The notes below the pieces were generated by a model that saw nothing but the letters and a program-made list of their open reading frames with translations, was not told where the DNA came from and did no database searches. This document shows positions 1-64,000 of a stretch of 64,000 bases of DNA, piece by piece (positions within the stretch are counted from its first letter, which is position 1; every line of letters starts with the position of its first letter). The DNA is from a virus: the IMG/VR virus record IMGVR_UViG_3300012006_000002, positions 38,767 to 102,766 of that record; one strand, given 5' to 3'. A program made the translations under genes and the position numbers.

Positions 1-245
1 TTACTGTAACATTATCGAATAAACTTCTTTATACACTAGAAAGTGTAATTGTAAATATTTATGCACCACAGTGGTCAATTCCTTCCGAAAAACTTGGACC
101 CACAACTGGGTCGGGAACATTTGCGGTGAGAATACAATTAAATAGCAACGAAACAACACTCCCTCAACCTGTTATTTCTGCGGCTACTTCCGCAATTAAT
201 GCGTGGCGACCTGCGGGAATGCCTTATGTGATACAATCATACTAA
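1..245 (+). CDS. 3' end of a structural gene cut by the window edge
   Basis: An open frame without a start enters from the left edge and stops at TAA 243-245; 81 codons are visible. The end of the product (…SAATSAINAWRPAGMPYVIQSY) is a helix followed by an R-P-A-G turn and a short hydrophobic strand. That resembles the extreme C-terminus of baseplate-J-like proteins, but the visible part is too short to be sure. It lies 12 nt before the tail-fibre gene, which supports a tail or baseplate role. The frame is open throughout and AT-rich like its neighbours, so it is very probably coding; the function is a guess. Confidence 0.7.
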   Translation, partial: TVTLSNKLLYTLESVIVNIYAPQWSIPSEKLGPTTGSGTFAVRIQLNSNETTLPQPVISAATSAINAWRPAGMPYVIQSY

Positions 246-257
246 TGGAGAATAAAC

Positions 258-3200
258 GTGAAGCCAAGTAATCCATATTTAGGGGCATTGCCATTACGAA
301 CCAGTAGAATTTCCAGCATTGATGTTGATGGAAAAGCTTGGGATTCCGTTCTTTTTCAACAATCAAAATCTATTCTTGATTTTGATTTAAATGTAATGCA
401 GAGAATTTTGCAAGAAAATATTGCACAATTATCAAGATCAATATTTTATTCTGGATTTACTCGTTCATCTTCATTAACTGCAGATAGCAATAATGTTTAT
501 CTTGCCGTATCAAGAATCAATGCTCTTGGAAATATCATCAGACTTATTGATACAAATGGTACTGATGGAAGAATTTCTATTCCAATATCTTATACAACCA
601 ATGTAAATACATCTCAGTATTCAAGAATTTTTTTATGGATTGAAATCTGGTTTCAGGAAATTATTCCGACAACTATTTCTGAATCTTTTGACGGATCATC
701 GCCGGTTGAATTTAAATCTTCTGTTATTCCTTATGGAGGAGGAGTTCAAAATAATTCAACTTTAACAAACGAATTATATGATCCAACATTTGGATCTGAA
801 ACAACTCGCAGAATTCAAACAAGATGGAGAATTCGTCAAACTCCAGCAATAGATCCTACTCCAGTAGTTGCAGAAGCTTCTTCAATTAGCGTGACGGCAA
901 ATCAAAGCGGAGCATCTGGAACTATTGTAGTTCCAAATCCAACGAATCTATCTGGAACGATTACTGCAGCAGGAAACACCGTAAAAATGTACGGTGTTAA
1001 TACAAGCGCTTTATATCCAAAAATGATTCTTGTTCAAACAAATACCACCGGGGGGAATTTTGGCAGCGCTACAGCCGGAACAACAGCCACTATTGTATCG
1101 GTTGATAAGCTTGATGGAGGGTCCACCCCAGCAGGGGTCATCACCATCAAGGCAAATGGAACATCATCTTGCGCTGTTGGATCCGTATCTTTTACGACCT
1201 CAGGATATATGCACGGCACAACATTTGTGGTTCCTCCTTTGGGATCTCAAAAACTTATTACTGCAAATACTACGTATGGATTTCCTTCAGAAACAACACT
1301 TGGAAGTAAAACAGTGTTTGGCGTTGACCAAGCAAGATCCGATTCATATAATATTAATTTTGCGAATAATGTTTCGTATGTTTCTTCCAGACTTTCCGGC
1401 ATTACTGTCGCGGCATCATCCGTAAGCACAGCTACACTTTACGACACGTATGCGTATAAATTATCTTACTCTTACACTGATATATCTGAAAATGAATCAC
1501 TAGCAAGCATGACTTCCAACACTGTTTCAAATTTTGCTGGAAATCTTGCGAATACAGGTTTGGCAAGTACTACTTATTCTAACAAGATTACTTGGACCGC
1601 ATCCACGTCAGCTAAACAATACTATATTTATCGCAATATTTTTCGTGGTCAAATTACAAGCATTGCTGGCAACAGCACTACTGGAGCAGTATATACACTA
1701 GCGAATACAAATTCCTATGCGTTACCAATTGGAACTAAAGTAACGACTACTGGAGCATCCGTCAGTAACTATAATGTTACTGATGGAATTGTTACTGCAT
1801 CTACTACAAATACTTTTACTATTGGTAGCATTACTATTACCACCTCTACTACCGTAACTAACGGTGTGGCAAAACCAGATTCACTTCCGTTTTCCTCCGC
1901 GCAACTTATTGATACTATTATTCTTTCGGCACCAGCGACAACAAATTCTGCAGGAGTTGTTGCTAGTGGCATGACTGCAACAATTCCTGCATCTGCTACT
2001 TCAGTAACACAAAGTAATTCAGCAGCACTTCTTAATGCAGCAGGTACAGGTTCTTTGTATTCTTTGACCGGAATTAATACAACTCTTCTCAAGCCGGGAA
2101 TGATCATATCTTCTACTTCTAAAATTAATTCAGGAACTCACAGAATTCTCTCCATTACCACCTCTTCTTCAACAAACGGAACGGTGCTTTGCTATGGAAC
2201 TTCTGCTCCTACTACTACTGGTTCCACTGCGACAATTACTGATCTTTCGGTAAGTGTAGACGCCAACACTCCGGTATATTACGATAATATTAACAGTTTT
2301 TCAGAATCGCCATTTACCAAACCTTCAACAATAACAGTTCAGGCGGTCTATCCTACAAATGTTGCTCCTTTTGAGACCATATCCGGAAGCGGTGGGGATC
2401 CCCGAGTATTTGCTCAGGGCGGCCGTATTGAGGTTATACTTACCGGATCTATTAGCGCCAGTGGCGTACTTACAGTTGCTGCATTAAATACTAATGGATA
2501 TTTGCAAGTTGGACAACGAATAACCGGAATTGGTGTTCCCGATAATGTTTTTATTACTGGAATAACAACGGCTTTTAGTAGTAGTGGCAACGGAACTTAT
2601 ACGGTATCTGGAATTTCATCAGCTATTTCATCCACTACTTTATATGCTTGGTTTACTCCTTCTAAAACTTTTCAGCGATCAAGCAAAGTTACCGGCTTTA
2701 CGGAATTATATGATCCTTATGTGTACGTTGCTGGAGATGGAAGTTCTTCAGATGCGTCAGTTCTTAACACTGTTGATGGACGAGTATATGGTTTGCCTTT
2801 GGCATATGTATACAAAGACGACTCATCAGTTGTTTTAACTGATTTGCGAAATGTAATAAATTCATTAAATACCGGAACCATAAATGCCACTACGGACATC
2901 ACTACGACAAATCCGATTTCTGGACTTGCCCTGCGACTTGCTGCGTCAAGTACCGGAACATCGCTGACTGTTTCTGGGGGCGGATCAACGAACGCAGACC
3001 TTTCCTTAACGCCAAAAGGCTCCGGAGTTGTTTCAGTGGCTACCAGCCTTGCCGTTCCGGCCGGAACAGCAACATTGCCTTCGTATTCATTTGCGGGACA
3101 ATCATCTACGGGTCTGTATTATTCTCTTTCTAGCGCTGGAGTAAGTCAAATTGGACTATCTGTCGGTGGAACACCTGTTGTTACTGTCAGCCCTTTATCA

Positions 3201-4808
3201 ACTGTTTTTGCAAGTACTTTGACAAGTGCAGGCATTGTCACAGGAACAGCTTTTTCTTCCACCGGACTAGAGGGCGGTTCAGCCGGAAGATATTTAGGGA
3301 GAACAAGCAACGGCGCTCCCTCTAACGGCACCTACTCTATTGGCGATTATGTTGTTGATACTTCAGGATATGTTCGCGTTTATAATGGAACTGCGTGGAT
3401 TATTGCTGGAGCTAATGCAGGAGACCCAAACACATGGTCAGGTTTGCAAAGTTTTGTGAGATCAAGTCTCAACATAAGTTCAGCAGCAGACACTGTTGTA
3501 AACACGACCATTGGACCCGGATCTGCAACCATTGCTGCAGATTTAAGTCCTAATTATGTTTCTGGAGCAAGATTTGTATCTCCGACATATTCCAATAATG
3601 GCACTACAAAAACAATTGGATCTGCAGTAAACGTCGATATTGCAAATCTTCCCATTGCTGCAACAAATGTTTCTATTACAAATTCATATGGACTTCGTAT
3701 TACGGGTACAGCAACAAACGCTACAAATGCCTACAGTCTTTATGTATCGGGTTCTACTGGATCTACTTTGTCCTATGCAATGTATGTTGCAAGTGGATTA
3801 TCGTATTTTGCTGATAACGTAACTATTGCAAAAATTACTAAAATTACTGATAGCACTGATGCTACTAGCACAACTGCCGATGCTGCTCTTGTCATATCGG
3901 GTGGTCTTGCTGTTGCCAAGAAGCTTTATGCCGGTTCTTTGTACGGCCCGCTTATTGGAACCGTAGGTGCTGGGACAGGAAACGCTAACACGGGAGCGTT
4001 TACCACTCTAACTACTAGCGATACTACCGAAGCAACAAATACTTCTACTGCCTCCGTTGCTATCACCGGAGGTCTTGCTGTTGCCAAGAAAATTTTTGCT
4101 AATCAGTTTAACGGCCCTCTTGTTGGAGCCGTCACTGGAAATGTCACTGGAAATGTGACCGGATTGCAGACCTATACGATTGCAGCAGGCAGTACTGCCG
4201 ACCTTATTTCCGCAACAATGGCTACAAGTGATTTTTTCAGGATTAGAGTAGGGGGAAGCGCTGATGCCGGTTATGCGGAAATAGCAACTGCTGATAATGG
4301 ATCGGAACCAATACATGTCCGTCAGTATACTTGGGGGTATCTTAACGGAAGTTCTGGAGACACTGATTCATGGAAAAACCCAACCCGAACCGCTACTCTT
4401 CTTGATGCATCTGGAAACACTTCTTTTCCGGGAACATTATCAGCAGACAAAATGAGCGGCGGTGCAGCACCACGTTGCTTTATTCCTGCCGGAGCATTTA
4501 CATCACTTAACGCAACGTTGTCAACAGACACTACTACTGGACAATATCAATGGACATTTGCTGCTGCAAATACTGCGTATGTATATTTAGTTGTTCCTGC
4601 AAACTACGGTGGAGGGACATGCTCGTTTACTATTCATGGCACTGCAACGGGTAATCTTACTGCAAAATATGGAACAACATCTGCTGCTGACACAACATTT
4701 ACTTCAGGAGCAACAATACTAGTTGCTAGCACGGCATACTATATTAAATTAACATGTGCCGTATCACAAACGGCAACTTTGACAGGCATGTCAATTGTAT
4801 TTGGATAA
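258..4808 (+). CDS. Large tail fibre / adhesion protein (1516 aa)
   Basis: Very long Ser/Thr/Gly/Ala-rich protein with almost no Cys, as expected of a trimeric beta-rich fibre at the tail tip that contacts the host. About residues 880-940 carry the 'T-P-K-G-S-G-V-V' pattern common in phage fibres. Two copies of a fibre repeat containing GGLAVAKK and ending GPLIG/GPLVG lie near residues 1215 and 1273. The final ~130 residues look like a compact jelly-roll-like tip. The start is GTG with GGAG seven bases upstream (247-250); the nearby ATG at 245 is closed at once by a stop. The next gene starts 15 nt downstream, suggesting an operon. Fibre identity is well supported; receptor specificity cannot be read from sequence. 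Confidence 0.85.
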   Translation: MKPSNPYLGALPLRTSRISSIDVDGKAWDSVLFQQSKSILDFDLNVMQRILQENIAQLSRSIFYSGFTRSSSLTADSNNVYLAVSRINALGNIIRLIDTNGTDGRISIPISYTTNVNTSQYSRIFLWIEIWFQEIIPTTISESFDGSSPVEFKSSVIPYGGGVQNNSTLTNELYDPTFGSETTRRIQTRWRIRQTPAIDPTPVVAEASSISVTANQSGASGTIVVPNPTNLSGTITAAGNTVKMYGVNTSALYPKMILVQTNTTGGNFGSATAGTTATIVSVDKLDGGSTPAGVITIKANGTSSCAVGSVSFTTSGYMHGTTFVVPPLGSQKLITANTTYGFPSETTLGSKTVFGVDQARSDSYNINFANNVSYVSSRLSGITVAASSVSTATLYDTYAYKLSYSYTDISENESLASMTSNTVSNFAGNLANTGLASTTYSNKITWTASTSAKQYYIYRNIFRGQITSIAGNSTTGAVYTLANTNSYALPIGTKVTTTGASVSNYNVTDGIVTASTTNTFTIGSITITTSTTVTNGVAKPDSLPFSSAQLIDTIILSAPATTNSAGVVASGMTATIPASATSVTQSNSAALLNAAGTGSLYSLTGINTTLLKPGMIISSTSKINSGTHRILSITTSSSTNGTVLCYGTSAPTTTGSTATITDLSVSVDANTPVYYDNINSFSESPFTKPSTITVQAVYPTNVAPFETISGSGGDPRVFAQGGRIEVILTGSISASGVLTVAALNTNGYLQVGQRITGIGVPDNVFITGITTAFSSSGNGTYTVSGISSAISSTTLYAWFTPSKTFQRSSKVTGFTELYDPYVYVAGDGSSSDASVLNTVDGRVYGLPLAYVYKDDSSVVLTDLRNVINSLNTGTINATTDITTTNPISGLALRLAASSTGTSLTVSGGGSTNADLSLTPKGSGVVSVATSLAVPAGTATLPSYSFAGQSSTGLYYSLSSAGVSQIGLSVGGTPVVTVSPLSTVFASTLTSAGIVTGTAFSSTGLEGGSAGRYLGRTSNGAPSNGTYSIGDYVVDTSGYVRVYNGTAWIIAGANAGDPNTWSGLQSFVRSSLNISSAADTVVNTTIGPGSATIAADLSPNYVSGARFVSPTYSNNGTTKTIGSAVNVDIANLPIAATNVSITNSYGLRITGTATNATNAYSLYVSGSTGSTLSYAMYVASGLSYFADNVTIAKITKITDSTDATSTTADAALVISGGLAVAKKLYAGSLYGPLIGTVGAGTGNANTGAFTTLTTSDTTEATNTSTASVAITGGLAVAKKIFANQFNGPLVGAVTGNVTGNVTGLQTYTIAAGSTADLISATMATSDFFRIRVGGSADAGYAEIATADNGSEPIHVRQYTWGYLNGSSGDTDSWKNPTRTATLLDASGNTSFPGTLSADKMSGGAAPRCFIPAGAFTSLNATLSTDTTTGQYQWTFAAANTAYVYLVVPANYGGGTCSFTIHGTATGNLTAKYGTTSAADTTFTSGATILVASTAYYIKLTCAVSQTATLTGMSIVFG

Positions 4809-4823
4809 AAGGAAAATTTTTAA

Positions 4824-5660
4824 ATGCCATTTAAATGGAAAGACAAAATTGTTAGTTTTGGAAGTTCAAGTAGTGATCTTGCTGTAAGTGCAGGAACTTC
4901 CTATACAATTCCAGCAAACACAACTTCTCATTGGGTCAATGCAACCATTTCGGGAAACCTCTACGTACATAGAACCGCAGATTTTAGAGTAAGTGGAACT
5001 TTGACTATTGGATCCACGGGAAATATAATTGCAGTAAACAATGTCGCGGGAGAATCTGGGTCAGGAACCGCTTATGCTGCAACGACGGCTGATGACACGT
5101 TGCCCGCTTCTTCTAACGGAGCGAACGGAACTGGTGCTGGTAAAAATTCTCTTAAAATTATGGCAAATAAACTTATAAATAATGGGACTATTAGTGCTAG
5201 TGCGGACTATAACAATACGAATAGCGGAACTGGAGCTAGTGGCGGATTCATATGGATTATTTCTCCTGATATTTCAGGAGGGGCAGGAATAAGGATAAGT
5301 TGCGATGGCGCTGAAGGAGGTCCAGCTTGGGCTAGTGAGAGATATTGCGTAGGCAATGGGGTGTGGTTTGCTAATTGTGCCGGTGGCGGTGATGGGTGCT
5401 ATAATTATGGAGGCTCCGAATATGTGTCGGGAACCTCCGGTAAACACAACTCCTCGTCGGAAGGAGAATACTGTGTTGGTGGCGGGTCTGGACCCAAAGG
5501 AACGTCAGGAACAGCTTCATCTATTCTCATCGTCACTTCTAAGAATCCATCTGGAGGAACAGCAAGCAATCAAACAGTTTCTTTGGATACTACCATGAAA
5601 AGTTTGTCTCTTGGTACAATTCTTTGGTTTGAGGAAAATAAACAATGGAATACACCGTAA
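4824..5660 (+). CDS. Glycine-rich tail fibre-associated protein (278 aa)
   Basis: The first ~80 residues are Ser/Thr/Gly-rich strands (SYTIPANTTSHWVNATISG…), like the start of beta-helical adhesins. Residues ~150-235 are strongly glycine-rich with several Cys and aromatic residues, resembling polyglycine-type adhesin tips. AAGGA lies 10 nt before the ATG. The 3' end overlaps the next gene by 16 nt, so translation may be coupled. Position directly after the long fibre suggests a second fibre, tip or chaperone role. No catalytic motif is visible. Confidence 0.7.
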   Translation: MPFKWKDKIVSFGSSSSDLAVSAGTSYTIPANTTSHWVNATISGNLYVHRTADFRVSGTLTIGSTGNIIAVNNVAGESGSGTAYAATTADDTLPASSNGANGTGAGKNSLKIMANKLINNGTISASADYNNTNSGTGASGGFIWIISPDISGGAGIRISCDGAEGGPAWASERYCVGNGVWFANCAGGGDGCYNYGGSEYVSGTSGKHNSSSEGEYCVGGGSGPKGTSGTASSILIVTSKNPSGGTASNQTVSLDTTMKSLSLGTILWFEENKQWNTP

Positions 5661-6508
5661 AACACGATGTTGCATTTGGAGATGGCTCTCATCATCATTC
5701 TGTTTATATTTCAGATAAATCGCAAGATAATTTTATAAAAGAAATTTTAGAAAATCAAGTGAAAACAAAAAATATTGATAACATTAGTTCTATTGTTTCC
5801 TATATAAAAAGTAATACAATATATGTGGAAAAAAACGGATTATATATGGAAAGACATTTGGGAATTGGAAGACCCGACGAAAACGGAAACATTATAGTAA
5901 CTCCATTTCCACATATTGGAACTTTTTGTCATGTGGTTTATTTCTTTAACTCTTCACCAGATTGGTGGAAAAATATTCAAATAATTTCAGAAAAATACAA
6001 TATTTTTTATTTTTTAGAAGCCATTGAATATTTTAAACAACGGGTGGGAGTATCTCTTGCTGGAAGTAGTGAATTAAGGCCAGATTATTACTATATGGCT
6101 AAAAATATTGCTTTATCTACAGAAGGATGGGATTTCAATGATCCTCCATTGGAGTTCATAATTTTTGGAGATAAAGAAAAACTTCCAGTTCCAAGATTTA
6201 GTGTAGTCGATACAAAAGGATTAATTGTGGGATTATCCTCTAAAGATGGAGCGGTGAAAACCGCAAATGTTGTAGATGGTGGCAATAATTACGACATCAA
6301 CGATGAGGTAGATGTATATTTTGTTGGATCAGAGGGAGCAAAACTTCGAGTTGCGGAAGTCGAAAACGGTTCAGTTACAAAATTGACTATTATCAATGAA
6401 GGAAAAAATTATCCGCTTTTTTGCACCGCAATAACGGGGTTATATAATTTTGAAAGCAATATTAGAGGACAATATTTTTTTCCTCAACATGAGGCTTTGT
6501 TTGAATAA
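5645..6508 (+). CDS. Hypothetical protein in tail cluster (287 aa)
   Basis: No family recognised. The protein is rich in aromatic and charged residues and has no signal peptide or membrane span. Residues ~200-260 contain two related strand-turn units (KTANVVDGGNNYDINDEVDVYF and VTKLTIINEGKNYP), the 'G-x-x-Y' repeat seen in fibre-attached beta proteins. It begins inside the previous gene in another frame and is followed 17 nt later by another unknown gene. Location suggests a tail-tip or adhesion accessory. Confidence 0.6.
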   Translation: MEYTVKHDVAFGDGSHHHSVYISDKSQDNFIKEILENQVKTKNIDNISSIVSYIKSNTIYVEKNGLYMERHLGIGRPDENGNIIVTPFPHIGTFCHVVYFFNSSPDWWKNIQIISEKYNIFYFLEAIEYFKQRVGVSLAGSSELRPDYYYMAKNIALSTEGWDFNDPPLEFIIFGDKEKLPVPRFSVVDTKGLIVGLSSKDGAVKTANVVDGGNNYDINDEVDVYFVGSEGAKLRVAEVENGSVTKLTIINEGKNYPLFCTAITGLYNFESNIRGQYFFPQHEALFE

Positions 6509-6525
6509 TATGGAAAGATATATTT

Positions 6526-7314
6526 GTGAATGATCTGTGCGCAAAAAATAGCGATAAATTTGAAGACACTTTGTCGCAAGAAACAACAACGATTTATTGG
6601 TCCGCTTGGACACCTTCTTCATCATGGGCTTTTGCTAAATTAATTCAGAAAAATTTTCGATGGTTATCTCAAGATTCAATCGGTTTGCATACTGACATCG
6701 GAAGAGGGCAGCATTTACTGGGATGTCCAGCACATAGAAGTGTCAAATCTGATACATTAATTTTAGATTTTCCCATAAATATTCATGTTGTTTTTGACGA
6801 AGTTGGAAATCCAATTGTAGAAAACAAATACAATAATTTTATCAATAAAGATTCAGGCAGAACTAGTACTCATGATGATACAATGTCTAATAGATATGCT
6901 GTTCAATTTAAAGGAGCTCCCATTTTCTTTTGCGAAGAAAGCCTTGATATTGAACTATTTCCTCCGTACATGCATAATGTTTCTTCAACGCAATATGGAG
7001 CGCTCACTGCCGGAAAATTTGATATTGGCCAATGGTTTCGACCATTATACATAGACTATATGTTGTGGAATAATGTTCGAGAAATCATCTTAAAAGAAGA
7101 TGAGCCATGTATGTATATTAAATTTCATACTAATAAACGTATTAAATTGCAAGAATTTAAATATAACGATTTTATAGCATCTGTTGCATGGGCTTGTGAA
7201 AATATTTCCAAAACATACAAAGACAGACAATCTCTTCAGCAACGATACGATCTTTTTGGAAAGGGTTCTTTAAAAAAGGCTCTTTTGCAAGAAATCAAAC
7301 AAAATCTGCTGTGA
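6526..7314 (+). CDS. Hypothetical tail-region protein (262 aa)
   Basis: The GTG start is preceded by GGAAAG; the upstream ATG at 6510 closes after seven codons. The segment LGCPAHRSVKSDTLILDFPINIHVV (residues ~65-90) recalls a phage family of unknown function built around 'CPA…F.…P.di', often found near tail genes. The rest is globular and mixed alpha/beta. No enzymatic motif was seen. It ends the left operon: a 17-nt palindrome (7310-7326) overlaps its stop codon and a sigma70-type promoter follows. Confidence 0.6.
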   Translation: MNDLCAKNSDKFEDTLSQETTTIYWSAWTPSSSWAFAKLIQKNFRWLSQDSIGLHTDIGRGQHLLGCPAHRSVKSDTLILDFPINIHVVFDEVGNPIVENKYNNFINKDSGRTSTHDDTMSNRYAVQFKGAPIFFCEESLDIELFPPYMHNVSSTQYGALTAGKFDIGQWFRPLYIDYMLWNNVREIILKEDEPCMYIKFHTNKRIKLQEFKYNDFIASVAWACENISKTYKDRQSLQQRYDLFGKGSLKKALLQEIKQNLL

Positions 7315-7326
7315 AAAATTTTCACA
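7310..7326 (+). promoter_or_regulatory. 17-nt perfect palindrome at operon end
   Basis: TGTGAAAA and TTTTCACA flank a central A. The palindrome overlaps the stop codon of the upstream gene and lies 16 nt before a strong promoter. It could be an operator or a weak hairpin; no T-run follows, so a classical terminator is unlikely. Confidence 0.4.
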
Positions 7327-7342
7327 AATACGTAGGTTCTTA

Positions 7343-7372
7343 TTGACATCCCAATGGGTGATGTGCTACCAT
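7343..7372 (+). promoter_or_regulatory. Sigma70-type promoter for 7420 gene
   Basis: TTGACA (7343-7348) and TACCAT (7367-7372) are separated by 18 nt. The spacer holds a partly symmetric CATCCC…GGGTGATG. It precedes a single-gene unit closed by a strong terminator. Confidence 0.65.
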
Positions 7373-7419
7373 AAAACCAAGGAACAAGTTTCCGCCAATA
7401 CAAACAAGGAGCATGAAAC

Positions 7420-7791
7420 GTGGCGCGCGCAAATAATGTAGTGGATGCGGAGTTCACAATGGAAGAGACGGAAGTCATTGCCAGCAATCCTGAAGCGACG
7501 GACGAGGCCATGGAGTACGATCAGTTCGTTGACGTACTTGCAGACGGCAAGTACGGTGGCGAAATCTGGGCTGAAGCTGAGCGCGAGAAGATCCGGGCAC
7601 AAGCAGAGATTCGGCTCTCCAGCAAGCGGAACAATGAGCAGCGACTCAATGCTGCGACAGAGCGTCTTCGGAAGGCTGTTGATGACCAGAAGGCTGTCGA
7701 GGAGGAGTTCCCCTCTGCGCAGAAGTGGGGCAAGTACTACATCTCCCTAGAGGCTGTAAACGCCAAGCAGGCTGAAGCCAATACTCCATAA
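7420..7791 (+). CDS. Hypothetical helical protein (123 aa)
   Basis: Acidic, mostly alpha-helical protein with a central predicted coiled coil (residues ~50-95, rich in Arg/Lys/Glu/Ala). No family recognised. The start is GTG with AAGGAG ten bases upstream. It is expressed alone: own promoter at 7343-7372 and own terminator at 7815-7848. Its base composition is more GC-rich than the tail genes before it, suggesting a different origin or higher expression. Confidence 0.65.
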   Translation: MARANNVVDAEFTMEETEVIASNPEATDEAMEYDQFVDVLADGKYGGEIWAEAEREKIRAQAEIRLSSKRNNEQRLNAATERLRKAVDDQKAVEEEFPSAQKWGKYYISLEAVNAKQAEANTP

Positions 7792-7814
7792 TTATTTTGG
7801 CTTGATACTTCATG

Positions 7815-7848
7815 ATAAGGGTTGCCAGTTGGCAACCCTTATTTTTTT
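7815..7848 (+). terminator. Rho-independent terminator
   Basis: Twelve-base stem ATAAGGGTTGCC / GGCAACCCTTAT with loop AGTT, running into a seven-T tract. Confidence 0.9.
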
Positions 7849-7894
7849 AACTGCTACACTTCTATTGTAGATTCATCTACAGAAGGAGGTGTGA

Positions 7895-8641
7895 ATGTTT
7901 CCACTTTTGGATTCCCGAGATAATAACCCTACAATGGGTGGATATGATTTTGGTGAATGGAGTACTTACTCAAATCAATTTCATCCCGGACTCGATTTTA
8001 ATGCAGGGAATGGGGGTGATGGAGACATCGGATTACCATTGGTGACTGTTTGCAAGTCTGCTCTGCGTGCCAGTGAAGAGACTGCACGAGGGTATGGAAA
8101 ACATCAATGGTGGGAAATTCTAGAAGGTCCGCATATCGGTTCGTGGATTCATTACTGCCATGCGCACAATTTTGTTCATTCGGAGATTGGAACCATTTCT
8201 GGTCGAGGAGAAAAAATCGGCGAGTGCGGAAAATCAGGCGGACAACAATTTGCTCATCTCCATTTTGAGGTTAAGAATGACAAACCCCCAACATGGGGAT
8301 ACTGGGGTGGTGGTTTGACAAAGGATCAAATGCTTGCCACATACACCGATCCCTTGCAGTTTTGCAAAAATTATGATGACTATGTTCCAAGCGAAGAACA
8401 AAAAGGAGAATACGATATGCTGAGTGATGGAGAAAAGTCCCTGATCAATGCAGTTCGAGAATTGAATTACATCTCATATGCCGAACCAGTTGTTCGCTTG
8501 ATGGCTGGCCTCAACGCAACTGCCACCAGTGTCGAGGAATGGATCAACGAAAACGGCGCTTTGCGAAGCCAATTGGCGTTAGCAGGAGAAGCGGCCAAGG
8601 CGGATGAATCTTACGATGGAGATCACCCGGAAAAACAATAA
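7895..8641 (+). CDS. M23-family peptidase, probable endolysin (248 aa)
   Basis: Zn-dependent endopeptidase that would cut peptidoglycan cross-links at lysis. The LytM/M23 signature is visible: H30-x3-D34 (HPGLD) and H121-L-H123 (FAHLHFE), plus a histidine cluster at residues 86-91 (HYCHAH). The catalytic domain fills residues ~15-150; the C-terminal ~90 residues are helical and may bind the wall or oligomerise. There is no signal peptide, so export needs the holin encoded 1.2 kb downstream. A strong AAGGAGG lies before the ATG. Terminators lie on both sides, so it may form its own unit. Confidence 0.85.
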   Translation: MFPLLDSRDNNPTMGGYDFGEWSTYSNQFHPGLDFNAGNGGDGDIGLPLVTVCKSALRASEETARGYGKHQWWEILEGPHIGSWIHYCHAHNFVHSEIGTISGRGEKIGECGKSGGQQFAHLHFEVKNDKPPTWGYWGGGLTKDQMLATYTDPLQFCKNYDDYVPSEEQKGEYDMLSDGEKSLINAVRELNYISYAEPVVRLMAGLNATATSVEEWINENGALRSQLALAGEAAKADESYDGDHPEKQ

Positions 8642-8661
8642 TTTTTCATGTTCCGCATTTT

Positions 8662-8695
8662 GAAAACGAGCCGTAGTGGCTCGTTTTCTATTTTT
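8662..8695 (+). terminator. Rho-independent terminator
   Basis: Eleven-base stem GAAAACGAGCC / GGCTCGTTTTC, loop GTAGT, followed by TATTTTT. It closes the endolysin unit. Confidence 0.9.
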
Positions 8696-8741
8696 CCAAA
8701 AGTATGCTACCCTCAATGTATCTTTATATTGCGGAGAACAT

Positions 8742-9803
8742 ATGACACGATCAATTGGCAAAACTCCAGAAACACGGCTTAATGATGTCCCTCATCCGTC
8801 AATCGACGGATTCCCCTTGGAAACAGAGGAAGAACACATTCTTGCGCGGGTGCCATTCAGTCCAGATGGGAAAATCAAATTTGAGGATGTTTTTCGGGTT
8901 ACCAAGGAATTGCAGAAGATCAAGAAGGATTCTCAATATAGGGTAGAAAAAGCATACTTGGACCTGAGGCATGCTGACGGACCGATTGCAATGGTCTATT
9001 CGTCCGACTGGCATCTTGGTTCTCTAGGCTGCGATTATGACAGCATGCAGCGAGACCTTGATTTTCTTCTTTCCACCGCCAACATCGGGCTTGCTACCGT
9101 TGGTGATTTGAAAGATAATTTTGCCTCATTCCATAATGTTGCTGCTATTCATGGTCAAGGATTTGCCGGAGATTTGCAAAATCTTGTTCTTGAAGATATT
9201 TCCACCAGACTTGTCCAAGCAAATAAATTATGGATTATTACTTGGGATAATCATTCCGTAGAATTTGATGAAAAAGTCATTGGATATGAAGCAGCTAATT
9301 ATATCTGGCGAAATGGAGTTCGACTTAACAAGACAATTGCCCTTGAGGGAGAAGGTTTTGTAGAACTTCATATTGGCGAAACGTTTTATACGCATATTAT
9401 TGTGCATCAATCTCGATCACATAGCAGCGTTCACAAACTTGCTGGAAACAAGCGAATCTATCAGACGAGATTCCCGGCTCATGTGATTGCAACAGGGCAT
9501 ACACATAGCCCAGATTATGAACAATATACGCACTACGAACTGGGACAATCTTTGGGATACGGTTTTGGCGGTCGATCCTATCTTGTAAAAACCGGAACAT
9601 ATAAAACAAACGATACCTATAGCCAACGATATTTTGGTCAGCCAAGCATAGGCACTCCAACAATTGTGTATTTTCCAATGCCAAAAAACATGCACAAGCA
9701 TATATGTTTTCCAAGCGCAGAGGATGCTGTTCGTTACATGAACGGTCCTGCGTTCATGCATGACTTTTCCGAAACAACAAGGCGGTCTGTGCATCCCACG
9801 TAA
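8742..9803 (+). CDS. Calcineurin-like metallophosphoesterase (353 aa)
   Basis: Two-metal phosphoesterase fold: SDWHLGS (~87), GDLKDN (~120), WDNHS (~167) and GHTHSPD (~252) give the ordered D-x-H, GD, N-H and GH-x-H motifs. The N-terminal ~80 residues are a charged helical extension. The motif WDNH replaces the usual GNHD. A longer reading to 8676 exists, but GGAG before the ATG at 8742 and the terminator just upstream favour this start. Substrate is unknown: nucleic acid, nucleotide and protein phosphates are all cut by this superfamily. A second family member lies at 13624. Confidence 0.8.
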   Translation: MTRSIGKTPETRLNDVPHPSIDGFPLETEEEHILARVPFSPDGKIKFEDVFRVTKELQKIKKDSQYRVEKAYLDLRHADGPIAMVYSSDWHLGSLGCDYDSMQRDLDFLLSTANIGLATVGDLKDNFASFHNVAAIHGQGFAGDLQNLVLEDISTRLVQANKLWIITWDNHSVEFDEKVIGYEAANYIWRNGVRLNKTIALEGEGFVELHIGETFYTHIIVHQSRSHSSVHKLAGNKRIYQTRFPAHVIATGHTHSPDYEQYTHYELGQSLGYGFGGRSYLVKTGTYKTNDTYSQRYFGQPSIGTPTIVYFPMPKNMHKHICFPSAEDAVRYMNGPAFMHDFSETTRRSVHPT

Positions 9804-9808
9804 ATGCC

Positions 9809-9836
9809 ATACTCTTTTATGAAAGGAAAAGAGTAT
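9809..9836 (+). promoter_or_regulatory. Hairpin enclosing the holin ribosome site
   Basis: A 10-bp inverted repeat (ATACTCTTTT / AAAAGAGTAT) has the Shine-Dalgarno segment GAAAGG in its 8-nt loop, and its 3' arm includes the first two bases of the ATG. It could delay or gate holin translation. Confidence 0.55.
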
Positions 9837-10251
9837 GATAAAATTGTTTACTTATTTTGCTCAAGCCGGTCTTTCTTTTGGCATTTTTACTCCTGAAGAA
9901 CAAGCATTTATTTCGTCTATTATTGACGATATTCTTGCTTTAGTGATGGCGTTAGCTATTGCATCAGTTGCTATTGTTGGACCAATGCTTTTGAGGTCTG
10001 TGCAAAAAAAAGTTGAAACTTCTCATCATGCCAGTCAATGGGAATTATTGGCAACAATAGCAACTTTTGCAGTAAAGTCTGCACAGCAAACCATTGATCA
10101 TGAAAATAAAACACTTAAATTTGATTACGCATATAAAATAGTTGAAACTATGGCTCAAAAAAATGGAATTAAATTCATGACCGAAGAACTTGGAAGAGTG
10201 CTTATTGAGTCTGCGGTACACACCATAAAGAAAGATACACCAAGTACATAG
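9835..10251 (+). CDS. Holin, LLH/superfamily-6 type (138 aa)
   Basis: One clear N-terminal membrane span (about residues 28-53, IIDDILALVMALAIASVAIVGPMLL) is followed by an amphipathic cytoplasmic tail. The tail pattern (AVKSAQQTI…FDYAYKIVETMAQKNGIKF…ELGRVLIESAVHTIK) matches the LLH holin family in order: a lysine-rich helix, a short Gly turn and a final I-E-x-A-V helix. It would form the membrane lesion that triggers lysis, working with the M23 endolysin. The start is locked in a hairpin (9809-9836), fitting tight timing. The next gene begins 4 nt downstream. Confidence 0.75.
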   Translation: MIKLFTYFAQAGLSFGIFTPEEQAFISSIIDDILALVMALAIASVAIVGPMLLRSVQKKVETSHHASQWELLATIATFAVKSAQQTIDHENKTLKFDYAYKIVETMAQKNGIKFMTEELGRVLIESAVHTIKKDTPST

Positions 10252-10255
10252 CAAT

Positions 10256-10852
10256 ATGGAATATTCGAAACAATCTCAAGTAGAAAAAATACGAAAAGTA
10301 CACAGAAATCCGGAACAATTACGTAGAATATTGAAAATTCCTACTCCGACAACTCTTGAAAAAAGTCAGCAATTGAGGTATGAAAAATGCTCCATACCTC
10401 AATGCATTTCTTACGGAACGTCAGATCATCCACTAGACCTACATCACATTATTCCTCGATCTCAATCAATTGCTCATAGGGATGAATTTACAAATCATCT
10501 TTATATTTGCGGCGATTTTTTCCCGAAAAATCATCATAAGGCAATGCACGGCGAGGCAACTCCGGGGCTGGAAGATCTTCAGAAACTGGGATTTTTCGGA
10601 TCGTGGGAGGCCAACGCAGACCCAGCACCGACAAGAAGCCTTGACGAGACTGGTCCGATCCTGCTACAGTTCTCACAGGTGGACTCGATAGCTCGGTCCC
10701 TGATTTCAACAAGTGTTGAATATCTTCTTGATTACGCTAAGAAGCGTGGTATAATTTCTCCGGATATAACGTTATCGGATAATAACGTTATTTTTCTTAA
10801 AAACTATTCCGATACTAACGGAATATCCGGAGTAGCTAGCTACCGGAAGTAA
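10256..10852 (+). CDS. HNH-type nuclease-like protein (198 aa)
   Basis: A Cys pair (CSIPQC, ~45-50), then DLHHIIPRSQ (~62-71), an N-H-L-Y-I-C-G turn and FPKNHHKAMHGE give a betabetaalpha-metal HNH-like core in the first ~110 residues. The C-terminal part is helical and ends in a tail encoded by palindrome-rich DNA. It could be a homing or packaging-associated endonuclease; it lies between lysis genes, so a free-standing homing role is plausible. No strong ribosome site is present and it probably relies on the holin 4 nt upstream. Confidence 0.65.
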   Translation: MEYSKQSQVEKIRKVHRNPEQLRRILKIPTPTTLEKSQQLRYEKCSIPQCISYGTSDHPLDLHHIIPRSQSIAHRDEFTNHLYICGDFFPKNHHKAMHGEATPGLEDLQKLGFFGSWEANADPAPTRSLDETGPILLQFSQVDSIARSLISTSVEYLLDYAKKRGIISPDITLSDNNVIFLKNYSDTNGISGVASYRK

Positions 10853-10905
10853 TTCTTACGGATAGTACCGAATAAAACGGTAATTGTCCGAAGAGAGAAT
10901 TATTA
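10755..10905. repeat. Cluster of short palindromes
   Basis: Two copies of ATAACGTTAT, the inverted pair ATTCCG/CGGAAT, and GTAGCTAGCTAC nested inside TCCGG…CCGGA lie within about 80 nt, overlapping the end of the HNH gene. Further CCGA/CCGT half-words continue to the next start. Role unknown; the first part is also coding. Confidence 0.35.
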
Positions 10906-10919
10906 GGATTTTACGGAAT

Positions 10920-11444
10920 ATGAGTACTACTATTGATCCGGTAGCAGACTGGATTCAAAAGGAAATTGTTCCTGCCATACAAGAATCAAGTACATTGTTG
11001 TATGAGTTCAGCAGATTGGAATTAAGAGATATTGTTCAGTCACACGAAATGTTGTGGAAACTGATCACTCTGAACCATAGATTGGGGTTATTGTATGCAG
11101 ATTGCATTGAACTCAAAAGCGAATTTGAGACACAGTGCAACGAGGTGCAGTCACAGGTATTGTTGATGCTTGGAGCGCGTTCCGAGTATCGTCTTACCGC
11201 GGAAGCTGCTCGATCAGCGGGAGAATTGGCAAGCAGCAACATCTCGGCATTAACTGCCCTGTATCCCAATGTTGCAAAAATGCTCTCTTCAATTATTCCC
11301 GGCGAAGAGCCTAGACGAAAATTGAACAAACTTTCCGCAATGGTGGATAAGTTGAAGTCAATTCAGAGGGATGTTCAAGAGTCCATAAATGGAATCAAGC
11401 ATCTCGGAAACAGAGACCTGCAGCATGCTGTACATGGTCTCTAG
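10920..11444 (+). CDS. Hypothetical helical protein (174 aa)
   Basis: No family recognised. Predicted all-alpha, with amphipathic helices throughout and a lysine-rich C-terminal helix; no Cys motif or membrane span. The reading frame is open back to TTG 10884, but ATG 10920 with AGGA upstream is preferred. It sits between the HNH protein and the transglycosylase, so a link to lysis is possible but unproven. Confidence 0.55.
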   Translation: MSTTIDPVADWIQKEIVPAIQESSTLLYEFSRLELRDIVQSHEMLWKLITLNHRLGLLYADCIELKSEFETQCNEVQSQVLLMLGARSEYRLTAEAARSAGELASSNISALTALYPNVAKMLSSIIPGEEPRRKLNKLSAMVDKLKSIQRDVQESINGIKHLGNRDLQHAVHGL

Positions 11445-11465
11445 TAATTTATTACTGGAGTTAAT

Positions 11466-11981
11466 ATGCCTTCATTCAAAGAACTCTACGAGCCTGTTGC
11501 AAGATTGGCTGCAAGAGAGAACAACATCAACGAGAATATTTTTTGTGGTTTGATTACCATAGAAAGTAAATGGAACCCAAATGCAGTCAACCCGGACTCT
11601 GGTGCTGCAGGTATTGCTCAGATCATGAGGATCTGGCATCCCGGAGTGAATGTTTTCAATCCTATTGAATCCTTGTACTATTCAGCAAAATTAATACGAT
11701 CATATTTGAATGTATTCAATGGTGATTACGACTGGGCATTGGCGGCGTATCACATGGGAATCTCTACGGTAACATCCATGCATACTACATCGGGACAGTT
11801 ACCATTTTACGAGTTACGTAATTACGTCTATCCTGTGAATCAATTAGCAATGGAATGCGTCATTCATCAGCCAGTATCAACGCTTATCCCCTCAGTGATG
11901 CCTAGCGTTACTCCTGAGGCGTCCTTGCTTGATCCCCTGTATCTTCTTCTTCCATTGTTGTTTGCCTTGCTTAAACAATAG
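11466..11981 (+). CDS. SLT-type lytic transglycosylase (171 aa)
   Basis: Goose-lysozyme/Slt70-like fold cleaving the glycan backbone of peptidoglycan. Motif order is complete: catalytic Glu in ITIESKWNP (~E31), GAAGIAQIM (~51-59), then ALAAYHMG (~97-104). There is no signal peptide; the last ~20 residues (LYLLLPLLFALLK) are strongly hydrophobic and could anchor the protein in a membrane. Near the holin and endolysin it may aid lysis; phages also use such domains in virions for local wall opening. Confidence 0.8.
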   Translation: MPSFKELYEPVARLAARENNINENIFCGLITIESKWNPNAVNPDSGAAGIAQIMRIWHPGVNVFNPIESLYYSAKLIRSYLNVFNGDYDWALAAYHMGISTVTSMHTTSGQLPFYELRNYVYPVNQLAMECVIHQPVSTLIPSVMPSVTPEASLLDPLYLLLPLLFALLKQ

Positions 11982-11983
11982 AT

Positions 11984-12244
11984 TTATCCTCTCGGCGCAA
12001 TTTCTCGCGAAAGAGGGGTTGCGTCGGTTGATCTGGTATCGGTCGAGCTTTCAGAAGCTGCATTTTTTGCCCGGAGACTTGTGCTGTAGAATGTTCCCGT
12101 AGCCGCACCGACGACACCAGTAAGGACCGGGATAGCTCCGGGATTTTCTACTACTACGGCAAGATAAATAATTGCCAATATGGACAAAAACCCAATAACA
12201 ACACCAGCGTACTCAAAAATTGTCGGCGGCTCTTGAAGTTTCAT
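11984..12244 (-). CDS. Small two-span membrane protein, possible second holin (86 aa)
   Basis: It is a minus-strand gene inside a plus-strand cluster. Two hydrophobic segments (about residues 12-33 and 39-60) are followed by a Ser/Thr/Asp-rich polar tail. GAGGAG lies seven bases before this ATG; the further upstream start (12259) would place the ribosome site inside the gene. TATACT lies upstream on the same strand. Size and topology fit class II holins, or an antiholin to the LLH holin at 9835. No sequence family is recognised. Confidence 0.6.
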   Translation of the reverse strand: MKLQEPPTIFEYAGVVIGFLSILAIIYLAVVVENPGAIPVLTGVVGAATGTFYSTSLRAKNAASESSTDTRSTDATPLSREIAPRG

Positions 12245-12299
12245 TATGTTACTCCTCATTTATAGTATATAATTATACTTAATAAATACAGTGCCTTTT

Positions 12300-12386
12300 G
12301 CTGGGATGATGAAATCGGTAGACATACCTGACTTAAAATCAGGAGGCGGACATTCCGTCGTGCGGGTTCGAGTCCCGCTCCCAGCA
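12300..12386 (+). tRNA. tRNA-Leu (anticodon TAA)
   Basis: Acceptor arms GCTGGGA and TCCCAGC pair fully. The anticodon stem-loop CCTGA-CTTAAAA-TCAGG gives TAA; a long variable arm marks class II; the T-arm has the expected GGTTCGAGTCC. The 3' CCA is not fully encoded. Decoding UUA/UUG may help an AT-richer phage in a GC-rich host. Confidence 0.95.
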
Positions 12387-12388
12387 CC

Positions 12389-12417
12389 TTGCTAGAGTTG
12401 ATTCCGTCTGCTATACT
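12389..12417 (+). promoter_or_regulatory. Promoter with CCGTC box for 12435 gene
   Basis: TTGCTA (12389-12394), 17-nt spacer, TATACT (12412-12417). The spacer holds GTTGATTCCGTC (12397-12408), which starts 15 nt before the -10 and matches the GACGA-NN-CCGTC box of neighbouring promoters. Confidence 0.65.
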
Positions 12418-12434
12418 GTAGGCAGGAGGACACG

Positions 12435-12749
12435 ATGAATAATTGGCGCGAAAATGATGAACGAGTCATCACAGCCAAGGATACTCAAGACGCACTTCGC
12501 ATCATTGCGCTTGCGCAGCGTGGGCATGGTTTGACGAGGTTCAGGATTATTGATGAACCCGGCTCCGGCCCTCTGGTTGACGAAATCAACAAGTGTGCCG
12601 CAGGATGGGGTGTCGGATACGACACGCTAGAGAAGTATCGCCAGTTCCTGAACAAATCCCGCCCCGGCCACGGGCTTCGCATTACCATTGATCCGATGTG
12701 TTACCGGCGAGGCGCAGACTTGATCCGCTCTCTGAAGGGGTTCATCTAG
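12435..12749 (+). CDS. Hypothetical protein (104 aa)
   Basis: Small soluble protein with no recognised family; basic, mixed alpha/beta, two Cys (CAAGWGVGYD and DPMCYRR). AGGAGGAC precedes the ATG. It directly follows the tRNA and its own promoter, and it ends just before the promoter of the structured RNA. Confidence 0.6.
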   Translation: MNNWRENDERVITAKDTQDALRIIALAQRGHGLTRFRIIDEPGSGPLVDEINKCAAGWGVGYDTLEKYRQFLNKSRPGHGLRITIDPMCYRRGADLIRSLKGFI

Positions 12750-12756
12750 ATCGGGC

Positions 12757-12785
12757 TTGACAAGCGTTCCCGCTTGGCTTATAGT
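12757..12785 (+). promoter_or_regulatory. Strong promoter of the RNA gene
   Basis: Consensus TTGACA (12757-12762), 17-nt spacer, TATAGT (12780-12785). The spacer contains a symmetric CAAGCG-TTCC-CGCTTG that could be an operator. Confidence 0.8.
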
Positions 12786-12935
12786 TGAGATGTCGCGTCG
12801 GCATCCCCCTTGCTAACCAGTTGCCTTACTGGGGACGCGACAAGGCAGCGCAGATACAGAGCCTGTAGTTCTGTAGATTCGTTGTCTACCCGCCTGAATC
12901 CCCTTCGGTTTGGAACAAGACCGAAGGGGATTTTG
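12786..12935 (+). ncRNA. Structured non-coding RNA candidate
   Basis: About 150 nt with no credible reading frame lie between a consensus promoter and a strong terminator. Predicted pairings: a 9-bp closing stem TGTCGCGTC (12791-12799) / GACGCGACA (12834-12842) enclosing a CCAGT-TGCCTT-ACTGG hairpin (12817-12832); a TACAG-AGC-CTGTA hairpin (12855-12867); a GTAGA…TCTAC stem (12873-12889). The terminator hairpin forms the 3' end. It matches no RNA class I recognise. It may be a regulatory RNA, a host-RNA mimic or a decoy. Confidence 0.65.
12897..12935 (+). terminator. Terminator of the RNA gene
   Basis: Thirteen-base perfect stem AATCCCCTTCGGT / ACCGAAGGGGATT with a 10-nt loop, followed by TTTTG. 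Another promoter starts 40 nt later. Confidence 0.9.
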
Positions 12936-12973
12936 CTTTCAGTTTCTGACAATTTCCCAGTATTCGCTCGATG

Positions 12974-13002
12974 TTGACGAAACCGTCTGCATTGTGTATA
13001 CT
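12974..13002 (+). promoter_or_regulatory. Promoter with GACGA-NN-CCGTC box for 13054 gene
   Basis: TTGACG (12974-12979), 17-nt spacer, TATACT (12997-13002). GACGAAACCGTC (12976-12987) overlaps the -35 and starts 21 nt before the -10. Confidence 0.75.
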
Positions 13003-13053
13003 TGATGCAGGTGGCCCGCCCAAGCCGGAGTCGCCAGAAAGAAGGAAGGCACG

Positions 13054-13605
13054 ATGCCCTGCCACGACATTCTTATTGAAACAGCAATCAAGCAAGTGAC
13101 CAATGAACAGATCAGCGAGACTGTTCCGATGTGGGACATGATGGCATCTGTCCTTACCATTGATGTTCCCAATGATTTTGGCGCTCGTCCAAATTACGAA
13201 AACAATTTGGTTCTTTATCGAATGGCCGGAGGGTCACTAGATGCAGAACTTGTGCAGCGATACCAGCAGTCCTACGTTGCGCGACAGATCTTTGCCGCAC
13301 TGGAAGCAGACGGCTACGAAATGCACGCCTACGTCTCTCCTGATCATGAGGGAACTTGGGTCATTAACGCCAGAGATGTGACTCGAAACGCAACCATCGG
13401 CGTTGTTGTCTACAAGACTCTTGAATTTGAGATTGATTTTCTCGATGTACTTCATGATGATTCTGTCTGGCTCGTGGGCGGTGAATTTGGTCGAGTCATA
13501 GAGAAAGTCCAAGCAATGGGACTTGCGACAGAAGTTGTTAAAATGGACATTGACAACAACGCAAAAGCAATATATTCACAAGAATCAAACGCTTTGTATT
13601 CATAA
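13054..13605 (+). CDS. Hypothetical protein (183 aa)
   Basis: No family recognised. Acidic, globular, mixed alpha/beta, no membrane span. GAAGGAAGG lies before the ATG. It leads a likely operon with the phosphoesterase 18 nt downstream and is driven by the box-containing promoter at 12974-13002, so it is probably co-regulated with the AAA+ ATPase and the 509-aa protein. Confidence 0.6.
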   Translation: MPCHDILIETAIKQVTNEQISETVPMWDMMASVLTIDVPNDFGARPNYENNLVLYRMAGGSLDAELVQRYQQSYVARQIFAALEADGYEMHAYVSPDHEGTWVINARDVTRNATIGVVVYKTLEFEIDFLDVLHDDSVWLVGGEFGRVIEKVQAMGLATEVVKMDIDNNAKAIYSQESNALYS

Positions 13606-13623
13606 AATAGAAGGTAAAATAAA

Positions 13624-14559
13624 ATGGACGCCAAACACAAAGAACGCGCACTCATTGTTTCGGATATTCACAGTAACGCACATGCATTGCGCGCAGTTAT
13701 TGATGATGCAACCAAGGCATTAAAGGGAAGGAAAAATTTTCACGCATCAGGGCTTCCGTTTCACGAAATCTGGTGCGTTGGCGATCTTGTTGGCTACGGA
13801 CCTGAGCCGAACGAAGTCATTGACATGCTGCGCAAATTTCAAAAAGAAGGCATTGCTGTTCACGCGGTAAAGGGAAACCACGATACTGCTGTCGCTGGAA
13901 TAACAAATGCAAGAGATCACATGCACACGGCAGCAGCTCAGTGTGCAGAACATAATGCCTCAATCATAACTCCAGAAAATCAGCGTTGGCTTGCAAGTCT
14001 TCCAGATACTGCTCAAGTTGGCCCAAAGATCGAAAATCCTGCTGGATTAACTGGAAGCCGAAGCATGTTCACGCTTGCTCACGGAACTCCAGACAGTCCG
14101 CAGGGAACGTATGCAGATTCATATGAATCCGCGCTTTACGGATTAGATCATCTTGATGCGGATCATGAACACACTCCGTATACTCCTCATGTCATTGTTG
14201 GTCATACGCATGATCCGAGGGCTTTTCAGTTTGATCCGGATCATATCGTCGAACACCCTGCCGAAGATGGATCATTTCCATTCCTTGGTCCTGCAGCAAA
14301 TGATTATTCCTTGTTGCACAATGACAAATTGCACATCTTGAATAATCAAGGAAACGGCCGATTCGTGATCAATCCCGGCAGTGTCGGGCAGCCTCGCGAT
14401 CACGACCCGCGTGCATCCTACGGAATTGCTGAAGTAACTGCTTCGGGTATTCGCATCATGCACCGCAGGACTCCTTACGATGTTCCGTCCGTTCAAAAGA
14501 AGATGAAAGCCGAGGGTCTGCCCGCCTCGATGTACCAACGTCTTTCCCTTGGGCGCTAA
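13624..14559 (+). CDS. Calcineurin-like phosphoesterase, YfcE/MJ0936-like (311 aa)
   Basis: Ordered two-metal motifs: IVSDIHSNAHAL (~10-22), CVGDLVGYGP (~55-64), VKGNHD (~83-88), VGHTHDP (~191-197) and the typical end motif NPGSVGQPRD (~249-258). This order fits the YfcE-like branch that hydrolyses phosphodiesters, including cyclic nucleotides. A phage could use it against cyclic-nucleotide defence signals or in nucleotide or RNA processing; the substrate cannot be inferred. It is unlike the first phosphoesterase (8742), so this is not a recent duplication. Confidence 0.85.
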   Translation: MDAKHKERALIVSDIHSNAHALRAVIDDATKALKGRKNFHASGLPFHEIWCVGDLVGYGPEPNEVIDMLRKFQKEGIAVHAVKGNHDTAVAGITNARDHMHTAAAQCAEHNASIITPENQRWLASLPDTAQVGPKIENPAGLTGSRSMFTLAHGTPDSPQGTYADSYESALYGLDHLDADHEHTPYTPHVIVGHTHDPRAFQFDPDHIVEHPAEDGSFPFLGPAANDYSLLHNDKLHILNNQGNGRFVINPGSVGQPRDHDPRASYGIAEVTASGIRIMHRRTPYDVPSVQKKMKAEGLPASMYQRLSLGR

Positions 14560-14572
14560 ATATCTTTTCCCC

Positions 14573-14601
14573 TTGACATAGACGAACCCGTCGTATACAC
14601 T
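14573..14601 (+). promoter_or_regulatory. Promoter with GACGA-NN-CCGTC box for AAA+ gene
   Basis: TTGACA (14573-14578), 17-nt spacer, TACACT (14596-14601). GACGAACCCGTC (14581-14592) starts 15 nt before the -10. The early leader carries the hairpin GGCGGG-AAT-CCCGCC (14609-14623). Confidence 0.8.
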
Positions 14602-14651
14602 TGTTCTAGGCGGGAATCCCGCCCAAGGACTCTCCGAAAGGAACTACTCTT

Positions 14652-16580
14652 ATGGCCAGTACCGAAATTGCTCCCAGCCCCGAGTGGGCAAAGACCGTCG
14701 TCAAGAAGTACCTCACTGGAGAAGGCCATGCCTACCTTCTCTATGGGCCGGGAATTCATGACATCAGCGCCTTGTCCTACGACCTGCACGCCAATCTGTA
14801 TCACACGTTTGGCAACAAGGCGACGCCCAACAAGCCCGTGCAACTTGACTTCGATATCGTTGTTCGTTACGACCGCGTTGCTGGGTTCCGGTTCATTGGA
14901 ACGGAAAAGAAGCGCAGCGATGATCGTGAGCGATTCAAGGCAATCGTCGAGAAGATTCGTGCCAACGCTCCGGCTGGCGCAGCAAACGCAGCAGGAATTC
15001 GCGGAGGAATGTCTAGCGGAATTTCTTCCGCTCCAAAGTCGGATATCTTGGAACAATCCAAGAATCCTGCACTCGCCATTCCGCTATTGACTGACGCGCT
15101 TTCTCAAAGCGAAGTGCGACTGTGCGTTATTCTGGATGAGTTCCAGAGTATTTGTCCTCGTGGCGATTGGGACAAGATTGGCGAAATGTTCACCAATTGC
15201 ATTATTGCCGCAAGATCATGGGGTCTGGACTTTGACAACATAGGTGGTCATGGTCGTAAATGGACCAAGGGTGGGGCTGGGCACATTATTATCGGTATAA
15301 CCGATGATAAGTCGGAAATCAATGCCGCCCTCTCAAAGGGACGTAGCATTTCTGGCTGGATTCCGATCAATGTCGGCTTTCCTTCTCCAGTAGAGCGCGA
15401 ATACTATATCTCTGAGAGGGTCATGACCCCGGCATACCTTGAACAGGTCGAGATTGACTTTGGCGACAATGTTGCCGAAGAAGACCGGGCAAAGTGGCTG
15501 GCAAGTGCAACTGGCGGACTGAGTATTCGCGCTATCGAAGACATGCGCCTTGCTGGCGACCGTCACCGCATGCTTACTCGTGACATGGTTCAGAAGATTA
15601 TCAATGAAACCATTTCCGAACAGTTTGCTGGTCAGGGCGGATCCGAGTACCTGACGGTCATCAATCCCACAAAGGGTCTTCGCGACTATGGGTTTCCGGC
15701 GTATCTGATTGAATACATGGAATGGTTTATCAGGCAATTCCGTGCTGGCAAACTCAGGAACGCAAACATCCTTGAGGCTGGCCCTCCCGGCACCGGAAAG
15801 AGCATCCTTGCGTATGCCTTGGCCTACGAACTTGGATACAAGTGCGTTCACTGGAGTCCTGCCCTCACTCAGAGCAAGTGGGTAGGGGATTCGGAGAAGC
15901 AGACGCAGCAGGTGTTGGACTGGGTTGAAGCCAACCTTCCTTGCATGGTTTTCATTGACGAAATCGACGTTGCGCTTACCTCGCGCGATGGCGGCGTTGG
16001 TGATAGCTCCGGGGTTGGATCAAAGATGCTTAGCATCTTGATGCCTTGGCTGGAGCGGGACGAAATCAAGGGCAAACTTCTTCTTGTTGGCGCAACAAAC
16101 CGTGCTGATAACATTGATGCAGCAATGAGGCGTCGCCTGCAGACAGTTCTTCCTATTCTTCCTCCAATGACACCAGAAGATCGTCGAGCGGTATTGGAGA
16201 ATGTTCTTATCCGCGAGCAGGGCATAGATCGCAATTTGATCGAAATCCCAGAAGAAGTTGTTGCAGACGGTGCTACAAAGTGGTACACACAAGCCAACTT
16301 GTCTATTCTTGCTGAGAAGGCAGCGTCTATTGCCTCACGGAAAGGCGATGAGTTTTCATCACGAGTCGGACATTTTCTCCAACTGGCTTCCGCTTCATAC
16401 CGTGTTGATACAACGCGCACGGAAGCACTCTCCTATCTTGCTGCTTCTCAGTCATCTGATACCGACCTTCTTCCTCCGGGCTTTCAAGTGAAGCAGGAGC
16501 GGGAAGTCAAGAAAATCTTGCGAGAGATTGAGGCAGATGATGACGATGAGGTCGGGCCTAGCGAACGGGGAGTTCGCTAG
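14652..16580 (+). CDS. AAA+ ATPase with degenerate N-terminal ATPase-like half (642 aa)
   Basis: The C-terminal half is a complete AAA+ module: Walker A GPPGTGKS (~377-384), Walker B MVFIDEID (~430-437), sensor-1 GATNR (~480) and a plausible arginine finger (AMRRRLQT). It resembles Cdc48/FtsH-type remodelers. The N-terminal half has a strand-turn YLLYGPG and CVILDEFQSI, like a worn-out ATPase fold lacking the P-loop lysine. It follows a box-containing promoter and is followed by a 107-aa unknown and then a 509-aa unknown under the same promoter type, so these may form one machine. The substrate is unknown. Confidence 0.8.
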   Translation: MASTEIAPSPEWAKTVVKKYLTGEGHAYLLYGPGIHDISALSYDLHANLYHTFGNKATPNKPVQLDFDIVVRYDRVAGFRFIGTEKKRSDDRERFKAIVEKIRANAPAGAANAAGIRGGMSSGISSAPKSDILEQSKNPALAIPLLTDALSQSEVRLCVILDEFQSICPRGDWDKIGEMFTNCIIAARSWGLDFDNIGGHGRKWTKGGAGHIIIGITDDKSEINAALSKGRSISGWIPINVGFPSPVEREYYISERVMTPAYLEQVEIDFGDNVAEEDRAKWLASATGGLSIRAIEDMRLAGDRHRMLTRDMVQKIINETISEQFAGQGGSEYLTVINPTKGLRDYGFPAYLIEYMEWFIRQFRAGKLRNANILEAGPPGTGKSILAYALAYELGYKCVHWSPALTQSKWVGDSEKQTQQVLDWVEANLPCMVFIDEIDVALTSRDGGVGDSSGVGSKMLSILMPWLERDEIKGKLLLVGATNRADNIDAAMRRRLQTVLPILPPMTPEDRRAVLENVLIREQGIDRNLIEIPEEVVADGATKWYTQANLSILAEKAASIASRKGDEFSSRVGHFLQLASASYRVDTTRTEALSYLAASQSSDTDLLPPGFQVKQEREVKKILREIEADDDDEVGPSERGVR

Positions 16581-16606
16581 GCCACACTGCCCCGAAAGGA
16601 ATTATC

Positions 16607-16930
16607 ATGAGTACTTTTAAAAACAACACGTCGCTGCCAATATTCAGAGATCCAAAATTTCAAGATATGTTAGTCAAACAATTTGAATACTCTATGAAAT
16701 CAAATATAGAAGAATTATTCAATGCAATTGAAGAAATGATGAATCTAGATCATATGAAAAATCCAAAGTATACATCTGATGTGTATGACAAAATAGCAAA
16801 AGCAACACATAATCTCAGATTCCGATTGATTCATTCACTTCCTGATTATCAAATTGACGACACTGTCGACCAAATTGTGTCGCAGATCATGGATAGTCTT
16901 TCCAATATGCCGACCGAATACCCCCACTGA
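16607..16930 (+). CDS. Hypothetical helical protein (107 aa)
   Basis: Small, acidic and predicted all-alpha; no recognised family. AAAGGAATT precedes the ATG. It is 26 nt after the AAA+ gene and likely on the same transcript. It is visibly more AT-rich than the two large genes around it, which may mark a later insertion or lower expression. Confidence 0.6.
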   Translation: MSTFKNNTSLPIFRDPKFQDMLVKQFEYSMKSNIEELFNAIEEMMNLDHMKNPKYTSDVYDKIAKATHNLRFRLIHSLPDYQIDDTVDQIVSQIMDSLSNMPTEYPH

Positions 16931-16931
16931 C

Positions 16932-16960
16932 TTGACACCGACGAATCCGTCTGATAGTAT
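16932..16960 (+). promoter_or_regulatory. Promoter with GACGA-NN-CCGTC box for 509-aa gene
   Basis: TTGACA (16932-16937), 17-nt spacer, TAGTAT (16955-16960). GACGAATCCGTC (16940-16951) starts 15 nt before the -10. A short GGGC-ACT-GCCC hairpin lies in the leader. Confidence 0.8.
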
Positions 16961-16995
16961 TATCTTGTGGGCACTGCCCCGGAACTGGAGAAAAA

Positions 16996-18525
16996 ATGAC
17001 CGTTACTCTTACGAACCCGCAAACCCTAGAAGAACAGTCCGAATCGCTACGCCAGCAACTTGGGCTGGAGGTGGCTCCCAAAATCATCAATCCTGATTCA
17101 GTCACAAAGATTTTTGAATCCGGCGTCTTGGCAAATGTTCGCGTGACCGCTGAGCGATTCAACTTTTCCATCAAGTTGTCTGACTTGGGAATTGTTCCTA
17201 CTCGCGAAAACCGAAAGGAAAAGTTGGTTAGCGCCATCGACTCGGTTCTCAGAAATTCTCAGCGCGCATCTTTGCTGCCCAAGGATGAAATGTTCCATTA
17301 CGTGGATGGCAAGAAAGTTGCCATTCCCATGCCAGAGATTACTGACCGGGCTGTAAGGTTCTTGTTTCCCACTCGCTACGACGAGGATAAGGGACCGGCT
17401 TCTGCTTCTGAAGCATCATGGGATGCCATTCCATTGTATGGAATGACTTTCATTCCGCTCGCTTCTTGGGTTCGCTGGAGCAAGCAGTATGAAGAGGCGA
17501 AGACAGAGCATCTTCGTGCGGCACAACTCATCGTTGATAACTATGATCGACTGAGGAGTGCATCAGTCAATCATTACGTGCAGATTGCCCTTGATGTGTA
17601 CAACCGGCTTCAGAAGACTGCGCCTCAGCAATTGACGCGCACTATCCAGTTGAATGACCTTACAGCGCGACGCTTTGGCGGAACCGCTGGCGAGTCAATG
17701 GAGGTGCAGATCACACCTGTCCAGTGGGTGCGTCGCTGGAAGCGTGTTGTTCTTCGCGCTTGGCCCACCAAGCAAGATATCATCAATAAGTATCGAGTAG
17801 ATGCCAAGTTTTTTTGGGCACCTCTGCCGTCCAAGGTTGCCGAAGACCGCATTCTTGCTGATGAAAAGATTCGGAATCGAAACTCTGAAAATACTGCAAT
17901 CAGTCAGATCAGGGATGTTGTGAATAGCACCATGTCTTCTCAGGCGCATGAACTTACAGTGTCTTATGTCAGAACTATCGTAGAGCGCACCGAGATGGTT
18001 TTTCTTGGATTTCTCAACTTTGTTCAGAATGACAATCGTGCAATTTCTCCCAGACAGTTAAATGCAGTACTCCGTGTCGTAGATATGATCAGCCAGATGA
18101 CAGCGGATGTGTCTGGACTTGATGGAATCAAGCGTCAGGCGGAATTGATCGAGGCATATGTCGAGCAAAGCAAGTCGCTATTAGCTTCATCTTCGAACAA
18201 GAAGGGTCGCAAGTCTACTGCTGAGGAAATTTCCAAGGATCTTCCGAGCATTATTGCACAAGCAGTTCAGATCGTTCGCGAAGAGGCCGAGTCACTTATC
18301 GGATTCGAAGCGCGCCGGACAGTGTACTCAGCCGAAGACCCGATGCAAATTCTTGCCTCCATAAACTCTTCCCAGTCAGGTCAGTCTCCAGTTGTTCGTC
18401 GCGCGTCAGTCAGCACAGAGGATGACGCTGTCGAATTTATCGAATGGGAAGATACTGACGCCCACGAGCCGCTGCCTCTCGATGAGCAGGAAGATGAACT
18501 TGCCGCAGTCCGCCGCGTGCGATAA
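16996..18525 (+). CDS. Large hypothetical protein, possible AAA+ partner (509 aa)
   Basis: No family recognised with confidence. Predicted mostly alpha-helical with an acidic C-terminal tail (DAVEFIEWEDTDAHEPLPLDEQEDELA) ending in basic VRRVR. The central region (~180-330) has an unusually high Trp/Arg content (WVRRWKRVVLRAWP). An adjacent promoter of the same type as that of the AAA+ gene suggests joint expression, as with MoxR-type ATPase plus large helical partner pairs in phages; that pairing is inference. A perfect 22-nt palindrome separates it from the primase-helicase gene. Confidence 0.65.
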   Translation: MTVTLTNPQTLEEQSESLRQQLGLEVAPKIINPDSVTKIFESGVLANVRVTAERFNFSIKLSDLGIVPTRENRKEKLVSAIDSVLRNSQRASLLPKDEMFHYVDGKKVAIPMPEITDRAVRFLFPTRYDEDKGPASASEASWDAIPLYGMTFIPLASWVRWSKQYEEAKTEHLRAAQLIVDNYDRLRSASVNHYVQIALDVYNRLQKTAPQQLTRTIQLNDLTARRFGGTAGESMEVQITPVQWVRRWKRVVLRAWPTKQDIINKYRVDAKFFWAPLPSKVAEDRILADEKIRNRNSENTAISQIRDVVNSTMSSQAHELTVSYVRTIVERTEMVFLGFLNFVQNDNRAISPRQLNAVLRVVDMISQMTADVSGLDGIKRQAELIEAYVEQSKSLLASSSNKKGRKSTAEEISKDLPSIIAQAVQIVREEAESLIGFEARRTVYSAEDPMQILASINSSQSGQSPVVRRASVSTEDDAVEFIEWEDTDAHEPLPLDEQEDELAAVRRVR

Positions 18526-18533
18526 TCTTTCCC

Positions 18534-18555
18534 GCGGGGCTGGATCCAGCCCCGC
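18534..18555. repeat. Perfect 22-nt GC-rich palindrome
   Basis: An 11-bp arm (GCGGGGCTGGA) is followed directly by its complement. It lies between two genes, 15 nt before the primase-helicase start, with no T-run. It may be an operator or an mRNA hairpin that sets downstream translation. Confidence 0.55.
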
Positions 18556-18569
18556 ACTCACCGAGGGGG

Positions 18570-20708
18570 ATGCCTGTGACAAGTACGCTAGAGGACACTC
18601 TCTCCATCCTTTTTTCATATGTCGATAAGGGATGGAATATTTTCCCAATAGAAAAGAATGGTAAACGCCCAGTTGTTGTAAGCCGGGGGAAGGATAACTC
18701 TGGAGAAGAGTTTGAGGTTAGATTGAAGTGGAATACATTTCAATACAACAAGAATACCAAGGATCAGATAAAGACTTGGTATTCTCAGTTTCCGGAGTGC
18801 AACTGGGCAGTTGTGTGCGGCAAGATATCAAATCTTGTTGTAATGGATGTGGATGGGGATCTGGGAATTGCTTCTCTTCAAAAATTTCATCCGGAAATAC
18901 AATCAACAAAGACATGGATGCAAGCAAGCCCACATGGGTTTCACATGTTTTTTCTACACCCCGGCAGTGACGTAAAAAGTTTCCCTATTCTGCCAAAAGT
19001 TGACATCAAAGCAGATGGTGGATACATTGTTATCCATCCATCAAAAATTGATGAAGAGCAGTACAGAATCCTGATTGAGGCTCCCCTTGCAACATGTCCG
19101 GGGTGGATCGTCCGTGGTGAATCCTCACGAGACGACAATGAATCTGAGGCTGCCCCCGTTTCTGCCGAAAAGACCAGACCCCAATGGGTTTCTGATCTTA
19201 TTGCTCATGGCTCTCCTTCTGGAACACGAAATCCAGACGCTGCTCGCCTTGTAGGATATTTCTGGAATAAGGGAATAGGCAAGGACATTATCGAGACCAT
19301 CATGGCTCCATGGGCGGAGCGTTGTCAGCCTCCCTTTTCAATGAGAGAACTTCAGACAGTGATTCGAAGCATTTGTTCATATCAGCAAATGGCAAAGAAT
19401 CACGGAGTGGTTGACCCTCCTACGATGAGTTCTAGTGGTACTGGCATGAAATACACTTGGCATACGTTCAAGGTGGATATTGTCATATCAAAAGTTCTGG
19501 ATACTGATCGCTTCGGACTTGTTGGGGAGTGGGAGGTGCAGACGAATGGCATTCCCTCCCTGCCAAAATATCTCTATGGCCCCGTGGCAGTTACAATGAA
19601 GGACGGACAGAAATTGTCCGCGCTGGTCACGGAACTTGAGAAGCGGATGTTTGGACCTCCGTGGCGTCAGATGGTCAGTGACGTAGCGCGGCTAAGCATC
19701 GGTCAGTTCACTCGGGGGCAGCCATGGAGCCTTCTGCGAGATGCGCCCCGCGCACAGCAGATGGGATACGCACACAGGCCTCTCCTGTTGGCCAAGGAAC
19801 CCACCCTTTGGTTCAGCGCGGGTGGTGGCATGAAAAGCTACCTAGCCCTCGCTCTGGGCATACAAATGGAAACGGGCATTGATCTTGGGCTGGGAACTCC
19901 GCTGGTCCGGAATCATGTCGCGTACCTTGACTGGGAATGGGATATTGGCCAACATGCGCGACGATTGGATACAATAATATCTCCGTCAGACCAAGAGCGA
20001 CTTGGCGTCAATATTGTCTACCGGAATTGTGGAGGCAGACCGCTTCGCAATCAGATTGACGAACTAAAGCGACTTATCGCACAAGAAGGAGTGACGTATG
20101 TCATTATTGACTCTGCTAGTCCTGCTTGTGGTCGTGCTAGCGATAATGACGAGATTGTGGCGTTCTTTCAGAGCATCTCACAACTCAACGTGGGGTCATT
20201 AATTCTCGCTCACATCACGAAGAATGATAGAAATTCTCAGGATGATGTCCAAACTGCTTTCGGTGGAGTGCAGTGGGAGAATCAGGCTCGATCAACGTGG
20301 CATATCCGCAAGGTTCAGGAAGAGGGAAGCAACATATCCGACCTCGTCATGACACACCAGAAAATAAATGCTGGTGCAATGAATCCCCCGATTGCGATAC
20401 GATTTCAATTTCCTTATGAAGACGAGCCGGGTGGACTGGTAAGTTTCCAGATGATGAATCCCTCTGATCTTTCTCCTGAATCACTGAAAGACAGCGGGAT
20501 AAGTTTCAGGGATAAGATTAAGTTTGTCCTGAAAAACAAATCCATGTCGGTAGAAGACATTGCCGAGGCCATGAGCATGAGTCCATCACCGGGCTTGGTC
20601 AATACCCTTAAGGCCATGGAGCAGAACACCCTGACACGAATCGTGAGGAATGTCGGTGGCCAGCAGGTGGAGTGCTGGGGGCTTCGGTTTGGACGAACAG
20701 CAGATTGA
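18570..20708 (+). CDS. Primase-polymerase / RepA-like helicase fusion (712 aa)
   Basis: The N-terminus is a bifunctional prim-pol domain: GWNIFPIEKNGKRPVV (~16-31), the metal-binding VMDVDGD (~90-96) and SPHGFHMFF (~125-133). A PriCT-like helical segment follows (SGTRNPDAARLVGYFWNKG…, ~215-270). The C-terminal RecA-like ATPase has an atypical P-loop SAGGGMKSYLA (~415), VAYLDWEWDIG (~450), Walker B YVIIDSAS (~510) and a sensor LILAHITKND. It would prime and unwind phage DNA for the phage DnaE polymerase encoded at 28995-32432. A final winged-helix-like segment (MSVEDIAEAMSMSP…) may bind DNA. Confidence 0.85.
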   Translation: MPVTSTLEDTLSILFSYVDKGWNIFPIEKNGKRPVVVSRGKDNSGEEFEVRLKWNTFQYNKNTKDQIKTWYSQFPECNWAVVCGKISNLVVMDVDGDLGIASLQKFHPEIQSTKTWMQASPHGFHMFFLHPGSDVKSFPILPKVDIKADGGYIVIHPSKIDEEQYRILIEAPLATCPGWIVRGESSRDDNESEAAPVSAEKTRPQWVSDLIAHGSPSGTRNPDAARLVGYFWNKGIGKDIIETIMAPWAERCQPPFSMRELQTVIRSICSYQQMAKNHGVVDPPTMSSSGTGMKYTWHTFKVDIVISKVLDTDRFGLVGEWEVQTNGIPSLPKYLYGPVAVTMKDGQKLSALVTELEKRMFGPPWRQMVSDVARLSIGQFTRGQPWSLLRDAPRAQQMGYAHRPLLLAKEPTLWFSAGGGMKSYLALALGIQMETGIDLGLGTPLVRNHVAYLDWEWDIGQHARRLDTIISPSDQERLGVNIVYRNCGGRPLRNQIDELKRLIAQEGVTYVIIDSASPACGRASDNDEIVAFFQSISQLNVGSLILAHITKNDRNSQDDVQTAFGGVQWENQARSTWHIRKVQEEGSNISDLVMTHQKINAGAMNPPIAIRFQFPYEDEPGGLVSFQMMNPSDLSPESLKDSGISFRDKIKFVLKNKSMSVEDIAEAMSMSPSPGLVNTLKAMEQNTLTRIVRNVGGQQVECWGLRFGRTAD

Positions 20709-20709
20709 T

Positions 20710-21102
20710 ATGGCGTCATTCAACGTATTTGATGTAATGAAAAAGTCTCCCCCTCGACAAAAGGGGGAGACTTCGTCGTTTCTGTCCATAGCCGAAGCAA
20801 TTGACACAATGGACAAGCTAGCCAGCATCTTGATTGCCAGCAATATCCAATGGAAAACAGGAAACCAGCGAACGTTTGCTCATTCGAGCGATATGAAATC
20901 AATAAATGAAAATGCCAGAAAAGCAGCGCTGTTCATTTATTCCGAAGAGCAAAAGGGATCTTTGCTCATTCGCAAATTTTCCGCAGAGTGCTGGAGCGAA
21001 CTTATTGCAATTACCTCTGTGGCTGAGGTACAATCGTTCTGTCAGTCAACTTCAATGAACCCATCAGTTCTTTGCAGAATAATTCTGACAGAAAAACAAT
21101 GA
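20710..21102 (+). CDS. Hypothetical protein (130 aa)
   Basis: No recognised family. Mostly helical with two Cys. The frame is open back to 20650 inside the primase gene, but ATG 20710 right after the TGA 20706-20708 fits translational coupling better; no clear ribosome site is seen. Being between the primase-helicase and the RuvC-like nuclease, it may be a replication accessory. Confidence 0.5.
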   Translation: MASFNVFDVMKKSPPRQKGETSSFLSIAEAIDTMDKLASILIASNIQWKTGNQRTFAHSSDMKSINENARKAALFIYSEEQKGSLLIRKFSAECWSELIAITSVAEVQSFCQSTSMNPSVLCRIILTEKQ

Positions 21103-21105
21103 GTT

Positions 21106-21795
21106 ATGGCATTTAATAAATCAAGAAAATCCTCTACGCCCGACATTGCACTACCTGCACTTACTGGAAAATCTTGGCCAACCATATCAAGAATATTATG
21201 TATTGACGAAAGTCTTAATGATAGCGGAGCAGCACTTTTTGTTGATTGCGTATATCAAAAAGTTATTGACGAAGAGTCAAAAGATAATATCGGGCTTTTT
21301 CTAACAATCAAAAAAAATCAATCGCAAGTATTTAAAATTATTAAATACTTCAATTGGGTTGATCAAATGATTAAAGACCACAATCCAGATGTGGTGATTG
21401 GCGAAACGCATCCGTTTACTCGTGGCAATCTCAAGACAAGCAGTGCGACACTAGAAGTCATGGCTGGAATCAGGTACATTACCATGCTTGCGTGTGGATT
21501 ATCTTCAGTGCCGTATGTTGAATTTTCAACAAATCATGTAAAAACCATTATGTGTGGCGCTCCGTCAGCGTCAAAGGAAATGGTTCAAATGATTTTGAAG
21601 GGCTGCGGATACGATCTTCCAGTCTATTGGGGACAAGCACAAGAAATAAATGGTAATGTATGCGACGCTATTGCAATGGGTGAAGTTATCTGCAGAATGC
21701 AAAAACAAGAAATACTTCGCATGCAGTATAGTGTAGTTGTTGGACCCGGGCGTTCTCAAACACAAAAGCGTGCATCAACCAAATTTCAAGGATAA
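21106..21795 (+). CDS. RuvC-like Holliday-junction resolvase (229 aa)
   Basis: RNase H-like nuclease fold with the RuvC acidic residues in order: Asp in ILCIDESLNDSGAALF (~33), Glu in VVIGETHPF (~99), and the C-terminal Asp in NVCDAIAMGE (~186). Length is close to bacterial RuvC plus a ~35-residue N-terminal extension. It would resolve branched replication or recombination intermediates, often before packaging. It starts 3 nt after the previous gene. The reading is AT-rich, unlike the primase gene, so this stretch changes composition sharply. Confidence 0.75.
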   Translation: MAFNKSRKSSTPDIALPALTGKSWPTISRILCIDESLNDSGAALFVDCVYQKVIDEESKDNIGLFLTIKKNQSQVFKIIKYFNWVDQMIKDHNPDVVIGETHPFTRGNLKTSSATLEVMAGIRYITMLACGLSSVPYVEFSTNHVKTIMCGAPSASKEMVQMILKGCGYDLPVYWGQAQEINGNVCDAIAMGEVICRMQKQEILRMQYSVVVGPGRSQTQKRASTKFQG

Positions 21796-21799
21796 GAAA

Positions 21800-22246
21800 A
21801 TGAATTCCGGCGCAGTAAAGCCATTTCCACAAATCAATTATTTTTCTCATGATTTCAAGGAACCAGAAACAATATCAGAATGTCAGGATAGACTTTTTGA
21901 ATTACAGCAAAATTTGCATAAGATTAATCAGCAAATTAATGATCCGCACAGAATGGAAAAACTAGATATTTCCAATGAGGAATATCAGATGTGGAAACAC
22001 AAGGCAATTCATGCAAGAAATGCCAAAAGAATGCAGCAAAAAATTTTGAATCAATGGCTGCAATCGCAGAAAGTCAAGAGAGCGCTGGATGCGATTAGCG
22101 GATCAAATCCGGTAGCAATTATTGAAAAGTTAGTAGAAATTATTACCTTTTTAAAAAATAAACATAATTTTGAATTAACTGATGAAATGTCTGATATAAT
22201 TTCATTGGCTAATAACATAGTATCCAATGATCCAATAGGAAGATGA
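21800..22246 (+). CDS. Hypothetical coiled-coil protein (148 aa)
   Basis: Predicted long helices rich in Gln/Lys/Asn (residues ~25-100), consistent with a coiled coil; no family recognised. The ATG at 21800 follows AAGAAA and lies 4 nt after the resolvase; the frame is open further upstream into the resolvase but without a better site. It is the first of a run of small genes with tight or overlapping junctions leading to the terminase. Confidence 0.55.
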   Translation: MNSGAVKPFPQINYFSHDFKEPETISECQDRLFELQQNLHKINQQINDPHRMEKLDISNEEYQMWKHKAIHARNAKRMQQKILNQWLQSQKVKRALDAISGSNPVAIIEKLVEIITFLKNKHNFELTDEMSDIISLANNIVSNDPIGR

Positions 22247-22247
22247 C

Positions 22248-22697
22248 ATGCGACCAGACGACACCATGACAAATTTAACGGATGACCTGCGTCATATTAC
22301 TGAAGGTTTTCCTGCGCACCCGATACTAGAAAATTATCCAGTATTATGGGATGAAGAGGGTGACGAGTGGATTTTTCGAAGAACGACAAATGTGCTTGTT
22401 CCAAAATTGGTAGACGTTGTTGATATCAAAGAACCAGATGTCAGATATACAGTAGCTGCCATCCGGAGGTCAGTACAAAACGGCGGTGGTATTGATTTTG
22501 TGATTTGGCTTGAGGCTGATGTTCCTGATGAAAAAACTGGAATAAAGAAAAAAGTATCACAGTTATGCTTTGGCCCATCCCATGCCGAAAACATGAATCT
22601 AGTTAATTCTACGATAAGCACAACAATGATGGCTTTTGAGCAAGTGTACAAAGATCCCAAATGGATAAGTCAATTTGAAAAAAGGATCATTGTCTAA
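22248..22697 (+). CDS. Hypothetical protein (149 aa)
   Basis: Globular, mixed alpha/beta, acidic; no motif recognised. AGGAAG precedes the ATG. The stop TAA shares bases with the ATG of the next gene (TAATG), indicating translational coupling through the pre-terminase run. Confidence 0.6.
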   Translation: MRPDDTMTNLTDDLRHITEGFPAHPILENYPVLWDEEGDEWIFRRTTNVLVPKLVDVVDIKEPDVRYTVAAIRRSVQNGGGIDFVIWLEADVPDEKTGIKKKVSQLCFGPSHAENMNLVNSTISTTMMAFEQVYKDPKWISQFEKRIIV

Positions 22698-23032
22698 TGT
22701 CGGATTTGAGTGTCCGGGCGTTTGATCAAGCACAACGAAGAAAAAGATATCCAGAAAGAAGAGGGTCTCTTGGTGTCGCTTGCATGCAAAGAGATATTAT
22801 TACTGCGCAAAAATACTTGTCAATTGCATCTGAGATTCTGTGGCAGACATCAATTGATAAAGAATATGAAATGCCTATATTAATGACGGCAGAATCAAAA
22901 TTACAGCACACACTCAATGAATGTCTGGCGAAGGCTGGATTGCAGTTATTGCAATTAAGTGGATGCTTGGGAATAGATTTTGTTACGCTCATGCGACAAC
23001 GCCTTGAAAGAGAAGAATTGGCAGTACTCTAA
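22697..23032 (+). CDS. Hypothetical helical protein (111 aa)
   Basis: Basic N-terminus (QAQRRKRYPERRG) followed by helical bundle-like segments. No family recognised. Start and stop are both coupled to neighbours by TAATG overlaps. Confidence 0.6.
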   Translation: MSDLSVRAFDQAQRRKRYPERRGSLGVACMQRDIITAQKYLSIASEILWQTSIDKEYEMPILMTAESKLQHTLNECLAKAGLQLLQLSGCLGIDFVTLMRQRLEREELAVL

Positions 23033-23190
23033 TGGCAAATAAATTAAAATATAAATCAAAAAAAAAGAAGTATTATTGTTCAAATTGCGAAAAGGAAACA
23101 ATTGAACATAATGGAGAAAATGACATTACAAGAAGATGCAAAATATGCAAGAAAGATTGTGTCTTTATTCCCTATGAGGAGGAATGGTGA
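23032..23190 (+). CDS. Zinc-ribbon protein, copy 1 (52 aa)
   Basis: Short gene starting in a TAATG overlap with the gene before it and ending in a TGATG overlap with the gene after it. The product has a lysine-rich start, C-x2-C (CSNC), C-x2-C (CKIC) and a further Cys in KKDCVFIPYEEE, a typical treble-clef/zinc-ribbon arrangement that may bind nucleic acid or protein. A counterpart with the same C-x2-C … C-x2-C … C-(x)-PY order lies at 28819-28995 on the other strand, also next to a paralogue of its partner. Confidence 0.75.
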   Translation: MANKLKYKSKKKKYYCSNCEKETIEHNGENDITRRCKICKKDCVFIPYEEEW

Positions 23191-23444
23191 TGAGAGCGGA
23201 GCCTGAATGGGTAATCAGCGCAGTAAAAAACGATTTAACCGCGACGTGGTGGTCGGCGGCTGAAGCATTGTTTTTGTCAAACCCAGATAATGTTCCGGAA
23301 TCCATTCATTTCATGTTAGATCCAACATGGAAAGAGCAAGAAGTGGTAGCGACCAAACACGACATCAGAGCGGTTCAGGCATGGGCGACTGGAATTCACG
23401 GATGGAACTCGCAAAAAAGTCCTCTTGAATTTCTTAAAATATAA
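23190..23444 (+). CDS. Hypothetical protein, 'EW…WW…GW' family copy 1 (84 aa)
   Basis: The start at 23190 has GAGGAGG seven bases upstream; ATG 23184 is too close to it. The product reads P-E-W-V-I … N-D … W-W … V-P-E-S-I-H … V-x2-W … I-x-G-W. The same skeleton occurs in the 151-aa protein at 28364-28819 (PEWIIHSS, QWWLLADRA, VPSCIHPMM, IEGWDETDPLKKYF). No outside family recognised. With the zinc ribbon before it, it forms a two-gene cassette present twice in this window. Confidence 0.7.
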   Translation: MRAEPEWVISAVKNDLTATWWSAAEALFLSNPDNVPESIHFMLDPTWKEQEVVATKHDIRAVQAWATGIHGWNSQKSPLEFLKI

Positions 23445-23463
23445 TACACATCGGAAGGCATCT

Positions 23464-23736
23464 ATGATTACCCAAATGCACACGCCCTTGCCGGTCGTCA
23501 CTCCAAGAGGAAAGGGCTGGGCGTATTTTATTATTGATAGATCGCAGGAACATTATCTTGAATGGGTAGTATTCCTTGACGACGGAGGATGTTGCTGGAC
23601 GTTTCCAAATACGGAAATTCGTATTCAGGATAATTGGTCAATGGGAAGAACAAAAATTCACGATTTTTCGTATCAACCTTCCGCTCCATTGCCAAAAGTA
23701 AACCAATCCTCGTATCCTACAAAAAACGAAACATAA
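23464..23736 (+). CDS. Hypothetical protein (90 aa)
   Basis: Beta-rich small protein (VTPRGKGWAYFIIDR…EWVVFLDDGGCCWTFPNTEIRIQDNW) that could be an SH3- or OB-like barrel; no family assigned. GGAAGG lies six bases before ATG 23464, which decides the start over the earlier one at 23425 that would overlap the previous gene. It ends 1 nt before TerS. Confidence 0.6.
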   Translation: MITQMHTPLPVVTPRGKGWAYFIIDRSQEHYLEWVVFLDDGGCCWTFPNTEIRIQDNWSMGRTKIHDFSYQPSAPLPKVNQSSYPTKNET

Positions 23737-23737
23737 A

Positions 23738-24778
23738 ATGGAGAGTATCTCTGACGTTGTGCGTCGTCAATTTCGGGAACAGGCAATGAAAGATATTGCA
23801 GAATCTTCTAAATCATCGCCAAAAAAGCGACCAATCGTTGTTGAGTCCGTATCGTTGCCTGTATTTCCCGCAGAAGATCGAATGCAAAGTAGAAGAAAAA
23901 TAAAAGATTCTTCTTTAGTTGTCAATACATCAGACAATGATGAAAATGTATCAAGACCGGAAAACATTGAATCTGATAATTCGGAAGAAATTGAAAACAC
24001 AGGAACAATTTATTCAGACATGCCAGACGGTACTCCGGGCGAAGACCCATTAACTCCAGAAGAAGCCGCGTTGCAACTTGCTCTGGCTGTGCGAAAAGGT
24101 CACGAAAAAGGCAAACCAGATATTGATTGGCATCTGGTGAAATTATTGTATGTAAACGGCGGATGGACTTATGAGCGTATTGCCAATGAATGCAATATTT
24201 CCTTTACATTAGTAAGGCTCAATGGCCGAAAGGGAAGATGGCCTGAGGCGCGAGAATCATACAGGCTAGAGCAGTCCTCAAAAATTCAGGAACGAATGGC
24301 TCTTGAGGAAGATCGGCTAAGAGATTGGCAGATCATGAAGCGACGCCAAGCTGGAATTGATGGATTCAATTGGCTTGTAAAAGCAATGTCAAACTTGCGC
24401 GATGATGCTAGTCCGGAGTCCATTGCCAAACTGGGTGGACTTATTGACAGAATGATGTCATCAGTTACCGGCATGGCACCTGTAGAAGGCGCGCCGGGGG
24501 CAGTAAGCGTTCAGGTTCAAAATAACATAGGATCTAATGCATTTGCGCCAAATTCTCCCCAAGCAAAACTGGCTGCTGTATGGACAAAAAAGGTTGGAGA
24601 AACTGAGGAAGATCATACAAAGCGCTTGGCATTCACCATACGAGATTTGTATATCGAGTGTGACAGGGCTGGATTGTATGAAGATCTGAAACTGGATCCT
24701 GAGGGCCAAAGACAGATGCGCTTAAGAAATAGATTAGGCTTATCTGAACCAGTATCCATTTTGGAAGATAAACAATGA
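23738..24778 (+). CDS. Terminase small subunit-like protein (346 aa)
   Basis: After an acidic, disordered N-terminal ~115 residues comes an HTH: DWHLVKLLYVNGGWTYERIANECNISFTLVRLNGRKGRW (~128-166), the usual DNA-recognition part of TerS. A helical oligomerisation region follows, then a C-terminal segment that ends where TerL starts; the two genes overlap by 4 nt (ATGA). It would recognise phage DNA for packaging and load TerL. The call rests on the HTH and on position; length is above the usual 150-250 aa because of the disordered N-terminus. Confidence 0.75.
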   Translation: MESISDVVRRQFREQAMKDIAESSKSSPKKRPIVVESVSLPVFPAEDRMQSRRKIKDSSLVVNTSDNDENVSRPENIESDNSEEIENTGTIYSDMPDGTPGEDPLTPEEAALQLALAVRKGHEKGKPDIDWHLVKLLYVNGGWTYERIANECNISFTLVRLNGRKGRWPEARESYRLEQSSKIQERMALEEDRLRDWQIMKRRQAGIDGFNWLVKAMSNLRDDASPESIAKLGGLIDRMMSSVTGMAPVEGAPGAVSVQVQNNIGSNAFAPNSPQAKLAAVWTKKVGETEEDHTKRLAFTIRDLYIECDRAGLYEDLKLDPEGQRQMRLRNRLGLSEPVSILEDKQ

Positions 24779-26442
24779 CATCCATGGTACAATCCGTACC
24801 TCCTCCGACAGGAATTGAAGATGGATTACGAAAATGGAGAATTGAAAAAACCATTGATGATCCATTTGAATTCGGAAGAATATATTTTCCCAAATACTGG
24901 TTTCAGGCCTCTCCGGAATTTCATAAAGATATTATGGATTTAGCGACTCGTAAAAATCCTGCAGACTGGGTTGGCAAAGAGATGCTTAATACGCTTGTTC
25001 TTGCCGCTCCAAGAAATCATAGCAAATCAACTCTTATTACATTTTTATATGTCATATGGTCGTTAGTGACGCAAAGAAAATTTTTTACTGTTATTATCTC
25101 TGATATTGCAAGAATCTCTGTTGGTCATACAAGAAATATTAAAGAAGAGTTTGAGTCAAATGAAAGATTATGCAATGATTGGGGTATAATTCTTGGAAGA
25201 GAGTGGGAGACTTTGTCGGGAGCCGCAAAAAATGAGCGGGAAAAATGGACTGACGAAGAGTTTGTAATTGGTTTTCGTAAATGGGATAAATACAAAAACT
25301 GCTGGAGCGACGAACTTGAAGACCGTGCAAAAGTGCTGGCTAGAATGGCTAATAATCCTCTTCGTGGTCTTAGGTTTGGCTTTCGGCGTCCCGATCTGGT
25401 TATTGCTGATGACTTGGAGAACGATGAACTCGTAGACACTTCTGCCCAGCGCGAGAAACTCGCTCAATGGTGGGATTCCGCTGTGGAGCCAATGATCGAG
25501 CCTCCACCCATCGGACAAATAATCTTGGTGGGAACAGTGTTGCATTATGGCTCATTGCTTAATCAAATGCTTGGTCGTCCAGATTTGTATGTCACTCGCA
25601 GGTATCAAGCAATTGTCAACAAACAATTGGAAGATGGCAGCAAAATTCAGGCACCATTGTGGCCGGAAAGATTCTCGATGGAGAGGCTTGCGGCATTAAA
25701 AGCAAAAAATGTTCTTGCTTTTCAAAAAGAATATATGAATGATCCTCGTGATGATACCACAAGATCATTTAGAAGTTCATGGATTCAATGGTATGATAGT
25801 TACGATATAACATATAATTCAATGTATAATAAATGGTATTTTAGAAATAAACCATTATCAATGTATACAGGAGTTGATTGGAGTGTTGGTAAAGACGATC
25901 AATCAGATTTTTTTGCAATTGTCATGATTGGCAGAACATCAGATAATGATATAGTTGTATTTGATATTAATGCAGACAGAACTGATGTTGCAAATCAAGT
26001 AAACAGACTTATTCAACAAAATCAAGCATATAAAATACAAATGAATGGAATTGAAGCAAACGGATTTCAGCATGTTATTATTCAACAAGTATTAAGACGA
26101 GCATTAATACCAATTAGAAAAATTGTTCATGTTTCAAGAAAAAGAAAACAAATTCGCATTGAGGGCATGGCTCCATTATTTGAACAGTCTAAAATTTTTA
26201 TACGCAAATGCGCAGAATACGAAATAACTAAAGATGAAATAACAAGTGAACCAGACTCAATCTCAGGATTTAATTATGATGAGACAAGAATGGCTGTAGT
26301 TCATCCACATTTTTGGCCCCTTTACGACCAGTTAATGACCTATCCGAGATCACAGCATGATGATATACTTGATGCTCTAGAGATGGCCATAGAAACATCA
26401 CGATCTGGCAAGCGGCTTTTTGACGAAATTTTATTAGTGTAA
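24775..26442 (+). CDS. terL: Terminase large subunit (555 aa)
   Basis: Packaging motor with both domains. ATPase: Walker A-like VLAAPRNHSKST (~73-84) and Walker B LVIADDLEND (~206-215). Nuclease: RNase H-like core with Asp in TGVDWSVGKDDQSDFFAI (~364-381) and the last acidic motif SQHDDILDALEMAI (~525-538). It works with TerS upstream and the portal 49 nt downstream. Length is normal for the family. The middle of the gene becomes more AT-rich, without a frame break. Confidence 0.93.
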   Translation: MTSMVQSVPPPTGIEDGLRKWRIEKTIDDPFEFGRIYFPKYWFQASPEFHKDIMDLATRKNPADWVGKEMLNTLVLAAPRNHSKSTLITFLYVIWSLVTQRKFFTVIISDIARISVGHTRNIKEEFESNERLCNDWGIILGREWETLSGAAKNEREKWTDEEFVIGFRKWDKYKNCWSDELEDRAKVLARMANNPLRGLRFGFRRPDLVIADDLENDELVDTSAQREKLAQWWDSAVEPMIEPPPIGQIILVGTVLHYGSLLNQMLGRPDLYVTRRYQAIVNKQLEDGSKIQAPLWPERFSMERLAALKAKNVLAFQKEYMNDPRDDTTRSFRSSWIQWYDSYDITYNSMYNKWYFRNKPLSMYTGVDWSVGKDDQSDFFAIVMIGRTSDNDIVVFDINADRTDVANQVNRLIQQNQAYKIQMNGIEANGFQHVIIQQVLRRALIPIRKIVHVSRKRKQIRIEGMAPLFEQSKIFIRKCAEYEITKDEITSEPDSISGFNYDETRMAVVHPHFWPLYDQLMTYPRSQHDDILDALEMAIETSRSGKRLFDEILLV

Positions 26443-26445
26443 GAA

Positions 26446-26474
26446 CCAGACAAGCGTTGTTAAAATAGTATACT
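26446..26474 (+). promoter_or_regulatory. Possible promoter before portal
   Basis: A good TATACT (26469-26474) overlaps TAGTAT; the -35 (CCAGAC) is poor. GACAAGCGTT just upstream recalls the same word in the RNA-gene promoter at 12757. Low certainty. Confidence 0.35.
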
Positions 26475-26491
26475 AAATTAGAGGAAAAACA

Positions 26492-28393
26492 ATGCTGGTA
26501 GATTTATATGGAAATGCGATACTTCCCAAAAAGCAAGACTTGGATCTTACAGAGATTTTAAGTAAATCAAATATTGAAAAAGTAAACGAAAACGAAGCGC
26601 GTCGTCGTGGCCAATGGTTTTCTAATTACGGACCCAATGTCACTAATATTGGATCGCTGAATGGAACGCTTCGCAAACCACTAGACACTCCTCCCTTTGC
26701 AATGTTGCGCCAAGTTGTCAGAGACAGCCTTATCGACAGGGCAATCGTGTCTAGGCGAGTTGAAGATATCAAAGGATTATCAAGAAAAATTGTTGTTTCC
26801 GGAAAGCAAAAAGGATGGAGGGTTGTTCATAAAAGATTTGATGATCCAAATTTTGATTCTAGTGATCCCAAGATCCAACGTCGATGCCGGGAAATGGAAA
26901 AAATAATAGAGAGTCCATCGCGTCTTTATCACAAGACATTCAGGGATTTCTTGACCGTGGCCGTACAAGAAGAACTAGTGATTGATCGTCGCGCCATGGT
27001 TGTCAATCGAGATTCCAAAGGGCGTCCGGTTGAGTATTATTTGTTGCCGGGAGATACAATCCTGCCTGTGCTGTATGTCCTTATGCCGTGGATGGCACGT
27101 CGAGGCATCACCAACGAACGCGTAGCAAGAATGATCCTATCGGAAGAATATTCTCAAAAATCCGGACTGACCATCGACATCACTGAGGCGGCTTACGTAC
27201 AGGAGGTTGATGGTCAGGTAGTGGGGGCGTGGAAGGAAGATGAGATAGATGTTGAATGGTCTAACCCTTCCGGTGAATTGAACCGCTGGGGATTTGGCGT
27301 CAGTCTGCTTGAGCAATCACTTCAGGCAACATCGCTCTTGTTAAATATGTTTAATTTTAACAAGGATCTGTTTCGGCCCGGATTCCCCTCGCGAATGCTT
27401 GTATTGTCGGGAGATTATTCTGCCGAAGGATTAGCCACATTTGAGCGGCAGATTCTGGGGCAGGGTGGTCCTGCCAGTCCCAAGTCGAAAATGCCAGTTT
27501 TGCCGGGGCCAGAAAATATGCGGGCGCAAGTGTTGGATCTGACAAATAATCCCGGCGATATGCAGTTTGAACAATTTTTCAGACTTATGTCTTGTGTCAA
27601 ATGTTCATTCTTCGGCATGCATCCTTCCCGGCTAAACTTGAGCGAGAATAATCCTCAGGGTTTAGTGATGGGTTCTGGCAGTGCAACAAGCGAAGTATCA
27701 AAGACTGTCAATGAAGAAGGTTTGTACGCAATACTTGAAAGCAATGCTGACTGGTTGACGCGTACTCTTATTCAACCACACTACGATGATCTTATTCTCA
27801 TTTTTGATGGCCTTCACGAAGAAAGCGAAGCAGTTGTTCTCCAGTCATTGCAGATGGAATCTGCTTGGAGTACAAAGAACGAAATTCGCGCACGCAGGAA
27901 TCTCCCTCCTCTCAGTGACATGGAGGGCGGAGAGGTCATCAACGATGGTGTGTGGCTGCAATGGGTCTCGCTCAAGAAGCAAGAAAAGCAGCAAGAAGAT
28001 GCCAAGAAAGAATACGAAAAGGGAAATTTTGGAGGCGGCCAACCGGGCCAACCGGGTCAGCAGGGTCCAGACGGCGGTCAGCCCGGACAGGACGGTGGTC
28101 AGCCACCACAGGGGGGCGGTGATCCCGCGGCAATGATGGCCCAAATGATGGGCGGAGGACAACAGCCTGATGCTGGAGGACAGCAGCCACCTGATGCTGG
28201 AGGACAGCAGCCACCTGATGGTTCACAATCTAACGATCAGCAGCCAGCAAACGCACCTCAGCAGGGGCAAGCAGGGCAGGGTAGCCTTCCAGACGCAAAT
28301 TCGTCAGAAGATGAACAGCCTGCCGGACAAGCGCTGACGCCTAGCCAGATTCGGGAAATCTTGTCAAAGATTGGACGCTCGGGGAGGAGATAG
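26492..28393 (+). CDS. Portal protein (633 aa)
   Basis: The first ~480 residues fit a portal: after an N-terminal arm come mixed alpha/beta wing segments, and a long helical stem region (LEQSLQATSLLLNMFNFNKDLF…) is followed by a crown-like helical segment. It is directly after TerL, the usual order. Residues ~535-610 are low-complexity Gly/Gln/Pro/Asp, with tandem PDAGGQQP units encoded by a ~24-bp direct repeat near 28160-28225; this tail is unusual and may be lengthened by slippage. The last 30 nt overlap the 3' end of a convergent gene. AGAGGA precedes the ATG. Confidence 0.8.
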   Translation: MLVDLYGNAILPKKQDLDLTEILSKSNIEKVNENEARRRGQWFSNYGPNVTNIGSLNGTLRKPLDTPPFAMLRQVVRDSLIDRAIVSRRVEDIKGLSRKIVVSGKQKGWRVVHKRFDDPNFDSSDPKIQRRCREMEKIIESPSRLYHKTFRDFLTVAVQEELVIDRRAMVVNRDSKGRPVEYYLLPGDTILPVLYVLMPWMARRGITNERVARMILSEEYSQKSGLTIDITEAAYVQEVDGQVVGAWKEDEIDVEWSNPSGELNRWGFGVSLLEQSLQATSLLLNMFNFNKDLFRPGFPSRMLVLSGDYSAEGLATFERQILGQGGPASPKSKMPVLPGPENMRAQVLDLTNNPGDMQFEQFFRLMSCVKCSFFGMHPSRLNLSENNPQGLVMGSGSATSEVSKTVNEEGLYAILESNADWLTRTLIQPHYDDLILIFDGLHEESEAVVLQSLQMESAWSTKNEIRARRNLPPLSDMEGGEVINDGVWLQWVSLKKQEKQQEDAKKEYEKGNFGGGQPGQPGQQGPDGGQPGQDGGQPPQGGGDPAAMMAQMMGGGQQPDAGGQQPPDAGGQQPPDGSQSNDQQPANAPQQGQAGQGSLPDANSSEDEQPAGQALTPSQIREILSKIGRSGRR

Positions 28394-28819
28394 CCTCTCT
28401 TTGGCCATATCACGAAAGTAGAGGGGTGGGAAGTATTTTTTTAATGGGTCCGTTTCATCCCACCCCTCTATGGTAGACATCCATTTCTTTACTTCGATAA
28501 CTTCCAGTTCTGTTGCATGCTCCATGGGGCTGGGCCATGGCATGTTCCAGTCGTCCATGACAAAAGATCGCATCATGGGATGAATACATGACGGGACTGT
28601 ATCTTTGTCGCGGCGATATGCGCGGTCTGCCAAAAGCCACCATTGCACAACATGCTCGTTTCGAGAAGAGTGAATGATCCATTCTGGGGGAAGTTTTTTC
28701 AAGTACGCAGGAGGCGTTTCCACAGTCGTTTCCGGAGATGGGGAGTCAGACTGTGAGACAGAAACTTCCGCTGCGGGCTTGCTGCTTTTTACTATTATTG
28801 CTTTTGTAAAATCTACCAT
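28364..28819 (-). CDS. Hypothetical protein, 'EW…WW…GW' family copy 2 (151 aa)
   Basis: Residues ~45-135 repeat the skeleton of the 84-aa protein at 23190-23444 (EWIIHSS / EWVISAV; WW; VPSCIHPMM / VPESIHFML; VKKWMSTIEGW / VQAWATGIHGW; DPLKKYF / SPLEFLK). An extra ~40-residue Ser/Pro/Thr-rich N-terminus is present. It starts in a TAATG overlap with the zinc-ribbon gene and ends inside the convergent portal gene (30-nt overlap). Function unknown; the paired zinc ribbon suggests they act together. Confidence 0.7.
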   Translation of the reverse strand: MVDFTKAIIVKSSKPAAEVSVSQSDSPSPETTVETPPAYLKKLPPEWIIHSSRNEHVVQWWLLADRAYRRDKDTVPSCIHPMMRSFVMDDWNMPWPSPMEHATELEVIEVKKWMSTIEGWDETDPLKKYFPPLYFRDMAKERLSPPRASNL

Positions 28820-28995
28820 TATGTTTCTTTTTTATAAGGAACAATGCATTTCATTCCACGGATAGGGCAGTGAAAACATCTCCCCTTTTTATAGAATGCT
28901 CGAATTTCGCATCGTGTACAACGATGTTTGTGATTGACCTGTTCTCGAATATCTTTGTATCTGTCAAGTCCATACGTATAAAAAGTGAATGTCAT
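28819..28995 (-). CDS. Zinc-ribbon protein, copy 2 (58 aa)
   Basis: A short gene wedged between DnaE and the 151-aa gene, with TAATG overlaps at both ends, so all three are probably translated in series. The product begins MTFTFYTYGLDRYKD and carries CTRC, CFHC and a fifth Cys before I-V-P-Y-K-K-E-T. The same layout ends FIPYEEEW in the plus-strand copy at 23032. Zinc binding is inferred from Cys spacing. Confidence 0.75.
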   Translation of the reverse strand: MTFTFYTYGLDRYKDIREQVNHKHRCTRCEIRAFYKKGRCFHCPIRGMKCIVPYKKET

Positions 28996-31900
28996 TACGT
29001 AAATACTTTCATTGCACTTGATATGGAAATTGGAACTTCCATATCTATCGTTCCCCGATCAGAATGAACTCTCACCACACAGGATTCATCGCTAGACTGC
29101 CCTTTTTGATAAACCGTCCAAAGCATTCCTAGTCGAGATGAAACTTTTGTTTCCCTAAGAGACCATAAGACTACTGGATCGGATGTGTCGGTCACTGGCG
29201 CGTCAGGATTGATAATGACGATATCATCACAAATAACGGATGGCTTGCCATCCCTTACCCGAATTTCTCCCTTTACCAGAACCCGCCTGTCTAGGAGTTG
29301 CTGGGGGTTCGACCCACAGACAGAAATATATTTATTTGAAAATAAGACGATATCAATTTGGCCATGCTGATCTTCCATGAGCAAGAAAGACATCATCTTG
29401 CCGTTCTTGGTTTGAAAATCTCGCACGCTCCGTATGACTCCGCCTACAATGGCGGATTGATCTGCGCCCTCCATGAGGTTTTGGGAATTGTGTGTTGCAT
29501 AGTAATCAATGATATGGCGCACATCATCTAGCGGATGCTCTGATAGGTACACGCCAAGCACCTCGTATTCATACTCAAGACGCTGGGACCGGGTCATCGG
29601 GTCGGCACCCAGTAGCCCAAGTGATTGTACGTCACCGTCGCCAAACATGTCAAGTTGCCCAGAGGAGCGAAGCGCCGAACGTTCGCGTGCAGACTCGATA
29701 AATTTTGGCAACGATTCAATCAGGCTTGCCCTCTCGCCAAACTCGTCCAAGGAACCTGCCTTGATGAGATTTGCAACGCCTTTTTGATTAATGACACTAA
29801 GATTTATCTTTGACAGAAAATCATGGAAAGATTCAAATTTTCCCTGAGACACTCTGGCAAATACCAGAGTCTTGCATGCTGTTGAACTCATGCCCGATAC
29901 GGCAGACAGGCCAAACGCAATGGCCTCTGTGCCATCAATTTCTGCGATGGAAAACACATCTGAAGATACATTCACCATAGGAGGAATAACTTGGATTCCC
30001 ATGCGACGGCATTCAGCAATTGATTCGGAAATCTTTTCCTTATTGTTGGATTCGTAGGTCATTACTGTCGTCATGTACTCAATAGAATAATTTGCCTTGA
30101 GGTATGCAGTGATATAAGAAATATATCCGTAGCAGAAAGCATGCGCACGATTGAATCCATATCCGGCAAACGGTGCAATGGTCTCCCAGATATCTGAGGC
30201 CACATCCATGTCATACCCACGCGACATGCTGCCAGAAATGAATTTTTCTTTCTGTTCTTCAATCACACTGATTTGTTTCTTGCCCATTCCTTTGCGGAGA
30301 ACATCTACTTCTCCCCAAGAGAACCCGGCAATCTTCCGGGCAATCAATAAGACCTGATCCTGATACACCACCACGCCGTATGTTTCTTCAAGTATTTCTC
30401 GCAAATCATCATGCAAATACGAAATGTATCGGGAATTGTTCTTGGCAGTTGCAAAGTCCGGAATGTGTTCCATTGGTCCGGGGCGATACAGCGCCACGAT
30501 TGCAGGAAGATCGGTAATCCTTGATGGGCGCACAAGACGCAATGCTCGACGCATTCCTACAGATTCCAATTGGAATACGGCTGCGGTGTCCCCACGCGCC
30601 AAAAGATCGTAGGTTCTCTGGGCAAGGGGATTGCTGTACTCAATGGGAATGTCGCTATACAATTTCTCCCCACTGGTTCCGTACAAATCTATATCGTGTC
30701 TCTGTTTTATGAGTTCGCATACATCTTTGATAATTGTGAGATTTGCGAGGCCAAGAAAATCGAACTTCGAAAGTCCAAGGCTTTCGATAATTCCGGTGGA
30801 GTTGTTGTTGTCATACTGAGTGACAAATGTTCCAGTTTTGCGTCCGGATTTTTCAGGAGGCAACTGTACTGGAACCACTTCATCAAGATCTGTTGCAGTA
30901 ATGAGAATTCCTGCGGCATGGGTTCCAAATCCTCTCGTCAATCCTTCGATTTCTTTGGCCAAGGAAAAGACTTCATTTAATTGTGGATTATTTTTCATAG
31001 CCCGGATAATTTTTGGATCTAGAGAAACTTCATCAAGAGTAATTCCGGGTGTATCAACAAATAGAGAAGTAAAGGAATTGCTTACATCAAAGGGAACTTC
31101 CATGACGCGGGCAATGTCTTTTACCGCAGCCCGTGATCCCAAAGTAAGAAATGTTCCTACATGAGCGACTTTAGTCTTGCCATATTTTTCGGTCACATAC
31201 TCAATGACATCAGCCCTGCGGTTGTCCGCAAAATCCATGTCAATATCCGGCATGCCCTTGCGATCCTTATGAAGGAATCGCTCGAACATGATGTCGTATT
31301 TCACCGGATCAATATCGCAAATACCCAGCGAATAGACGCACAAGCTTCCCGCAACAGATCCGCGAGGAACAGCCATAACCCCTTGGAGACGTGCGAACCG
31401 AACATAATCCTGAACAATAAGAAAATATAATGCATATCCAGTTTCTTTTATAACCGATAATTCATAATCTGCACGTTCTTTATGTCCAGTACTAACTGTT
31501 CCGTAGCGCCAAGCGAGTCCATCGTAGACCTGCTTGGTTAGCCAAGAGTCTGGAGTGTGCCCTTGGGGAATTTCAAACTCCGGAAGCATGACTTTGGAAA
31601 AATCCAATGCAAGATTGCACTGATCAGCCACCCAATCGGTGTTGCGAACTGCTTCTTCGCGTCCCGAAAAATCACGAAGCATCTCCTCTTCGCCACGAAG
31701 GTAATACGCACCATAGGGGGTTATCTTGAATCTCTTCGGATCATTAAGGGTCGATCCGGTTTGAATGGCGAGCATGGCATCATGAGACTTGGCATCCTCA
31801 GGACGCGCATAGTGGCTGTCGCACGCAGCGACCGCCTTCGCCCCAAGCCAGTCGGCTATTCCGAAGAGCGCAGGATTAAGGGTTCGCTGCTTTTCGTGGC

Positions 31901-32432
31901 CATGGTTGTGGACCTCAATCGCATACCGATCCCCGAAGAGTTCTTTATATTTGCCAGCAATTGCTCTGGCGTCATCGACACTTCTCTCCAGAATTGCTTC
32001 GGATACCTCACCGGACATACATCCAGAAAGGGCAAAAATTCCTTCGGAATGTTGCTCAAGGCAAGAAAAATCAATGCGCGGTTTATAATACAATCCTTCA
32101 ACATGTGCTTTACTTGTTAATTTTAGTAAATTTTTATATCCAACTTCATTCATTGCCAATAGTGTAAGATGACAACTGCTTCCTGCCTTATCCAATACAG
32201 CATCTTTTCTCAGCATGTTACCTTTTGTGATATATGCTTCGACTCCTACAATTGGCTTTATCCCTGCAGACTTTGCTGCGCGATAGAATTCAATTGACCC
32301 ATACATTACTCCATGATCAGTCAGTGCAACTGCGGTTTGTCCAAGTTCCGCAACGCGGCTGATGATCTCGGAAATTCTGGAACGTCCATCAAGAATGGAA
32401 AAATGACTATGATTATGCAGTTGTACGGTCAT
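28995..32432 (-). CDS. dnaE: DNA polymerase III alpha subunit (DnaE-like, 1145 aa)
   Basis: Full-length family C replicative polymerase. An N-terminal PHP domain starts HNHSHFSILDGRSR with ALTDHGVMYG (residues 6-45). The palm has PRGSVAGSLCVYSLGICDIDP and the catalytic PDIDMDF (~395-401), with a third acidic site in KFDFLGL (~553). Fingers, an HhH-like region and a C-terminal OB fold (IVGGVIRSVRDFQTKNGKMMSFLLMEDQHGQIDIVLF) follow. It would replicate phage DNA with the prim-pol/helicase on the plus strand. It overlaps the nuclease gene upstream by 20 nt and the zinc-ribbon gene downstream. No clamp or loader was seen in the window, so the host clamp may be used. Confidence 0.95.
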   Translation of the reverse strand: MTVQLHNHSHFSILDGRSRISEIISRVAELGQTAVALTDHGVMYGSIEFYRAAKSAGIKPIVGVEAYITKGNMLRKDAVLDKAGSSCHLTLLAMNEVGYKNLLKLTSKAHVEGLYYKPRIDFSCLEQHSEGIFALSGCMSGEVSEAILERSVDDARAIAGKYKELFGDRYAIEVHNHGHEKQRTLNPALFGIADWLGAKAVAACDSHYARPEDAKSHDAMLAIQTGSTLNDPKRFKITPYGAYYLRGEEEMLRDFSGREEAVRNTDWVADQCNLALDFSKVMLPEFEIPQGHTPDSWLTKQVYDGLAWRYGTVSTGHKERADYELSVIKETGYALYFLIVQDYVRFARLQGVMAVPRGSVAGSLCVYSLGICDIDPVKYDIMFERFLHKDRKGMPDIDMDFADNRRADVIEYVTEKYGKTKVAHVGTFLTLGSRAAVKDIARVMEVPFDVSNSFTSLFVDTPGITLDEVSLDPKIIRAMKNNPQLNEVFSLAKEIEGLTRGFGTHAAGILITATDLDEVVPVQLPPEKSGRKTGTFVTQYDNNNSTGIIESLGLSKFDFLGLANLTIIKDVCELIKQRHDIDLYGTSGEKLYSDIPIEYSNPLAQRTYDLLARGDTAAVFQLESVGMRRALRLVRPSRITDLPAIVALYRPGPMEHIPDFATAKNNSRYISYLHDDLREILEETYGVVVYQDQVLLIARKIAGFSWGEVDVLRKGMGKKQISVIEEQKEKFISGSMSRGYDMDVASDIWETIAPFAGYGFNRAHAFCYGYISYITAYLKANYSIEYMTTVMTYESNNKEKISESIAECRRMGIQVIPPMVNVSSDVFSIAEIDGTEAIAFGLSAVSGMSSTACKTLVFARVSQGKFESFHDFLSKINLSVINQKGVANLIKAGSLDEFGERASLIESLPKFIESARERSALRSSGQLDMFGDGDVQSLGLLGADPMTRSQRLEYEYEVLGVYLSEHPLDDVRHIIDYYATHNSQNLMEGADQSAIVGGVIRSVRDFQTKNGKMMSFLLMEDQHGQIDIVLFSNKYISVCGSNPQQLLDRRVLVKGEIRVRDGKPSVICDDIVIINPDAPVTDTSDPVVLWSLRETKVSSRLGMLWTVYQKGQSSDESCVVRVHSDRGTIDMEVPISISSAMKVFT

Positions 32433-32979
32433 GAACTATCTCCGAAATTGGCCGTAATTGATGAATGAATATATTCATGCAATCAGTAAAAAACACCACA
32501 CCATTGGGTTCCCTGTCTCCTGCTTTGCGAATCTGCGCTAGTGTGGACATGTCATCTTTCGTGGCATACCCAAGTATCCACGCAGTGTGGAACCTGTATA
32601 TATCTTGCTTGTCGTGTATATCGGAATATCGCTGTAATGAAATAAAAACATAAAGTTCTGGATTTTGCACCCCATTGTTGTAGGTAGGCGTGGAACATTC
32701 AAAAGTTTCTTTTGGGGCAACACTTCGGTCCTTAGTCTTGATCTCTGTTTTCTTGCCTCGTATTTCAATATCATGGCTTCGGTAATAAACAAACTTGCAG
32801 GGAACGCGATATTTTGTCAACCATATTTCAACAACAAGTTCGCCAAGGCAGCCAATCTGATTGGCGATGAACCCTCGATGAGAATGCCTCAGGATAGGCA
32901 TCTTCAATGCCCGCTCCTGTGCTTGTGCGAGTATCTCGGGCGTAAGTGTGGCACGTATGAATTGTCGATACAGTGCCAT
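32413..32979 (-). CDS. PD-(D/E)XK nuclease-like protein (188 aa)
   Basis: Restriction-endonuclease-like core: a helix with Glu in IGCLGELVVEIWL (~42-54), then HDIEIRGKKTEIKTK (~69-83) giving D … E-x-K on consecutive strands. It immediately follows the methyltransferase gene (no gap) and overlaps DnaE by 20 nt. It may be the nuclease partner of the methyltransferase, or a replication/repair nuclease. Charged residues fit catalysis, but specificity cannot be read. No strong ribosome site, so probably coupled. Confidence 0.65.
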   Translation of the reverse strand: MALYRQFIRATLTPEILAQAQERALKMPILRHSHRGFIANQIGCLGELVVEIWLTKYRVPCKFVYYRSHDIEIRGKKTEIKTKDRSVAPKETFECSTPTYNNGVQNPELYVFISLQRYSDIHDKQDIYRFHTAWILGYATKDDMSTLAQIRKAGDREPNGVVFFTDCMNIFIHQLRPISEIVHDRTTA

Positions 32980-33747
32980 CTAGGAGGTCGCCGATTGCTG
33001 CACCGCGTATTCTAGTAATTGAGGCCCAAAGTAATCATGGGCACGAGTATTCAATTCAAAGCCGATGAATCTCCTGCCAAGACGAACCGCCGAGAATCCC
33101 GTGCTGTAACTTCCGGCAAAAGGATCAAGGATGGTTTCTCCTTTTGATGAACTGTAAAGAATATATTTATCAATAAATTCTTCTGAAAGTTGATTGCTAT
33201 TTTTTATTTCACCAAACTTGTAATGACGAGGAAGTTTCTGAACGGACAGTCTGTCCAGATAACTTTGCTGGGTGTCGGAGAACAGACAGTGCGTATTGAA
33301 AGTACGTTTTTGTGATGATGTCTCTGACTTTGACCAGAATAATACGTGATAATGGCTAGATACCCATTTCTTTTTTGTGTACACGCCGAAACTATATTGT
33401 GCAATAATATGATTGATCTCATTAAGAGACGTGCTGTGTAAAGCATTCAGAACATGATGCAAGTTTGTATAGCCGGACACAATATACATTGACCCTCCGG
33501 GACGCAGGACGCGCTCACATTGTTGTATCCATGACAAAGACCATTCGGCATACTGCGACAGAGGAACATCAATGTATCCGGGAATGACACGCGACTCATC
33601 ACGGTTGTACATGACATCAAGAGTCTCGCCTTTTATTCCATACGGAGGATCGGTGAAAATCATATCAATACTATTTGCAGGTATCTTGTCTGCCATTCCA
33701 GAAAGAGAATCAAGATTATGTATAGACACAGACAGAGTTTCAGACAT
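32980..33747 (-). CDS. DNA adenine/cytosine-N4 methyltransferase (255 aa)
   Basis: Class I S-adenosylmethionine-dependent methyltransferase. Catalytic motif IV DPPY in MIFTDPPYGIKG (~29-40) precedes the SAM-binding motif I ILDPFAGSYSTGFSAVRLGRRFIGFELN (~207-234), i.e. the beta-class order of N6-A/N4-C enzymes. GGAGATTTCTC precedes the ATG. A minus-strand terminator lies just upstream, so this gene starts a new unit running into the PD-(D/E)XK nuclease, DnaE and the zinc ribbon. Roles: protection of phage DNA from host restriction, or modification half of a phage R-M-like pair. Confidence 0.85.
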   Translation of the reverse strand: MSETLSVSIHNLDSLSGMADKIPANSIDMIFTDPPYGIKGETLDVMYNRDESRVIPGYIDVPLSQYAEWSLSWIQQCERVLRPGGSMYIVSGYTNLHHVLNALHSTSLNEINHIIAQYSFGVYTKKKWVSSHYHVLFWSKSETSSQKRTFNTHCLFSDTQQSYLDRLSVQKLPRHYKFGEIKNSNQLSEEFIDKYILYSSSKGETILDPFAGSYSTGFSAVRLGRRFIGFELNTRAHDYFGPQLLEYAVQQSATS

Positions 33748-33760
33748 GAGAAATCTCCAA

Positions 33761-33790
33761 AATAGAAAGGAGAGCCGTTCGGCTCCCCTC
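33761..33790 (-). terminator. Minus-strand terminator after SNase
   Basis: On the minus strand AGGGGAGCCG-AA-CGGCTCTCCT is followed by TTCTATTTT. It separates the DHFR/SNase unit from the methyltransferase unit. Confidence 0.75.
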
Positions 33791-33819
33791 TATTGTACAG
33801 GCAAACGGCATGGGTCAAT

Positions 33820-34221
33820 CTACTGAGCGAGGCGGATTTTCTCCAGTGCGTCAAGATCCTTGTGCTTGGTTCCCCCGTCATACGCCCAAGCGTATCCGCC
33901 TTTCACTAACTGGTCGTTCAATGAGAGCGGCTCGCCATCAATAAATATCGTGCCAAGGATTCTTCCGTATTTTTCGGACGAATCAGGTTTTTCGGTCTTG
34001 ATCACGATTTTCTTGGCGGATTCCAGACGATGCTTGAGCCATTCTTTCGCGGCTAATCCCATTTTCTTTTCTCGAAGATCGAGCGTCCTCGACTCCGGAG
34101 TGTCAATCCCATTAAGACGCACCCTGCTTGAAAATGAAACATCAAAACCTAAATCAATTTGTACATCAATGGTGTCGCCATCAACAACATCAATCAAACG
34201 TGCTACTTTATATTCATACAT
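33820..34221 (-). CDS. Staphylococcal nuclease-like (thermonuclease) protein (133 aa)
   Basis: Compact SNase domain: YKVARLIDVVDGDTIDVQ (~3-20), RVRLNGIDTPES (~33-44) with the catalytic Arg and Asp/Glu, EKYGRILGTIF (~84-94) with the second catalytic Arg, and GYAWAYDGG at the end. It would cut DNA or RNA with Ca2+. There is no signal peptide, so it acts in the cytoplasm or virion. The start at 34221 is chosen because the longer frame to 34413 overlaps the 76-aa gene and has a lysine-rich, non-conserved lead. The ribosome site is weak. Confidence 0.8.
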   Translation of the reverse strand: MYEYKVARLIDVVDGDTIDVQIDLGFDVSFSSRVRLNGIDTPESRTLDLREKKMGLAAKEWLKHRLESAKKIVIKTEKPDSSEKYGRILGTIFIDGEPLSLNDQLVKGGYAWAYDGGTKHKDLDALEKIRLAQ

Positions 34222-34234
34222 TATAAGATTCTTT

Positions 34235-34465
34235 CTAATTTTTTTGAACAAGAGAAAACCATTGCGATTTTTTAATTTCTTTTTCTTGTAGTTGAGTTTC
34301 GTACTTTTCAAGCAAAGAAAATAATTCTTTATTATGCTTGTGAATTCCATGGTCTTTTTCGTGTTCCTTGCCATTTTCTTCAGCAAGTTCTTCTCCATGG
34401 ATTTTTTTGGCAAGATTATTTTGCTTCTTCATTATTTGCTGTTTAAGAGAATAAAAGTCAGACAT
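34235..34465 (-). CDS. Hypothetical charged helical protein (76 aa)
   Basis: Lys/Glu/Gln-rich, predicted single long helix or coiled coil with a His-containing middle (HEKDHGIHKHNKELF). AGGAAAA precedes the ATG. It lies between DHFR and SNase. No family recognised; the region around it is AT-rich. Confidence 0.55.
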   Translation of the reverse strand: MSDFYSLKQQIMKKQNNLAKKIHGEELAEENGKEHEKDHGIHKHNKELFSLLEKYETQLQEKEIKKSQWFSLVQKN

Positions 34466-34568
34466 TTTTTCCTCGTATTTTCAATAATATTTTATAGCAA
34501 GAGCAGATAGGACTATTGTACAAAATGAAATTAACAATGTATTAATTTGCCAATAAGATTCTTGACAA

Positions 34569-35219
34569 TTATTCTGACCGCATGAAGAATGCATCGCTCT
34601 CCCCTGTTCTATTTTTCATTGAAGAAAAATACACATACTTATTTGTTTTGAATACAAGTAATGATTTTTTTGCAATCATAAATGGACCCTTGCGTTCATA
34701 AATTACATGATTCCAGCGAACTTGATCGTTGCCATTCCATTTATCAGGATTTACCGCTGATACATGATGCTCTGATTCAACAGGAGTAAAATGTTCATTA
34801 ATCTCGGCATGAGTTAAAGGAAATAATGTATCTCCGGGAATATGATGTTGTATGTGTGTAAAATGTAATTGATGTGTTACTGGTAAAAACTGCTTGTATA
34901 TTTCTGATCCACCAGTAACATATAAATGATCATGATCAGATGTTGCGTGTTTGTCAATAAGAGATTGAATATCATTAGCAACTTCTACGCCCGGATATTT
35001 CCAGTCTTTCTGCGTGGTGAGTACAATATTTTTTCTTCCCGGTAATGGTTTTTGCGGAAGATTTTCAAATGTTTTTCGTCCCATTACGATTGTTTTGCCA
35101 AGAGTTTTTCTCTTGAATAATTTTAATTCATCAGGCAGATGCCAAGGCATGACGTTATCTTTTCCAATTACGTATGCTCCATCAGGGCGACGGGCACCAG
35201 CAACAATTCCATAAATCAT
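34569..35219 (-). CDS. Dihydrofolate reductase with C-terminal extension (216 aa)
   Basis: Reduces dihydrofolate with NADPH, feeding ThyA. Signature segments: IVAGARRPDGAYVIGKDNVMPWHLPDELKLFK (~4-35, with the catalytic acidic residue after PWHLP), TIVMGRKTFENLP-KPLPGRKNIVLT (~43-68) and YVTGGSEIYKQFLP (~96-110). The domain ends near residue 178; the last ~38 residues (PFMIAKKSLLVFKTNKYVYF…) are extra and contain an A-K-K-S-L segment like tails of neighbouring phage proteins. ATG 35219 starts the conserved beta strand; the frame is open to 35285 inside the upstream gene. ThyA lies 6 kb upstream in the same minus-strand region. Confidence 0.9.
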   Translation of the reverse strand: MIYGIVAGARRPDGAYVIGKDNVMPWHLPDELKLFKRKTLGKTIVMGRKTFENLPQKPLPGRKNIVLTTQKDWKYPGVEVANDIQSLIDKHATSDHDHLYVTGGSEIYKQFLPVTHQLHFTHIQHHIPGDTLFPLTHAEINEHFTPVESEHHVSAVNPDKWNGNDQVRWNHVIYERKGPFMIAKKSLLVFKTNKYVYFSSMKNRTGESDAFFMRSE

Positions 35220-35226
35220 TAGTGTG

Positions 35227-36825
35227 CTACTTTTCCCCGGAAAATTCTTTGTATTTTTGGGCAATCGCTTTGGCGTCACGGACACTTGGCTTCCGGGATT
35301 TTTTGGGTTTGGCTACGGGAACAAGAGGGTGTTCGCCACGAAGTATGGAGCGAATTTCTGGATGAAGTCGATAGGCTCCATCCTCCATCAGGGGAGGCAT
35401 GGGTGGCTGATAATTTTTTCTTTGACTTCCTTTTCTTACTTCTTTTTCCCATTCCTGACGCTGCTTATTATATTCCCTAAGAAGTGGTGTTCGGTATTTT
35501 ACAGGAAGAGAGGCATATCTCTGCGAATCATGAAGTGCCTCATATACTGCTACAGTATATTTATCATCATCGGTAAGATATTTGGAGCCTTCCGGATCAT
35601 CCATTTGATCTTTTAATCCCTGAATGTGATCATAGGCAAGATCACCACTATGCAATGCATTTTTCATGGCCGGATGATCTCTGAATCGGGGAACCATCAG
35701 ATGCTTGTTGCCCTTGGCCTCCCATCTTTTGGAATCGGCAGAGATGGCTGGGGGTTCAGGTTTTGGATCGCGAGGTTTGTCAAGATCGGGATTGGCAAGT
35801 CTGCGGCGTGCCCTTGCTTGTGCGGCTTTGATTGGGTTTAATAATGCTCTTCTTTCTTCTACCGGAAGACCCTCCAATTTTCGTCGCGTGGATACAGGGG
35901 CATCTCCTTCGGCTGCTGGTCGTTTCGGTGCGCGAGGCCTGCGTGCAGGTCGTTCGACAACCGGATCTGGTGCTGGAGATTCCTCGGCTACTGCTGCTGC
36001 CGTTTTTTTTGGCCGGGTTCTTTTTGGCGCAGAAGCAGATTGCTGCATTGCCGCCACATTTGCTGCAATCGGATCTTCTCCACTTTTTATGGATGCCTTT
36101 TTTGCGTCAAAAAACGCTATTGCTGAACGAGTAGCCTGTCGTTTTGCTTCCTGATGTGCTTCATTCGTGGGATCATACCTTTCGGCTCCTTCAAAAACAG
36201 GAGTAAGACGCCGGGGCGTTGCCCATCCGTGAATTTGAGAGGTTTTCAAAACTGCTGCGATTTGATCGCGGATTTGATCTTCTTTTACTTTTTGCACTCG
36301 TAAATCTGGCGCTTCAAAAACAGGGCTTTTCCCACTCGGAGTAGTAACTTTTAATCCATGTTGAAATAAATCAACAGGTGCAGCGGTTGGATTTTTTGGA
36401 TCATGCAACAAATATCCCATATCTGTAGTAATGGCAATATGATGATTGGGATGATTAGGGTCGCTATACGGTTTTCCCGGAGGAATCACTCTTCCTTCAG
36501 GCACTACGTGCGGATGCGCGATAAGTTTTGAAATATCAACTTCTTTATTGCCGTCCAATATTTTGCCCTGCATGAGAAGATTGTGTGCCCTCATGTGTTC
36601 TGCAAGTTGTGCCTTTGCTCGTCCGCTAAGTTCCTTCTCTCTCGCAGTAACAATCTTCGATGCAGGTGCTATGCTTTTTTTGCCCATTCCTCGGGATATG
36701 ATGGGTTGCAAACCCTTTTGCAGTCTTGCTTCAGGGCTGCTGATATCAATGACAGGAGATGGATTTGTCCTTACAACATATCCATACATTCTTCTCATAA
36801 ACTTTGCAATATCATTATTATTCAT
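35227..36825 (-). CDS. Large basic, partly disordered phage protein (532 aa)
   Basis: No family recognised. It opens with IAKFMRRMYGYVVRT, sharing an M-[RE]-x-M-[YH]-G motif with two neighbours. Residues ~245-345 are Pro/Arg/Ala/Lys-rich and disordered (PKRTRPKKTAAAV…PARRPRAPKRPAAEG). The C-terminal ~170 residues are globular-helical (DHIQGLKDQMDDPEGSKYLTDDDKYTVAVYEAL). The ATG overlaps the stop of the upstream gene (TAATG). Composition and clustering suggest a packaged or injected virion protein; that is inference. Confidence 0.65.
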   Translation of the reverse strand: MNNNDIAKFMRRMYGYVVRTNPSPVIDISSPEARLQKGLQPIISRGMGKKSIAPASKIVTAREKELSGRAKAQLAEHMRAHNLLMQGKILDGNKEVDISKLIAHPHVVPEGRVIPPGKPYSDPNHPNHHIAITTDMGYLLHDPKNPTAAPVDLFQHGLKVTTPSGKSPVFEAPDLRVQKVKEDQIRDQIAAVLKTSQIHGWATPRRLTPVFEGAERYDPTNEAHQEAKRQATRSAIAFFDAKKASIKSGEDPIAANVAAMQQSASAPKRTRPKKTAAAVAEESPAPDPVVERPARRPRAPKRPAAEGDAPVSTRRKLEGLPVEERRALLNPIKAAQARARRRLANPDLDKPRDPKPEPPAISADSKRWEAKGNKHLMVPRFRDHPAMKNALHSGDLAYDHIQGLKDQMDDPEGSKYLTDDDKYTVAVYEALHDSQRYASLPVKYRTPLLREYNKQRQEWEKEVRKGSQRKNYQPPMPPLMEDGAYRLHPEIRSILRGEHPLVPVAKPKKSRKPSVRDAKAIAQKYKEFSGEK

Positions 36826-37628
36826 TAGTTTGCAATTGGCTTTCTGGAATAACTATCAGACGTGACATTTTCGGATACATCATATGGACGAGGAACTCTC
36901 TGGACCTGATCCGAGGGTGATTGCAATATTCCAGTATAATCAACAGGTGTTGAGTGATATGTTTCCTTATAGTATTCGGCATTTGGACCAGTCACGGTAT
37001 TGTAATCTCCAACCCCTCGCACGACCTTGATGCCGTTGCGCCTTCTCCAATCAAGCACAGCATCAGCGCTGTTCTTGTTTCGCTGATGCCAGCCATAATT
37101 TATGTGACCCGGATCAGTTATTCTTCCAGATATTCTTGCGGCACTCTCTAATTCTTGATCTGTTTTTGTGTGAGCCGGATTAGTGTCCATGTCAATATCT
37201 GAATACATTGACTGAACATGTCCGCCAACCTCTTGGTGTTGACCTTGTTGTCCGCGATTTCTATCGTTTTCGCGTCTATACTCAAGTTCGCCTTTGTTTT
37301 TTTGATTTTTTCTTGTTGCAATAGACGCATCCATATTCATTTTTTGCGGTTCTTTGCGTATATTGCTCGAAGCATCTGATGTTTTTTGCTCTACGTCATT
37401 TGCTGTAGGATTTAATTTTACTCTCATGCCAAACGATGATGCCGCAGATCCACTTCCTCCAATTTGCTTTGATCGCATACTAAAAGAGGGGTCACTTTCT
37501 GTAGCTTTACGCAGCCTTTGCATGGAAACCGAAACCGGAATTCCATGCATTCGCTCCATCAACTCCGCAAATTTTTCTGGCTTCATCATGTATTTCTTAG
37601 AAAGAAAATGCTCCATACGAGGCATCAT
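36825..37628 (-). CDS. Hypothetical polar protein (267 aa)
   Basis: Highly charged, Asn/Gln/Arg-rich, with a disordered centre (~85-150). The N-terminus (EHFLSKKYMMKPEKFAELMERMHGIPVSV) has the M-E-R-M-H-G variant of the motif seen in neighbours. It overlaps the upstream gene by 32 nt. The start is uncertain: ATG 37628, 37625 or TTG 37640 are possible and no ribosome site is clear. No family recognised. Confidence 0.55.
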   Translation of the reverse strand: MMPRMEHFLSKKYMMKPEKFAELMERMHGIPVSVSMQRLRKATESDPSFSMRSKQIGGSGSAASSFGMRVKLNPTANDVEQKTSDASSNIRKEPQKMNMDASIATRKNQKNKGELEYRRENDRNRGQQGQHQEVGGHVQSMYSDIDMDTNPAHTKTDQELESAARISGRITDPGHINYGWHQRNKNSADAVLDWRRRNGIKVVRGVGDYNTVTGPNAEYYKETYHSTPVDYTGILQSPSDQVQRVPRPYDVSENVTSDSYSRKPIAN

Positions 37629-39108
37629 TATTATTTTCAAATGTGTCTAGTCCATGCCACCCCGCCTTGACTCGCTTCTTTCTTTTGCCATGCCTGAGGT
37701 CGCGGAAATATGTGTTTGCATGGTCCATGAACGTTTTAGATTTTGGTCCAAGCTTAGGATCACCTGTCATCTTAGGATCCGCGTTTTTAGAAAAATGCTT
37801 GCGTTTTCCCGATGCAATATCTTGCATGTGACCTTCATTCAAGATAGCTCGTTCTGCGAACCCTGCTGGCTTGCCCTTTATGTCAGCAGAATCCCTGTCT
37901 GTTGTCCATCCTTCGTGACCAACACGTTTGGCTTGCAGTCTGATTGTTTTCGCAGGATTTGTGGGATCTGATGCTAGATATCCACGCTTTTTATCATTGA
38001 ATTGCTGGTGAAGTTTCTGGACTTTTTCTGCAGTATTGGCATGCTCTAAACCATTTTGATGCAGTTCATCCCTGCCGTTCCCAAGGGTAAGATTCAAATT
38101 TCCTATCTTCTCATGATTCTTCTCGTCTCTGAACAAATGACCGGGAACAAACGTGTTGAGATGATTGGCAATATTTCTGTGGTAATCTCCCATCTCTCCA
38201 GTGTGAAATCCAACCACATCTTTTCCGGTAGTTTTGTCTTGAGCAATTCCGTGGCTTGGAACCCATCCATGTGTTGGATGATGAGCAAAAATTTGCTCAT
38301 GACCCTCATGATCATTAATTTTTACAATGGGGGTGGCACCAACTTTTGAACCCCATTGACCTGTTCCGTTGTTTGCAAGACCAATATTCATGGATCTTGA
38401 GTCTTTCAGTCCATGCATGTACTTCCAGTGAGCTGCTTCTTGAGGGGAACGATGCTCGACATCTGCCGAATTACTGTGTTCACTAAGAATTCCATGATTA
38501 TTCATAGCGGCAAGATTTGCATACGCTTCGCCTAAGCCCTGCATGCCCTGCATTGTCTGATTGCCTTTACTGTAAAGACCGTTTTTATCGGCTTTCATTT
38601 TTGCATCAGTCGCAGCCTTTGTAGTGGCCGCTACTCCAGCAGAACTAGCGGGATGAAACGATGCGCCCATTCCCTTGGTTGACGCACCTTTTGCCGGAGA
38701 TGGTGGCGACCACAGTGCTTTGGAAAAATAATCAATATTATCATTCTTTGCTAGTAAATTATAAATTTGTTTATTATTGTATCCAAAAGACTTTTTGTAG
38801 TAATTAATTAAAGATTCTACATTTACATACGGAGTATCTTTATAGGCTTTTTCAAAGGAAACGCCATTGGCTCGCACTGGAAATAGACGATATGTCTCTA
38901 CTTCGTAAAATGCATCTTCTGTTTGCTGATCAGTGATTGGGGAAAAGAAATTTTGTGAATATGTTTGAGTAAACGATTTGTACGCAATGTCAATCCGTCG
39001 CTTGCGCTTCTCTTCCGGATTCAATTGACGCTTTGTTTGTTTTGGCAATTTGTCGTTTGGTCCCCAGCGGGGAGTGTAATCATCCTTACCAAACTTGTCG
39101 TTTTTCAT
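37597..39108 (-). CDS. Hypothetical large protein (503 aa)
   Basis: No family recognised. The N-terminus is basic (KQTKRQLNPEEKRKRRIDIAYKSF). Residues ~205-330 are rich in His, Gly and Asp (NDHEGHEQIFAHHPTHGWVPSHG, HTGEMGDYHRNIANHLN), a pattern that could bind metal. The C-terminus is Lys/Arg-rich. Between two genes of similar make-up, it likely belongs to the same functional set. Confidence 0.55.
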   Translation of the reverse strand: MKNDKFGKDDYTPRWGPNDKLPKQTKRQLNPEEKRKRRIDIAYKSFTQTYSQNFFSPITDQQTEDAFYEVETYRLFPVRANGVSFEKAYKDTPYVNVESLINYYKKSFGYNNKQIYNLLAKNDNIDYFSKALWSPPSPAKGASTKGMGASFHPASSAGVAATTKAATDAKMKADKNGLYSKGNQTMQGMQGLGEAYANLAAMNNHGILSEHSNSADVEHRSPQEAAHWKYMHGLKDSRSMNIGLANNGTGQWGSKVGATPIVKINDHEGHEQIFAHHPTHGWVPSHGIAQDKTTGKDVVGFHTGEMGDYHRNIANHLNTFVPGHLFRDEKNHEKIGNLNLTLGNGRDELHQNGLEHANTAEKVQKLHQQFNDKKRGYLASDPTNPAKTIRLQAKRVGHEGWTTDRDSADIKGKPAGFAERAILNEGHMQDIASGKRKHFSKNADPKMTGDPKLGPKSKTFMDHANTYFRDLRHGKRKKRVKAGWHGLDTFENNNDASYGAFSF

Positions 39109-39110
39109 TG

Positions 39111-40349
39111 TTATCGTCCAGTTGCGTTTTTGCGCATTGAACGACCGTGAAGAAGAAGGCTTTTGGCAAACGAAACATCAAAATCTGGCTGGCGGATTGA
39201 CTTGTCCAGCGGCTTTGGCGGATTCTTCTTGCCTCGAAACTGAACGAAAGTAGCAAATGATCTCCGCGGACGATCATCGGGAAGATTTGGATCCTGCTGA
39301 CTCTGTTGTTCCATCGCACGGGCATGGCGGATATCATCTTCTCGGGCAGCAACGTGCCTGTCCCAGCTTCCACCCATGTGCTGAAAACTACCACTTGGGC
39401 CGACCTTGCTGGGATCAAACGTTTGGCCGTTTTCAGCCGCCACTCTTGCGCGATTTGCTGCCCGCTTTTCAGCCGACTTGCCAAGTTTTTGTGCGCTTCG
39501 GATGGAGCGGTCGGCGGCAATTGCCTTTGCGCCTTCCTGATGTCGGCCCGAGCGCATGCGTCCGTTGCCGCTTGCACGGTCGTCACGCTTGTCTGTTCCT
39601 CGTGCGCTTGGCGGCTGACGACGCATGGACGAATACGAAGGCGCATCATCTTCTTCGCCCTTATCCAGTTCCTCTGGTGAAGCAAACGAAGCAAACTTCT
39701 GCCGCTTGCTATTGTTCTCGTTCTTGGTATTCTGCGCCATGGCCTGCGCTGTCCCGGTTCCATGTACAGCCTGTCCATTTCGTGGCCCGCCGAAGTGCTG
39801 TGTCTGTCCCGGAGCGGCCATATTGGGCTTCTTTGCGTTTCCCACTTCCTGCCCGAATTTTGGATGAGAGGAATCAAGATACTGGGCCTTGATCAAGGAA
39901 TACGTTGAATAGTACTCACCAGCAACCGTATCAATTGCGGAACGATAATGAAATTCCGGATCATTTGTCGCAATTCCCTTGCGCAAATCACGCTGCTCAA
40001 TCTCTGTTGCAGACTTTCGGACGCGAGCAAGGTCTTCCTTGAAATGTTTGGCGTCAACACCTTCAATAGCAATTGATCGGGACGACGACGTTCCCTCTCC
40101 AAGCGGAGCAATGATCACGCCATATGCACCATCCTGATGCAACTCAAACTTGTTTCCAACATGCCATGCGCCAATCGTTGCATGCGTCTCAGGAGCGTCA
40201 ATCTTCCTGATGCTTGCGTTATAGTGATTCTGGCTGTATCCATACATGCTTCTCATCATGTCGGAAATAAGTTCATCATTTGGTGCAGACTTGTAGATCT
40301 TGACAGAATCATTCATATTTCCAAGGAATGACGTGGTGTTGCGGTTCAT
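39111..40349 (-). CDS. Large basic, partly disordered phage protein (412 aa)
   Basis: Start at 40349 is set by AAGGAAG before the ATG; the open frame to 40400 overlaps the upstream gene. The N-terminal ~130 residues are folded, with LISDMMRSMYGYSQNHY near 28-44 (shared M-R-x-M-Y-G-Y motif). The middle is Arg/Ala/Gln-rich and disordered. The C-terminus ends FDVSFAKSLLLHGRSMRKNATGR, with the A-K-S-L-L element found in several other large proteins here. Function unknown. Confidence 0.6.
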   Translation of the reverse strand: MNRNTTSFLGNMNDSVKIYKSAPNDELISDMMRSMYGYSQNHYNASIRKIDAPETHATIGAWHVGNKFELHQDGAYGVIIAPLGEGTSSSRSIAIEGVDAKHFKEDLARVRKSATEIEQRDLRKGIATNDPEFHYRSAIDTVAGEYYSTYSLIKAQYLDSSHPKFGQEVGNAKKPNMAAPGQTQHFGGPRNGQAVHGTGTAQAMAQNTKNENNSKRQKFASFASPEELDKGEEDDAPSYSSMRRQPPSARGTDKRDDRASGNGRMRSGRHQEGAKAIAADRSIRSAQKLGKSAEKRAANRARVAAENGQTFDPSKVGPSGSFQHMGGSWDRHVAAREDDIRHARAMEQQSQQDPNLPDDRPRRSFATFVQFRGKKNPPKPLDKSIRQPDFDVSFAKSLLLHGRSMRKNATGR

Positions 40350-40365
40350 TATGTTTTCTTCCTTT

Positions 40366-41241
40366 TTACTTGCGTTTTGATTTGGCTTGCCGATAATCAT
40401 CTTCAGTCATTGCGTCTGGCCCCGGACCTGCGGAAAATCCAAAAGGACGATTGGTTTTCATGACTGGTTTTTTTTCAACAGGGGGACGAACTCGTCCCGG
40501 ACGATTTTCCGGACGCTCTTCCTGAATGTTTCTTGTATCACTCGGCAGCGGAATCTTGAACTTGTTTCCGGCCGCAGTGGCAAACTCAGCCTTGCGAAAT
40601 GACTTTCGTGTTCCGTCGGGATTATGCGTTGCCTTTGGATAGCGCTGTCCGTCAAGTCCGGTTGATCCCGGATTCGCTGCCGGATGATAATCGCTAAGAG
40701 TCATTCCGGGAGGAAGGACTTGCCCGCGAGGGGTACGTTTTTGGGGGACAGGTGCAACTCCTGTCATTTTGCCTTTTCGTCGCTCAATTGCACTCGGGCC
40801 TTTTCTTGGCTTGTAGTCTGCGTCCCCAAGCGGATAGTCGTTACCCATGTCATCGAGAAGACCCTTGCCAAAACTCTTCTTCGAGCCATGGCCATATTCT
40901 TCGTGATACCAACTTGGCATTCCAGATACGCCCTGACCTTTTGACTGCTTTTCACGCCATTGACGAATGGCGCGAAGCGTGTCAAGTTGGGTTGCATATT
41001 TCTCTTCCGCTTGCCGAAACTTCGTGTGTTGTCCGGCAGTTTCGGCTTGATGCGCTTGCTTCGCAAAATGATCTCGCGCGTCGAGCGCATCCGCTCGGGC
41101 ATGCGCAATTTGCTGATCGTTATATTGATGATAGTGATGACCAGCCTCGGGATGATAGGGAATACCCTTTTCTGCCTTGGATAAATCCTGAAGTTCAACA
41201 TACGTATTCATTGATTTATTGAAAAGATATCTTCTTGCCAT
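40366..41241 (-). CDS. Hypothetical basic protein (291 aa)
   Basis: GAGGAG six bases upstream fixes the start MARRYLFNKSMNTYVELQDL. A His-rich segment (EAGHHYHQYNDQQIAHARADALDARDHFAKQ, ~33-63) leads into a long helix; the C-terminal half is Pro/Lys/Arg-rich and disordered. It is the first gene of a unit driven by the minus-strand promoter at 41313-41341. No family recognised. Confidence 0.6.
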   Translation of the reverse strand: MARRYLFNKSMNTYVELQDLSKAEKGIPYHPEAGHHYHQYNDQQIAHARADALDARDHFAKQAHQAETAGQHTKFRQAEEKYATQLDTLRAIRQWREKQSKGQGVSGMPSWYHEEYGHGSKKSFGKGLLDDMGNDYPLGDADYKPRKGPSAIERRKGKMTGVAPVPQKRTPRGQVLPPGMTLSDYHPAANPGSTGLDGQRYPKATHNPDGTRKSFRKAEFATAAGNKFKIPLPSDTRNIQEERPENRPGRVRPPVEKKPVMKTNRPFGFSAGPGPDAMTEDDYRQAKSKRK

Positions 41242-41312
41242 GAACTTCTCCTCGTTCGGCACAGTATTGATTTATTATAAACAAATTCTATAAGAAATGG
41301 TTTGCTTAGACA

Positions 41313-41341
41313 AGATAACAGAAGAAGCAAAGGAGTGTCAA
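41313..41341 (-). promoter_or_regulatory. Minus-strand promoter for the 41241 operon
   Basis: On the minus strand TTGACA (41341-41336) and TTATCT (41318-41313) are separated by 17 nt, between ThyA's stop and the next minus-strand gene. Confidence 0.7.
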
Positions 41342-41344
41342 CGC

Positions 41345-42148
41345 TTATACGGATACAGGTGCTGATATTGATGGATGACTTTGCAATTCATAAAGAACAA
41401 AATCAGAGGCAGAAAGATTTTCGACTTCCTGAAGAGAAGAGAATGACGGCATTACCAGAGTCGGACGATTGAAAGGATCGCGGGATAACTGTTCACTGAC
41501 TTGTTCAACGTGATTGTCATATATATGGGCATCTCCAAGGGAAAATATCAATGAATGCGGAATTCTGTCTGTAACTTGAGCAAGTATGGAAAGAAGAAGT
41601 CCATACGATGCTATGTTAAAAGGAACCCCAAGAAACATATCTCCAGATCTCTGGGTAACTTTCATTGAAACATGATTATATCCATGACAATATAATTGAA
41701 ACATGACATGGCAGGGAGGGAGTGCCATCGAAGGAATATCGGAAGGATTCCATGCATTCACGACAAGTCTGCGGCTATTTGGATTCGTGCGTATTTCATC
41801 AACAATGTTTTGAAGTTGATCAATTGATCCGGAAGGAGATGGCCAATTTCGCCATTGATGTCCATAAATTGGACCTAGCGATCCGTCGTCTTTTTCCCAC
41901 TCATTCCAGATAGTTACGCGGCGTTCTTTTAGCCAATTATTGTTTGTTTCTCCACGAATAAAAAACAACAATTCCCATACAATGGATTTCCATGCCAGCC
42001 GCTTGGTGGTTACCAAGGGAAATCCATCATTAAAATGGAAACGCATTTCTCTGGGCGCAAAAACACTTCGCGTACCCGTCCCTGTGCGATCCATCCTTCG
42101 AACGCCATGCCTCAGCACTTCGTCTAAAACTTCAAGATATTCCTTCAT
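41345..42148 (-). CDS. thyA: Thymidylate synthase, ThyA type (267 aa)
   Basis: Methylates dUMP to dTMP using methylene-tetrahydrofolate. Family blocks in order: DRTGTGTRSVFAPREMRFHFNDGFPLVTTKR (~19-49), IVWELLFFIRGETNNNWL (~55-72), GPIYGHQWRNW (~91-101), the catalytic Cys in MALPPCHVMFQLY (~140), QRSGDMFLGVPFNIASYGLLL (~163-183) and GDAHIYDNHVEQV (~203-215). The length is normal. ATG 42148 has GAGGAAAG upstream; a TTG three codons earlier is less likely. DHFR lies in the same minus-strand region, making a complete dTMP-folate cycle. Confidence 0.95.
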   Translation of the reverse strand: MKEYLEVLDEVLRHGVRRMDRTGTGTRSVFAPREMRFHFNDGFPLVTTKRLAWKSIVWELLFFIRGETNNNWLKERRVTIWNEWEKDDGSLGPIYGHQWRNWPSPSGSIDQLQNIVDEIRTNPNSRRLVVNAWNPSDIPSMALPPCHVMFQLYCHGYNHVSMKVTQRSGDMFLGVPFNIASYGLLLSILAQVTDRIPHSLIFSLGDAHIYDNHVEQVSEQLSRDPFNRPTLVMPSFSSLQEVENLSASDFVLYELQSHPSISAPVSV

Positions 42149-42174
42149 GATGCGCAATTCTTTCCTCGTGGGTA

Positions 42175-42201
42175 GCCGGATCCGTCGGCGTCTGTTATAC
42201 T
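42175..42201 (+). promoter_or_regulatory. Promoter of the GCCGTT/CCGTC family before 42314
   Basis: GCCGGATCCGTC (42175-42186) starts exactly 21 nt before TATACT (42196-42201), the spacing of the GC-rich array promoters, and CTGTTATACTAGGGG matches their CTGTTACACTAGGGG. A second AT-rich -10 cluster (TATAGT, TATAAT) lies at 42275-42296. Confidence 0.55.
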
Positions 42202-42313
42202 AGGGGTGGCGTCATGGATCATCAGCAGCAAATCAGTTTTTTTTGAAAGCCTTTATTTTTGGCGACATTTGTATTATAGTATACACGTGATATAATATTT
42301 GTCGGAGAATAAA

Positions 42314-43462
42314 ATGTCAGTATCGTTAAGAGAACATTTGCTTAGAAAATCCAGACAAGAGTTGAGGGACGCGAATCATTCTTTGGTTTGGTATTCCGCA
42401 ATGCGAAAAGCTGATCTGAACGCACAGGCAAGCGCTGGCGGAAACCCGAGGGCACAAAGTGACTATTGGCAACGATATCACGGAGCGACGCTCGACCAAC
42501 ACTTGAATGATCCGTCCGGGCTTCCTCCATCTGCTCGCGATCATATCGAAAGTCAGCGCGAGTTCTGGCAGGGACGCGCTGGCGCTCCCAAGCCAAAGCG
42601 TACTGCTGCGCCAAAACCTTGGCCAAATGGCGAGAGACGCATTCCCGGAACCGGCGCTCCGGAAGAGCGCGACCCGCGGTCGCTCGGAACCATGAGGAGA
42701 TTACGACGCATTGCAGATAGATATGTTGCAAGCATAGGACTTCCGAAGATCAATCATGATCATCCTCCGATTGCAAAAGTTGATCCGGCATTTCATACTG
42801 AAATGGCTCATGCATTTGAACACATGAAAAATGAACCAAATCATCCTGCGGTAAGAGCATCGTATGATGCACTCGCCAAAGAAACAATAGCGCAATTTGA
42901 AGCGTTACGTCGGGCTGGAGTGAAATTCAAGCCGATTCCCGAGGGTCATGGCGATCCATATGAAGGAAATGCACAAAAGATGCTGCATGACTTGCATCAC
43001 AACAAGACGCTGCATTATTTCCAGACCGCACATGGATATGGCGATGAGGGAGCGAATGTTGATCCGGAGAATAAGCCCCTGACTGCAATCGCCGTAGGAT
43101 CTGATGGAAAGAACTTGCATATAGATGGACATAGTGGTCCGCTTATGGTAAATGATATATTCAGAGTTGTTCACGATGTGATGGGGCATGGGCTTGCCGG
43201 TGGTTCAGGATATAAAGGTTATTCGTTTACTCCTCATGGAGAGGAAAGCGCATGGAGACATCATCTCTTGATGTACACACCGGCAGCACGAATGGCGATG
43301 ACTCAGGAGTTAAGAGGACAAAATTCATGGGTTAACTATGGCCCTCATGGGAAAAAGAATCGAACATCCCCTCCGGATACCACATATGCTGATCAGAAAG
43401 TTGGCTTATGGCCGGAAAAATATCAGGAACTCTATCACAATGAGGAAAAACAAGATGGCTGA
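42314..43462 (+). CDS. Conserved phage protein with HDxxGH…E…H domain (382 aa)
   Basis: The C-terminal ~130 residues carry a pattern recurrent in phage proteins: VVHDVMGHGLAGGSGYK, GEESAWRHHLLMYTPAARMAMTQELRGQNSWVNYGPHG and YADQKVGLWP. The invariant H-D-x2-G-H, E and H-H residues suggest a metal site, maybe a hydrolase; I know no assigned function. The N-terminal ~100 residues are basic and helical. ATG 42314 with GGAG upstream is preferred to TTG 42299. It overlaps the next gene by 8 nt. Confidence 0.7.
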   Translation: MSVSLREHLLRKSRQELRDANHSLVWYSAMRKADLNAQASAGGNPRAQSDYWQRYHGATLDQHLNDPSGLPPSARDHIESQREFWQGRAGAPKPKRTAAPKPWPNGERRIPGTGAPEERDPRSLGTMRRLRRIADRYVASIGLPKINHDHPPIAKVDPAFHTEMAHAFEHMKNEPNHPAVRASYDALAKETIAQFEALRRAGVKFKPIPEGHGDPYEGNAQKMLHDLHHNKTLHYFQTAHGYGDEGANVDPENKPLTAIAVGSDGKNLHIDGHSGPLMVNDIFRVVHDVMGHGLAGGSGYKGYSFTPHGEESAWRHHLLMYTPAARMAMTQELRGQNSWVNYGPHGKKNRTSPPDTTYADQKVGLWPEKYQELYHNEEKQDG

Positions 43463-43613
43463 AAAAAAAGTTGAAAAAATGAAGAAATCCTCAAGCAGAA
43501 AATCTTCTCCGGTTTCTAAGAAAGTTGCGCAGCATAATTTGGCCGAACACTCTCGACGGTGCGCAATTCCAGAATGGGAATGGGCCATGTATGAAGACGA
43601 AGTTCAGAACTAG
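43455..43613 (+). CDS. Small basic protein (52 aa)
   Basis: The first half is Lys/Ser-rich and disordered; the second half (HNLAEHSRRCAIPEWEWAMYEDEV) is aromatic and acidic. GAGG precedes the ATG, which lies inside the preceding gene's end (8-nt overlap). No family recognised. Confidence 0.6.
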   Translation: MAEKKVEKMKKSSSRKSSPVSKKVAQHNLAEHSRRCAIPEWEWAMYEDEVQN

Positions 43614-43630
43614 TTGAAAGGAAAGAGAAA

Positions 43631-43813
43631 ATGGACGCAAAAAAGAAGCCACAACGCAGTATTGAAGAAATCCTTCAAGGTCGTAATCTTGTAGATCCGA
43701 AAGCATTAGCCGCCTACATGGAAGCCATGAAGAAAGAGAAGGCGATGGAGCGCGAAATGGCTCGCCGTAGGCGCAAAGCTCCTGCCCACGAAAAGCATCT
43801 TCACTACTCGTAG
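43631..43813 (+). CDS. Small charged helical protein (60 aa)
   Basis: Predicted helices, very rich in Lys/Arg/Glu/Met, ending in a basic stretch (EMARRRRKAPAHEK). GAAAGGAAAGAG lies upstream. It precedes the first kinase-fold gene by 8 nt, so they are likely co-translated. Confidence 0.55.
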   Translation: MDAKKKPQRSIEEILQGRNLVDPKALAAYMEAMKKEKAMEREMARRRRKAPAHEKHLHYS

Positions 43814-43821
43814 AAAAAAGT

Positions 43822-46800
43822 ATGACTATCGTATTTCGCAAAACATCGTCAGGAGGAGGTCGTAGCCTTGGCGTGCCCATCGGGCCAGACGGTACTGGAA
43901 CGACAACAAGACGCGAGATAAAAGACAAGATTTTGCGATTTAATCCTTGGCTTGACACTGCCAAAAGAGAAGAAGTTGCTGATCGTCCCGAATCCCAATG
44001 GGGAACGAAGACAAGAAAATGGGTGAAAAAAGAGCTGAGGGACAATCGCTGGACGCGCGCTCCCTTGCGTGCAAAGACTCCGGGCACGGGAACGACAACA
44101 AGGCGAGAGAGAGCGGCCTTGGGTCCAATGGCAACAGCAACACCTCCTGCGCATATGAGAGGAATAGATGGCTTTACAGCGATCCCTCGGTACACAGGAG
44201 GGGGCACAAGGAGGCCTCGCGACAAGGATCCAGATAGCGATGGCTTCACGAGAAATGTAGGCGGGACCGGACAAACTGACGAAGTAGCACGCGCGGCCCA
44301 CGGATGGGGCCACCCCAGCGACTTGTCTGAATTGGCTGGACCAATAGTATCGCCCGTTCGCGGTCCGGAACCTCGTGCGGACGGCAGGCGTCACGCCGAG
44401 GAGTCCCTGCGATTGCCTCATGGCCATGAATTTCAGGATATTGATGAATATCCACCGAAAGGATTTCCTGCGCATTTAAAGGCGCTGACTCCTGATGGCG
44501 GCGGCAGGCGCGTCGGCGATACACCGAGCGGAATAACATTTTCATACGATTATCATTTATCCCATAGCGACGACGATCCCGATCATATGGATGCCGTCGA
44601 ATCAATGCCTCCGGGGATACGGGCTGATGCATCCGGAAAGAAATTCATTCAAAAGATATGTCTTCCAAATGAAAGCACCGCACGTGGAGAAAATGGGATA
44701 TCAAAAGTTGAAGAGTCTCGAAGAAGCACTGTTGGGGAGACTCTTGCCGACCGGATTTATCGTATCTTTGGCGTTCCTGTTCCGCGTTCGCAAATCTATA
44801 GTTTGAAAACAGGATTGCCCGTTCCTCATGATTACCAGTGGGCACCTAACGAATCGGCAACAAGAATATCTGAACATCTTGGAGATGCTTCAAACACGAT
44901 TGCCGGTGATGATGAGGCGCGTAACGGCGGCGTGATCCGGGGAAGAAACCTTGGCTTGGGTCCAATTGGCCGAAATCGTGGACGCTCCAGTTCTGTCGCC
45001 CGTATGTCCGCTCGCGCTTTGCGGGGAAATTCTTCAGGCACTGACGCTAGTACGGATCGCCCGCATGCCGGATTTAACAGAAACAAGAAGCGTTACGCGG
45101 TTGTTCAAGCACTACTTGGAGGCGGTGATGATCATCACCGCAACAGCATGACTGACGGAATAGCAAAGGATATTGTCTGGAAGGTTGACAATGGGTCTGC
45201 ATTGAAACATACTGCATTTGGTTCAGAAAAAGACGAAGAGGAATGGGGAGTTGTTCACCCAAAAACAATTCTTATTCCTGAAATTATAGATCTTCTGCTG
45301 AATAAAACCATTACCTACAGGGAAGCCTATCGGCAAATGGAACAAGTTGCAAAAATATGGAATCGTCAAAAAGATGCAATTGCGCATCTTTACAAATCTG
45401 ATGAAGATCCTGAGCAGTTTCATATTTTTGCCAGTCGGGCCAACAGCATTGCACGGGCAGTTGATCTTATAAAGAGTCCAAGCGAATTACGCAGGGTGTT
45501 TGAGGCACATAAACAAAGACCATATGATGATCCTGCCCGCGTAGGACCAAAAGGCGAAGTGATTCGGAACAGAAGATTTCCGCGAAAGAAGCGATCAGCA
45601 GGATCTGAATCAGGATTCATGGCGCGGTCAATGTTAATGCTAGCCGTTACACCTTTGAAAATCCTGAGGAAAGCGCGTCCGGCTGTGCAGGCAAATCCTC
45701 CGCCGGACACAAAAGATCTTCCCGAAACAGAACTCAATACTCGGGGAGAAAAAATGTATGGTCCATTGCCACCGTGGCCAAAGAGTGATCCGCATACCAT
45801 AGGTGCCACGACACAAGCTGCTGGCATGTATCCATTTGAGGCAAGGCGACGAGCGGCGCTGGAGCAGGGTAATCCCTCTGCCAGAAGAGATTTCAGGCGG
45901 TTGCCGAGAGCCGTGCGAAGAAGAATGCTTGAGATGCACAACCGTGCGGGGGGGGAAGTTCCTGCCGATCTTCGCGACTTGTATCTCGGAGATGAGTATC
46001 GCCCCGGCCGCACAAAAGTCCAATCAAATCCCGGAACATCGGCCAAGGACAGGACTGTACTTCGAGGATCTCCTCGATGGAATACCGCCCGGATTCTTCC
46101 TGTTACATCAACGGTATTCGGTCCCGGACAGAGAATGAGGGGCAATCGTTTCCATGCCGAAGAAGCATTGAAACTTCCGGATGGTCACGAGCATCAGGAC
46201 ATCGGGGAAACCCCTCCTCACGGATTTCCTGATCACCTCAGGGAGCTTCATACACGAGGTGGAGGAAGAAGACTGCCCATTAGTTTAAGTGGTATCAATT
46301 TTGATAGGAGCAGGCATGAAAGCGCATCAAGATATGATGCAAATGCCAAGAAATACATGGCTACCTTCAAGAGATGGAGGCCGGGTATTCGGGAGACTGC
46401 TGACGGACGAAAGTTCATTCAGAAAATCTGTCTTCCTGCGTCGTCGTCGCATTCTGCGCACATGGCAGGAATGAGTGCTGCCGACAAATCTCGGGAAAAC
46501 ACTGTTCACGAAGCAATTGGAGATCGTTTGTTGCGAGTATTTGGAATTCCGGTTCCGAGAACACAGTTATACAGTCTTGCAACCGGAAAACCCGTTCCTC
46601 ATGGTTATCAATGGAAACCCGACGAGATGGCCACCAGAATATCTGAACATCTTGGACCAGAATCAAAGACAATGGCCGAACATGGCGTTTCTTGGGGTCC
46701 GGACGCTATAGCAGCCACGAATTGGCGAGGAAACAAGAAAAGATACTCCATGGTTGCGGCGTTGTTTGATTCCGATGGTGATGATCATGAGGGAAACAGC

Positions 46801-47256
46801 ATGACCGATGGTGTGCATTTTGATATTCCTTGGAAAGTTGATAATGGAGCAGCGCTGAGTCATGATGCATGGGGAAGAAGGAAGAGACATTGGGTCCGAC
46901 ATGAACCAAAGAGCATATTGCTTCCTCAAATTTATTATGCACTAACATCAGGAAGTATTGACTTTCATCACGCATTTGATCAAATGAAACAAATTGCTGA
47001 AATCTGGGCCAAACAGAAAAATACAATTAAAAAAATATTTGCCGATGAAAAAGATCCAGAGCAGTATCAGATTTTCAAGAGTCGCGCTCAAAGCGTTGCC
47101 CGTGCAGTAAATGTTCTTGGAAACGCACGAAATTTGAGAAGATTGATTGAGCGGCATCAAAGAATAATTCCTCAAGCCAACGCAGGAAAAACAAGCGCAA
47201 AGAGAAAAGTGCGTCGCGCAGGACTTGATTCCAATGCCGATATTGTCAATCCATAA
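43822..47256 (+). CDS. Double kinase-fold (HipA/PI3-4-kinase-like) protein (1144 aa)
   Basis: Two tandem units. Unit 1: a leader with PVRGPEPRADGRRHAEESLRLP (~175-197); an N-lobe Lys in KKFIQKICLP (~273-282); a helix ending ADRIYRIFGVPVPRS; catalytic-loop-like GDDHHRNSMTDG (~434-445); and metal-site-like WKVDNGSAL (~453-461). Unit 2 repeats these: KFIQKICLP (~863), GDDHEGNSMTDG (~986) and WKVDNGAAL (~1007). The K / D-x-H-x2-N / D-N-G order is that of HipA and PI3/4-kinase-like folds. Unit 1 ends FMARSMLML, the C-terminal tag of the two following paralogues, so the gene looks like a fusion of two. The basic N-terminus repeats GTGTTTRRE. Substrate and activity are unknown. Confidence 0.65.
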   Translation: MTIVFRKTSSGGGRSLGVPIGPDGTGTTTRREIKDKILRFNPWLDTAKREEVADRPESQWGTKTRKWVKKELRDNRWTRAPLRAKTPGTGTTTRRERAALGPMATATPPAHMRGIDGFTAIPRYTGGGTRRPRDKDPDSDGFTRNVGGTGQTDEVARAAHGWGHPSDLSELAGPIVSPVRGPEPRADGRRHAEESLRLPHGHEFQDIDEYPPKGFPAHLKALTPDGGGRRVGDTPSGITFSYDYHLSHSDDDPDHMDAVESMPPGIRADASGKKFIQKICLPNESTARGENGISKVEESRRSTVGETLADRIYRIFGVPVPRSQIYSLKTGLPVPHDYQWAPNESATRISEHLGDASNTIAGDDEARNGGVIRGRNLGLGPIGRNRGRSSSVARMSARALRGNSSGTDASTDRPHAGFNRNKKRYAVVQALLGGGDDHHRNSMTDGIAKDIVWKVDNGSALKHTAFGSEKDEEEWGVVHPKTILIPEIIDLLLNKTITYREAYRQMEQVAKIWNRQKDAIAHLYKSDEDPEQFHIFASRANSIARAVDLIKSPSELRRVFEAHKQRPYDDPARVGPKGEVIRNRRFPRKKRSAGSESGFMARSMLMLAVTPLKILRKARPAVQANPPPDTKDLPETELNTRGEKMYGPLPPWPKSDPHTIGATTQAAGMYPFEARRRAALEQGNPSARRDFRRLPRAVRRRMLEMHNRAGGEVPADLRDLYLGDEYRPGRTKVQSNPGTSAKDRTVLRGSPRWNTARILPVTSTVFGPGQRMRGNRFHAEEALKLPDGHEHQDIGETPPHGFPDHLRELHTRGGGRRLPISLSGINFDRSRHESASRYDANAKKYMATFKRWRPGIRETADGRKFIQKICLPASSSHSAHMAGMSAADKSRENTVHEAIGDRLLRVFGIPVPRTQLYSLATGKPVPHGYQWKPDEMATRISEHLGPESKTMAEHGVSWGPDAIAATNWRGNKKRYSMVAALFDSDGDDHEGNSMTDGVHFDIPWKVDNGAALSHDAWGRRKRHWVRHEPKSILLPQIYYALTSGSIDFHHAFDQMKQIAEIWAKQKNTIKKIFADEKDPEQYQIFKSRAQSVARAVNVLGNARNLRRLIERHQRIIPQANAGKTSAKRKVRRAGLDSNADIVNP

Positions 47257-47272
47257 AATAAGGAATACATAA

Positions 47273-48781
47273 ATGCCAAAAAAAACGACTTCCATGTCGC
47301 CGGACAAAGCAGCTATACATCAAGCGGTGAGAGCGCAGTTGGATCAAGCACGAAAAGTGGCCCTTCCACGGGAAGAGACGCTTACTCCAAGAAGATTGAG
47401 GGCAGCGTTGCGTGGCCCTAATGCGTCGACAGACAAAAGTACCCCGTCTTCAATGTCTGTGCAAACACCTTCGTGGTGGCAGTCGAGTCCAAGCCAGACA
47501 GCATCCACCACGCCGAGTCCAACGAGACCATCGCGGGGGGCACGTGTAGCGGGAAGGCGGGGAGGATCTGATCCCGACTCGCAATTTGCGCAGGGCAACC
47601 GATGGGCGGTTCCGGGAAAGCCACCGAGAGCTGGTGCGCTAACTTCTCCTGTTCGCGGGCCAGAACCGCGCGCGGACGGCAAACGTCACGCCGAGGAATC
47701 CCTGCGATTGCCTGAAGGTCATGATTTTCAGGATATTGATGAATACCCCCCCAAAGGGTTTCCGTCTCATTTGAAGGAACTGACTCCTGATGGCGGCGGC
47801 GAGCGGCTTCCCATAGAGCCGGGGGGAGTAACGTTCAGCGAGCGTTTTCACGAAACCAACAGCGGAGACGATCCTGAACACATGGCTAATTTTCATGCCA
47901 TGAAGCCGGGTATCAGAAAAACTGCTGCGGGAAAATTGTTTGTGCAAAAGATAGGCCTTCCATCTTCGTCAAGAAGGGAAAGCCCAGTTGATGCGTCCAG
48001 AAAATCCACGAATGGTGAAGTCATTGCCGACCGTATTTTCCGGATTCTGGGGGTTCCAGCTCCACGGTCGCAAGTGTATAGCATGAAGACCGGATTACCT
48101 GTTCCTCATGATTACCAGTGGGCACCCGGAGAAGCATCAACGCGAATATCAGAGCATGTTGGCAAAGATTCCGGAACAATAGGTGATTTAGCATATAGAC
48201 ATGGTGATCATATTAGAGAAGATTGGAAAAGCAACGAAAAAAGATACGAGGTTGCAAAAGCATTGCTTGCCCATGGGGATAATCATGAATATAATACCAT
48301 GCTTGACGGGAAGCATATGGATGTTCCTTGGAAAGTGGATAATGGCTCTGCATTGAAATATGATGCGTTTGGAGGAACCAAGCACGAGAGTGTATGGGGC
48401 AAAGTGCCAGCCAGTGATGTCATATTTCCTCAACTCCTTGAATCAGTTATAAATAAAAAAATAACGCCAAGAGAGGCATACCGGCAAATGGAAGGTATCG
48501 CCAAGATATGGCGTCGTCACCGGGGAGCCATTGAGAAGATCTACAAAAACGAAGAAGATCCCGAGCAGTTCAAGATCTTTGCCAGTCGCGCCGATAGCAT
48601 TGCAAGAGCTGTTGACATGTTCAAGGGTCCGAGAGAGTTTGCCCGAGCGCTGAACCACAATTTAGAACAAGGATTCGGCCCGTTACAGGACCATGCACCA
48701 AAGCGCAAGCCCAAGGGATCAAAGTTCACCGTGGGATCGGAGTTCATGGCCCGTTCATTCAGGTGGGGCATGAACGTCTAG
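47273..48781 (+). CDS. Single kinase-fold paralogue (502 aa)
   Basis: One unit of the same family: PVRGPEPRADGKRHAEESLRLPEGHDFQDIDEYPPKGFP (~124-162), an N-lobe Lys in KLFVQKIGLP (~222), ADRIFRILGVPAPRSQVYS (~247-265), GDNHEYNTMLDG (~334) and PWKVDNGSALK (~352). The first ~110 residues are Ser/Thr/Pro/Arg-rich and disordered. It ends GSEFMARSFRWGMNV. AAGGAA lies before the ATG, and the gene is 16 nt after the double-unit gene. It could modify host or phage targets (AMP or phosphate transfer) after injection; inference only. Confidence 0.65.
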   Translation: MPKKTTSMSPDKAAIHQAVRAQLDQARKVALPREETLTPRRLRAALRGPNASTDKSTPSSMSVQTPSWWQSSPSQTASTTPSPTRPSRGARVAGRRGGSDPDSQFAQGNRWAVPGKPPRAGALTSPVRGPEPRADGKRHAEESLRLPEGHDFQDIDEYPPKGFPSHLKELTPDGGGERLPIEPGGVTFSERFHETNSGDDPEHMANFHAMKPGIRKTAAGKLFVQKIGLPSSSRRESPVDASRKSTNGEVIADRIFRILGVPAPRSQVYSMKTGLPVPHDYQWAPGEASTRISEHVGKDSGTIGDLAYRHGDHIREDWKSNEKRYEVAKALLAHGDNHEYNTMLDGKHMDVPWKVDNGSALKYDAFGGTKHESVWGKVPASDVIFPQLLESVINKKITPREAYRQMEGIAKIWRRHRGAIEKIYKNEEDPEQFKIFASRADSIARAVDMFKGPREFARALNHNLEQGFGPLQDHAPKRKPKGSKFTVGSEFMARSFRWGMNV

Positions 48782-48809
48782 CATTAATACCACGACAGGA
48801 GATATATCA

Positions 48810-51098
48810 ATGCCAAAGAACACATCATCCGATCCGGATTATAATGGAGGTGGTCCGGGCTTGGGTGGGATGACTCCTCCAAGTCACTGGTCCGGGCATT
48901 CTCCGCCTTCAGGGGGACAGACATCGCCGGAACAAGCGGCGGCTGGTCATATTGCCGCAGCGTCGCATCCATCTATCAGTGGCGGAGTGCCGCCCCTGAA
49001 CTCAAGGACTGAGCGATTAGGACGTGTCAACGATGCTCTTGTGGCACGGAACGCGGCGTGGGCCAAACGTGGTGCGGGAGACTCACCTGAGACTCGCTCA
49101 AAAACGCGAGATGATCTTGCGTCACTACCTGACACCTTCTACGCTCCGGAATCGCAGTGGGGGAATGCCACAAGAAAGGAGCTGAAAGAAATAGTCAGGG
49201 TTAACCGTGCGGAGAATCTTGGCAGGCGTTGGGGAACCTTGACGGGGAGCTCGGCACGACGAAGGGGATTCAGGCGGGTGGATGATCTTGAGGCCCGTTA
49301 CGGAAGAGCAGGCCAGAGAGATTGGGGCGCGAGGACAAGAGCCATGGCCCAAGAAATGCTCGATCATGAAAGAGGTATGCCGTCAGCGAGACAGGCCGCG
49401 GTGCGAGCAAAGATAAAGCGGGAAAACAAAATCGTAGCCGCCTTGCAGCAGAGAGATTATGCAGTGGGCAAACGTCGTGCGGGAGATTCGCCTACCCCCG
49501 GCACCAAGACGCGAGATGATCTTGCAGCGCTTGTACGTCAGGGCGACTTGCGACGCGACGCGCCCCCTGACGCGATAAGGGCAGCAAAACGTAATGCGAG
49601 AGTTCTTCGCGCCAAGAAAATTGGCGCTGCTGCCAGAGCGCGTCGCCGTGCTGCGGGAAAACCAGCGGATGCGATGGATCTCAGTCGAAACAGGCGGGTA
49701 CGGCATGTAGATGCTCTTGAGGCGGAGCATGCAAGAGGGACTACTTGGGGTTCGGAAACAAGGCGCATGGCGAGGCAAAAAGTCAGTGACGAGAGCCGTG
49801 CGGATAGATTGTGGCAGATAGCCGCGGCACGCAGGCAAGGGATAACGACCCCCGCGCAGAGGGCACCTGTAGCGAGAGGGCGTCGAGGCGGTTCTGATCC
49901 CGACTCGCAATTTGGCAATGATCGGCGCAATGGCGGTCGTCCGGGAAGGGCATCGGCCCTAACCTCACCTGTTCGCGGGCCAGAACCTCGCGCGGACGGC
50001 AGGCGTCACACCGAGGAGTCCCTGCGGCTACCTGCTGGTCATGAATTTCAGGATATTGACGAAATCCCGCCCAAGGGATTTCCGGCGCATTTGGACGAGG
50101 TAACTCCCAAGGGCGGCGGCGAGCGTCTGCCCATAGACCTCAGTGGAGTCACATTCAAGCAGTACCATCACGAGGGCCGCAGCGGAGACGATCCTGAACA
50201 CATGGCTAATTTTCATGCCATGACTCCGGGGGTCAGGAAGACCGCTGCAGGAAAGTTATTTGTACAAAAGATAGCTCTTCCCGGCAAACGTGGATCTGAA
50301 GCGGTGGATAGTTCCAGAAAGTCTACAAATCAGGAAATGATTGCTGACCGGATTTTCCGGATTCTGGGAGTTCCAGCTCCACGGTCGCAAGTGTATAGCC
50401 TGAAGACAGGATTGCCCGTTCCGCATGATTATAAGTGGTCACCGGGAGAAGCATCCACCCGCCTAGCCGAACATCTTGGCAAGGATTCCACAACGGTGGC
50501 TAGCGCGGATCGGAGACATCAGAGCGCATGGGAAGGGCATGAACGACGATACGCTGTGGCAAAAGCATTGCTCGCTCACGGTGACGATCATCTGAACAAT
50601 ACCATGTTTGATGGAAAGCACATGGACATTCCGTGGAAAGTGGATAATGGCTATGCATTGAAATATAATGCATTCGGAGGCGAAAAAGGTTCAGATATAT
50701 GGGGGGAAGTTTCTCCTCGATCTGTGTTGTTTCCCCAGCTCTATCAAATGATTGGAGAAGGAATCGTAACTCCAAGAGAGGCATACCGGCAAATGGAAGG
50801 TATCGCCAAGATATGGCGTCGTCATGGCGGAGCCATTAGGGAACTGTATAAAAATGACGACGATCCAAAACAAGCCAAGATCTTCGCCAGTCGTGCGGAA
50901 AGCATTGTAAGAGCTGTTGACATGTTCAAGGGTCCGAAAGAGTTTGCTCGGGCGATGAGAACACATTTCAGGGCGTATGATCGGGGTGACCGCGCAACTA
51001 CGAGCGATTTGATTCCAAAGCGCAAGCCCAAGGGATCAAAGTTCAGCACGGGATCGGAGTTCATGGCCCGTTCCTTCAGTTGGGGCATGAACGTCTAG
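48810..51098 (+). CDS. Kinase-fold paralogue with repeat-rich N-terminus (762 aa)
   Basis: The C-terminal ~400 residues repeat the unit: PVRGPEPRADGRRHTEESLRLP (~389), KLFVQKIALP (~481), GDDHLNNTMFDG (~590), PWKVDNGYALK (~607), and the end GSEFMARSFSWGMNV. The N-terminal ~380 residues are Arg/Ala-rich with several short W-G-x2-T-R repeats (QWGNATRKELKE, DWGARTRAMAQE, TWGSETRRMARQ), also seen once in the 1144-aa protein (QWGTKTRKWVKK). They may bind DNA or scaffold proteins. ACAGGAGA precedes the ATG. Confidence 0.65.
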   Translation: MPKNTSSDPDYNGGGPGLGGMTPPSHWSGHSPPSGGQTSPEQAAAGHIAAASHPSISGGVPPLNSRTERLGRVNDALVARNAAWAKRGAGDSPETRSKTRDDLASLPDTFYAPESQWGNATRKELKEIVRVNRAENLGRRWGTLTGSSARRRGFRRVDDLEARYGRAGQRDWGARTRAMAQEMLDHERGMPSARQAAVRAKIKRENKIVAALQQRDYAVGKRRAGDSPTPGTKTRDDLAALVRQGDLRRDAPPDAIRAAKRNARVLRAKKIGAAARARRRAAGKPADAMDLSRNRRVRHVDALEAEHARGTTWGSETRRMARQKVSDESRADRLWQIAAARRQGITTPAQRAPVARGRRGGSDPDSQFGNDRRNGGRPGRASALTSPVRGPEPRADGRRHTEESLRLPAGHEFQDIDEIPPKGFPAHLDEVTPKGGGERLPIDLSGVTFKQYHHEGRSGDDPEHMANFHAMTPGVRKTAAGKLFVQKIALPGKRGSEAVDSSRKSTNQEMIADRIFRILGVPAPRSQVYSLKTGLPVPHDYKWSPGEASTRLAEHLGKDSTTVASADRRHQSAWEGHERRYAVAKALLAHGDDHLNNTMFDGKHMDIPWKVDNGYALKYNAFGGEKGSDIWGEVSPRSVLFPQLYQMIGEGIVTPREAYRQMEGIAKIWRRHGGAIRELYKNDDDPKQAKIFASRAESIVRAVDMFKGPKEFARAMRTHFRAYDRGDRATTSDLIPKRKPKGSKFSTGSEFMARSFSWGMNV

Positions 51099-51100
51099 CA

Positions 51101-51301
51101 TCAATCTCGCGACAGGGGTGTATGAAAGAATTTTATTTCAGTCCAGCGTGACTCCACATCGGTTTCAGGATTCACGTTGGGCACTTTCCATTTTCGGGTC
51201 AGAGCATTCTCATGATCTTGCAGGGATTCTTCTCGAACATCACGGATACGTTCTTCTTCTTTTTGAAGTATCTTTTTGGAGGAAATGTCCGCCTCTTTCA
51301 T
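51101..51301 (-). CDS. Small charged minus-strand protein (66 aa)
   Basis: It fills the gap between two plus-strand genes and starts with AAAGGA eight bases before ATG on the minus strand. Lys/Glu-rich, probably helical (KKILQKEEERIRDVREESLQ). Its end is 2 nt from the converging kinase-fold gene. No family recognised; could be spurious, but the ribosome site and composition favour a gene. Confidence 0.5.
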   Translation of the reverse strand: MKEADISSKKILQKEEERIRDVREESLQDHENALTRKWKVPNVNPETDVESRWTEIKFFHTPLSRD

Positions 51302-51323
51302 GATGATGTCCTTTCAAAAGCCG

Positions 51324-51352
51324 TTGTCAGTATAGTAAAAATTTATTATAGT
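51324..51352 (+). promoter_or_regulatory. Promoter for 51391 gene
   Basis: TTGTCA (51324-51329), 17-nt spacer, TATAGT (51347-51352), in the only AT-rich gap of this region. TATTATAGTATA is shared with the gap before 42314. Confidence 0.65.
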
Positions 51353-51390
51353 ATAGACACACACCAATTATACAGATTCGGGAGAACACG

Positions 51391-52014
51391 ATGACAAGCA
51401 GCCCCGCAATGAAAAGAATCCATGCGAATGTGCTTGACACTTTCGATGAATCCCGAGAGAACACTCAAAAAATCATCCGTCGGGAAGAACGACGCCAAAA
51501 GAAGCGCATCCTTGACGATCATACCGGACGGGGAATCCCGAAGCATGTCCAGAAAATTACGCATGGAATTGAGCAGCACGCACGCAATCTGCAAACGAAG
51601 GTTGACCGGGACCAATCCGCGCGTCGCCGGGAGGCATCACGGGAGTTACGGAAGCATACCGAGATGATTGCGAAAGCGGCTGCAAGGGCAAACCCAACGA
51701 CTCCAAGGTCAACCCCGCGCCGTTCAAATCGACGTAGTTTCTTCGGCACTGCTGCAAAGATAGCCATAGGAGGTGCAGGGGCGGCGGCTTCGGGGTTAGC
51801 GCTGGTAAATAACGGGCAAACGTTTCTCCGGAATAATCCAGAATTTCCTGATGCCGTCAAAACTACTGTCAATAACAACAGGGGCGTTATTGACAAGGTG
51901 ACTGACTGGGCAAAGAATGTCATGAAACCCAAAGAAAAATCGTTCTCCAGAACAGTTGCAAAAAGCGCACTATACAGGCCTAAAAAAGTCATGCTGATGC
52001 TCGCCTCAACATAA
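51391..52014 (+). CDS. Basic helical protein with Gly/Ala span (207 aa)
   Basis: Residues 1-110 form a highly charged coiled coil (SRENTQKIIRREERRQKKR…). A Gly/Ala-rich hydrophobic stretch (~120-140, KIAIGGAGAAASGLALV) may cross or insert in a membrane, as in ejection proteins. The C-terminus (KSFSRTVAKSALYRPKKVMLMLAST) carries the A-K-S element and MLMLA, also found in the 1144-aa protein. CGGGAGAAC precedes the ATG. No family recognised. Confidence 0.6.
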   Translation: MTSSPAMKRIHANVLDTFDESRENTQKIIRREERRQKKRILDDHTGRGIPKHVQKITHGIEQHARNLQTKVDRDQSARRREASRELRKHTEMIAKAAARANPTTPRSTPRRSNRRSFFGTAAKIAIGGAGAAASGLALVNNGQTFLRNNPEFPDAVKTTVNNNRGVIDKVTDWAKNVMKPKEKSFSRTVAKSALYRPKKVMLMLAST

Positions 52015-52025
52015 GCAGTTAATTC

Positions 52026-55000
52026 ATGAACAATATCGAACATACCCGACTCGTTGCAATGGAGATGATGAATCCGCTGTTCAAGATTCTTGGTGAAGCA
52101 TCGCGCAAGAACGGAATGGCGTACTATGCGCGGCGGAACAAGAATCTGACGAAGGTGTTTGCGTCAATCAGGAAATTTCCTACTGGAAAGTTTGTGCCTG
52201 CCAGTGGAGTTTATGAGGGGGAACATGAAGGGGTCTTTGGCAACGACCGGAGTTTGTACTTACATGTCCGTCCAAGTCCTCAGCGTATAACCCATGTTGA
52301 TGGCGTGAACACGAGACTTCATCTAGACGATGAGGCAGACCGTCCAGTTCATCCATACATCGAATATATGCAGGTCAAGCCGGGAGCAGCCAATCCCGGC
52401 CCAGAGCATGCCCAGCAAGTATATGAAGCGCTGCATCGTCAGGGATATACCGGCGATACCATGAAGTTCCATGCGCCTACGGATGAAGATGGTCGGCGCG
52501 ACAAGAACGGGCTTAACAGGCGTCAGAGGTTATACCGTCCCTTTGTCCAAGGATGGAAGGACTTCATCCGGTCGAAGGGCAACAAGCAATACCCACCAGA
52601 GAAGTATGAGAACCTTATTAATATACATTTTGAGCGATCATTCGGGGGTCCGCTGTTCAAGATCCTTGGGGCACAAGCGCGCGATCAGGGAATGGACCGT
52701 CATCCACATGTGGCCGATGCGTTTGACTCTTCGGAAAAATATCCTACTGGCCACTTTGCCCCTTTTGGCGGTCATAGTGAGTGGGATGATAGTGCCAACC
52801 ATTGGGATGGACATGAGGGAATCTTCGGCAAGGACCGGGATCTTTATCTTCATGTCAAGCCTGCTCCGCAGCATGCCACTCATGTTGATGGAGAGAACAC
52901 AATGCTTGATCTGGATGACGAGGAAAACCGCCCAATTCATCCGTACATCCAGTACCTGCAGGTCAAGCCGGGAGCAGCCAATCCCGGCCCCGAGCATGCC
53001 CAGCAAGTATATGAGGCGCTCCATCGGCAGGGATATACCGGCGATACCATGGATTTCTTTGCACCTTCGGATTCGGATGGTCGGCGCGACAAGAACGGGC
53101 TTAACAGGCGTCAGAGGTTATACCGTCCCTTTGTCCAAGGCTGGAAGGACTTCATCCGCGCAAAGGGGTACAAGCAATACCCGATGGCAAAATCGTTGAC
53201 CAGACGGTTTTGGGAAAGGAAACCACAGGTTGGTGCTGCGCCACCTCCGGAGCCTGCGCAGGACAGGCCGAGTCTTGCCAGCCGCATGCTTGGAAAGGTC
53301 AAGGTCACGAGACGTTCTGGCTTGGAGGGAGCATCGGCAATTGCGTCAAATCCCAAGGCGGCGGGAAAGATAGCGCTTGACATGGCTGCTCCCGGAGCAT
53401 CCGCCATCGCCAGTGGTGTGCCCGCTCTTCCCAAGGTCGCGGGAGGGACCGATCTTTCCTCGCTGGTTCATCGCGTCGGTTCGAATCCGTCTGCGGAAAC
53501 ATGGGTCTCGTCAGGATTAGGAATAGTGCGTGGCGCTACAACCGGGTTGCTGGGAGTGCTAGTTCCCGGCGGAAGCAAGTCAATAGCAAGTTCTTCGGTA
53601 ACGGCAGGTTCGGGGGTCATGGACGGAATCAAGAAACTGGGAAGCGATCCTGATTTTGCTAGCGGGGCATCCGAATGGTGGCCAAGGAAGAAGGGTGCCC
53701 CGCATGCTGTTCTTCAGCATGCAATACGATTGGCTGCGGCTGGAAAGCAGATAACCAGAAGAGGGTTGTCTGATGCATTGGTTAGAGAAGAAATGACGGC
53801 ACCAATTGTCAGATCTCCTTCCGGAACATTTCATGACATACCTGACCTCATTGGTCCAAAAGTTTCCAATAGTAGCGGAATGTCCGTGTATGTTCTTCCC
53901 GCAGAACATCAAACCAGACATCTTGGCCCAATAGCCCACTATGGAAGCGACGAGAAATTCGGATCTGTCATACAGTTGAGTGGTCATGATGCTGAAGCAG
54001 AAGATTATAAAAAAATGTCAGAAATCATGCGTCCGATACTGGCAGCAGACAAGGCAAACCCCTATGTGGGAGGCATCACCGATCTCACGGGGAATATGGA
54101 TCACAAGAGAGGAAGGCAGATTGCGGGTACAGCGCAGCCTTGGGAAGAGGCAGAGCCGATTTCCTTTGATGGTCCGGAACACGCTTTTGAAGAATTCGAC
54201 AGAAAGCATAATGAAAACGGGGTTGGAAAGTCAATTGTCAAAAAAGGGGAAGCAGAGAAAGAAAGGCGTGCAAAGAAGAGAGAAAAAGAAGAGCAAGAAA
54301 AGCGCGCAAAAAAGCCGAGATATCGTGATGACGATATGGCATCGCGGATGGCCGCTCAAGAGCGCATGCGTACCGCACAGGACAGGATCAGGCCAGCCAA
54401 TCGCTCACGCCTTGAGCGATCATTGTCGTCCATGGAAAAAAGCGCCGCATGGCAACGCAAGGAAGGCAAGAACCCCAAGGGCGGACTCAACGCCAAGGGG
54501 CGGGCATCAGCCAAGCGCGAGGGCCACAATCTCAAGGCTCCGGTGAAATCGGGCGACAATCCTCGCCGCGCATCGTTTCTTGCCAGAATGGGCGGAAGTC
54601 CCGGCCCCGAATATGATGAGCATGGGAAGCCAACCAGATTGTTGCTGGCCCTTCGTGTGTGGGGAGCATCGAGCAAGGCGGATGCGAAGCGAAAGGCAGC
54701 GGCCATGAGCGAGCGGCTCAAGAAAAAGAAACTTGCAAAAGGCCGGGGCGAAGATGCGCGGCAAGACCATTTATTTTCCGGCGCTAAAGGATTTAGTGAA
54801 CGCGATTATCCAACGGGGCAAATGACGAAAACTTCGCAGCTAGGTGTATATGGTATGTCGCATATAGGTGTATTTGGAGAAAAGAGACATATTCTCGTAG
54901 AATCCCACAAAGCATACCCCGATAGCACTCACATTGAATGGGTACATATAGAACCCGGTACAAAAGTTGAACCACATCATATTACGGAGATTTTTGGAGC

Positions 55001-55835
55001 ATTGCATGACGCGGGGTACACGAAGCCGATGAGTTGGAGTGCGCTAGAAGACAATGATGAAAGATTTTCTGATCGGCAATCTTCCCGCAGGGATCGTCTT
55101 TTCCGTCCGCTGGCAGCTCAATGGGACAAATTTGTTGCGGCGAAGCAAGCCAAGATGAGCAAGGCAGAGCTAGACGCAAAAAAGCCAAACCATAATACCT
55201 CCGGCCCCCGTTCCCCCCGCTGGCAGCCCGCAGTTGGCCCAACGCTCACGCCACGCCAGATTGCCATTCAACAGCGAAGCGCCCAAAAATTGGCGGAACT
55301 TGCCGCCCTTCCGGCCGGATCTCCCCAAGCGAGAGAAGCGACTGTGCCCAAGCGATCACGGACACCGTTGATGCCAAGACGCTCGCAAGGGCTTCTCGCA
55401 TCATCCGCTGATGGCCATGTCTCTGTCGCGGAAGCCGCAAGAATACTCGGCATACCGCACTCGGCAGTGACGAAACATATCGAACGAGGTACGTTCCCCG
55501 CAAGATATGAAGCATCCAAGCGCACCATAGATACGAGTCATCCCCACTTCATCGCAGTCCGCGATGGCCTCCGGCAAGGCAAGACCATGAAGACCATTCT
55601 TTATGATCTTGAGGAGAAGCCAGTAACCGAGGAGGAAAAGAAGGACTCCTATGGCGAAATGTACGGCTATCCGCAAGGGAAACGCCGCTACCGCTCCTCA
55701 CGCACACGGACCGGCACGTCCAGACAAGCACGCCTCGGCCAGTACCAGAGAATCTCCCCGGTGACTGGCAAACCCAGCAAGAGTACGAGTCTGGGTCGCC
55801 CTCCCCTCGCTGATCCCTACGCGCTGTTTGATTGA
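52026..55835 (+). CDS. Giant repeat protein with DUF6321-like and HTH segments (1269 aa)
   Basis: Three copies of a ~130-170-aa unit lie near residues 15-188, 207-385 and 921-1042. Copies 1 and 2 share PLFKILG…, FGxDRxLYLHV(R/K)P, AANPGPEHAQQVYEALHRQGYTGDTM and RRQRLYRPFVQGWKDFIR; copy 3 is divergent (YPTGQM, RRDRLFRPLAAQWDKFV). A charged coil (~735-800) follows. Residues ~815-888 match the phage DUF6321 pattern (NPKGGLNAKGRASAKREGHNLKAPV…RRASFLARMGG). A MerR/Xis-type helix-turn-helix (SVAEAARILGIPHSAVTKHIERG, ~1134-1156) and a basic tail with MYGYPQGKRRYR end the protein. A mix of structural and DNA-binding parts suggests a virion or injected protein. Confidence 0.6.
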   Translation: MNNIEHTRLVAMEMMNPLFKILGEASRKNGMAYYARRNKNLTKVFASIRKFPTGKFVPASGVYEGEHEGVFGNDRSLYLHVRPSPQRITHVDGVNTRLHLDDEADRPVHPYIEYMQVKPGAANPGPEHAQQVYEALHRQGYTGDTMKFHAPTDEDGRRDKNGLNRRQRLYRPFVQGWKDFIRSKGNKQYPPEKYENLINIHFERSFGGPLFKILGAQARDQGMDRHPHVADAFDSSEKYPTGHFAPFGGHSEWDDSANHWDGHEGIFGKDRDLYLHVKPAPQHATHVDGENTMLDLDDEENRPIHPYIQYLQVKPGAANPGPEHAQQVYEALHRQGYTGDTMDFFAPSDSDGRRDKNGLNRRQRLYRPFVQGWKDFIRAKGYKQYPMAKSLTRRFWERKPQVGAAPPPEPAQDRPSLASRMLGKVKVTRRSGLEGASAIASNPKAAGKIALDMAAPGASAIASGVPALPKVAGGTDLSSLVHRVGSNPSAETWVSSGLGIVRGATTGLLGVLVPGGSKSIASSSVTAGSGVMDGIKKLGSDPDFASGASEWWPRKKGAPHAVLQHAIRLAAAGKQITRRGLSDALVREEMTAPIVRSPSGTFHDIPDLIGPKVSNSSGMSVYVLPAEHQTRHLGPIAHYGSDEKFGSVIQLSGHDAEAEDYKKMSEIMRPILAADKANPYVGGITDLTGNMDHKRGRQIAGTAQPWEEAEPISFDGPEHAFEEFDRKHNENGVGKSIVKKGEAEKERRAKKREKEEQEKRAKKPRYRDDDMASRMAAQERMRTAQDRIRPANRSRLERSLSSMEKSAAWQRKEGKNPKGGLNAKGRASAKREGHNLKAPVKSGDNPRRASFLARMGGSPGPEYDEHGKPTRLLLALRVWGASSKADAKRKAAAMSERLKKKKLAKGRGEDARQDHLFSGAKGFSERDYPTGQMTKTSQLGVYGMSHIGVFGEKRHILVESHKAYPDSTHIEWVHIEPGTKVEPHHITEIFGALHDAGYTKPMSWSALEDNDERFSDRQSSRRDRLFRPLAAQWDKFVAAKQAKMSKAELDAKKPNHNTSGPRSPRWQPAVGPTLTPRQIAIQQRSAQKLAELAALPAGSPQAREATVPKRSRTPLMPRRSQGLLASSADGHVSVAEAARILGIPHSAVTKHIERGTFPARYEASKRTIDTSHPHFIAVRDGLRQGKTMKTILYDLEEKPVTEEEKKDSYGEMYGYPQGKRRYRSSRTRTGTSRQARLGQYQRISPVTGKPSKSTSLGRPPLADPYALFD

Positions 55836-55895
55836 TATATATTTATTCATTGATACCCTCCCGGATCAGCATGTACCACCGAGAAATTTTATTTT

Positions 55896-55944
55896 TGGAA
55901 ATTTTTTCTGGAAATTTTTCTGGAGAATTTTCTGGAGAATTTTC
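55896..55944. repeat. Four tandem ~12-bp AT-rich repeats
   Basis: Units TGGAAATTTTTTC, TGGAAATTTTTC, TGGAGAATTTTC and TGGAGAATTTTC follow each other, and each junction makes a near-palindrome TTCT-GG-AGAA. They are iteron-like. Confidence 0.7.
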
Positions 55945-56073
55945 TGGGAAACGGGAGCCTAATCGCCACTTTCGTGGCTTCCCCCTCCCCTCCCCCCCAG
56001 TGGCCGAATTAATTAATTTCTCACTCCCACCCACCCCCCACCCAGCCGGGTGAGTGGGCACCCATAGGCCCAT

Positions 56074-56110
56074 GGCCTCTTGAGTGGCCGGTCAGGCCAC
56101 TCAAGAGGCC
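56074..56110. terminator. 16-bp perfect hairpin at the boundary
   Basis: GGCCTCTTGAGTGGCC pairs fully with 56095-56110 around the loop GGTCA. There is no T-run, so it is either a bidirectional or factor-assisted terminator for the giant upstream operon, or a structural site. Confidence 0.55.
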
Positions 56111-56238
56111 TGAGACGGGCCGGGGCCGCGTCCCTTGATGTTGACATATTGCACATATAGTGCCCTTACCCGAACTGCACCTGTGCCTCCGTGAGACCCC
56201 CTCTGGGATACACCCCCCAAACCGCCACACCACCCACA

Positions 56239-56439
56239 CCGGGGCCGCGCCCCTCTATCCACCCCCGACCGGCACACCGGGGCCGCGTCTCTGGAAGGGT
56301 GGTGGGCCTATACCATTCCCTGCGGGCGGCGATGCCGTTCCGGTCTGTACCATTCTCTAATGACAACGATGCCGTTTGTTTGTGTTAGTCTATAGCAGAT
56401 CGGTCGCGGGGGTAGGATCCGCGATCACAGGAGCTCCCG
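56239..56439 (+). promoter_or_regulatory. Array module M0 (promoter of HNH gene 1)
   Basis: CCGGGGCCGCG boxes at 56239 and 56277 (38 bp apart); two successive TACCAT-N14-GATGCCGTT units (56308-56336 and 56348-56376), the second followed after 9 nt by TAGTCT (56386-56391). Leader hairpin GGTCGCGG (56402-56409) / CCGCGATC (56419-56426), then AGGAG. The -35 region (ACAACG) is not consensus. Confidence 0.75.
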
Positions 56440-56841
56440 ATGGCACGCACGCAACGCGATGGCACTAGTCCCCTTGGGCGTTGGATCCGCCCGGAGAAGC
56501 GTTACGCGATCTACGCGCGTGACGGATTCAAGTGTGCATATTGCACAAAGGATCTGCAGGTCGTGAAGCGCGAGCTGGATCGCCAGCTCGATCACCTTGA
56601 CGGGCGCGCGATCCGGTTCACGGCCGGTGGTCAGGCCGTCCGGAATAATCACCAGTCGAATCTGGTGACGGCGTGCGCGGGATGCAACGCCGCAAAGGCG
56701 GACATCGCGTTCGCAGTGTTTGCGAAGCGGTTCGCCGGTTCCCAGTCGCGCATCGCACGACTGGTGAAGCTCCCGTTGGACATTCCGGCGGCGAGGATCG
56801 CACTCGGGCTTCCGCCCGTGCGAGGGTACGTCCGGGACTAG
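56440..56841 (+). CDS. Small HNH endonuclease, array gene 1 (133 aa)
   Basis: Classic compact HNH nuclease: C-A-Y-C (~28-31), DRQLDHLDGRAIRF (~47-60) with the catalytic His, then NNHQSNLVTACAGCNAAKAD (~70-89) with Asn and the second Cys pair. Basic ends. A second array gene (58767-59168) is its close paralogue of the same length. Such proteins may nick host or rival DNA, act as homing nucleases or assist packaging. Own promoter, leader hairpin and terminator. Confidence 0.85.
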   Translation: MARTQRDGTSPLGRWIRPEKRYAIYARDGFKCAYCTKDLQVVKRELDRQLDHLDGRAIRFTAGGQAVRNNHQSNLVTACAGCNAAKADIAFAVFAKRFAGSQSRIARLVKLPLDIPAARIALGLPPVRGYVRD

Positions 56842-56860
56842 TCCCGCACTCCGCCCGAGG

Positions 56861-56890
56861 AACCCCGGCTTCGGCCGGGGTTTTGTTTTG
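56861..56890 (+). terminator. Terminator after array gene 1
   Basis: AACCCCGGC-TTCG-GCCGGGGTT followed by TTGTTTTG; a UUCG-type tetraloop. Confidence 0.9.
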
Positions 56891-56916
56891 CCCGCAATCC
56901 GTCGCGGGTGTGGGAA

Positions 56917-57113
56917 ATGGTACAGCCCCATCACCATTGCACCGGGGCCGCGTCCCTCCACCCACCCCCGACCGACGCGCCGGGGCCGCGTATGCTGTGG
57001 GGTGGGGGGGCATGACCCTGTACCATTCTCTAAGACCGACGATGCCGTTTAGACCTGTTACACTAGGGGCAGAGGTTGCGCCACCACACGCGCGACCCGG
57101 TCGGGAGGCCACC
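56917..57113 (+). promoter_or_regulatory. Array module A
   Basis: Operator O1 ATGGT-N11-ACCAT (56917-56937); CCGGGGCCGCGT boxes at 56942 and 56980; CTGTACCAT half-site; GATGCCGTT (57041-57049), 9 nt, TACACT (57059-57064). Leader hairpin GGTTGCGC (57074-57081) / GCGCGACC (57090-57097); GGGAGG before ATG. Confidence 0.8.
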
Positions 57114-57308
57114 ATGCCCACTGCCACTGCCACCCTCGTGGAGCTCACTGCCCACGAGGCGTTTGCCTACTTCACCGAGCAGGTGAAGCAGGCGCACGCC
57201 GCCCGCGCACGCGCGCGGCACACCTACGCCTTGCGGAAGGCGGAGAACCGAATCCGCCATTGGGAGGCGGAGAAGCGACGCGCCCTCGCGGCCATCCGCG
57301 AGGGCTAG
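57114..57308 (+). CDS. Array gene 2, small basic helical protein (64 aa)
   Basis: Ala/Arg/His-rich, probably one helical hairpin (VKQAHAARARARHTYALRKAENRIRHWEAEKRRALAAI). The start is fixed by GGGAGGCCACC before ATG, the shared leader of this array; a longer open frame to 56673 runs over the upstream HNH gene and terminator. No family recognised. Basic helices could bind nucleic acid. Confidence 0.7.
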   Translation: MPTATATLVELTAHEAFAYFTEQVKQAHAARARARHTYALRKAENRIRHWEAEKRRALAAIREG

Positions 57309-57315
57309 TCCCAAG

Positions 57316-57341
57316 CCCCGGCTTCGGCCGGGGTTTTCTTT
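57316..57341 (+). terminator. Terminator after array gene 2
   Basis: CCCCGGC-TTCG-GCCGGGG followed by TTTTCTTTT. Confidence 0.9.
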
Positions 57342-57369
57342 TGCCCGCAATCTGTCGCGGGTGTGGGAA

Positions 57370-57566
57370 ATGGTACAGCCCCATCATCATTACACCGGGG
57401 CCGCGTGCCCCCACCCACCCGCGCCGAATGCGCCGGGGCCGCGTATGCTGTGGGGTGGGGGGGCATGACCCTGTACCATTCTCTAAGACCGACGATGCCG
57501 TTCAGACCTGTTACACTAGGGGCAGAGGTTGCGCCACCACACGCGCGACCCGGTCGGGAGGCCACC
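57370..57566 (+). promoter_or_regulatory. Array module B
   Basis: O1 left half ATGGT (57370) with a changed right half (ATCAT); boxes at 57395 and 57433; TACCAT (57474); GATGCCGTT (57494-57502), 9 nt, TACACT (57512-57517). From the TGCTGTGGGG after the second box to the start it is almost identical to module A, including the GGTTGCGC leader, so it is a recent duplication or conversion. Confidence 0.8.
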
Positions 57567-57791
57567 ATGTCCACCACCCAAACCGCTGCGCCGCTCGCGC
57601 CCGTCGTTCAGGACGCGCTTGAGCGCGTTCTGGCCATCTACACGCGCGTCGAGCCGATGCTCGCCGCGCACGACGCCGTTGAGGCAGGCACGCGCATCCG
57701 CGACCTCGTCTACCTCGTGGAGACGATGCGCATCTCGGAGCGTAAGGCACTCGCGGAGATCGCGAAGGTGCGTGCGTTTATCCTCGGATAG
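57567..57791 (+). CDS. Array gene 3, small helical protein (74 aa)
   Basis: Predicted three-helix, hydrophobic-core protein (VQDALERVLAIYTRVEPMLAAHDAVEAGTRIRDLVYLVETM) with no Cys. Start chosen at ATG after the shared GGGAGGCCACC leader; the frame is open upstream into the module but without a site. No family recognised. Confidence 0.7.
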   Translation: MSTTQTAAPLAPVVQDALERVLAIYTRVEPMLAAHDAVEAGTRIRDLVYLVETMRISERKALAEIAKVRAFILG

Positions 57792-57813
57792 CCGCACGCA
57801 CTCCGCTCGCGAG

Positions 57814-57840
57814 ACCCCGGCTTCGGCCGGGGTTTCTTTT
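57814..57840 (+). terminator. Terminator after array gene 3
   Basis: ACCCCGGC-TTCG-GCCGGGGT followed by TTCTTTTT. Confidence 0.9.
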
Positions 57841-57868
57841 TGCCCGCAATCTGTCGCGGGTGTGGGAA

Positions 57869-58069
57869 ATGGTACAGCCCCATCACCATTGCACCGGGGC
57901 CGCGTGCCCCCACCCACCCGCGCCGAATGCGCCGGGGCCGCGTATGCTGTAGGGTGGGGGGGCATGACCCTGTACCATTCTCTAAGACCGACGATGCCGT
58001 TCAGACACCTGTTACACTAGTGGCAGTGGTCGGGACACCCAACACCCCGACCCGGCCGGGAGGGCCACC
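57869..58069 (+). promoter_or_regulatory. Array module C (2-nt longer spacer)
   Basis: O1 (57869-57889); boxes at 57894 and 57932; GATGCCGTT (57993-58001) followed by 11 nt instead of 9 before TACACT (58013-58018). Leader hairpin GGTCGGG/CCCGACC, then GGGAGG. Confidence 0.8.
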
Positions 58070-58465
58070 ATGTCCACCATCACCACTCGCACCCCGCTGA
58101 AGGTCGCGCAGGAGTTTGTCCTGCCGTTCGTCGGCTTCCGCAAGCTGGAGGACGCAGACCTCGAAGGACGCTTGGACGTTCAGGAGGGTCTGCGCCAGTA
58201 CGTGATCGCCTACGATGGGCGCTTCGCGTTCATGCTGTCCTTGTACCGCGGGGCGGTCAAGGGCACCCTGTCCATCGGTCAACTGCGCGGGGCGGCCAAC
58301 GTCCTTCGCGCAGAGCTCGCGCCGAAGAAGGGCAAGGGCAAGGGCAAGGGCGCGCGCGCCGAAGATCCGGAGACGCGGGCGTTCCGCCAGATCGTCGAGT
58401 CCATCGAGGGCGACGGGTCTTACGCGCCCACGTGGGAGGACGCGCAGGACTACTTCGACAGGTAG
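58070..58465 (+). CDS. Array gene 4, hypothetical protein (131 aa)
   Basis: A folded N-terminal ~80 residues are followed by a KKGKGKGKGKGAR lysine-glycine linker (~83-95) and an acidic C-terminal segment (SIEGDGSYAPTWEDAQDYFD). No family recognised. The tripartite basic linker/acidic end recalls small host-binding phage proteins, but nothing specific can be claimed. Confidence 0.7.
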   Translation: MSTITTRTPLKVAQEFVLPFVGFRKLEDADLEGRLDVQEGLRQYVIAYDGRFAFMLSLYRGAVKGTLSIGQLRGAANVLRAELAPKKGKGKGKGARAEDPETRAFRQIVESIEGDGSYAPTWEDAQDYFDR

Positions 58466-58486
58466 TCCCGCGCACTCCGCCCGCGG

Positions 58487-58515
58487 AACCCCGGCTTCGG
58501 CCGGGGTTTTCTTTT
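58487..58515 (+). terminator. Terminator after array gene 4
   Basis: AACCCCGGC-TTCG-GCCGGGGTT then TTCTTTT. Confidence 0.9.
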
Positions 58516-58542
58516 GCCCGCAATCCGTCGCGGGTGAGGCAA

Positions 58543-58766
58543 ATGGTACAGCCCCATCACCATTGCACCGGGGCCGCGTCCCTCCACCCACCCCCGACCG
58601 ACGCGCCGGGGCCGCGTCCATGTATGGTGCAATGCCTATACCATTTCCACTTTTCTCCATTGGTGTGAAGCCTGTACCATTCTCTCATTGTCAACGGTGC
58701 CGTTTGCTTGTGTTAGTATATAGCAGGTCAGTCGCGGGTGTAGGAACTGCGACTGCGGAGACACTC
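58543..58766 (+). promoter_or_regulatory. Array module D (three operators)
   Basis: O1 58543-58563; boxes at 58568 and 58606; O2 58624-58644, 81 bp from O1; an extra operator TTGGT-N11-ACCAT (58660-58680); GGTGCCGTT (58696-58704), 9 nt, TAGTAT (58714-58719). Leader hairpin CAGTCGC / GCGACTG, then GCGGAG. Confidence 0.8.
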
Positions 58767-59168
58767 ATGGCACGCACGAAACGGGACGGCATCAGTCCCC
58801 TCGGACGTTGGATACGTCCGGTCAAGCGTCGCGCGATTTACGCGCGCGATGGCTACAAGTGTGGCTATTGCCAGAAAGACCTGCGGGTCGTCAAGCGCGA
58901 GGTGGATCGCCAGCTCGATCATATTGATGGTCGTGCCGTGCGGTTTACGGACGGCGGACAGGCGGTTCGCAATAATCATCAGTCAAACCTGATCACGGCG
59001 TGTGCCGCTTGCAATGCGGCAAAAGCGGACATCGCGTTCACGGTGTTCGTGAAACGCTTTGCCGGTGCAGACAAGCGCATCGCACGACTGGTCAATCTCC
59101 CGCTTGACCTTGTGGCAGCGAGGAACGACCTCGGGCTTCCGCCCGTGCGAGGGTACGCTCAAGCCTAG
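58767..59168 (+). CDS. Small HNH endonuclease, array gene 5 (133 aa)
   Basis: Paralogue of array gene 1, same length and layout: CGYC (~28), DRQLDHIDGRAVRF (~47-60), NNHQSNLITACAACNAAKAD (~70-89). Changes are conservative and all HNH residues are kept, so both are probably active. Its leader (CAGTCGC hairpin, GCGGAGACACTC) differs from most array genes but resembles that of gene 1. The frame is open upstream to 58215 across gene 4 and a terminator, so that longer reading is rejected. Confidence 0.85.
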   Translation: MARTKRDGISPLGRWIRPVKRRAIYARDGYKCGYCQKDLRVVKREVDRQLDHIDGRAVRFTDGGQAVRNNHQSNLITACAACNAAKADIAFTVFVKRFAGADKRIARLVNLPLDLVAARNDLGLPPVRGYAQA

Positions 59169-59174
59169 CAAGGG

Positions 59175-59206
59175 AACCGCCCCGGTCAAACCGGGGCGGT
59201 TTTTTC
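59175..59206 (+). terminator. Terminator after array gene 5
   Basis: AACCGCCCCGGT-CAA-ACCGGGGCGGTT with a T-run; sequence unrelated to the TTCG terminators. Confidence 0.9.
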
Positions 59207-59235
59207 GATCCGCAATCCGTCGCGGGTGTGGGGTA

Positions 59236-59421
59236 ATGGTACAGACCCCCCACCATTGAACCGGGGCCGCGTCCCATGTGCCACCCCCGCCGGATGTGCC
59301 GGGGCCGCGTCCATGTATGGTGCCGGGGGTGTACCATTATCCGATGCCGATGATGCCGTTCGCACCTGTTAGTATATAGCAGTGGTCGGGACTGTCAACA
59401 CCGACCCGGCTGGGAGGCCAC
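59236..59421 (+). promoter_or_regulatory. Array module E (best-formed copy)
   Basis: O1 59236-59256; boxes 59261-59272 and 59299-59310; O2 59317-59337; N14 after TACCAT; GATGCCGTT (59352-59360), 9 nt, TAGTAT (59370-59375). Leader hairpin GGTCGG (59384-59389) / CCGACC (59401-59406), then GGGAGG. Confidence 0.85.
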
Positions 59422-59931
59422 ATGCAGAATCGCTCACTCTCAACCCGCGTGCGGGTGGAAGCCCTGATCAGGCAACTGGAAGAACACCTTCCACGATACC
59501 GCAGTAATGCGGAGGTCGCCAAGACCAATCCCATGCACTTCAGGAGTGTATGGAGTTATACAAGCAACATTACTCCGCAATATATTACGGAGTATTATGC
59601 GAAAATCCTCTCGGATTTGGAGACGACCATCAACAATCTCAAGAACGACCTTCAGCACAGCACGTATGCTGATGATGTCTCCCGACAGGTTGTCATCAAG
59701 ATATATAATGATGAGAAGAATGAAGCTTCTTATCGTATACTTGAGATCGAGAAAATGTACTTCACGGACATCAATGACCCCAATCTCTATTGGGTAGTTG
59801 AGAGTAACCACGGGGACGGGTGGATGGTATGTGACGATACCGACCGTCCTGCGGATCTCCCCGCAATCTGGAAACGGGCCACAAGCCGGGTGCTTGTGGG
59901 TCAGGTGGGAGATCACCTGCACTTCGCCTAG
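59422..59931 (+). CDS. Array gene 6, hypothetical protein (169 aa)
   Basis: The longest array product. N-terminal helices (VRVEALIRQLEEHLP…, coiled coil near ~65-90) are followed by a beta-rich C-terminal half (YWVVESNHGDGWMVCDDTD…RVLVGQVGDHLHF). No family recognised. Base composition is less GC-rich than the surrounding modules, as if a foreign gene were inserted behind a fixed promoter. Confidence 0.7.
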   Translation: MQNRSLSTRVRVEALIRQLEEHLPRYRSNAEVAKTNPMHFRSVWSYTSNITPQYITEYYAKILSDLETTINNLKNDLQHSTYADDVSRQVVIKIYNDEKNEASYRILEIEKMYFTDINDPNLYWVVESNHGDGWMVCDDTDRPADLPAIWKRATSRVLVGQVGDHLHFA

Positions 59932-59935
59932 GGTC

Positions 59936-59963
59936 AAGCCCCCGATTAGGGGGCTTTTCTTTT
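59936..59963 (+). terminator. Terminator after array gene 6
   Basis: AAGCCCCC-GATTA-GGGGGCTT then TTCTTTT. Confidence 0.9.
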
Positions 59964-59990
59964 GCGCCGATTGTGTCGCGGGTGTGGGAA

Positions 59991-60179
59991 ATGGTACAGC
60001 CCCCCCACCATTGAACCGGGGCCGCGTCCCTCTGCCCACCCCCGACCGACGCGCCGGGGCCGCGTCCATGTATGGTGCCGGGGGTGTACCATTACCTGAT
60101 GCCGATGATGCCGTTCACACCTGTTAGTATATAGCAGTGGTCGGGACACCCAACACCCCGACCCGGCCGGGAGGGCCAC
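59991..60179 (+). promoter_or_regulatory. Array module F
   Basis: O1 59991-60011; boxes at 60016 and 60054; O2 60072-60092 (81 bp from O1); GATGCCGTT (60107-60115), 9 nt, TAGTAT (60125-60130); leader hairpin GGTCGGG / CCCGACC; GGGAGG. Confidence 0.85.
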
Positions 60180-60494
60180 ATGACGACCGAGACCGTGACC
60201 AACACGATCTACAGCTTGACTGCGAGTATGCCGGGATGCCTGCCGGATAGTCAGGATGTCTATCCCGATCTCGCAAGCGCGCGGGCGGCGATGCCAGCCT
60301 TGATCCAGAGCTGGGCAGACGGATGGGAGTTTGTCTACGAGAACGGGGTGGAGGTTCCCAACGAGTACTGGGAGGTCGTCCAAGGGGACGACTGGGCTGA
60401 CCTCACCATCGGAAGGTACTCCAGCATCCTCATCCGGATCAATCCGGTGGATGTTGACTGGGACTGGGAGGACGACGAGTACCGCGCTTACTAG
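60180..60494 (+). CDS. Array gene 7, acidic hypothetical protein (104 aa)
   Basis: Strongly acidic, Asp/Trp-rich C-terminus (NPVDVDWDWEDDEYRAY). The middle (WEFVYENGVEVPNEYWEVVQGDDWADLTIG) is beta-like. Such acidic small proteins are often DNA mimics or inhibitors in phages; that role is only a possibility here. No family recognised. Confidence 0.7.
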   Translation: MTTETVTNTIYSLTASMPGCLPDSQDVYPDLASARAAMPALIQSWADGWEFVYENGVEVPNEYWEVVQGDDWADLTIGRYSSILIRINPVDVDWDWEDDEYRAY

Positions 60495-60504
60495 GTCGCA
60501 CGAG

Positions 60505-60532
60505 ACCCCGGCTTCGGCCGGGGTTTTCTTTT
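60505..60532 (+). terminator. Terminator after array gene 7
   Basis: ACCCCGGC-TTCG-GCCGGGGT then TTTCTTTT. Confidence 0.9.
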
Positions 60533-60559
60533 GTCCGCAATCTGTCGCGGGTGTGGGAA

Positions 60560-60755
60560 ATGGTACAGCCCCATCACCATTGCACCGGGGCCGCGTCACT
60601 CCACCCACCCGCGCCGAATGCGCCGGGGCCGCGTATGCTGTGGGGTGGGGGGGCATGACCCTGTACCATTCTCGAAGACCGACGATGCCGTCCAGACCTG
60701 TTACACTAGGGGCAGTGGTCGGGAGACGACACCCCGACCCGGCCGGGAGGGCCAC
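60560..60755 (+). promoter_or_regulatory. Array module G
   Basis: O1 at 60560; boxes at 60585 and 60623; module A/B-type degenerate O2; GATGCCGTC (60684-60692), 9 nt, TACACT (60702-60707); leader GGTCGGG…CCCCGACC; GGGAGG. Confidence 0.8.
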
Positions 60756-61091
60756 ATGGAGTACACGACCACCGACGCGCGGCTTGTCGAACTTGCACAC
60801 GCAAGGGCGACGGCCCTGTGGGATGCTCTGGATTTGGGGCAGGAGGGTGCGATAGAGGCGGGCGAAAAGGTCGCCGAAATGGACTACATATATGAGGGTT
60901 GCCTACGCGACGGGAAGTTCTCATATGTAGAAGCGTTAGTTGCCATCCACCTGACGCATCAGTTTTTGTCGGGTCTAAACGTGCAAACGTGGAAGGACGA
61001 GGGCGAGGAAGAGCAGGAGGACGAGCGGACTAACCCTCGGGATTATCCCGAGGAGGCAGGCTTGTACGACGTGATGATGTACGAGCGGTAG
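60756..61091 (+). CDS. Array gene 8, acidic hypothetical protein (111 aa)
   Basis: Helical N-terminal half (VELAHARATALWDALDLGQEGAIEAGEKVAEMDYIYEG) and a very acidic C-terminal tail (DEGEEEQEDERTNPRDYPEE). Start at the ATG behind GGGAGGGCCAC. No family recognised. Confidence 0.7.
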   Translation: MEYTTTDARLVELAHARATALWDALDLGQEGAIEAGEKVAEMDYIYEGCLRDGKFSYVEALVAIHLTHQFLSGLNVQTWKDEGEEEQEDERTNPRDYPEEAGLYDVMMYER

Positions 61092-61096
61092 CCCTC

Positions 61097-61130
61097 AACC
61101 CCCCGACGCCAGTCGGGGGGTTTCCCTTTG
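61097..61130 (+). terminator. Terminator after array gene 8
   Basis: AACCCCCCGAC-GCCA-GTCGGGGGGTT; a T-poor tail (TCCCTTTG) follows. Confidence 0.8.
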
Positions 61131-61158
61131 CCTGCAATCTGTCGCGGGTGTGAGGCAA

Positions 61159-61345
61159 ATGGTACAGCCCCATCACCATTGCACCGGGGCCGCGTCACTC
61201 CACCCACCCGCGCCGAATGCGCCGGGGCCGCGTATGCGTATGGGTGGTGAGCCTGTACCATTACCTGATGCCGATGATGCCGTTCACACCTGTTATCATA
61301 TAGCAGTGGTCGGGACACCCACCCCGACCCGGCTGGGAGGCCATC
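61159..61345 (+). promoter_or_regulatory. Array module H
   Basis: O1 at 61159; boxes at 61184 and 61222; O2 left half altered (TGGGT); GATGCCGTT (61276-61284), 9 nt, TATCAT (61294-61299); GGTCGGG leader; GGGAGG. Confidence 0.8.
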
Positions 61346-61693
61346 ATGAACGCATTGTCAAAAGTTGAGTTGTGGCTGAACAATGACGATACGCTGTACA
61401 AGCGTATCAACAACATCGTTGACAGCGCATGGGAGACGGTTCAGCAAACGTCTACCCGTGAGAAGGGCGAACCCCGCCGGAATGAGTGCATTTTCCTCAT
61501 TCGGGATAGTCTGGAGGAAATCATGGAAGAGGTTTACGACAATGTTGTAAGCCAACTTGATGCCTACACTATGGATCTCGTTGGAGGCGACATATTGCGG
61601 GCGGCTATAGACGACTTGGATCTGGCGATCCTTGCCAATCGCCTACTGACATCCCGATGGGATGACTGCAAGTACGTGCATGGCGAACTCTAA
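61346..61693 (+). CDS. Array gene 9, helical hypothetical protein (115 aa)
   Basis: Acidic and predicted all-alpha (LSKVELWLNNDDTLYKRINNIVDSAWETVQQ…EIMEEVYDNVVSQLDAYTMDLVGGDILRAAIDDLDLAIL). No family recognised. GGGAGG lies ten bases before the ATG. Confidence 0.7.
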   Translation: MNALSKVELWLNNDDTLYKRINNIVDSAWETVQQTSTREKGEPRRNECIFLIRDSLEEIMEEVYDNVVSQLDAYTMDLVGGDILRAAIDDLDLAILANRLLTSRWDDCKYVHGEL

Positions 61694-61697
61694 AACA

Positions 61698-61727
61698 AAG
61701 CCCCCCGGTTTGGGGGGCTTTTCTTTT
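61698..61727 (+). terminator. Terminator after array gene 9
   Basis: AAGCCCCCC-GGTTT-GGGGGGCTT then TTCTTTT. Confidence 0.9.
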
Positions 61728-61753
61728 GCGCCGATTTCGTCGCGGGTGTGGGG

Positions 61754-61899
61754 CCGGGGCCGCGTCTGCCATTGTGTCGCGGGTGATGAGCGATTGGTGC
61801 CGAGCCTGTACCATTACCTGATGACAACGATGCCGTTCAGACCTGTTAGTATATAGCAGTGGTCGGGACTGTCAACCCCGACCCGGCTGGGAGGCCACC
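61754..61899 (+). promoter_or_regulatory. Array module I (reduced)
   Basis: Only one CCGGGGCCGCGT box (61754-61765), no O1, and a single operator TTGGT-N11-ACCAT (61794-61814). GATGCCGTT (61829-61837), 9 nt, TAGTAT (61847-61852), leader hairpin and GGGAGG are intact. A second GTCGCGGGTG suggests an internal deletion between short repeats. Confidence 0.8.
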
Positions 61900-62124
61900 G
61901 TGACGATCAAGGAATACAAGGCTATCGGTAGGGCCATCGGAGAGAGTGTCACCTACGAGGGCGACAGGATCGAGCTGTGCAACCAGCTCTACAAATCCAT
62001 CTCCGCGCTTCAGGGTCGCAAGACCCTGACCGTCAACGGCAATCGTCGATTGACGTGGGAGGATTTGCTGGAAGCGGCAAATCTGCCGCTCATCTACGAC
62101 GCGCCGTCATTGCGCGGGTTTTAG
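61900..62124 (+). CDS. Array gene 10, small protein (74 aa)
   Basis: GTG start behind GGGAGGCCACC. Mixed helical protein (YKAIGRAIGESVTYEGDRIELCNQLYKSISALQGRK) with one Cys. No family recognised. Unlike the other array genes it has no terminator right after the stop; instead a structured segment of about 185 nt precedes a strong terminator. Confidence 0.7.
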   Translation: MTIKEYKAIGRAIGESVTYEGDRIELCNQLYKSISALQGRKTLTVNGNRRLTWEDLLEAANLPLIYDAPSLRGF

Positions 62125-62125
62125 T

Positions 62126-62350
62126 CCATTGACACGGGCGTGACTTGGGGCGCGATGCTTGCAGGCGTCGCGCACAGGGGTGCGCCCACCATCCAAACCG
62201 CTGCACCGCGCTTGCGCGGAGGGGAGGGTGGACTGCTCATCGTTGCTGAATGGGGCAGCCCAAACAGCGAAATAATGATGAGTGGGAGAGGGTATATAAG
62301 AGACCCTCAAGGAACCCCTCCGGCGTTGGGCCGGAGGGGTTCCCTCTTTG
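62126..62350 (+). ncRNA. Structured 3' RNA segment after array gene 10 (candidate)
   Basis: No credible reading frame. Predicted stems in series: GCGATGC (62152-62158) / GCGTCGC (62165-62171) with one G-U pair; CCCACC (62185-62190) / GGGTGG (62226-62231) enclosing CCGCGC-TT-GCGCGG (62206-62219); CTCATC (62236-62241) / GATGAG (62277-62282) enclosing GCTG/CAGC; GAGGGT (62288-62293) / ACCCTC (62303-62308); then the terminator hairpin. No good promoter lies directly upstream, so it is probably made from the gene 10 transcript. Class unknown. Confidence 0.5.
62311..62349 (+). terminator. Terminator after the structured segment
   Basis: Fourteen-base stem GGAACCCCTCCGGC / GCCGGAGGGGTTCC with loop GTTGG, then CTCTTTG. 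Confidence 0.85.
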
Positions 62351-62374
62351 CCATTGTGTCGCGGGTGTGAGGAA

Positions 62375-62563
62375 ATGGTACAGACCCCCCACCATTGAAC
62401 CGGGGCCGCGTCCCATGTGCCACCCCCGCCGGATGTGCCGGGGCCGCGTCCATGTATGGTGCCGGGGGTGTACCATTACCTGATGCCAACGATGCCGTTC
62501 GCACCTGTTAGTATATAGCAGTGGTCGGGACACCCAACACCCCGACCCGGCCGGGAGGGCCAC
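62375..62563 (+). promoter_or_regulatory. Array module J
   Basis: O1 at 62375, boxes at 62400 and 62438, O2 at 62456 (81 bp from O1), GATGCCGTT (62491-62499), 9 nt, TAGTAT (62509-62514), GGTCGGG leader, GGGAGG. Confidence 0.85.
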
Positions 62564-62917
62564 ATGACGACCCCGATCACGATCACTAAGTACGGCTATC
62601 CGCTGCGAGAGGATTGGTCATGGAGCTCGTTCCCCACCCAACAGACCGGGTTGGGGCTTGAGCTCCATCACCATGAAGGACATGTTGCCTTCAATGTGCT
62701 GTTGCCTGATGGCAAGGCACAAAGGGTGCTGGTCTTCGCGGACTACCAGATGCGCGAAGATAACTATTCTCTATGGGCATGCCGTCCAACCGTAGAGATT
62801 GTGTGGGAGGGTGTGACCATGCAGCGACTGAAGCTCGATCAGGGCCAGTCGTCATGGCAATCCATGCGCATCTATATCATGAAGGAGGTTATAAGGTTCT
62901 GTCAAGAAAACTTCTAG
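62564..62917 (+). CDS. Array gene 11, beta-rich hypothetical protein (117 aa)
   Basis: Aromatic and His-rich (YPLREDWSWSSFPTQQTGLGLELHHHEGHVAFNVLLPDGKAQRVLVF). Predicted beta sandwich or barrel followed by a C-terminal helix (SMRIYIMKEVIRFCQENF). No family recognised. Confidence 0.7.
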   Translation: MTTPITITKYGYPLREDWSWSSFPTQQTGLGLELHHHEGHVAFNVLLPDGKAQRVLVFADYQMREDNYSLWACRPTVEIVWEGVTMQRLKLDQGQSSWQSMRIYIMKEVIRFCQENF

Positions 62918-62921
62918 CACT

Positions 62922-62950
62922 AGCCCCCCGGTTTGGGGGGCTTTTCTTTT
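62922..62950 (+). terminator. Terminator after array gene 11
   Basis: AGCCCCCC-GGTTT-GGGGGGCT then TTTCTTTT; nearly identical to the one after gene 9. Confidence 0.9.
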
Positions 62951-62978
62951 GCGCCCAATCTGTCGCGGGTGAGGGCGA

Positions 62979-63086
62979 TTGGTGCCGAGCCTGTACCATT
63001 ACCTGATGCCGATGATGCCGTTCACACCTGTTATCATATAGCAGTGGTCGGGACACCCAACACCCCGATCCGGCTGGGAGGCCACC
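62979..63086 (+). promoter_or_regulatory. Array module K (minimal)
   Basis: No CCGGGGCCGCGT box and only one operator TTGGT-N11-ACCAT (62979-62999). GATGCCGTT (63014-63022), 9 nt, TATCAT (63032-63037), leader hairpin and GGGAGG remain. A natural minimal promoter. Confidence 0.8.
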
Positions 63087-63407
63087 ATGCTGATCCGGAA
63101 CTTGAGCGATTTTGTCAAGTCATTTGACAGCGCGCCCTACGCGTGGCCCGGTGGGTATCCCACCTACTACGTCACCGCTGATGGGGAGGCCCTGTCGTAT
63201 GACGCGGTGGTTGACAACATAGAGGAGGTTATCTTCGCCATTGTCAACCCGGAGTACGGGGACGAATGGAACGTCATAGGTCTTGATATAAACTACGAAG
63301 ACCATGATCTCTATTGCGCTCACACGCACAAGCGTATAGAGAGCGCATACGGATCTGCGGAGGAGGAGTTCAAGCCAATCAACTTTGAGGAGAACATCTA
63401 CTTCTAG
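63087..63407 (+). CDS. Array gene 12, acidic hypothetical protein (106 aa)
   Basis: Acidic, beta-rich (YYVTADGEALSYDAVVDNIEEVIFAIVNPEYGDEWNVIGLDINYEDHDLYCAHT) with a C-terminal acidic/aromatic end (FEENIYF). No family recognised. It resembles array gene 7 in its Asp/Tyr/Trp-rich make-up but is not clearly homologous. Confidence 0.7.
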   Translation: MLIRNLSDFVKSFDSAPYAWPGGYPTYYVTADGEALSYDAVVDNIEEVIFAIVNPEYGDEWNVIGLDINYEDHDLYCAHTHKRIESAYGSAEEEFKPINFEENIYF

Positions 63408-63432
63408 CACCTGTCTGTGCTAGTCATACAGG

Positions 63433-63468
63433 ACACTCCGGTTGTGTGGCCCGGAGTGTTTCTGTTTG
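63433..63468 (+). terminator. Terminator after array gene 12
   Basis: ACACTCCGG / CCGGAGTGT with a 9-nt loop, then TTCTGTTTG. A small AGCAC…GTGCT hairpin precedes it at 63406-63421. Confidence 0.8.
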
Positions 63469-63495
63469 CCCGCAATCCGTCGCGGGTGTGAGGAA

Positions 63496-63684
63496 ATGGT
63501 ACAGACCCCTCACCATTGCACCGGGGCCGCGTGCCCCCGGCCACCCCCGCCGGATGTGCCGGGGCCGCGTCCATGTATGGTGCCGGGGGTGTACCATTAC
63601 CTGATGCCGATGATGCCGTTCACACCTGTTAGTATATAGCAGTGGTCGGGACACCCAACACCCCGACCCGGCCGGGAGGCCACC
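63496..63684 (+). promoter_or_regulatory. Array module L
   Basis: O1 at 63496, boxes at 63521 and 63559, O2 at 63577 (81 bp from O1), GATGCCGTT (63612-63620), 9 nt, TAGTAT (63630-63635), GGTCGGG leader, GGGAGG. Confidence 0.85.
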
Positions 63685-63930
63685 ATGGGAAACCCAAACA
63701 ACTTTACACTTGTCTACGCATATGATGCGATAGACGTTCTCAAGAAGTACGCACGAAGTAACTATGTCAGTGGAGGACATTGGGCAGTAGAATCATTGGA
63801 AGATAATGATTATCTACAGTTTCTTCCAGATGGATTTACCGCCTTCAATGCTTCAGATATCGAATACGCAAAGAAGAGGCTTCGCGAGTGGTGGATGTTG
63901 GCAGTGGAACAGGAACAGGATTGCTACTAA
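63685..63930 (+). CDS. Array gene 13, small acidic protein (81 aa)
   Basis: Aromatic and Asp/Glu-rich (VYAYDAIDVLKKYARSNYVSGGHWAVESLEDNDYLQFLP). Predicted alpha/beta, no Cys until the penultimate residue. The coding DNA is much less GC-rich than the module before it. No family recognised. Unlike earlier units, no terminator follows; a second gene starts 25 nt on, so this unit is at least bicistronic. Confidence 0.7.
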   Translation: MGNPNNFTLVYAYDAIDVLKKYARSNYVSGGHWAVESLEDNDYLQFLPDGFTAFNASDIEYAKKRLREWWMLAVEQEQDCY

Positions 63931-63955
63931 TCTAATGTCTGGAGAGGAAACAACA

Positions 63956-64000
63956 ATGAACGAATCTAGTATCAAGCGGGTCTACGAAGAGACATTGCGT
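63956..64000 (+). CDS. Start of a gene cut by the right edge
   Basis: ATG with GGAGAGG upstream opens MNESSIKRVYEETLR to the window end. It shares the transcript of array gene 13; the leader differs from the array type. Function cannot be inferred. Confidence 0.55.
   Translation, partial: MNESSIKRVYEETLR

What the first reader, a model, noticed from the sequence alone, without database searches (positions are those of the whole stretch)
12757..12935. Orphan structured RNA with consensus promoter and terminator
TTGACA-17-TATAGT leads into a ~150-nt segment with a 9-bp closing stem, three further hairpins and a 13-bp terminator, without a reading frame. The spacer carries a symmetric CAAGCG-TTCC-CGCTTG, so it may be regulated. 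Promoter quality is among the best in the window, suggesting high expression. I do not recognise the class.
Basis: partly seen in the sequence, partly recalled or inferred. Interest (0 to 1): 0.78.

Follow-up and report, generated by a model that had tools for sequence, protein, structure and literature searches.

The report
Orphan phage small RNA gene
A bacteriophage carries a short stretch between two genes that looks like a stand-alone small-RNA gene (promoter, folded RNA, terminator); it is probably a private regulatory RNA of this one phage, perhaps aimed at one of the phage's own messages, but nothing like it was found in any relative and no transcript has been shown.

Summary
A TTGACA-17-TATAGT promoter (12757-12785) is followed by about 150 nt without a usable reading frame. 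The segment folds far better than shuffles (z = -7.3; -5.1 without the terminator) and ends in a strong intrinsic terminator (16 bp, not 13). It matches no Rfam family. It was not detected in seven related phage records (some are fragments), nor in the phage, plasmid, IMG/VR or GTDB collections as far as the searches could see. It lies in a ~1-kb accessory block (small minus-strand ORF, tRNA-Leu, orphan 104-aa ORF, RNA), placed between genes that are nearly adjacent in relatives. Stem conservation is therefore untestable.

New lead: 27 contiguous nt (12881-12907: linker plus 5' arm of the terminator) can pair with codons 151-159 of a 762-aa phage gene at 49260-49286. No shuffle of 200 matched this, but a few unrelated short matches of equal strength exist elsewhere in this genome, so the realistic chance level is about 1-2%.

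Best reading: a lineage-specific, stand-alone phage sRNA acting by base-pairing; mechanism and target are inferred. The spacer palindrome is unremarkable (3.4% of promoter-like sites have one). Phage sRNAs are a known kind, so interest is moderate to low.

The parts
12757..12785 (+). sigma-70-type promoter TTGACA-17-TATAGT
   Evidence: 11 of 12 consensus positions; same layout as the family-conserved promoter of the 183-aa gene
12761..12776 (.). 6-4-6 inverted repeat CAAGCG-TTCC-CGCTTG overlapping -35 and spacer; possible operator
   Evidence: only copy in the record; such repeats occur in 39 of 1155 promoter-like sites, so weak
12791..12940 (+). predicted small RNA, about 150 nt (start inferred from the -10 box)
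   Evidence: fold z -7.33; no reading frame between start and terminator
12791..12842 (+). domain 1: 9-bp closing stem with two hairpins (12800-12814, 12817-12832), a three-way junction
   Evidence: MFE and centroid agree
12843..12887 (+). domain 2: long interrupted hairpin
   Evidence: MFE and centroid agree
12881..12907 (+). segment complementary to the 762-aa gene's message: 27 contiguous pairs (22 of 23 identical in the core 12885-12907, rest G.U); includes the linker 12888-12896
   Evidence: chance control
12896..12933 (+). intrinsic terminator hairpin, 16 pairs, 6-nt loop, T-rich tail
49260..49286 (+). candidate target site, codons 151-159 of the ORF 48810-51098 (762 aa, no known family)
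12300..12388 (+). tRNA-Leu (UAA), part of the same accessory block
12435..12749 (+). orphan 104-aa ORF directly upstream, part of the same accessory block
   Evidence: no relative or family found
12974..13002 (+). separate promoter of the downstream 183-aa gene, TTGACG-17-TATACT
   Evidence: TTGACA at matching place in relatives that lack the RNA

Best explanation
12757-12940 is a stand-alone small-RNA gene of a phage, carried as lineage-specific cargo in a variable insertion site. Host RNA polymerase with its sigma-70-type factor would start at about 12791 and stop at the terminator, giving a compact ~150-nt RNA (three-way-junction domain, long hairpin, short single-stranded linker, terminator hairpin). 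Most likely it acts in trans by base-pairing through the linker. The best candidate target is the phage's own mRNA for the 762-aa protein (48810-51098): the linker ACCCGCCUG would nucleate on the message, and pairing would then spread into the 5' arm of the terminator hairpin, 27 contiguous pairs in all, lowering stability or translation of that message. Shown: promoter and terminator sequences, the exceptional fold, absence of a usable reading frame, no detectable copy in seven relatives, and the complementarity. Inferred: that it is transcribed, that it pairs in vivo, and that pairing represses. I give about 0.5 to a stand-alone base-pairing regulatory RNA and about 0.3 to this particular target.
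For: Promoter 11 of 12. Fold z -7.33 and -5.07. Composite unit once in 503 kb and 0 in 3 shuffles. The downstream gene keeps its own TTGAC-17-TA promoter in relatives that lack the RNA, so the RNA is unlikely to be a leader. Complementarity: ungapped score 46 against a shuffled mean of 27.2, sd 2.4, maximum 36 in 200; 27 contiguous pairs against a maximum of 23 in shuffles. Opening only the linker costs 3.6 kcal/mol and the linker alone pairs with -18.3 kcal/mol; the joint fold of RNA and target is 15.5 kcal/mol better than the two folded apart.
Against: No homologue, hence no covariation or conserved seed. In this genome about three other unrelated short matches of equal strength turn up among ~360 segments, so the complementarity has a realistic chance level of 1-2%. 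The site lies deep in the coding sequence, not at the ribosome-binding site, and most of the pairing must displace the stable terminator stem (opening cost 34.4 kcal/mol for the whole segment). Host and RNA chaperones are unknown. No transcript data.
Confidence: 0.5

Rival explanations
1. It is the structured 3' untranslated region and terminator of the 104-aa gene's message (12435-12749), and the promoter-like site is incidental or minor. Any small RNA would be a processed 3' end.
For: The 104-aa ORF ends 8 bases before the promoter and the only strong terminator after it is the one at 12896. Promoter-like sites are only slightly more frequent here than in shuffles, 46 against 40.8.
Against: An 11-of-12 promoter exactly between stop codon and structured segment, together with a strong terminator, occurs once in 503 kb and not in 3 shuffles; the strong fold starts right at the predicted transcription start.
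Confidence: 0.22
2. It is a structural or protein-binding RNA of the phage (decoy, scaffold or counter-defence RNA) that acts through its fold rather than by base-pairing.
For: Most of the RNA is tightly folded, with a well-defined three-way junction (MFE frequency 0.34 in the ensemble); it travels with accessory genes and a tRNA, as counter-defence cargo often does (inference).
Against: No resemblance to any Rfam family; no conservation of the fold can be shown; this reading leaves the 27-nt complementarity unexplained.
Confidence: 0.15
3. It is a conditional leader (attenuator or riboswitch) of the downstream 183-aa gene.
For: It lies upstream of that gene in the same direction and ends in a terminator.
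Against: The gene has its own promoter after the terminator, with a counterpart in relatives that lack the RNA; the 16-bp terminator has no competing antiterminator in the predicted ensemble.
Confidence: 0.05
4. The DNA is not transcribed as an RNA gene; the fold and promoter are remnants of the acquired block, and the 23-nt match is a short copied fragment.
For: Private to one record, no conservation; similar short isolated copies occur elsewhere in the genome.
Against: A fold at z -7.3 with intact promoter and terminator is hard to keep without selection.
Confidence: 0.08

Closest known systems
STnc6030 antisense RNA of prophage BTP1 (review PMC12197685, section 4)
   Same: Phage RNA complementary to the message of a phage protein (tailspike), lowering transcript stability and translation.
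   Different: STnc6030 is antisense to the tailspike gene of a prophage; here the RNA lies ~36 kb from the candidate target, with only 27 nt of complementarity, and the role is untested.
c4 RNA of phages P1 and P7, and sar RNA of P22 (PMC12197685, sections 2 and 7)
   Same: Small structured phage RNA that represses another phage message through short complementary segments.
   Different: Those act at translation initiation of ant mRNA and control lysogeny; here the site is at codons 151-159 and there is no sign of lysogeny control. No match to any Rfam family.
PreS of phage lambda (PMC12197685, section 2)
   Same: A phage sRNA gene located between phage genes, acting by regulating a message.
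   Different: PreS depends on Hfq and acts on host dnaN; here the host is unknown and the best candidate target is the phage's own.

Membership tests
stand-alone (intergenic) bacterial/phage sRNA gene | own promoter | tested here: met
   TTGACA-17-TATAGT, 11 of 12; by sequence only, no mapped start
stand-alone (intergenic) bacterial/phage sRNA gene | Rho-independent terminator | tested here: met
   16-bp hairpin with T-rich tail, 12896-12933
stand-alone (intergenic) bacterial/phage sRNA gene | no translated reading frame | tested here: met
   no ATG/GTG frame between start and terminator; the TTG frames run through the terminator or lie on the other strand
stand-alone (intergenic) bacterial/phage sRNA gene | a discrete transcript | not testable with these tools
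   needs RNA sequencing or a Northern blot
trans-acting base-pairing sRNA | complementarity to a target message beyond chance | tested here: inconclusive
   0 of 200 shuffles reach it, but the real-genome control gives a 1-2% level
trans-acting base-pairing sRNA | conserved seed or compensatory change in relatives | tested here: inconclusive
   no homologue found in seven relatives
any of the 4227 Rfam families | covariance-model score at or above gathering | tested here: not met
   only the tRNA matched; best sub-threshold hits are chance-level
leader or riboswitch of the 183-aa gene | shares its transcript with the downstream gene | tested here: inconclusive
   terminator plus a separate downstream promoter whose counterpart exists without the RNA in relatives; not measured

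The most novel reading that the evidence does not exclude
A new class of phage structured RNA (three-way junction, hairpin, toehold linker, terminator) in which the terminator hairpin itself stores the antisense sequence: a target message invades through the linker and strand-exchanges with the terminator stem, controlling one of the phage's own large coding sequences in trans.
Probability: 0.12. Interest if true: 0.6.

Novelty: new member of a known kind. Interest (0 to 1): 0.33.

Why it matters
If transcribed, it adds a stand-alone sRNA gene to an uncultured phage group that has no DNA-level match among 50,697 sequenced phage records (for the stretches searched), and shows such an RNA travelling with a tRNA and orphan genes as cargo at a variable site. 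The 27-nt complementarity gives an immediately testable target, which most metagenomic RNA candidates lack. It does not by itself change what is known about phage RNA regulation.

Tried and rejected
Rfam at gathering and at E up to 10: nothing beyond the tRNA. DNA similarity to sequenced phages and plasmids: nothing useful, only two 28-nt hits at E 0.2 in one Rhizobium plasmid. Exact-pattern scans of IMG/VR with the closing stem, the domain-1 loops and the linker, and of GTDB genomes with domain-1 sequence: none. Single-sequence covariance model against own record and relatives: only itself and its own palindromic terminator; two full-length hits at E 0.5 and 6.6 in L025 lie in a GC-rich cassette array and pair poorly, rejected as chance. 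Relatives by the 104-aa ORF: none. Operator significance of the spacer palindrome: rejected as weak, 39 of 1155 promoter-like sites have one. Relatives of the AAA protein in GTDB genomes to learn the host: one distant hit (24% identity) in a deltaproteobacterial MAG, not informative. Family of the 762-aa target: no match in Pfam, PHROGs, NCBIfam or PDB sequences.

Full report
Observation. The segment at 12757-12935 was read directly. A TTGACA-17-TATAGT promoter (11 of 12 consensus positions) is one of eight sites of that quality in the 102.8-kb record. The predicted RNA, about 12791-12940, folds at -75.4 kcal/mol against a shuffled mean of -44.5 (z -7.33), and at z -5.07 when the terminator is left out; no shuffle of 200 does as well in either test. 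A composite search for a promoter of at least 10/12, then a non-coding stretch, then a strong terminator finds this unit and no other in 503 kb of this phage family, and none in three shuffled versions of that sequence.

Surroundings. The window is the right-hand 64 kb of a 102,766-base virus record. The RNA sits between an orphan 104-aa ORF (12435-12749) and a 183-aa gene (13054). Upstream lie tRNA-Leu(UAA) (12300-12388), a 91-aa minus-strand ORF and an SLT-type transglycosylase. Seven related records were found through the 183-aa gene and the neighbouring AAA ATPase (49-71% protein identity). In L006, L007 and L040 the transglycosylase gene is followed almost at once by the 183-aa gene; in L004 another ORF lies between; L010 and L011 lack the transglycosylase there. 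No tRNA gene lies in the fetched neighbourhoods of L004-L007, L010 and L011, and none of the seven has the RNA at this place. So the small ORF, tRNA, 104-aa ORF and RNA form a ~1-kb accessory block in a variable site.

Relatives of the RNA. A covariance model made from the single sequence finds itself at 193 bits but nothing credible in the relatives' records or in the rest of the own record. DNA searches and pattern scans of phages, plasmids, IMG/VR and GTDB contigs were also negative. The collection scans used exact patterns and would miss a diverged copy; the DNA searches reach down to roughly 65-70% identity; several relative records are fragments. There is no second sequence, so no test of covariation is possible.

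Probably not a leader. The 183-aa gene has its own promoter downstream of the terminator (TTGACG-17-TATACT). A TTGACA with 17-nt spacing to a TA-rich hexamer lies at the same place in the relatives that lack the RNA (in L040 the -10 box is poor). This argues against an attenuator for that gene and suggests that this promoter layout is used in the family.

A candidate target. The RNA's 12885-12907 is complementary to 49260-49282 at 22 of 23 positions, the remaining one being a G.U pair; four more pairs, three of them G.U, extend it to 27 contiguous pairs. The site is in sense orientation within a 762-aa ORF (48810-51098), codons 151-159, a protein without a known family. Shuffled RNAs never come close: best score 36 against 46, longest contiguous pairing 23 against 27, in 200 shuffles. 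A control with real segments is less generous. After setting aside paralogues and repeats, about three other unrelated short matches of equal or better strength occur among ~360 segments of the window, for example 4787-4815 and 30290-30312. I therefore take the realistic chance level as 1-2%, rather than the far smaller value that the shuffles suggest. Energetically the linker is easy to open (3.6 kcal/mol) and can nucleate (-18.3 kcal/mol). Pairing over the full segment must displace the terminator stem (34.4 kcal/mol) but is still favoured in the joint fold, by 15.5 kcal/mol.

Mechanism and rivals. The best-supported explanation is a stand-alone phage sRNA acting by base-pairing. The closest described phage RNAs are STnc6030, c4, sar and PreS (PMC12197685). 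The chief rival is that this is the structured 3' end of the 104-aa gene's message. A leader function and a purely structural, protein-binding RNA are less likely but not excluded. The spacer palindrome that suggested regulation is unremarkable: 39 of 1155 promoter-like sites contain such a repeat.

Verdict. This is a real and well-formed candidate sRNA gene, so far private to one phage record, with one testable target and no proof of transcription. As a kind it is known; as a member it is new. Interest 0.33.

Noticed in passing
window 56100-64000; L025 1-1800: Array of unrelated small ORFs (~80-180 aa), most preceded by a repeated 200-260-nt regulatory spacer (CCGGGGCCGCGTC motifs, GGTACAG/CTGTACC inverted arms, TGTTAGTATA or TGTTACACT promoter-like site, GGGAGGCCACC before ATG) and followed by their own terminators. 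A relative (G001) carries a similar array on the other strand sharing the GACGCGGCCCCGGC motif. It looks like a cassette system for accessory genes.
   Followed up: partly
window 44300-51100: Family of tandem paralogous large proteins (among them 502 and 762 aa) with repeated segments and motifs such as HMDVPWKVDNG; no family match; one distant relative (29%) in G001.
   Followed up: partly
window 52026-55835: 1269-aa ORF with a strong internal duplication (91% over 154 nt).
   Followed up: no
L040 885-914: The promoter-like site before the 183-aa gene homologue has a perfect 7-4-7 inverted repeat (AACGGTA-CCGC-TACCGTT) in its spacer.
   Followed up: no
window 4787-4815 and L014 12547-12575; window 30290-30312 and 63383-63405; window 5042-5066 and L015 350-374: Short, isolated near-identical stretches (23-29 nt) between unrelated places of the genome, as strong as the RNA-target match; origin unknown.
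   Followed up: no
L022 16834-19128 and L023 26-1234: The 184-kb relative G006 has a cluster of eight tRNA genes elsewhere in its genome, including tRNA-Leu(UAA) on the opposite strand; G001 has five tRNA genes.
   Followed up: no

What the first reader, a model, noticed from the sequence alone, without database searches (positions are those of the whole stretch)
43822..51098. Four kinase-fold domains in three adjacent phage genes
Each unit has, in order, an N-lobe Lys (F-[IV]-Q-K-[IV]-x-L-P), an A-D-R-I-[FY]-R-I-[FL]-G-V-P helix, G-D-[DN]-H-x2-N-[ST]-M-x-D-G and W-K-V-D-N-G-x-A-L. The order K / D-x-H-x2-N / D-N-G is the hallmark of HipA and PI3/4-kinase-like folds. Tandem expansion of a kinase family in a phage, next to genes with virion-like features, suggests injected effectors that modify host proteins or nucleotides, or anti-defence factors. 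All catalytic-type residues are conserved in all four copies, arguing for activity.
Basis: partly seen in the sequence, partly recalled or inferred. Interest (0 to 1): 0.85.

Follow-up and report, generated by a model that had tools for sequence, protein, structure and literature searches.

The report
Four tandem HipA/PI4K-like phage kinases
A freshwater-type phage carries three adjacent genes that together encode four copies of an enzyme domain folded like a protein/lipid kinase; remote relatives of this domain sit inside proteins that other phages build into their particles, so these are probably enzymes injected into the bacterium to modify its proteins.

Summary
Three adjacent ORFs (43822-47256, 47273-48781, 48810-51098) hold four paralogous domains (46-70% identical, dN/dS about 0.2 where measurable) that all keep Lys, Glu, D-x-H-x2-N and D-N-G. 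The domain matches nothing in Pfam, PHROGs, NCBIfam or PDB by sequence. Three kin contigs carry divergent homologues (24-30% identical). With two further phage kinase-like domains aligned, the only eight invariant columns are K, P, D, H, N, D, G, P. Profile comparison links the domain to a phage family found in Gordonia phages GodonK/Phendrix/Forza/Sixama, Yersinia phage fHe-Yen8-01 and a Pseudomonas prophage (P about 6e-7, 225 columns; controls 0.06 or worse). AlphaFold2 on a 9-sequence alignment gives pLDDT 81 and pTM 0.83; all 50 listed PDB matches are kinase-fold enzymes (PRPK, PI4K, Vps34, CtkA, HipA), though TM-scores are low (0.26-0.41). Relatives lie beside portal, MuF or ADP-ribosyltransferase genes, or inside ADP-ribosyltransferase proteins; one is annotated particle-associated. 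So the kinase fold is well supported, catalysis is likely, and the injected-effector role is plausible but untested. Phage HipA-family kinases were already reported; what is new is a divergent, previously undetected subfamily, tandemly expanded.

The parts
43822..47256 (+). gene g1, 1144 aa, two kinase-like units
   Evidence: ORF and internal BLAST; no Pfam/PHROG match above cut-off
44440..45498 (+). kinase-like unit 1 (K codon 44653, E 44737, D 45127, H 45133, N 45142, D of DNG 45187)
46216..47139 (+). kinase-like unit 2 (K 46423, E 46510, D 46780, H 46786, N 46795, D of DNG 46840)
47273..48781 (+). gene g2, 502 aa, one kinase-like unit
47735..48670 (+). kinase-like unit 3, the unit modelled by AlphaFold2 (K 47948, E 48017, D 48278, H 48284, N 48293, D of DNG 48338)
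48810..51098 (+). gene g3, 762 aa, one kinase-like unit with a repetitive basic N-terminal half
50055..50990 (+). kinase-like unit 4 (K 50268, E 50334, D 50583, H 50589, N 50598, D of DNG 50643)
42299..43462 (+). upstream gene; its C-terminal domain recurs in a cyanophage 'large polyvalent protein' and in very large proteins next to lysozyme and tail genes
52026..55835 (+). downstream gene with DUF6321 region; in kin record G002 a homologous DUF6321 region is fused directly to the kinase-like domain

Best explanation
The three genes encode four paralogous kinase domains of the HipA / PI3-PI4-kinase-like (atypical kinase) fold. Inferred mechanism: ATP is held by the N-lobe Lys-Glu pair, the D of D-x-H-x2-N is the catalytic base, and its N together with the D of D-N-G bind Mg2+, as in HipA. 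The proteins are probably made late, packaged in or attached to the virion, and delivered with the DNA, where they phosphorylate (or, less likely, nucleotidylate) host proteins early in infection. Shown here: homology, conserved catalytic set, predicted kinase-like fold. Inferred: activity, packaging, injection, protein substrates.
For: Residues: the eight invariant columns in a 9-sequence alignment down to 17-24% identity are K, P, D, H, N, D, G, P; with 8 members of the distant phage family the invariant set is K, E, D, D, G, G. Homology: the profile finds kin-phage homologues at E 8e-36 and 1e-14; profile-profile with the Gordonia/Yersinia/Pseudomonas phage family gives P 5.9e-7, 92%, 225 columns, while reversed, shuffled and terminase controls give P 0.06 or worse; with HipA P 1.1e-4; the family profile aligns CtkA in register at a weak E of 1.2. 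A motif-only scan GDxHxxNxMxDG of 2.9 million viral contigs returned 5 proteins, all with kinase-type C-lobe motifs by eye; of four scanned, three have weak or above-threshold Pfam kinase matches. Structure: pLDDT 80.8, pTM 0.83, order beta(K72)-alphaC(E95)-beta-beta-alphaE-D182/H184/N187-beta-beta-D202/G204; all 50 listed PDB hits are kinase-fold enzymes; viral hits include portal- and ART-annotated phage proteins and the same GodonK/Sixama proteins found by sequence. Context: relatives directly after portal, near ART and MuF genes, in a prophage after a minor head gene, and in a protein noted as 'phage particle associated'. Selection: dN/dS 0.15-0.26.
Against: No sequence match to any curated kinase family. 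The first AlphaFold run with only the four window units failed (pLDDT 41), so the confident model depends on remote homologues in the alignment. Foldseek TM-scores are low (PDB 0.26-0.41, viral up to 0.50) with large rmsd, so the fold is divergent. The window-only profile against the phage family without the bridging sequence is not significant (P 0.04). In this phage no ART, MuF or portal domain is fused or adjacent. No direct evidence of packaging.
Confidence: 0.62

Rival explanations
1. Same kinase fold and activity, but the enzymes act inside the producing cell late in infection (host takeover or exclusion of competing phages) and are not packaged.
For: Benler et al. 2021 (PMC8008677) proposed this for HipA-family kinases encoded between portal and capsid genes of Gratiaviridae phages. 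No packaging evidence in this phage.
Against: Relatives are fused to ADP-ribosyltransferase/NUDIX domains in proteins next to head genes, one noted as particle associated; the upstream neighbour carries a polyvalent-protein domain.
Confidence: 0.22
2. Catalytically dead kinase-like modules used as structural or DNA/protein-binding parts of the virion.
For: Repetition of units, basic repetitive N-terminal parts, low TM-scores to active kinases.
Against: K, E, D, H, N, D are kept in all four copies and in kin phages while most other positions change; a purely structural module would not need to keep them.
Confidence: 0.1
3. Phosphoinositide or other small-molecule kinase rather than a protein kinase.
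For: PI3K/PI4K are among the best structural hits and the GDxHxxNxM...DNG spacing resembles them.
Against: Most bacteria lack phosphoinositides (established knowledge); HipA and CtkA, bacterial members of the fold, are protein kinases (established knowledge).
Confidence: 0.06

Closest known systems
Unnamed phage kinase-like domain of Gordonia phages GodonK/Phendrix gp66, Forza gp78, Sixama gp73, Yersinia phage fHe-Yen8-01 gp129 and a Pseudomonas juntendi plasmid prophage protein
   Same: Profile-level homology over the whole domain; same K, E, D..N, D-x-G order; D-x-G-G-[AS]-L-x-[FYW]-R-x-x-G-x-x-K matches D-N-G-x-A-L-x-x-x-x-[FW]-G-x-x-K
   Different: Those mostly have N-W-D-x(n)-N catalytic loops and are single copies within 730-2800 aa proteins, with or near ART/NUDIX domains; here the loop is D-x-H-x2-N and there are four tandem copies without those partners
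HipA family kinases (PF07804), including phage HipA-family kinases of Gratiaviridae (Benler et al. 2021, PMC8008677) and H. pylori CtkA
   Same: D-x-H-x2-N motif, alpha-C Glu and following G-V-P segment align (P 1.1e-4); structural hits 3akk and 2wiu; phage late-gene setting in Gratiaviridae
   Different: Below all Pfam thresholds; no HipA N-terminal domain or HipB partner seen; D-N-G in place of the HipA Y-D-[LI] segment
PI3/PI4 kinases (PF00454) and bacterial PI4K-like proteins
   Same: GD-x-H-x2-N-x-M ... [IV]-D-[NH]-G pattern and fold hits 8q6g, 4hne, 9e4v
   Different: Profile comparison with actinobacterial PI4K-like proteins is weak (P 0.0085); no Pfam match
Phage polyvalent proteins and injected enzymes such as T4 Alt (Iyer et al. 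2017, PMC5512222; PMC9503650)
   Same: Relatives have ART, NUDIX and kinase domains in one long head-associated protein; the upstream gene shares a domain with a 'large polyvalent protein'
   Different: The kinase group described by Iyer et al. is a protein-kinase type lacking the C-terminal subdomain, with different motifs; the genes here carry only kinase units

Membership tests
HipA/PI3-PI4-kinase-like (atypical kinase) fold | Predicted kinase-like fold with kinases as best structural matches | tested here: met
   pLDDT 80.8, pTM 0.83; top 50 PDB hits all kinase-fold enzymes, E 1e-4 to 2e-3, but TM 0.26-0.41
HipA/PI3-PI4-kinase-like (atypical kinase) fold | Conserved Lys, alpha-C Glu, catalytic Asp, Asn and metal-binding Asp in order | tested here: met
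HipA/PI3-PI4-kinase-like (atypical kinase) fold | Catalytic residues cluster around ATP | not testable with these tools
HipA (PF07804) | Match to the HipA_C model above its cut-off | tested here: not met
   no match in window proteins; kin homologue P0004 11.7 bits against cut-off 30.5
HipA (PF07804) | HipB-type antitoxin partner | tested here: inconclusive
   no such adjacent gene recognised among neighbours scanned; not searched exhaustively
PI3_PI4_kinase (PF00454) | Match to the Pfam model | tested here: not met
Phage portal-linked kinase-like family (GodonK/Forza/fHe-Yen8-01) | Profile-level homology over the whole domain | tested here: met
   P 5.9e-7, 225 columns; same proteins found by fold search
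Phage portal-linked kinase-like family (GodonK/Forza/fHe-Yen8-01) | Location in or beside ART/MuF/portal genes | tested here: not met
   no PF03496 or PF04233 match in the record or its kin; portal lies 15 kb away
Polyvalent / injected virion protein | Present in the virion and delivered to the cell | not testable with these tools
   needs virion proteomics

The most novel reading that the evidence does not exclude
The phage injects a set of three proteins with four diverged active kinases, each tuned to a different host target: a multi-kinase injected arsenal, for which no precedent was found in the literature searched here.
Probability: 0.3. Interest if true: 0.72.

Novelty: new variant of a known kind. 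Interest (0 to 1): 0.55.

Why it matters
Few phage kinases have been characterised (T7 gp0.7, the 933W kinase; see PMC8008677), and HipA-like ones are only predicted. This shows a divergent subfamily invisible to Pfam, PHROGs and NCBIfam, ties it to a wider phage family that travels with ADP-ribosyltransferases in head-associated proteins, and offers a compact 312-residue domain for a direct activity test.

Tried and rejected
AlphaFold2 on the four window units alone: pLDDT 41, uninterpretable. Direct tblastn in phages and plasmids and peptide-pattern scans of viral and bacterial contigs with window units: nothing. Patterns GDxHxxN-14-DNG and WKVDNG: none, or proteins without a kinase loop. 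Y-x2-KTG-x6-Y[KQ]W: only known kin plus one near-copy, L161; bacterial hits chance. Distant terminases gave no further close kin. Pfam weak hits (T3SS needle, DNA_pol_A_exoN) judged chance. ART or MuF in this phage: none. The polyvalent-protein kinase of Iyer et al. 2017 was rejected as the same group because its described features (His then Asp, lost C-terminal subdomain) differ.

Full report
Observation. The window is bases 38767-102766 of a 102,766-base IMG/VR virus record. ORFs 43822-47256, 47273-48781 and 48810-51098 hold four copies of one domain, two in the first ORF. A whole-record search finds exactly these four. Catalytic-type residues were checked codon by codon. Pairwise amino-acid identity is 46-70%, nucleotide identity 51-73%, and dN/dS is 0.15-0.26 where synonymous sites are not saturated: old duplicates, all kept under purifying selection.

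Known families. No match above cut-off in Pfam, none in PHROGs or, for the 502-aa protein, NCBIfam, no convincing one in PDB sequences, and no tblastn match in phage or plasmid records.

Kin phages. The terminase (24775-26442) finds a narrow clade of IMG/VR contigs with 73-83% identical terminases. A profile of the four units finds one homologue each in two of 14 contigs searched (12 reached by terminase, two by the motif scan): E 8e-36 (L051) and 1e-14 (L052). A third contig has a near-copy of the second (L161). L051 lies near the polymerase III alpha gene; in L052 the domain is fused to the DUF6321 region that in the window is in the separate downstream gene 52026-55835. Copy number and place therefore vary; a 184-kb kin contig has none, though its completeness is unknown.

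Motif test. A scan of viral contigs for GDxHxxNxMxDG alone returned five proteins. All five show kinase-type catalytic motifs by eye. Of the four scanned against Pfam, two have weak sub-threshold PI3_PI4_kinase matches, one matches APH above cut-off, and one (L005) has none. Two (L005, L008) align over the domain although chosen by the C-lobe motif only, and place a Lys in the right column. Because of that choice their D, H and N are not independent evidence; their Lys is.

Distant relatives. The six-sequence profile, run on 398 Pseudomonadota genomes, found one further good match (L274, E 8e-8 per genome), a domain followed by NUDIX. tblastn with it reached Gordonia phages Phendrix, GodonK, Forza and Sixama, Enterobacter phage phiT5282EW, Yersinia phage fHe-Yen8-01, Morganella phage Mecenats66, an actinobacterial phage and two plasmids. 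In Phendrix, Forza and Sixama the gene follows the portal gene; in Forza and Sixama an ADP-ribosyltransferase gene is close by, and Forza also has a MuF-like gene there. In fHe-Yen8-01 it lies in a 2146-aa protein annotated ADP-ribosyltransferase toxin, 'phage particle associated protein'. In the Pseudomonas plasmid prophage it follows a minor head gene and shares a protein with NUDIX and ADPrib_exo_Tox domains. Profile-profile comparison of the window family with this family, the bridging sequence left out, gives P 5.9e-7 over 225 columns; reversed, five shuffled and terminase controls give P 0.06 to 0.9. The four window units alone do not reach it without the bridge (P 0.04), so the link runs through the kin-phage sequences. 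Against six HipA proteins P is 1.1e-4. Across 14 sequences the invariant residues are K, E, D, D, G and one more G.

Structure. AlphaFold2 with four sequences failed. With nine sequences unit 3 gives pLDDT 80.8, pTM 0.83. Lys72 ends a strand, Glu95 is in the long helix after it, D182-H184-N187 follow a long helix, and D202-G204 follow the next strands: the kinase order. In the PDB all 50 listed matches are kinase-fold enzymes, among them PRPK, PI4KIII-beta, PI4KII-alpha, Vps34, PI3K-delta, CtkA, HipA, CotH and the AMP-transferase YdiU/SelO, with E from 1e-4 to 2e-3 and probability 0.96-1.00. TM-scores are 0.26-0.41 with large rmsd, so this is a divergent member. Among viral models the best are a 'phage portal protein' of 1201 aa, the GodonK protein and ADP-ribosyltransferase proteins, TM up to 0.50: the same family reached by sequence. 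Coordinates could not be read, so clustering of the residues in space was not measured.

Context and mechanism. The gene upstream (42299-43462) has a C-terminal domain also found in the 'large polyvalent protein' of Planktothrix phage Pag-Yong1 and in very large proteins beside lysozyme and tail genes of other phages. The downstream DUF6321 region is common in aquatic phages; 'freshwater-type' in this report rests on that and on the kin being environmental contigs, and the host is unknown. No ART or MuF domain was found in this record or its kin, and the portal gene is 15 kb away. Late production, packaging and injection are therefore inferred from relatives. Iyer et al. 2017 (PMC5512222) describe multidomain proteins of phages thought to be injected; Benler et al. 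2021 (PMC8008677) describe HipA-family kinases between portal and capsid genes and favour late intracellular action. Both readings stay open here.

Verdict. Kinase-like fold about 0.93; active phosphotransfer or related transfer about 0.75; virion-delivered about 0.5. A new, divergent and tandemly expanded variant of a known kind of phage enzyme.

Noticed in passing
window 56000-64000: GC rises to 56-66% and 12-13 copies of a roughly 260-nt intergenic element recur every 450-760 nt between small ORFs: a GC-rich hairpin with T-run, then GTCGCGGGTGTGGG, GCCGGGGCCGCGT and GTACCATT..GACGATGCCGTT. No Rfam match. Looks like a cassette array with a repeated terminator/leader element.
   Followed up: partly
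window 43822-44200 and 48810-49930: Basic N-terminal parts of g1 and g3 contain repeated W-G-x2-T-R segments (one in g1, three in g3), absent from other window ORFs.
   Followed up: partly
window 45600-45680, 48735-48778, 51050-51095: A shared tail GSE(SG)FMARS[FM] follows units 1, 3 and 4 and ends g2 and g3; could be a targeting or protease-cleavage tail.
   Followed up: no
L005 5124-7682 and L008 7319-9958: Two other large phages encode 850-880 aa proteins with a PI4K-like kinase domain at the C-terminus after segments that by eye resemble an ADP-ribosyltransferase and a transglycosylase (Pfam only sub-threshold).
   Followed up: partly
window 28995-32432: Bacterial-type DNA polymerase III alpha subunit encoded by the phage, with thymidylate synthase at 41345-42157.
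   Followed up: no
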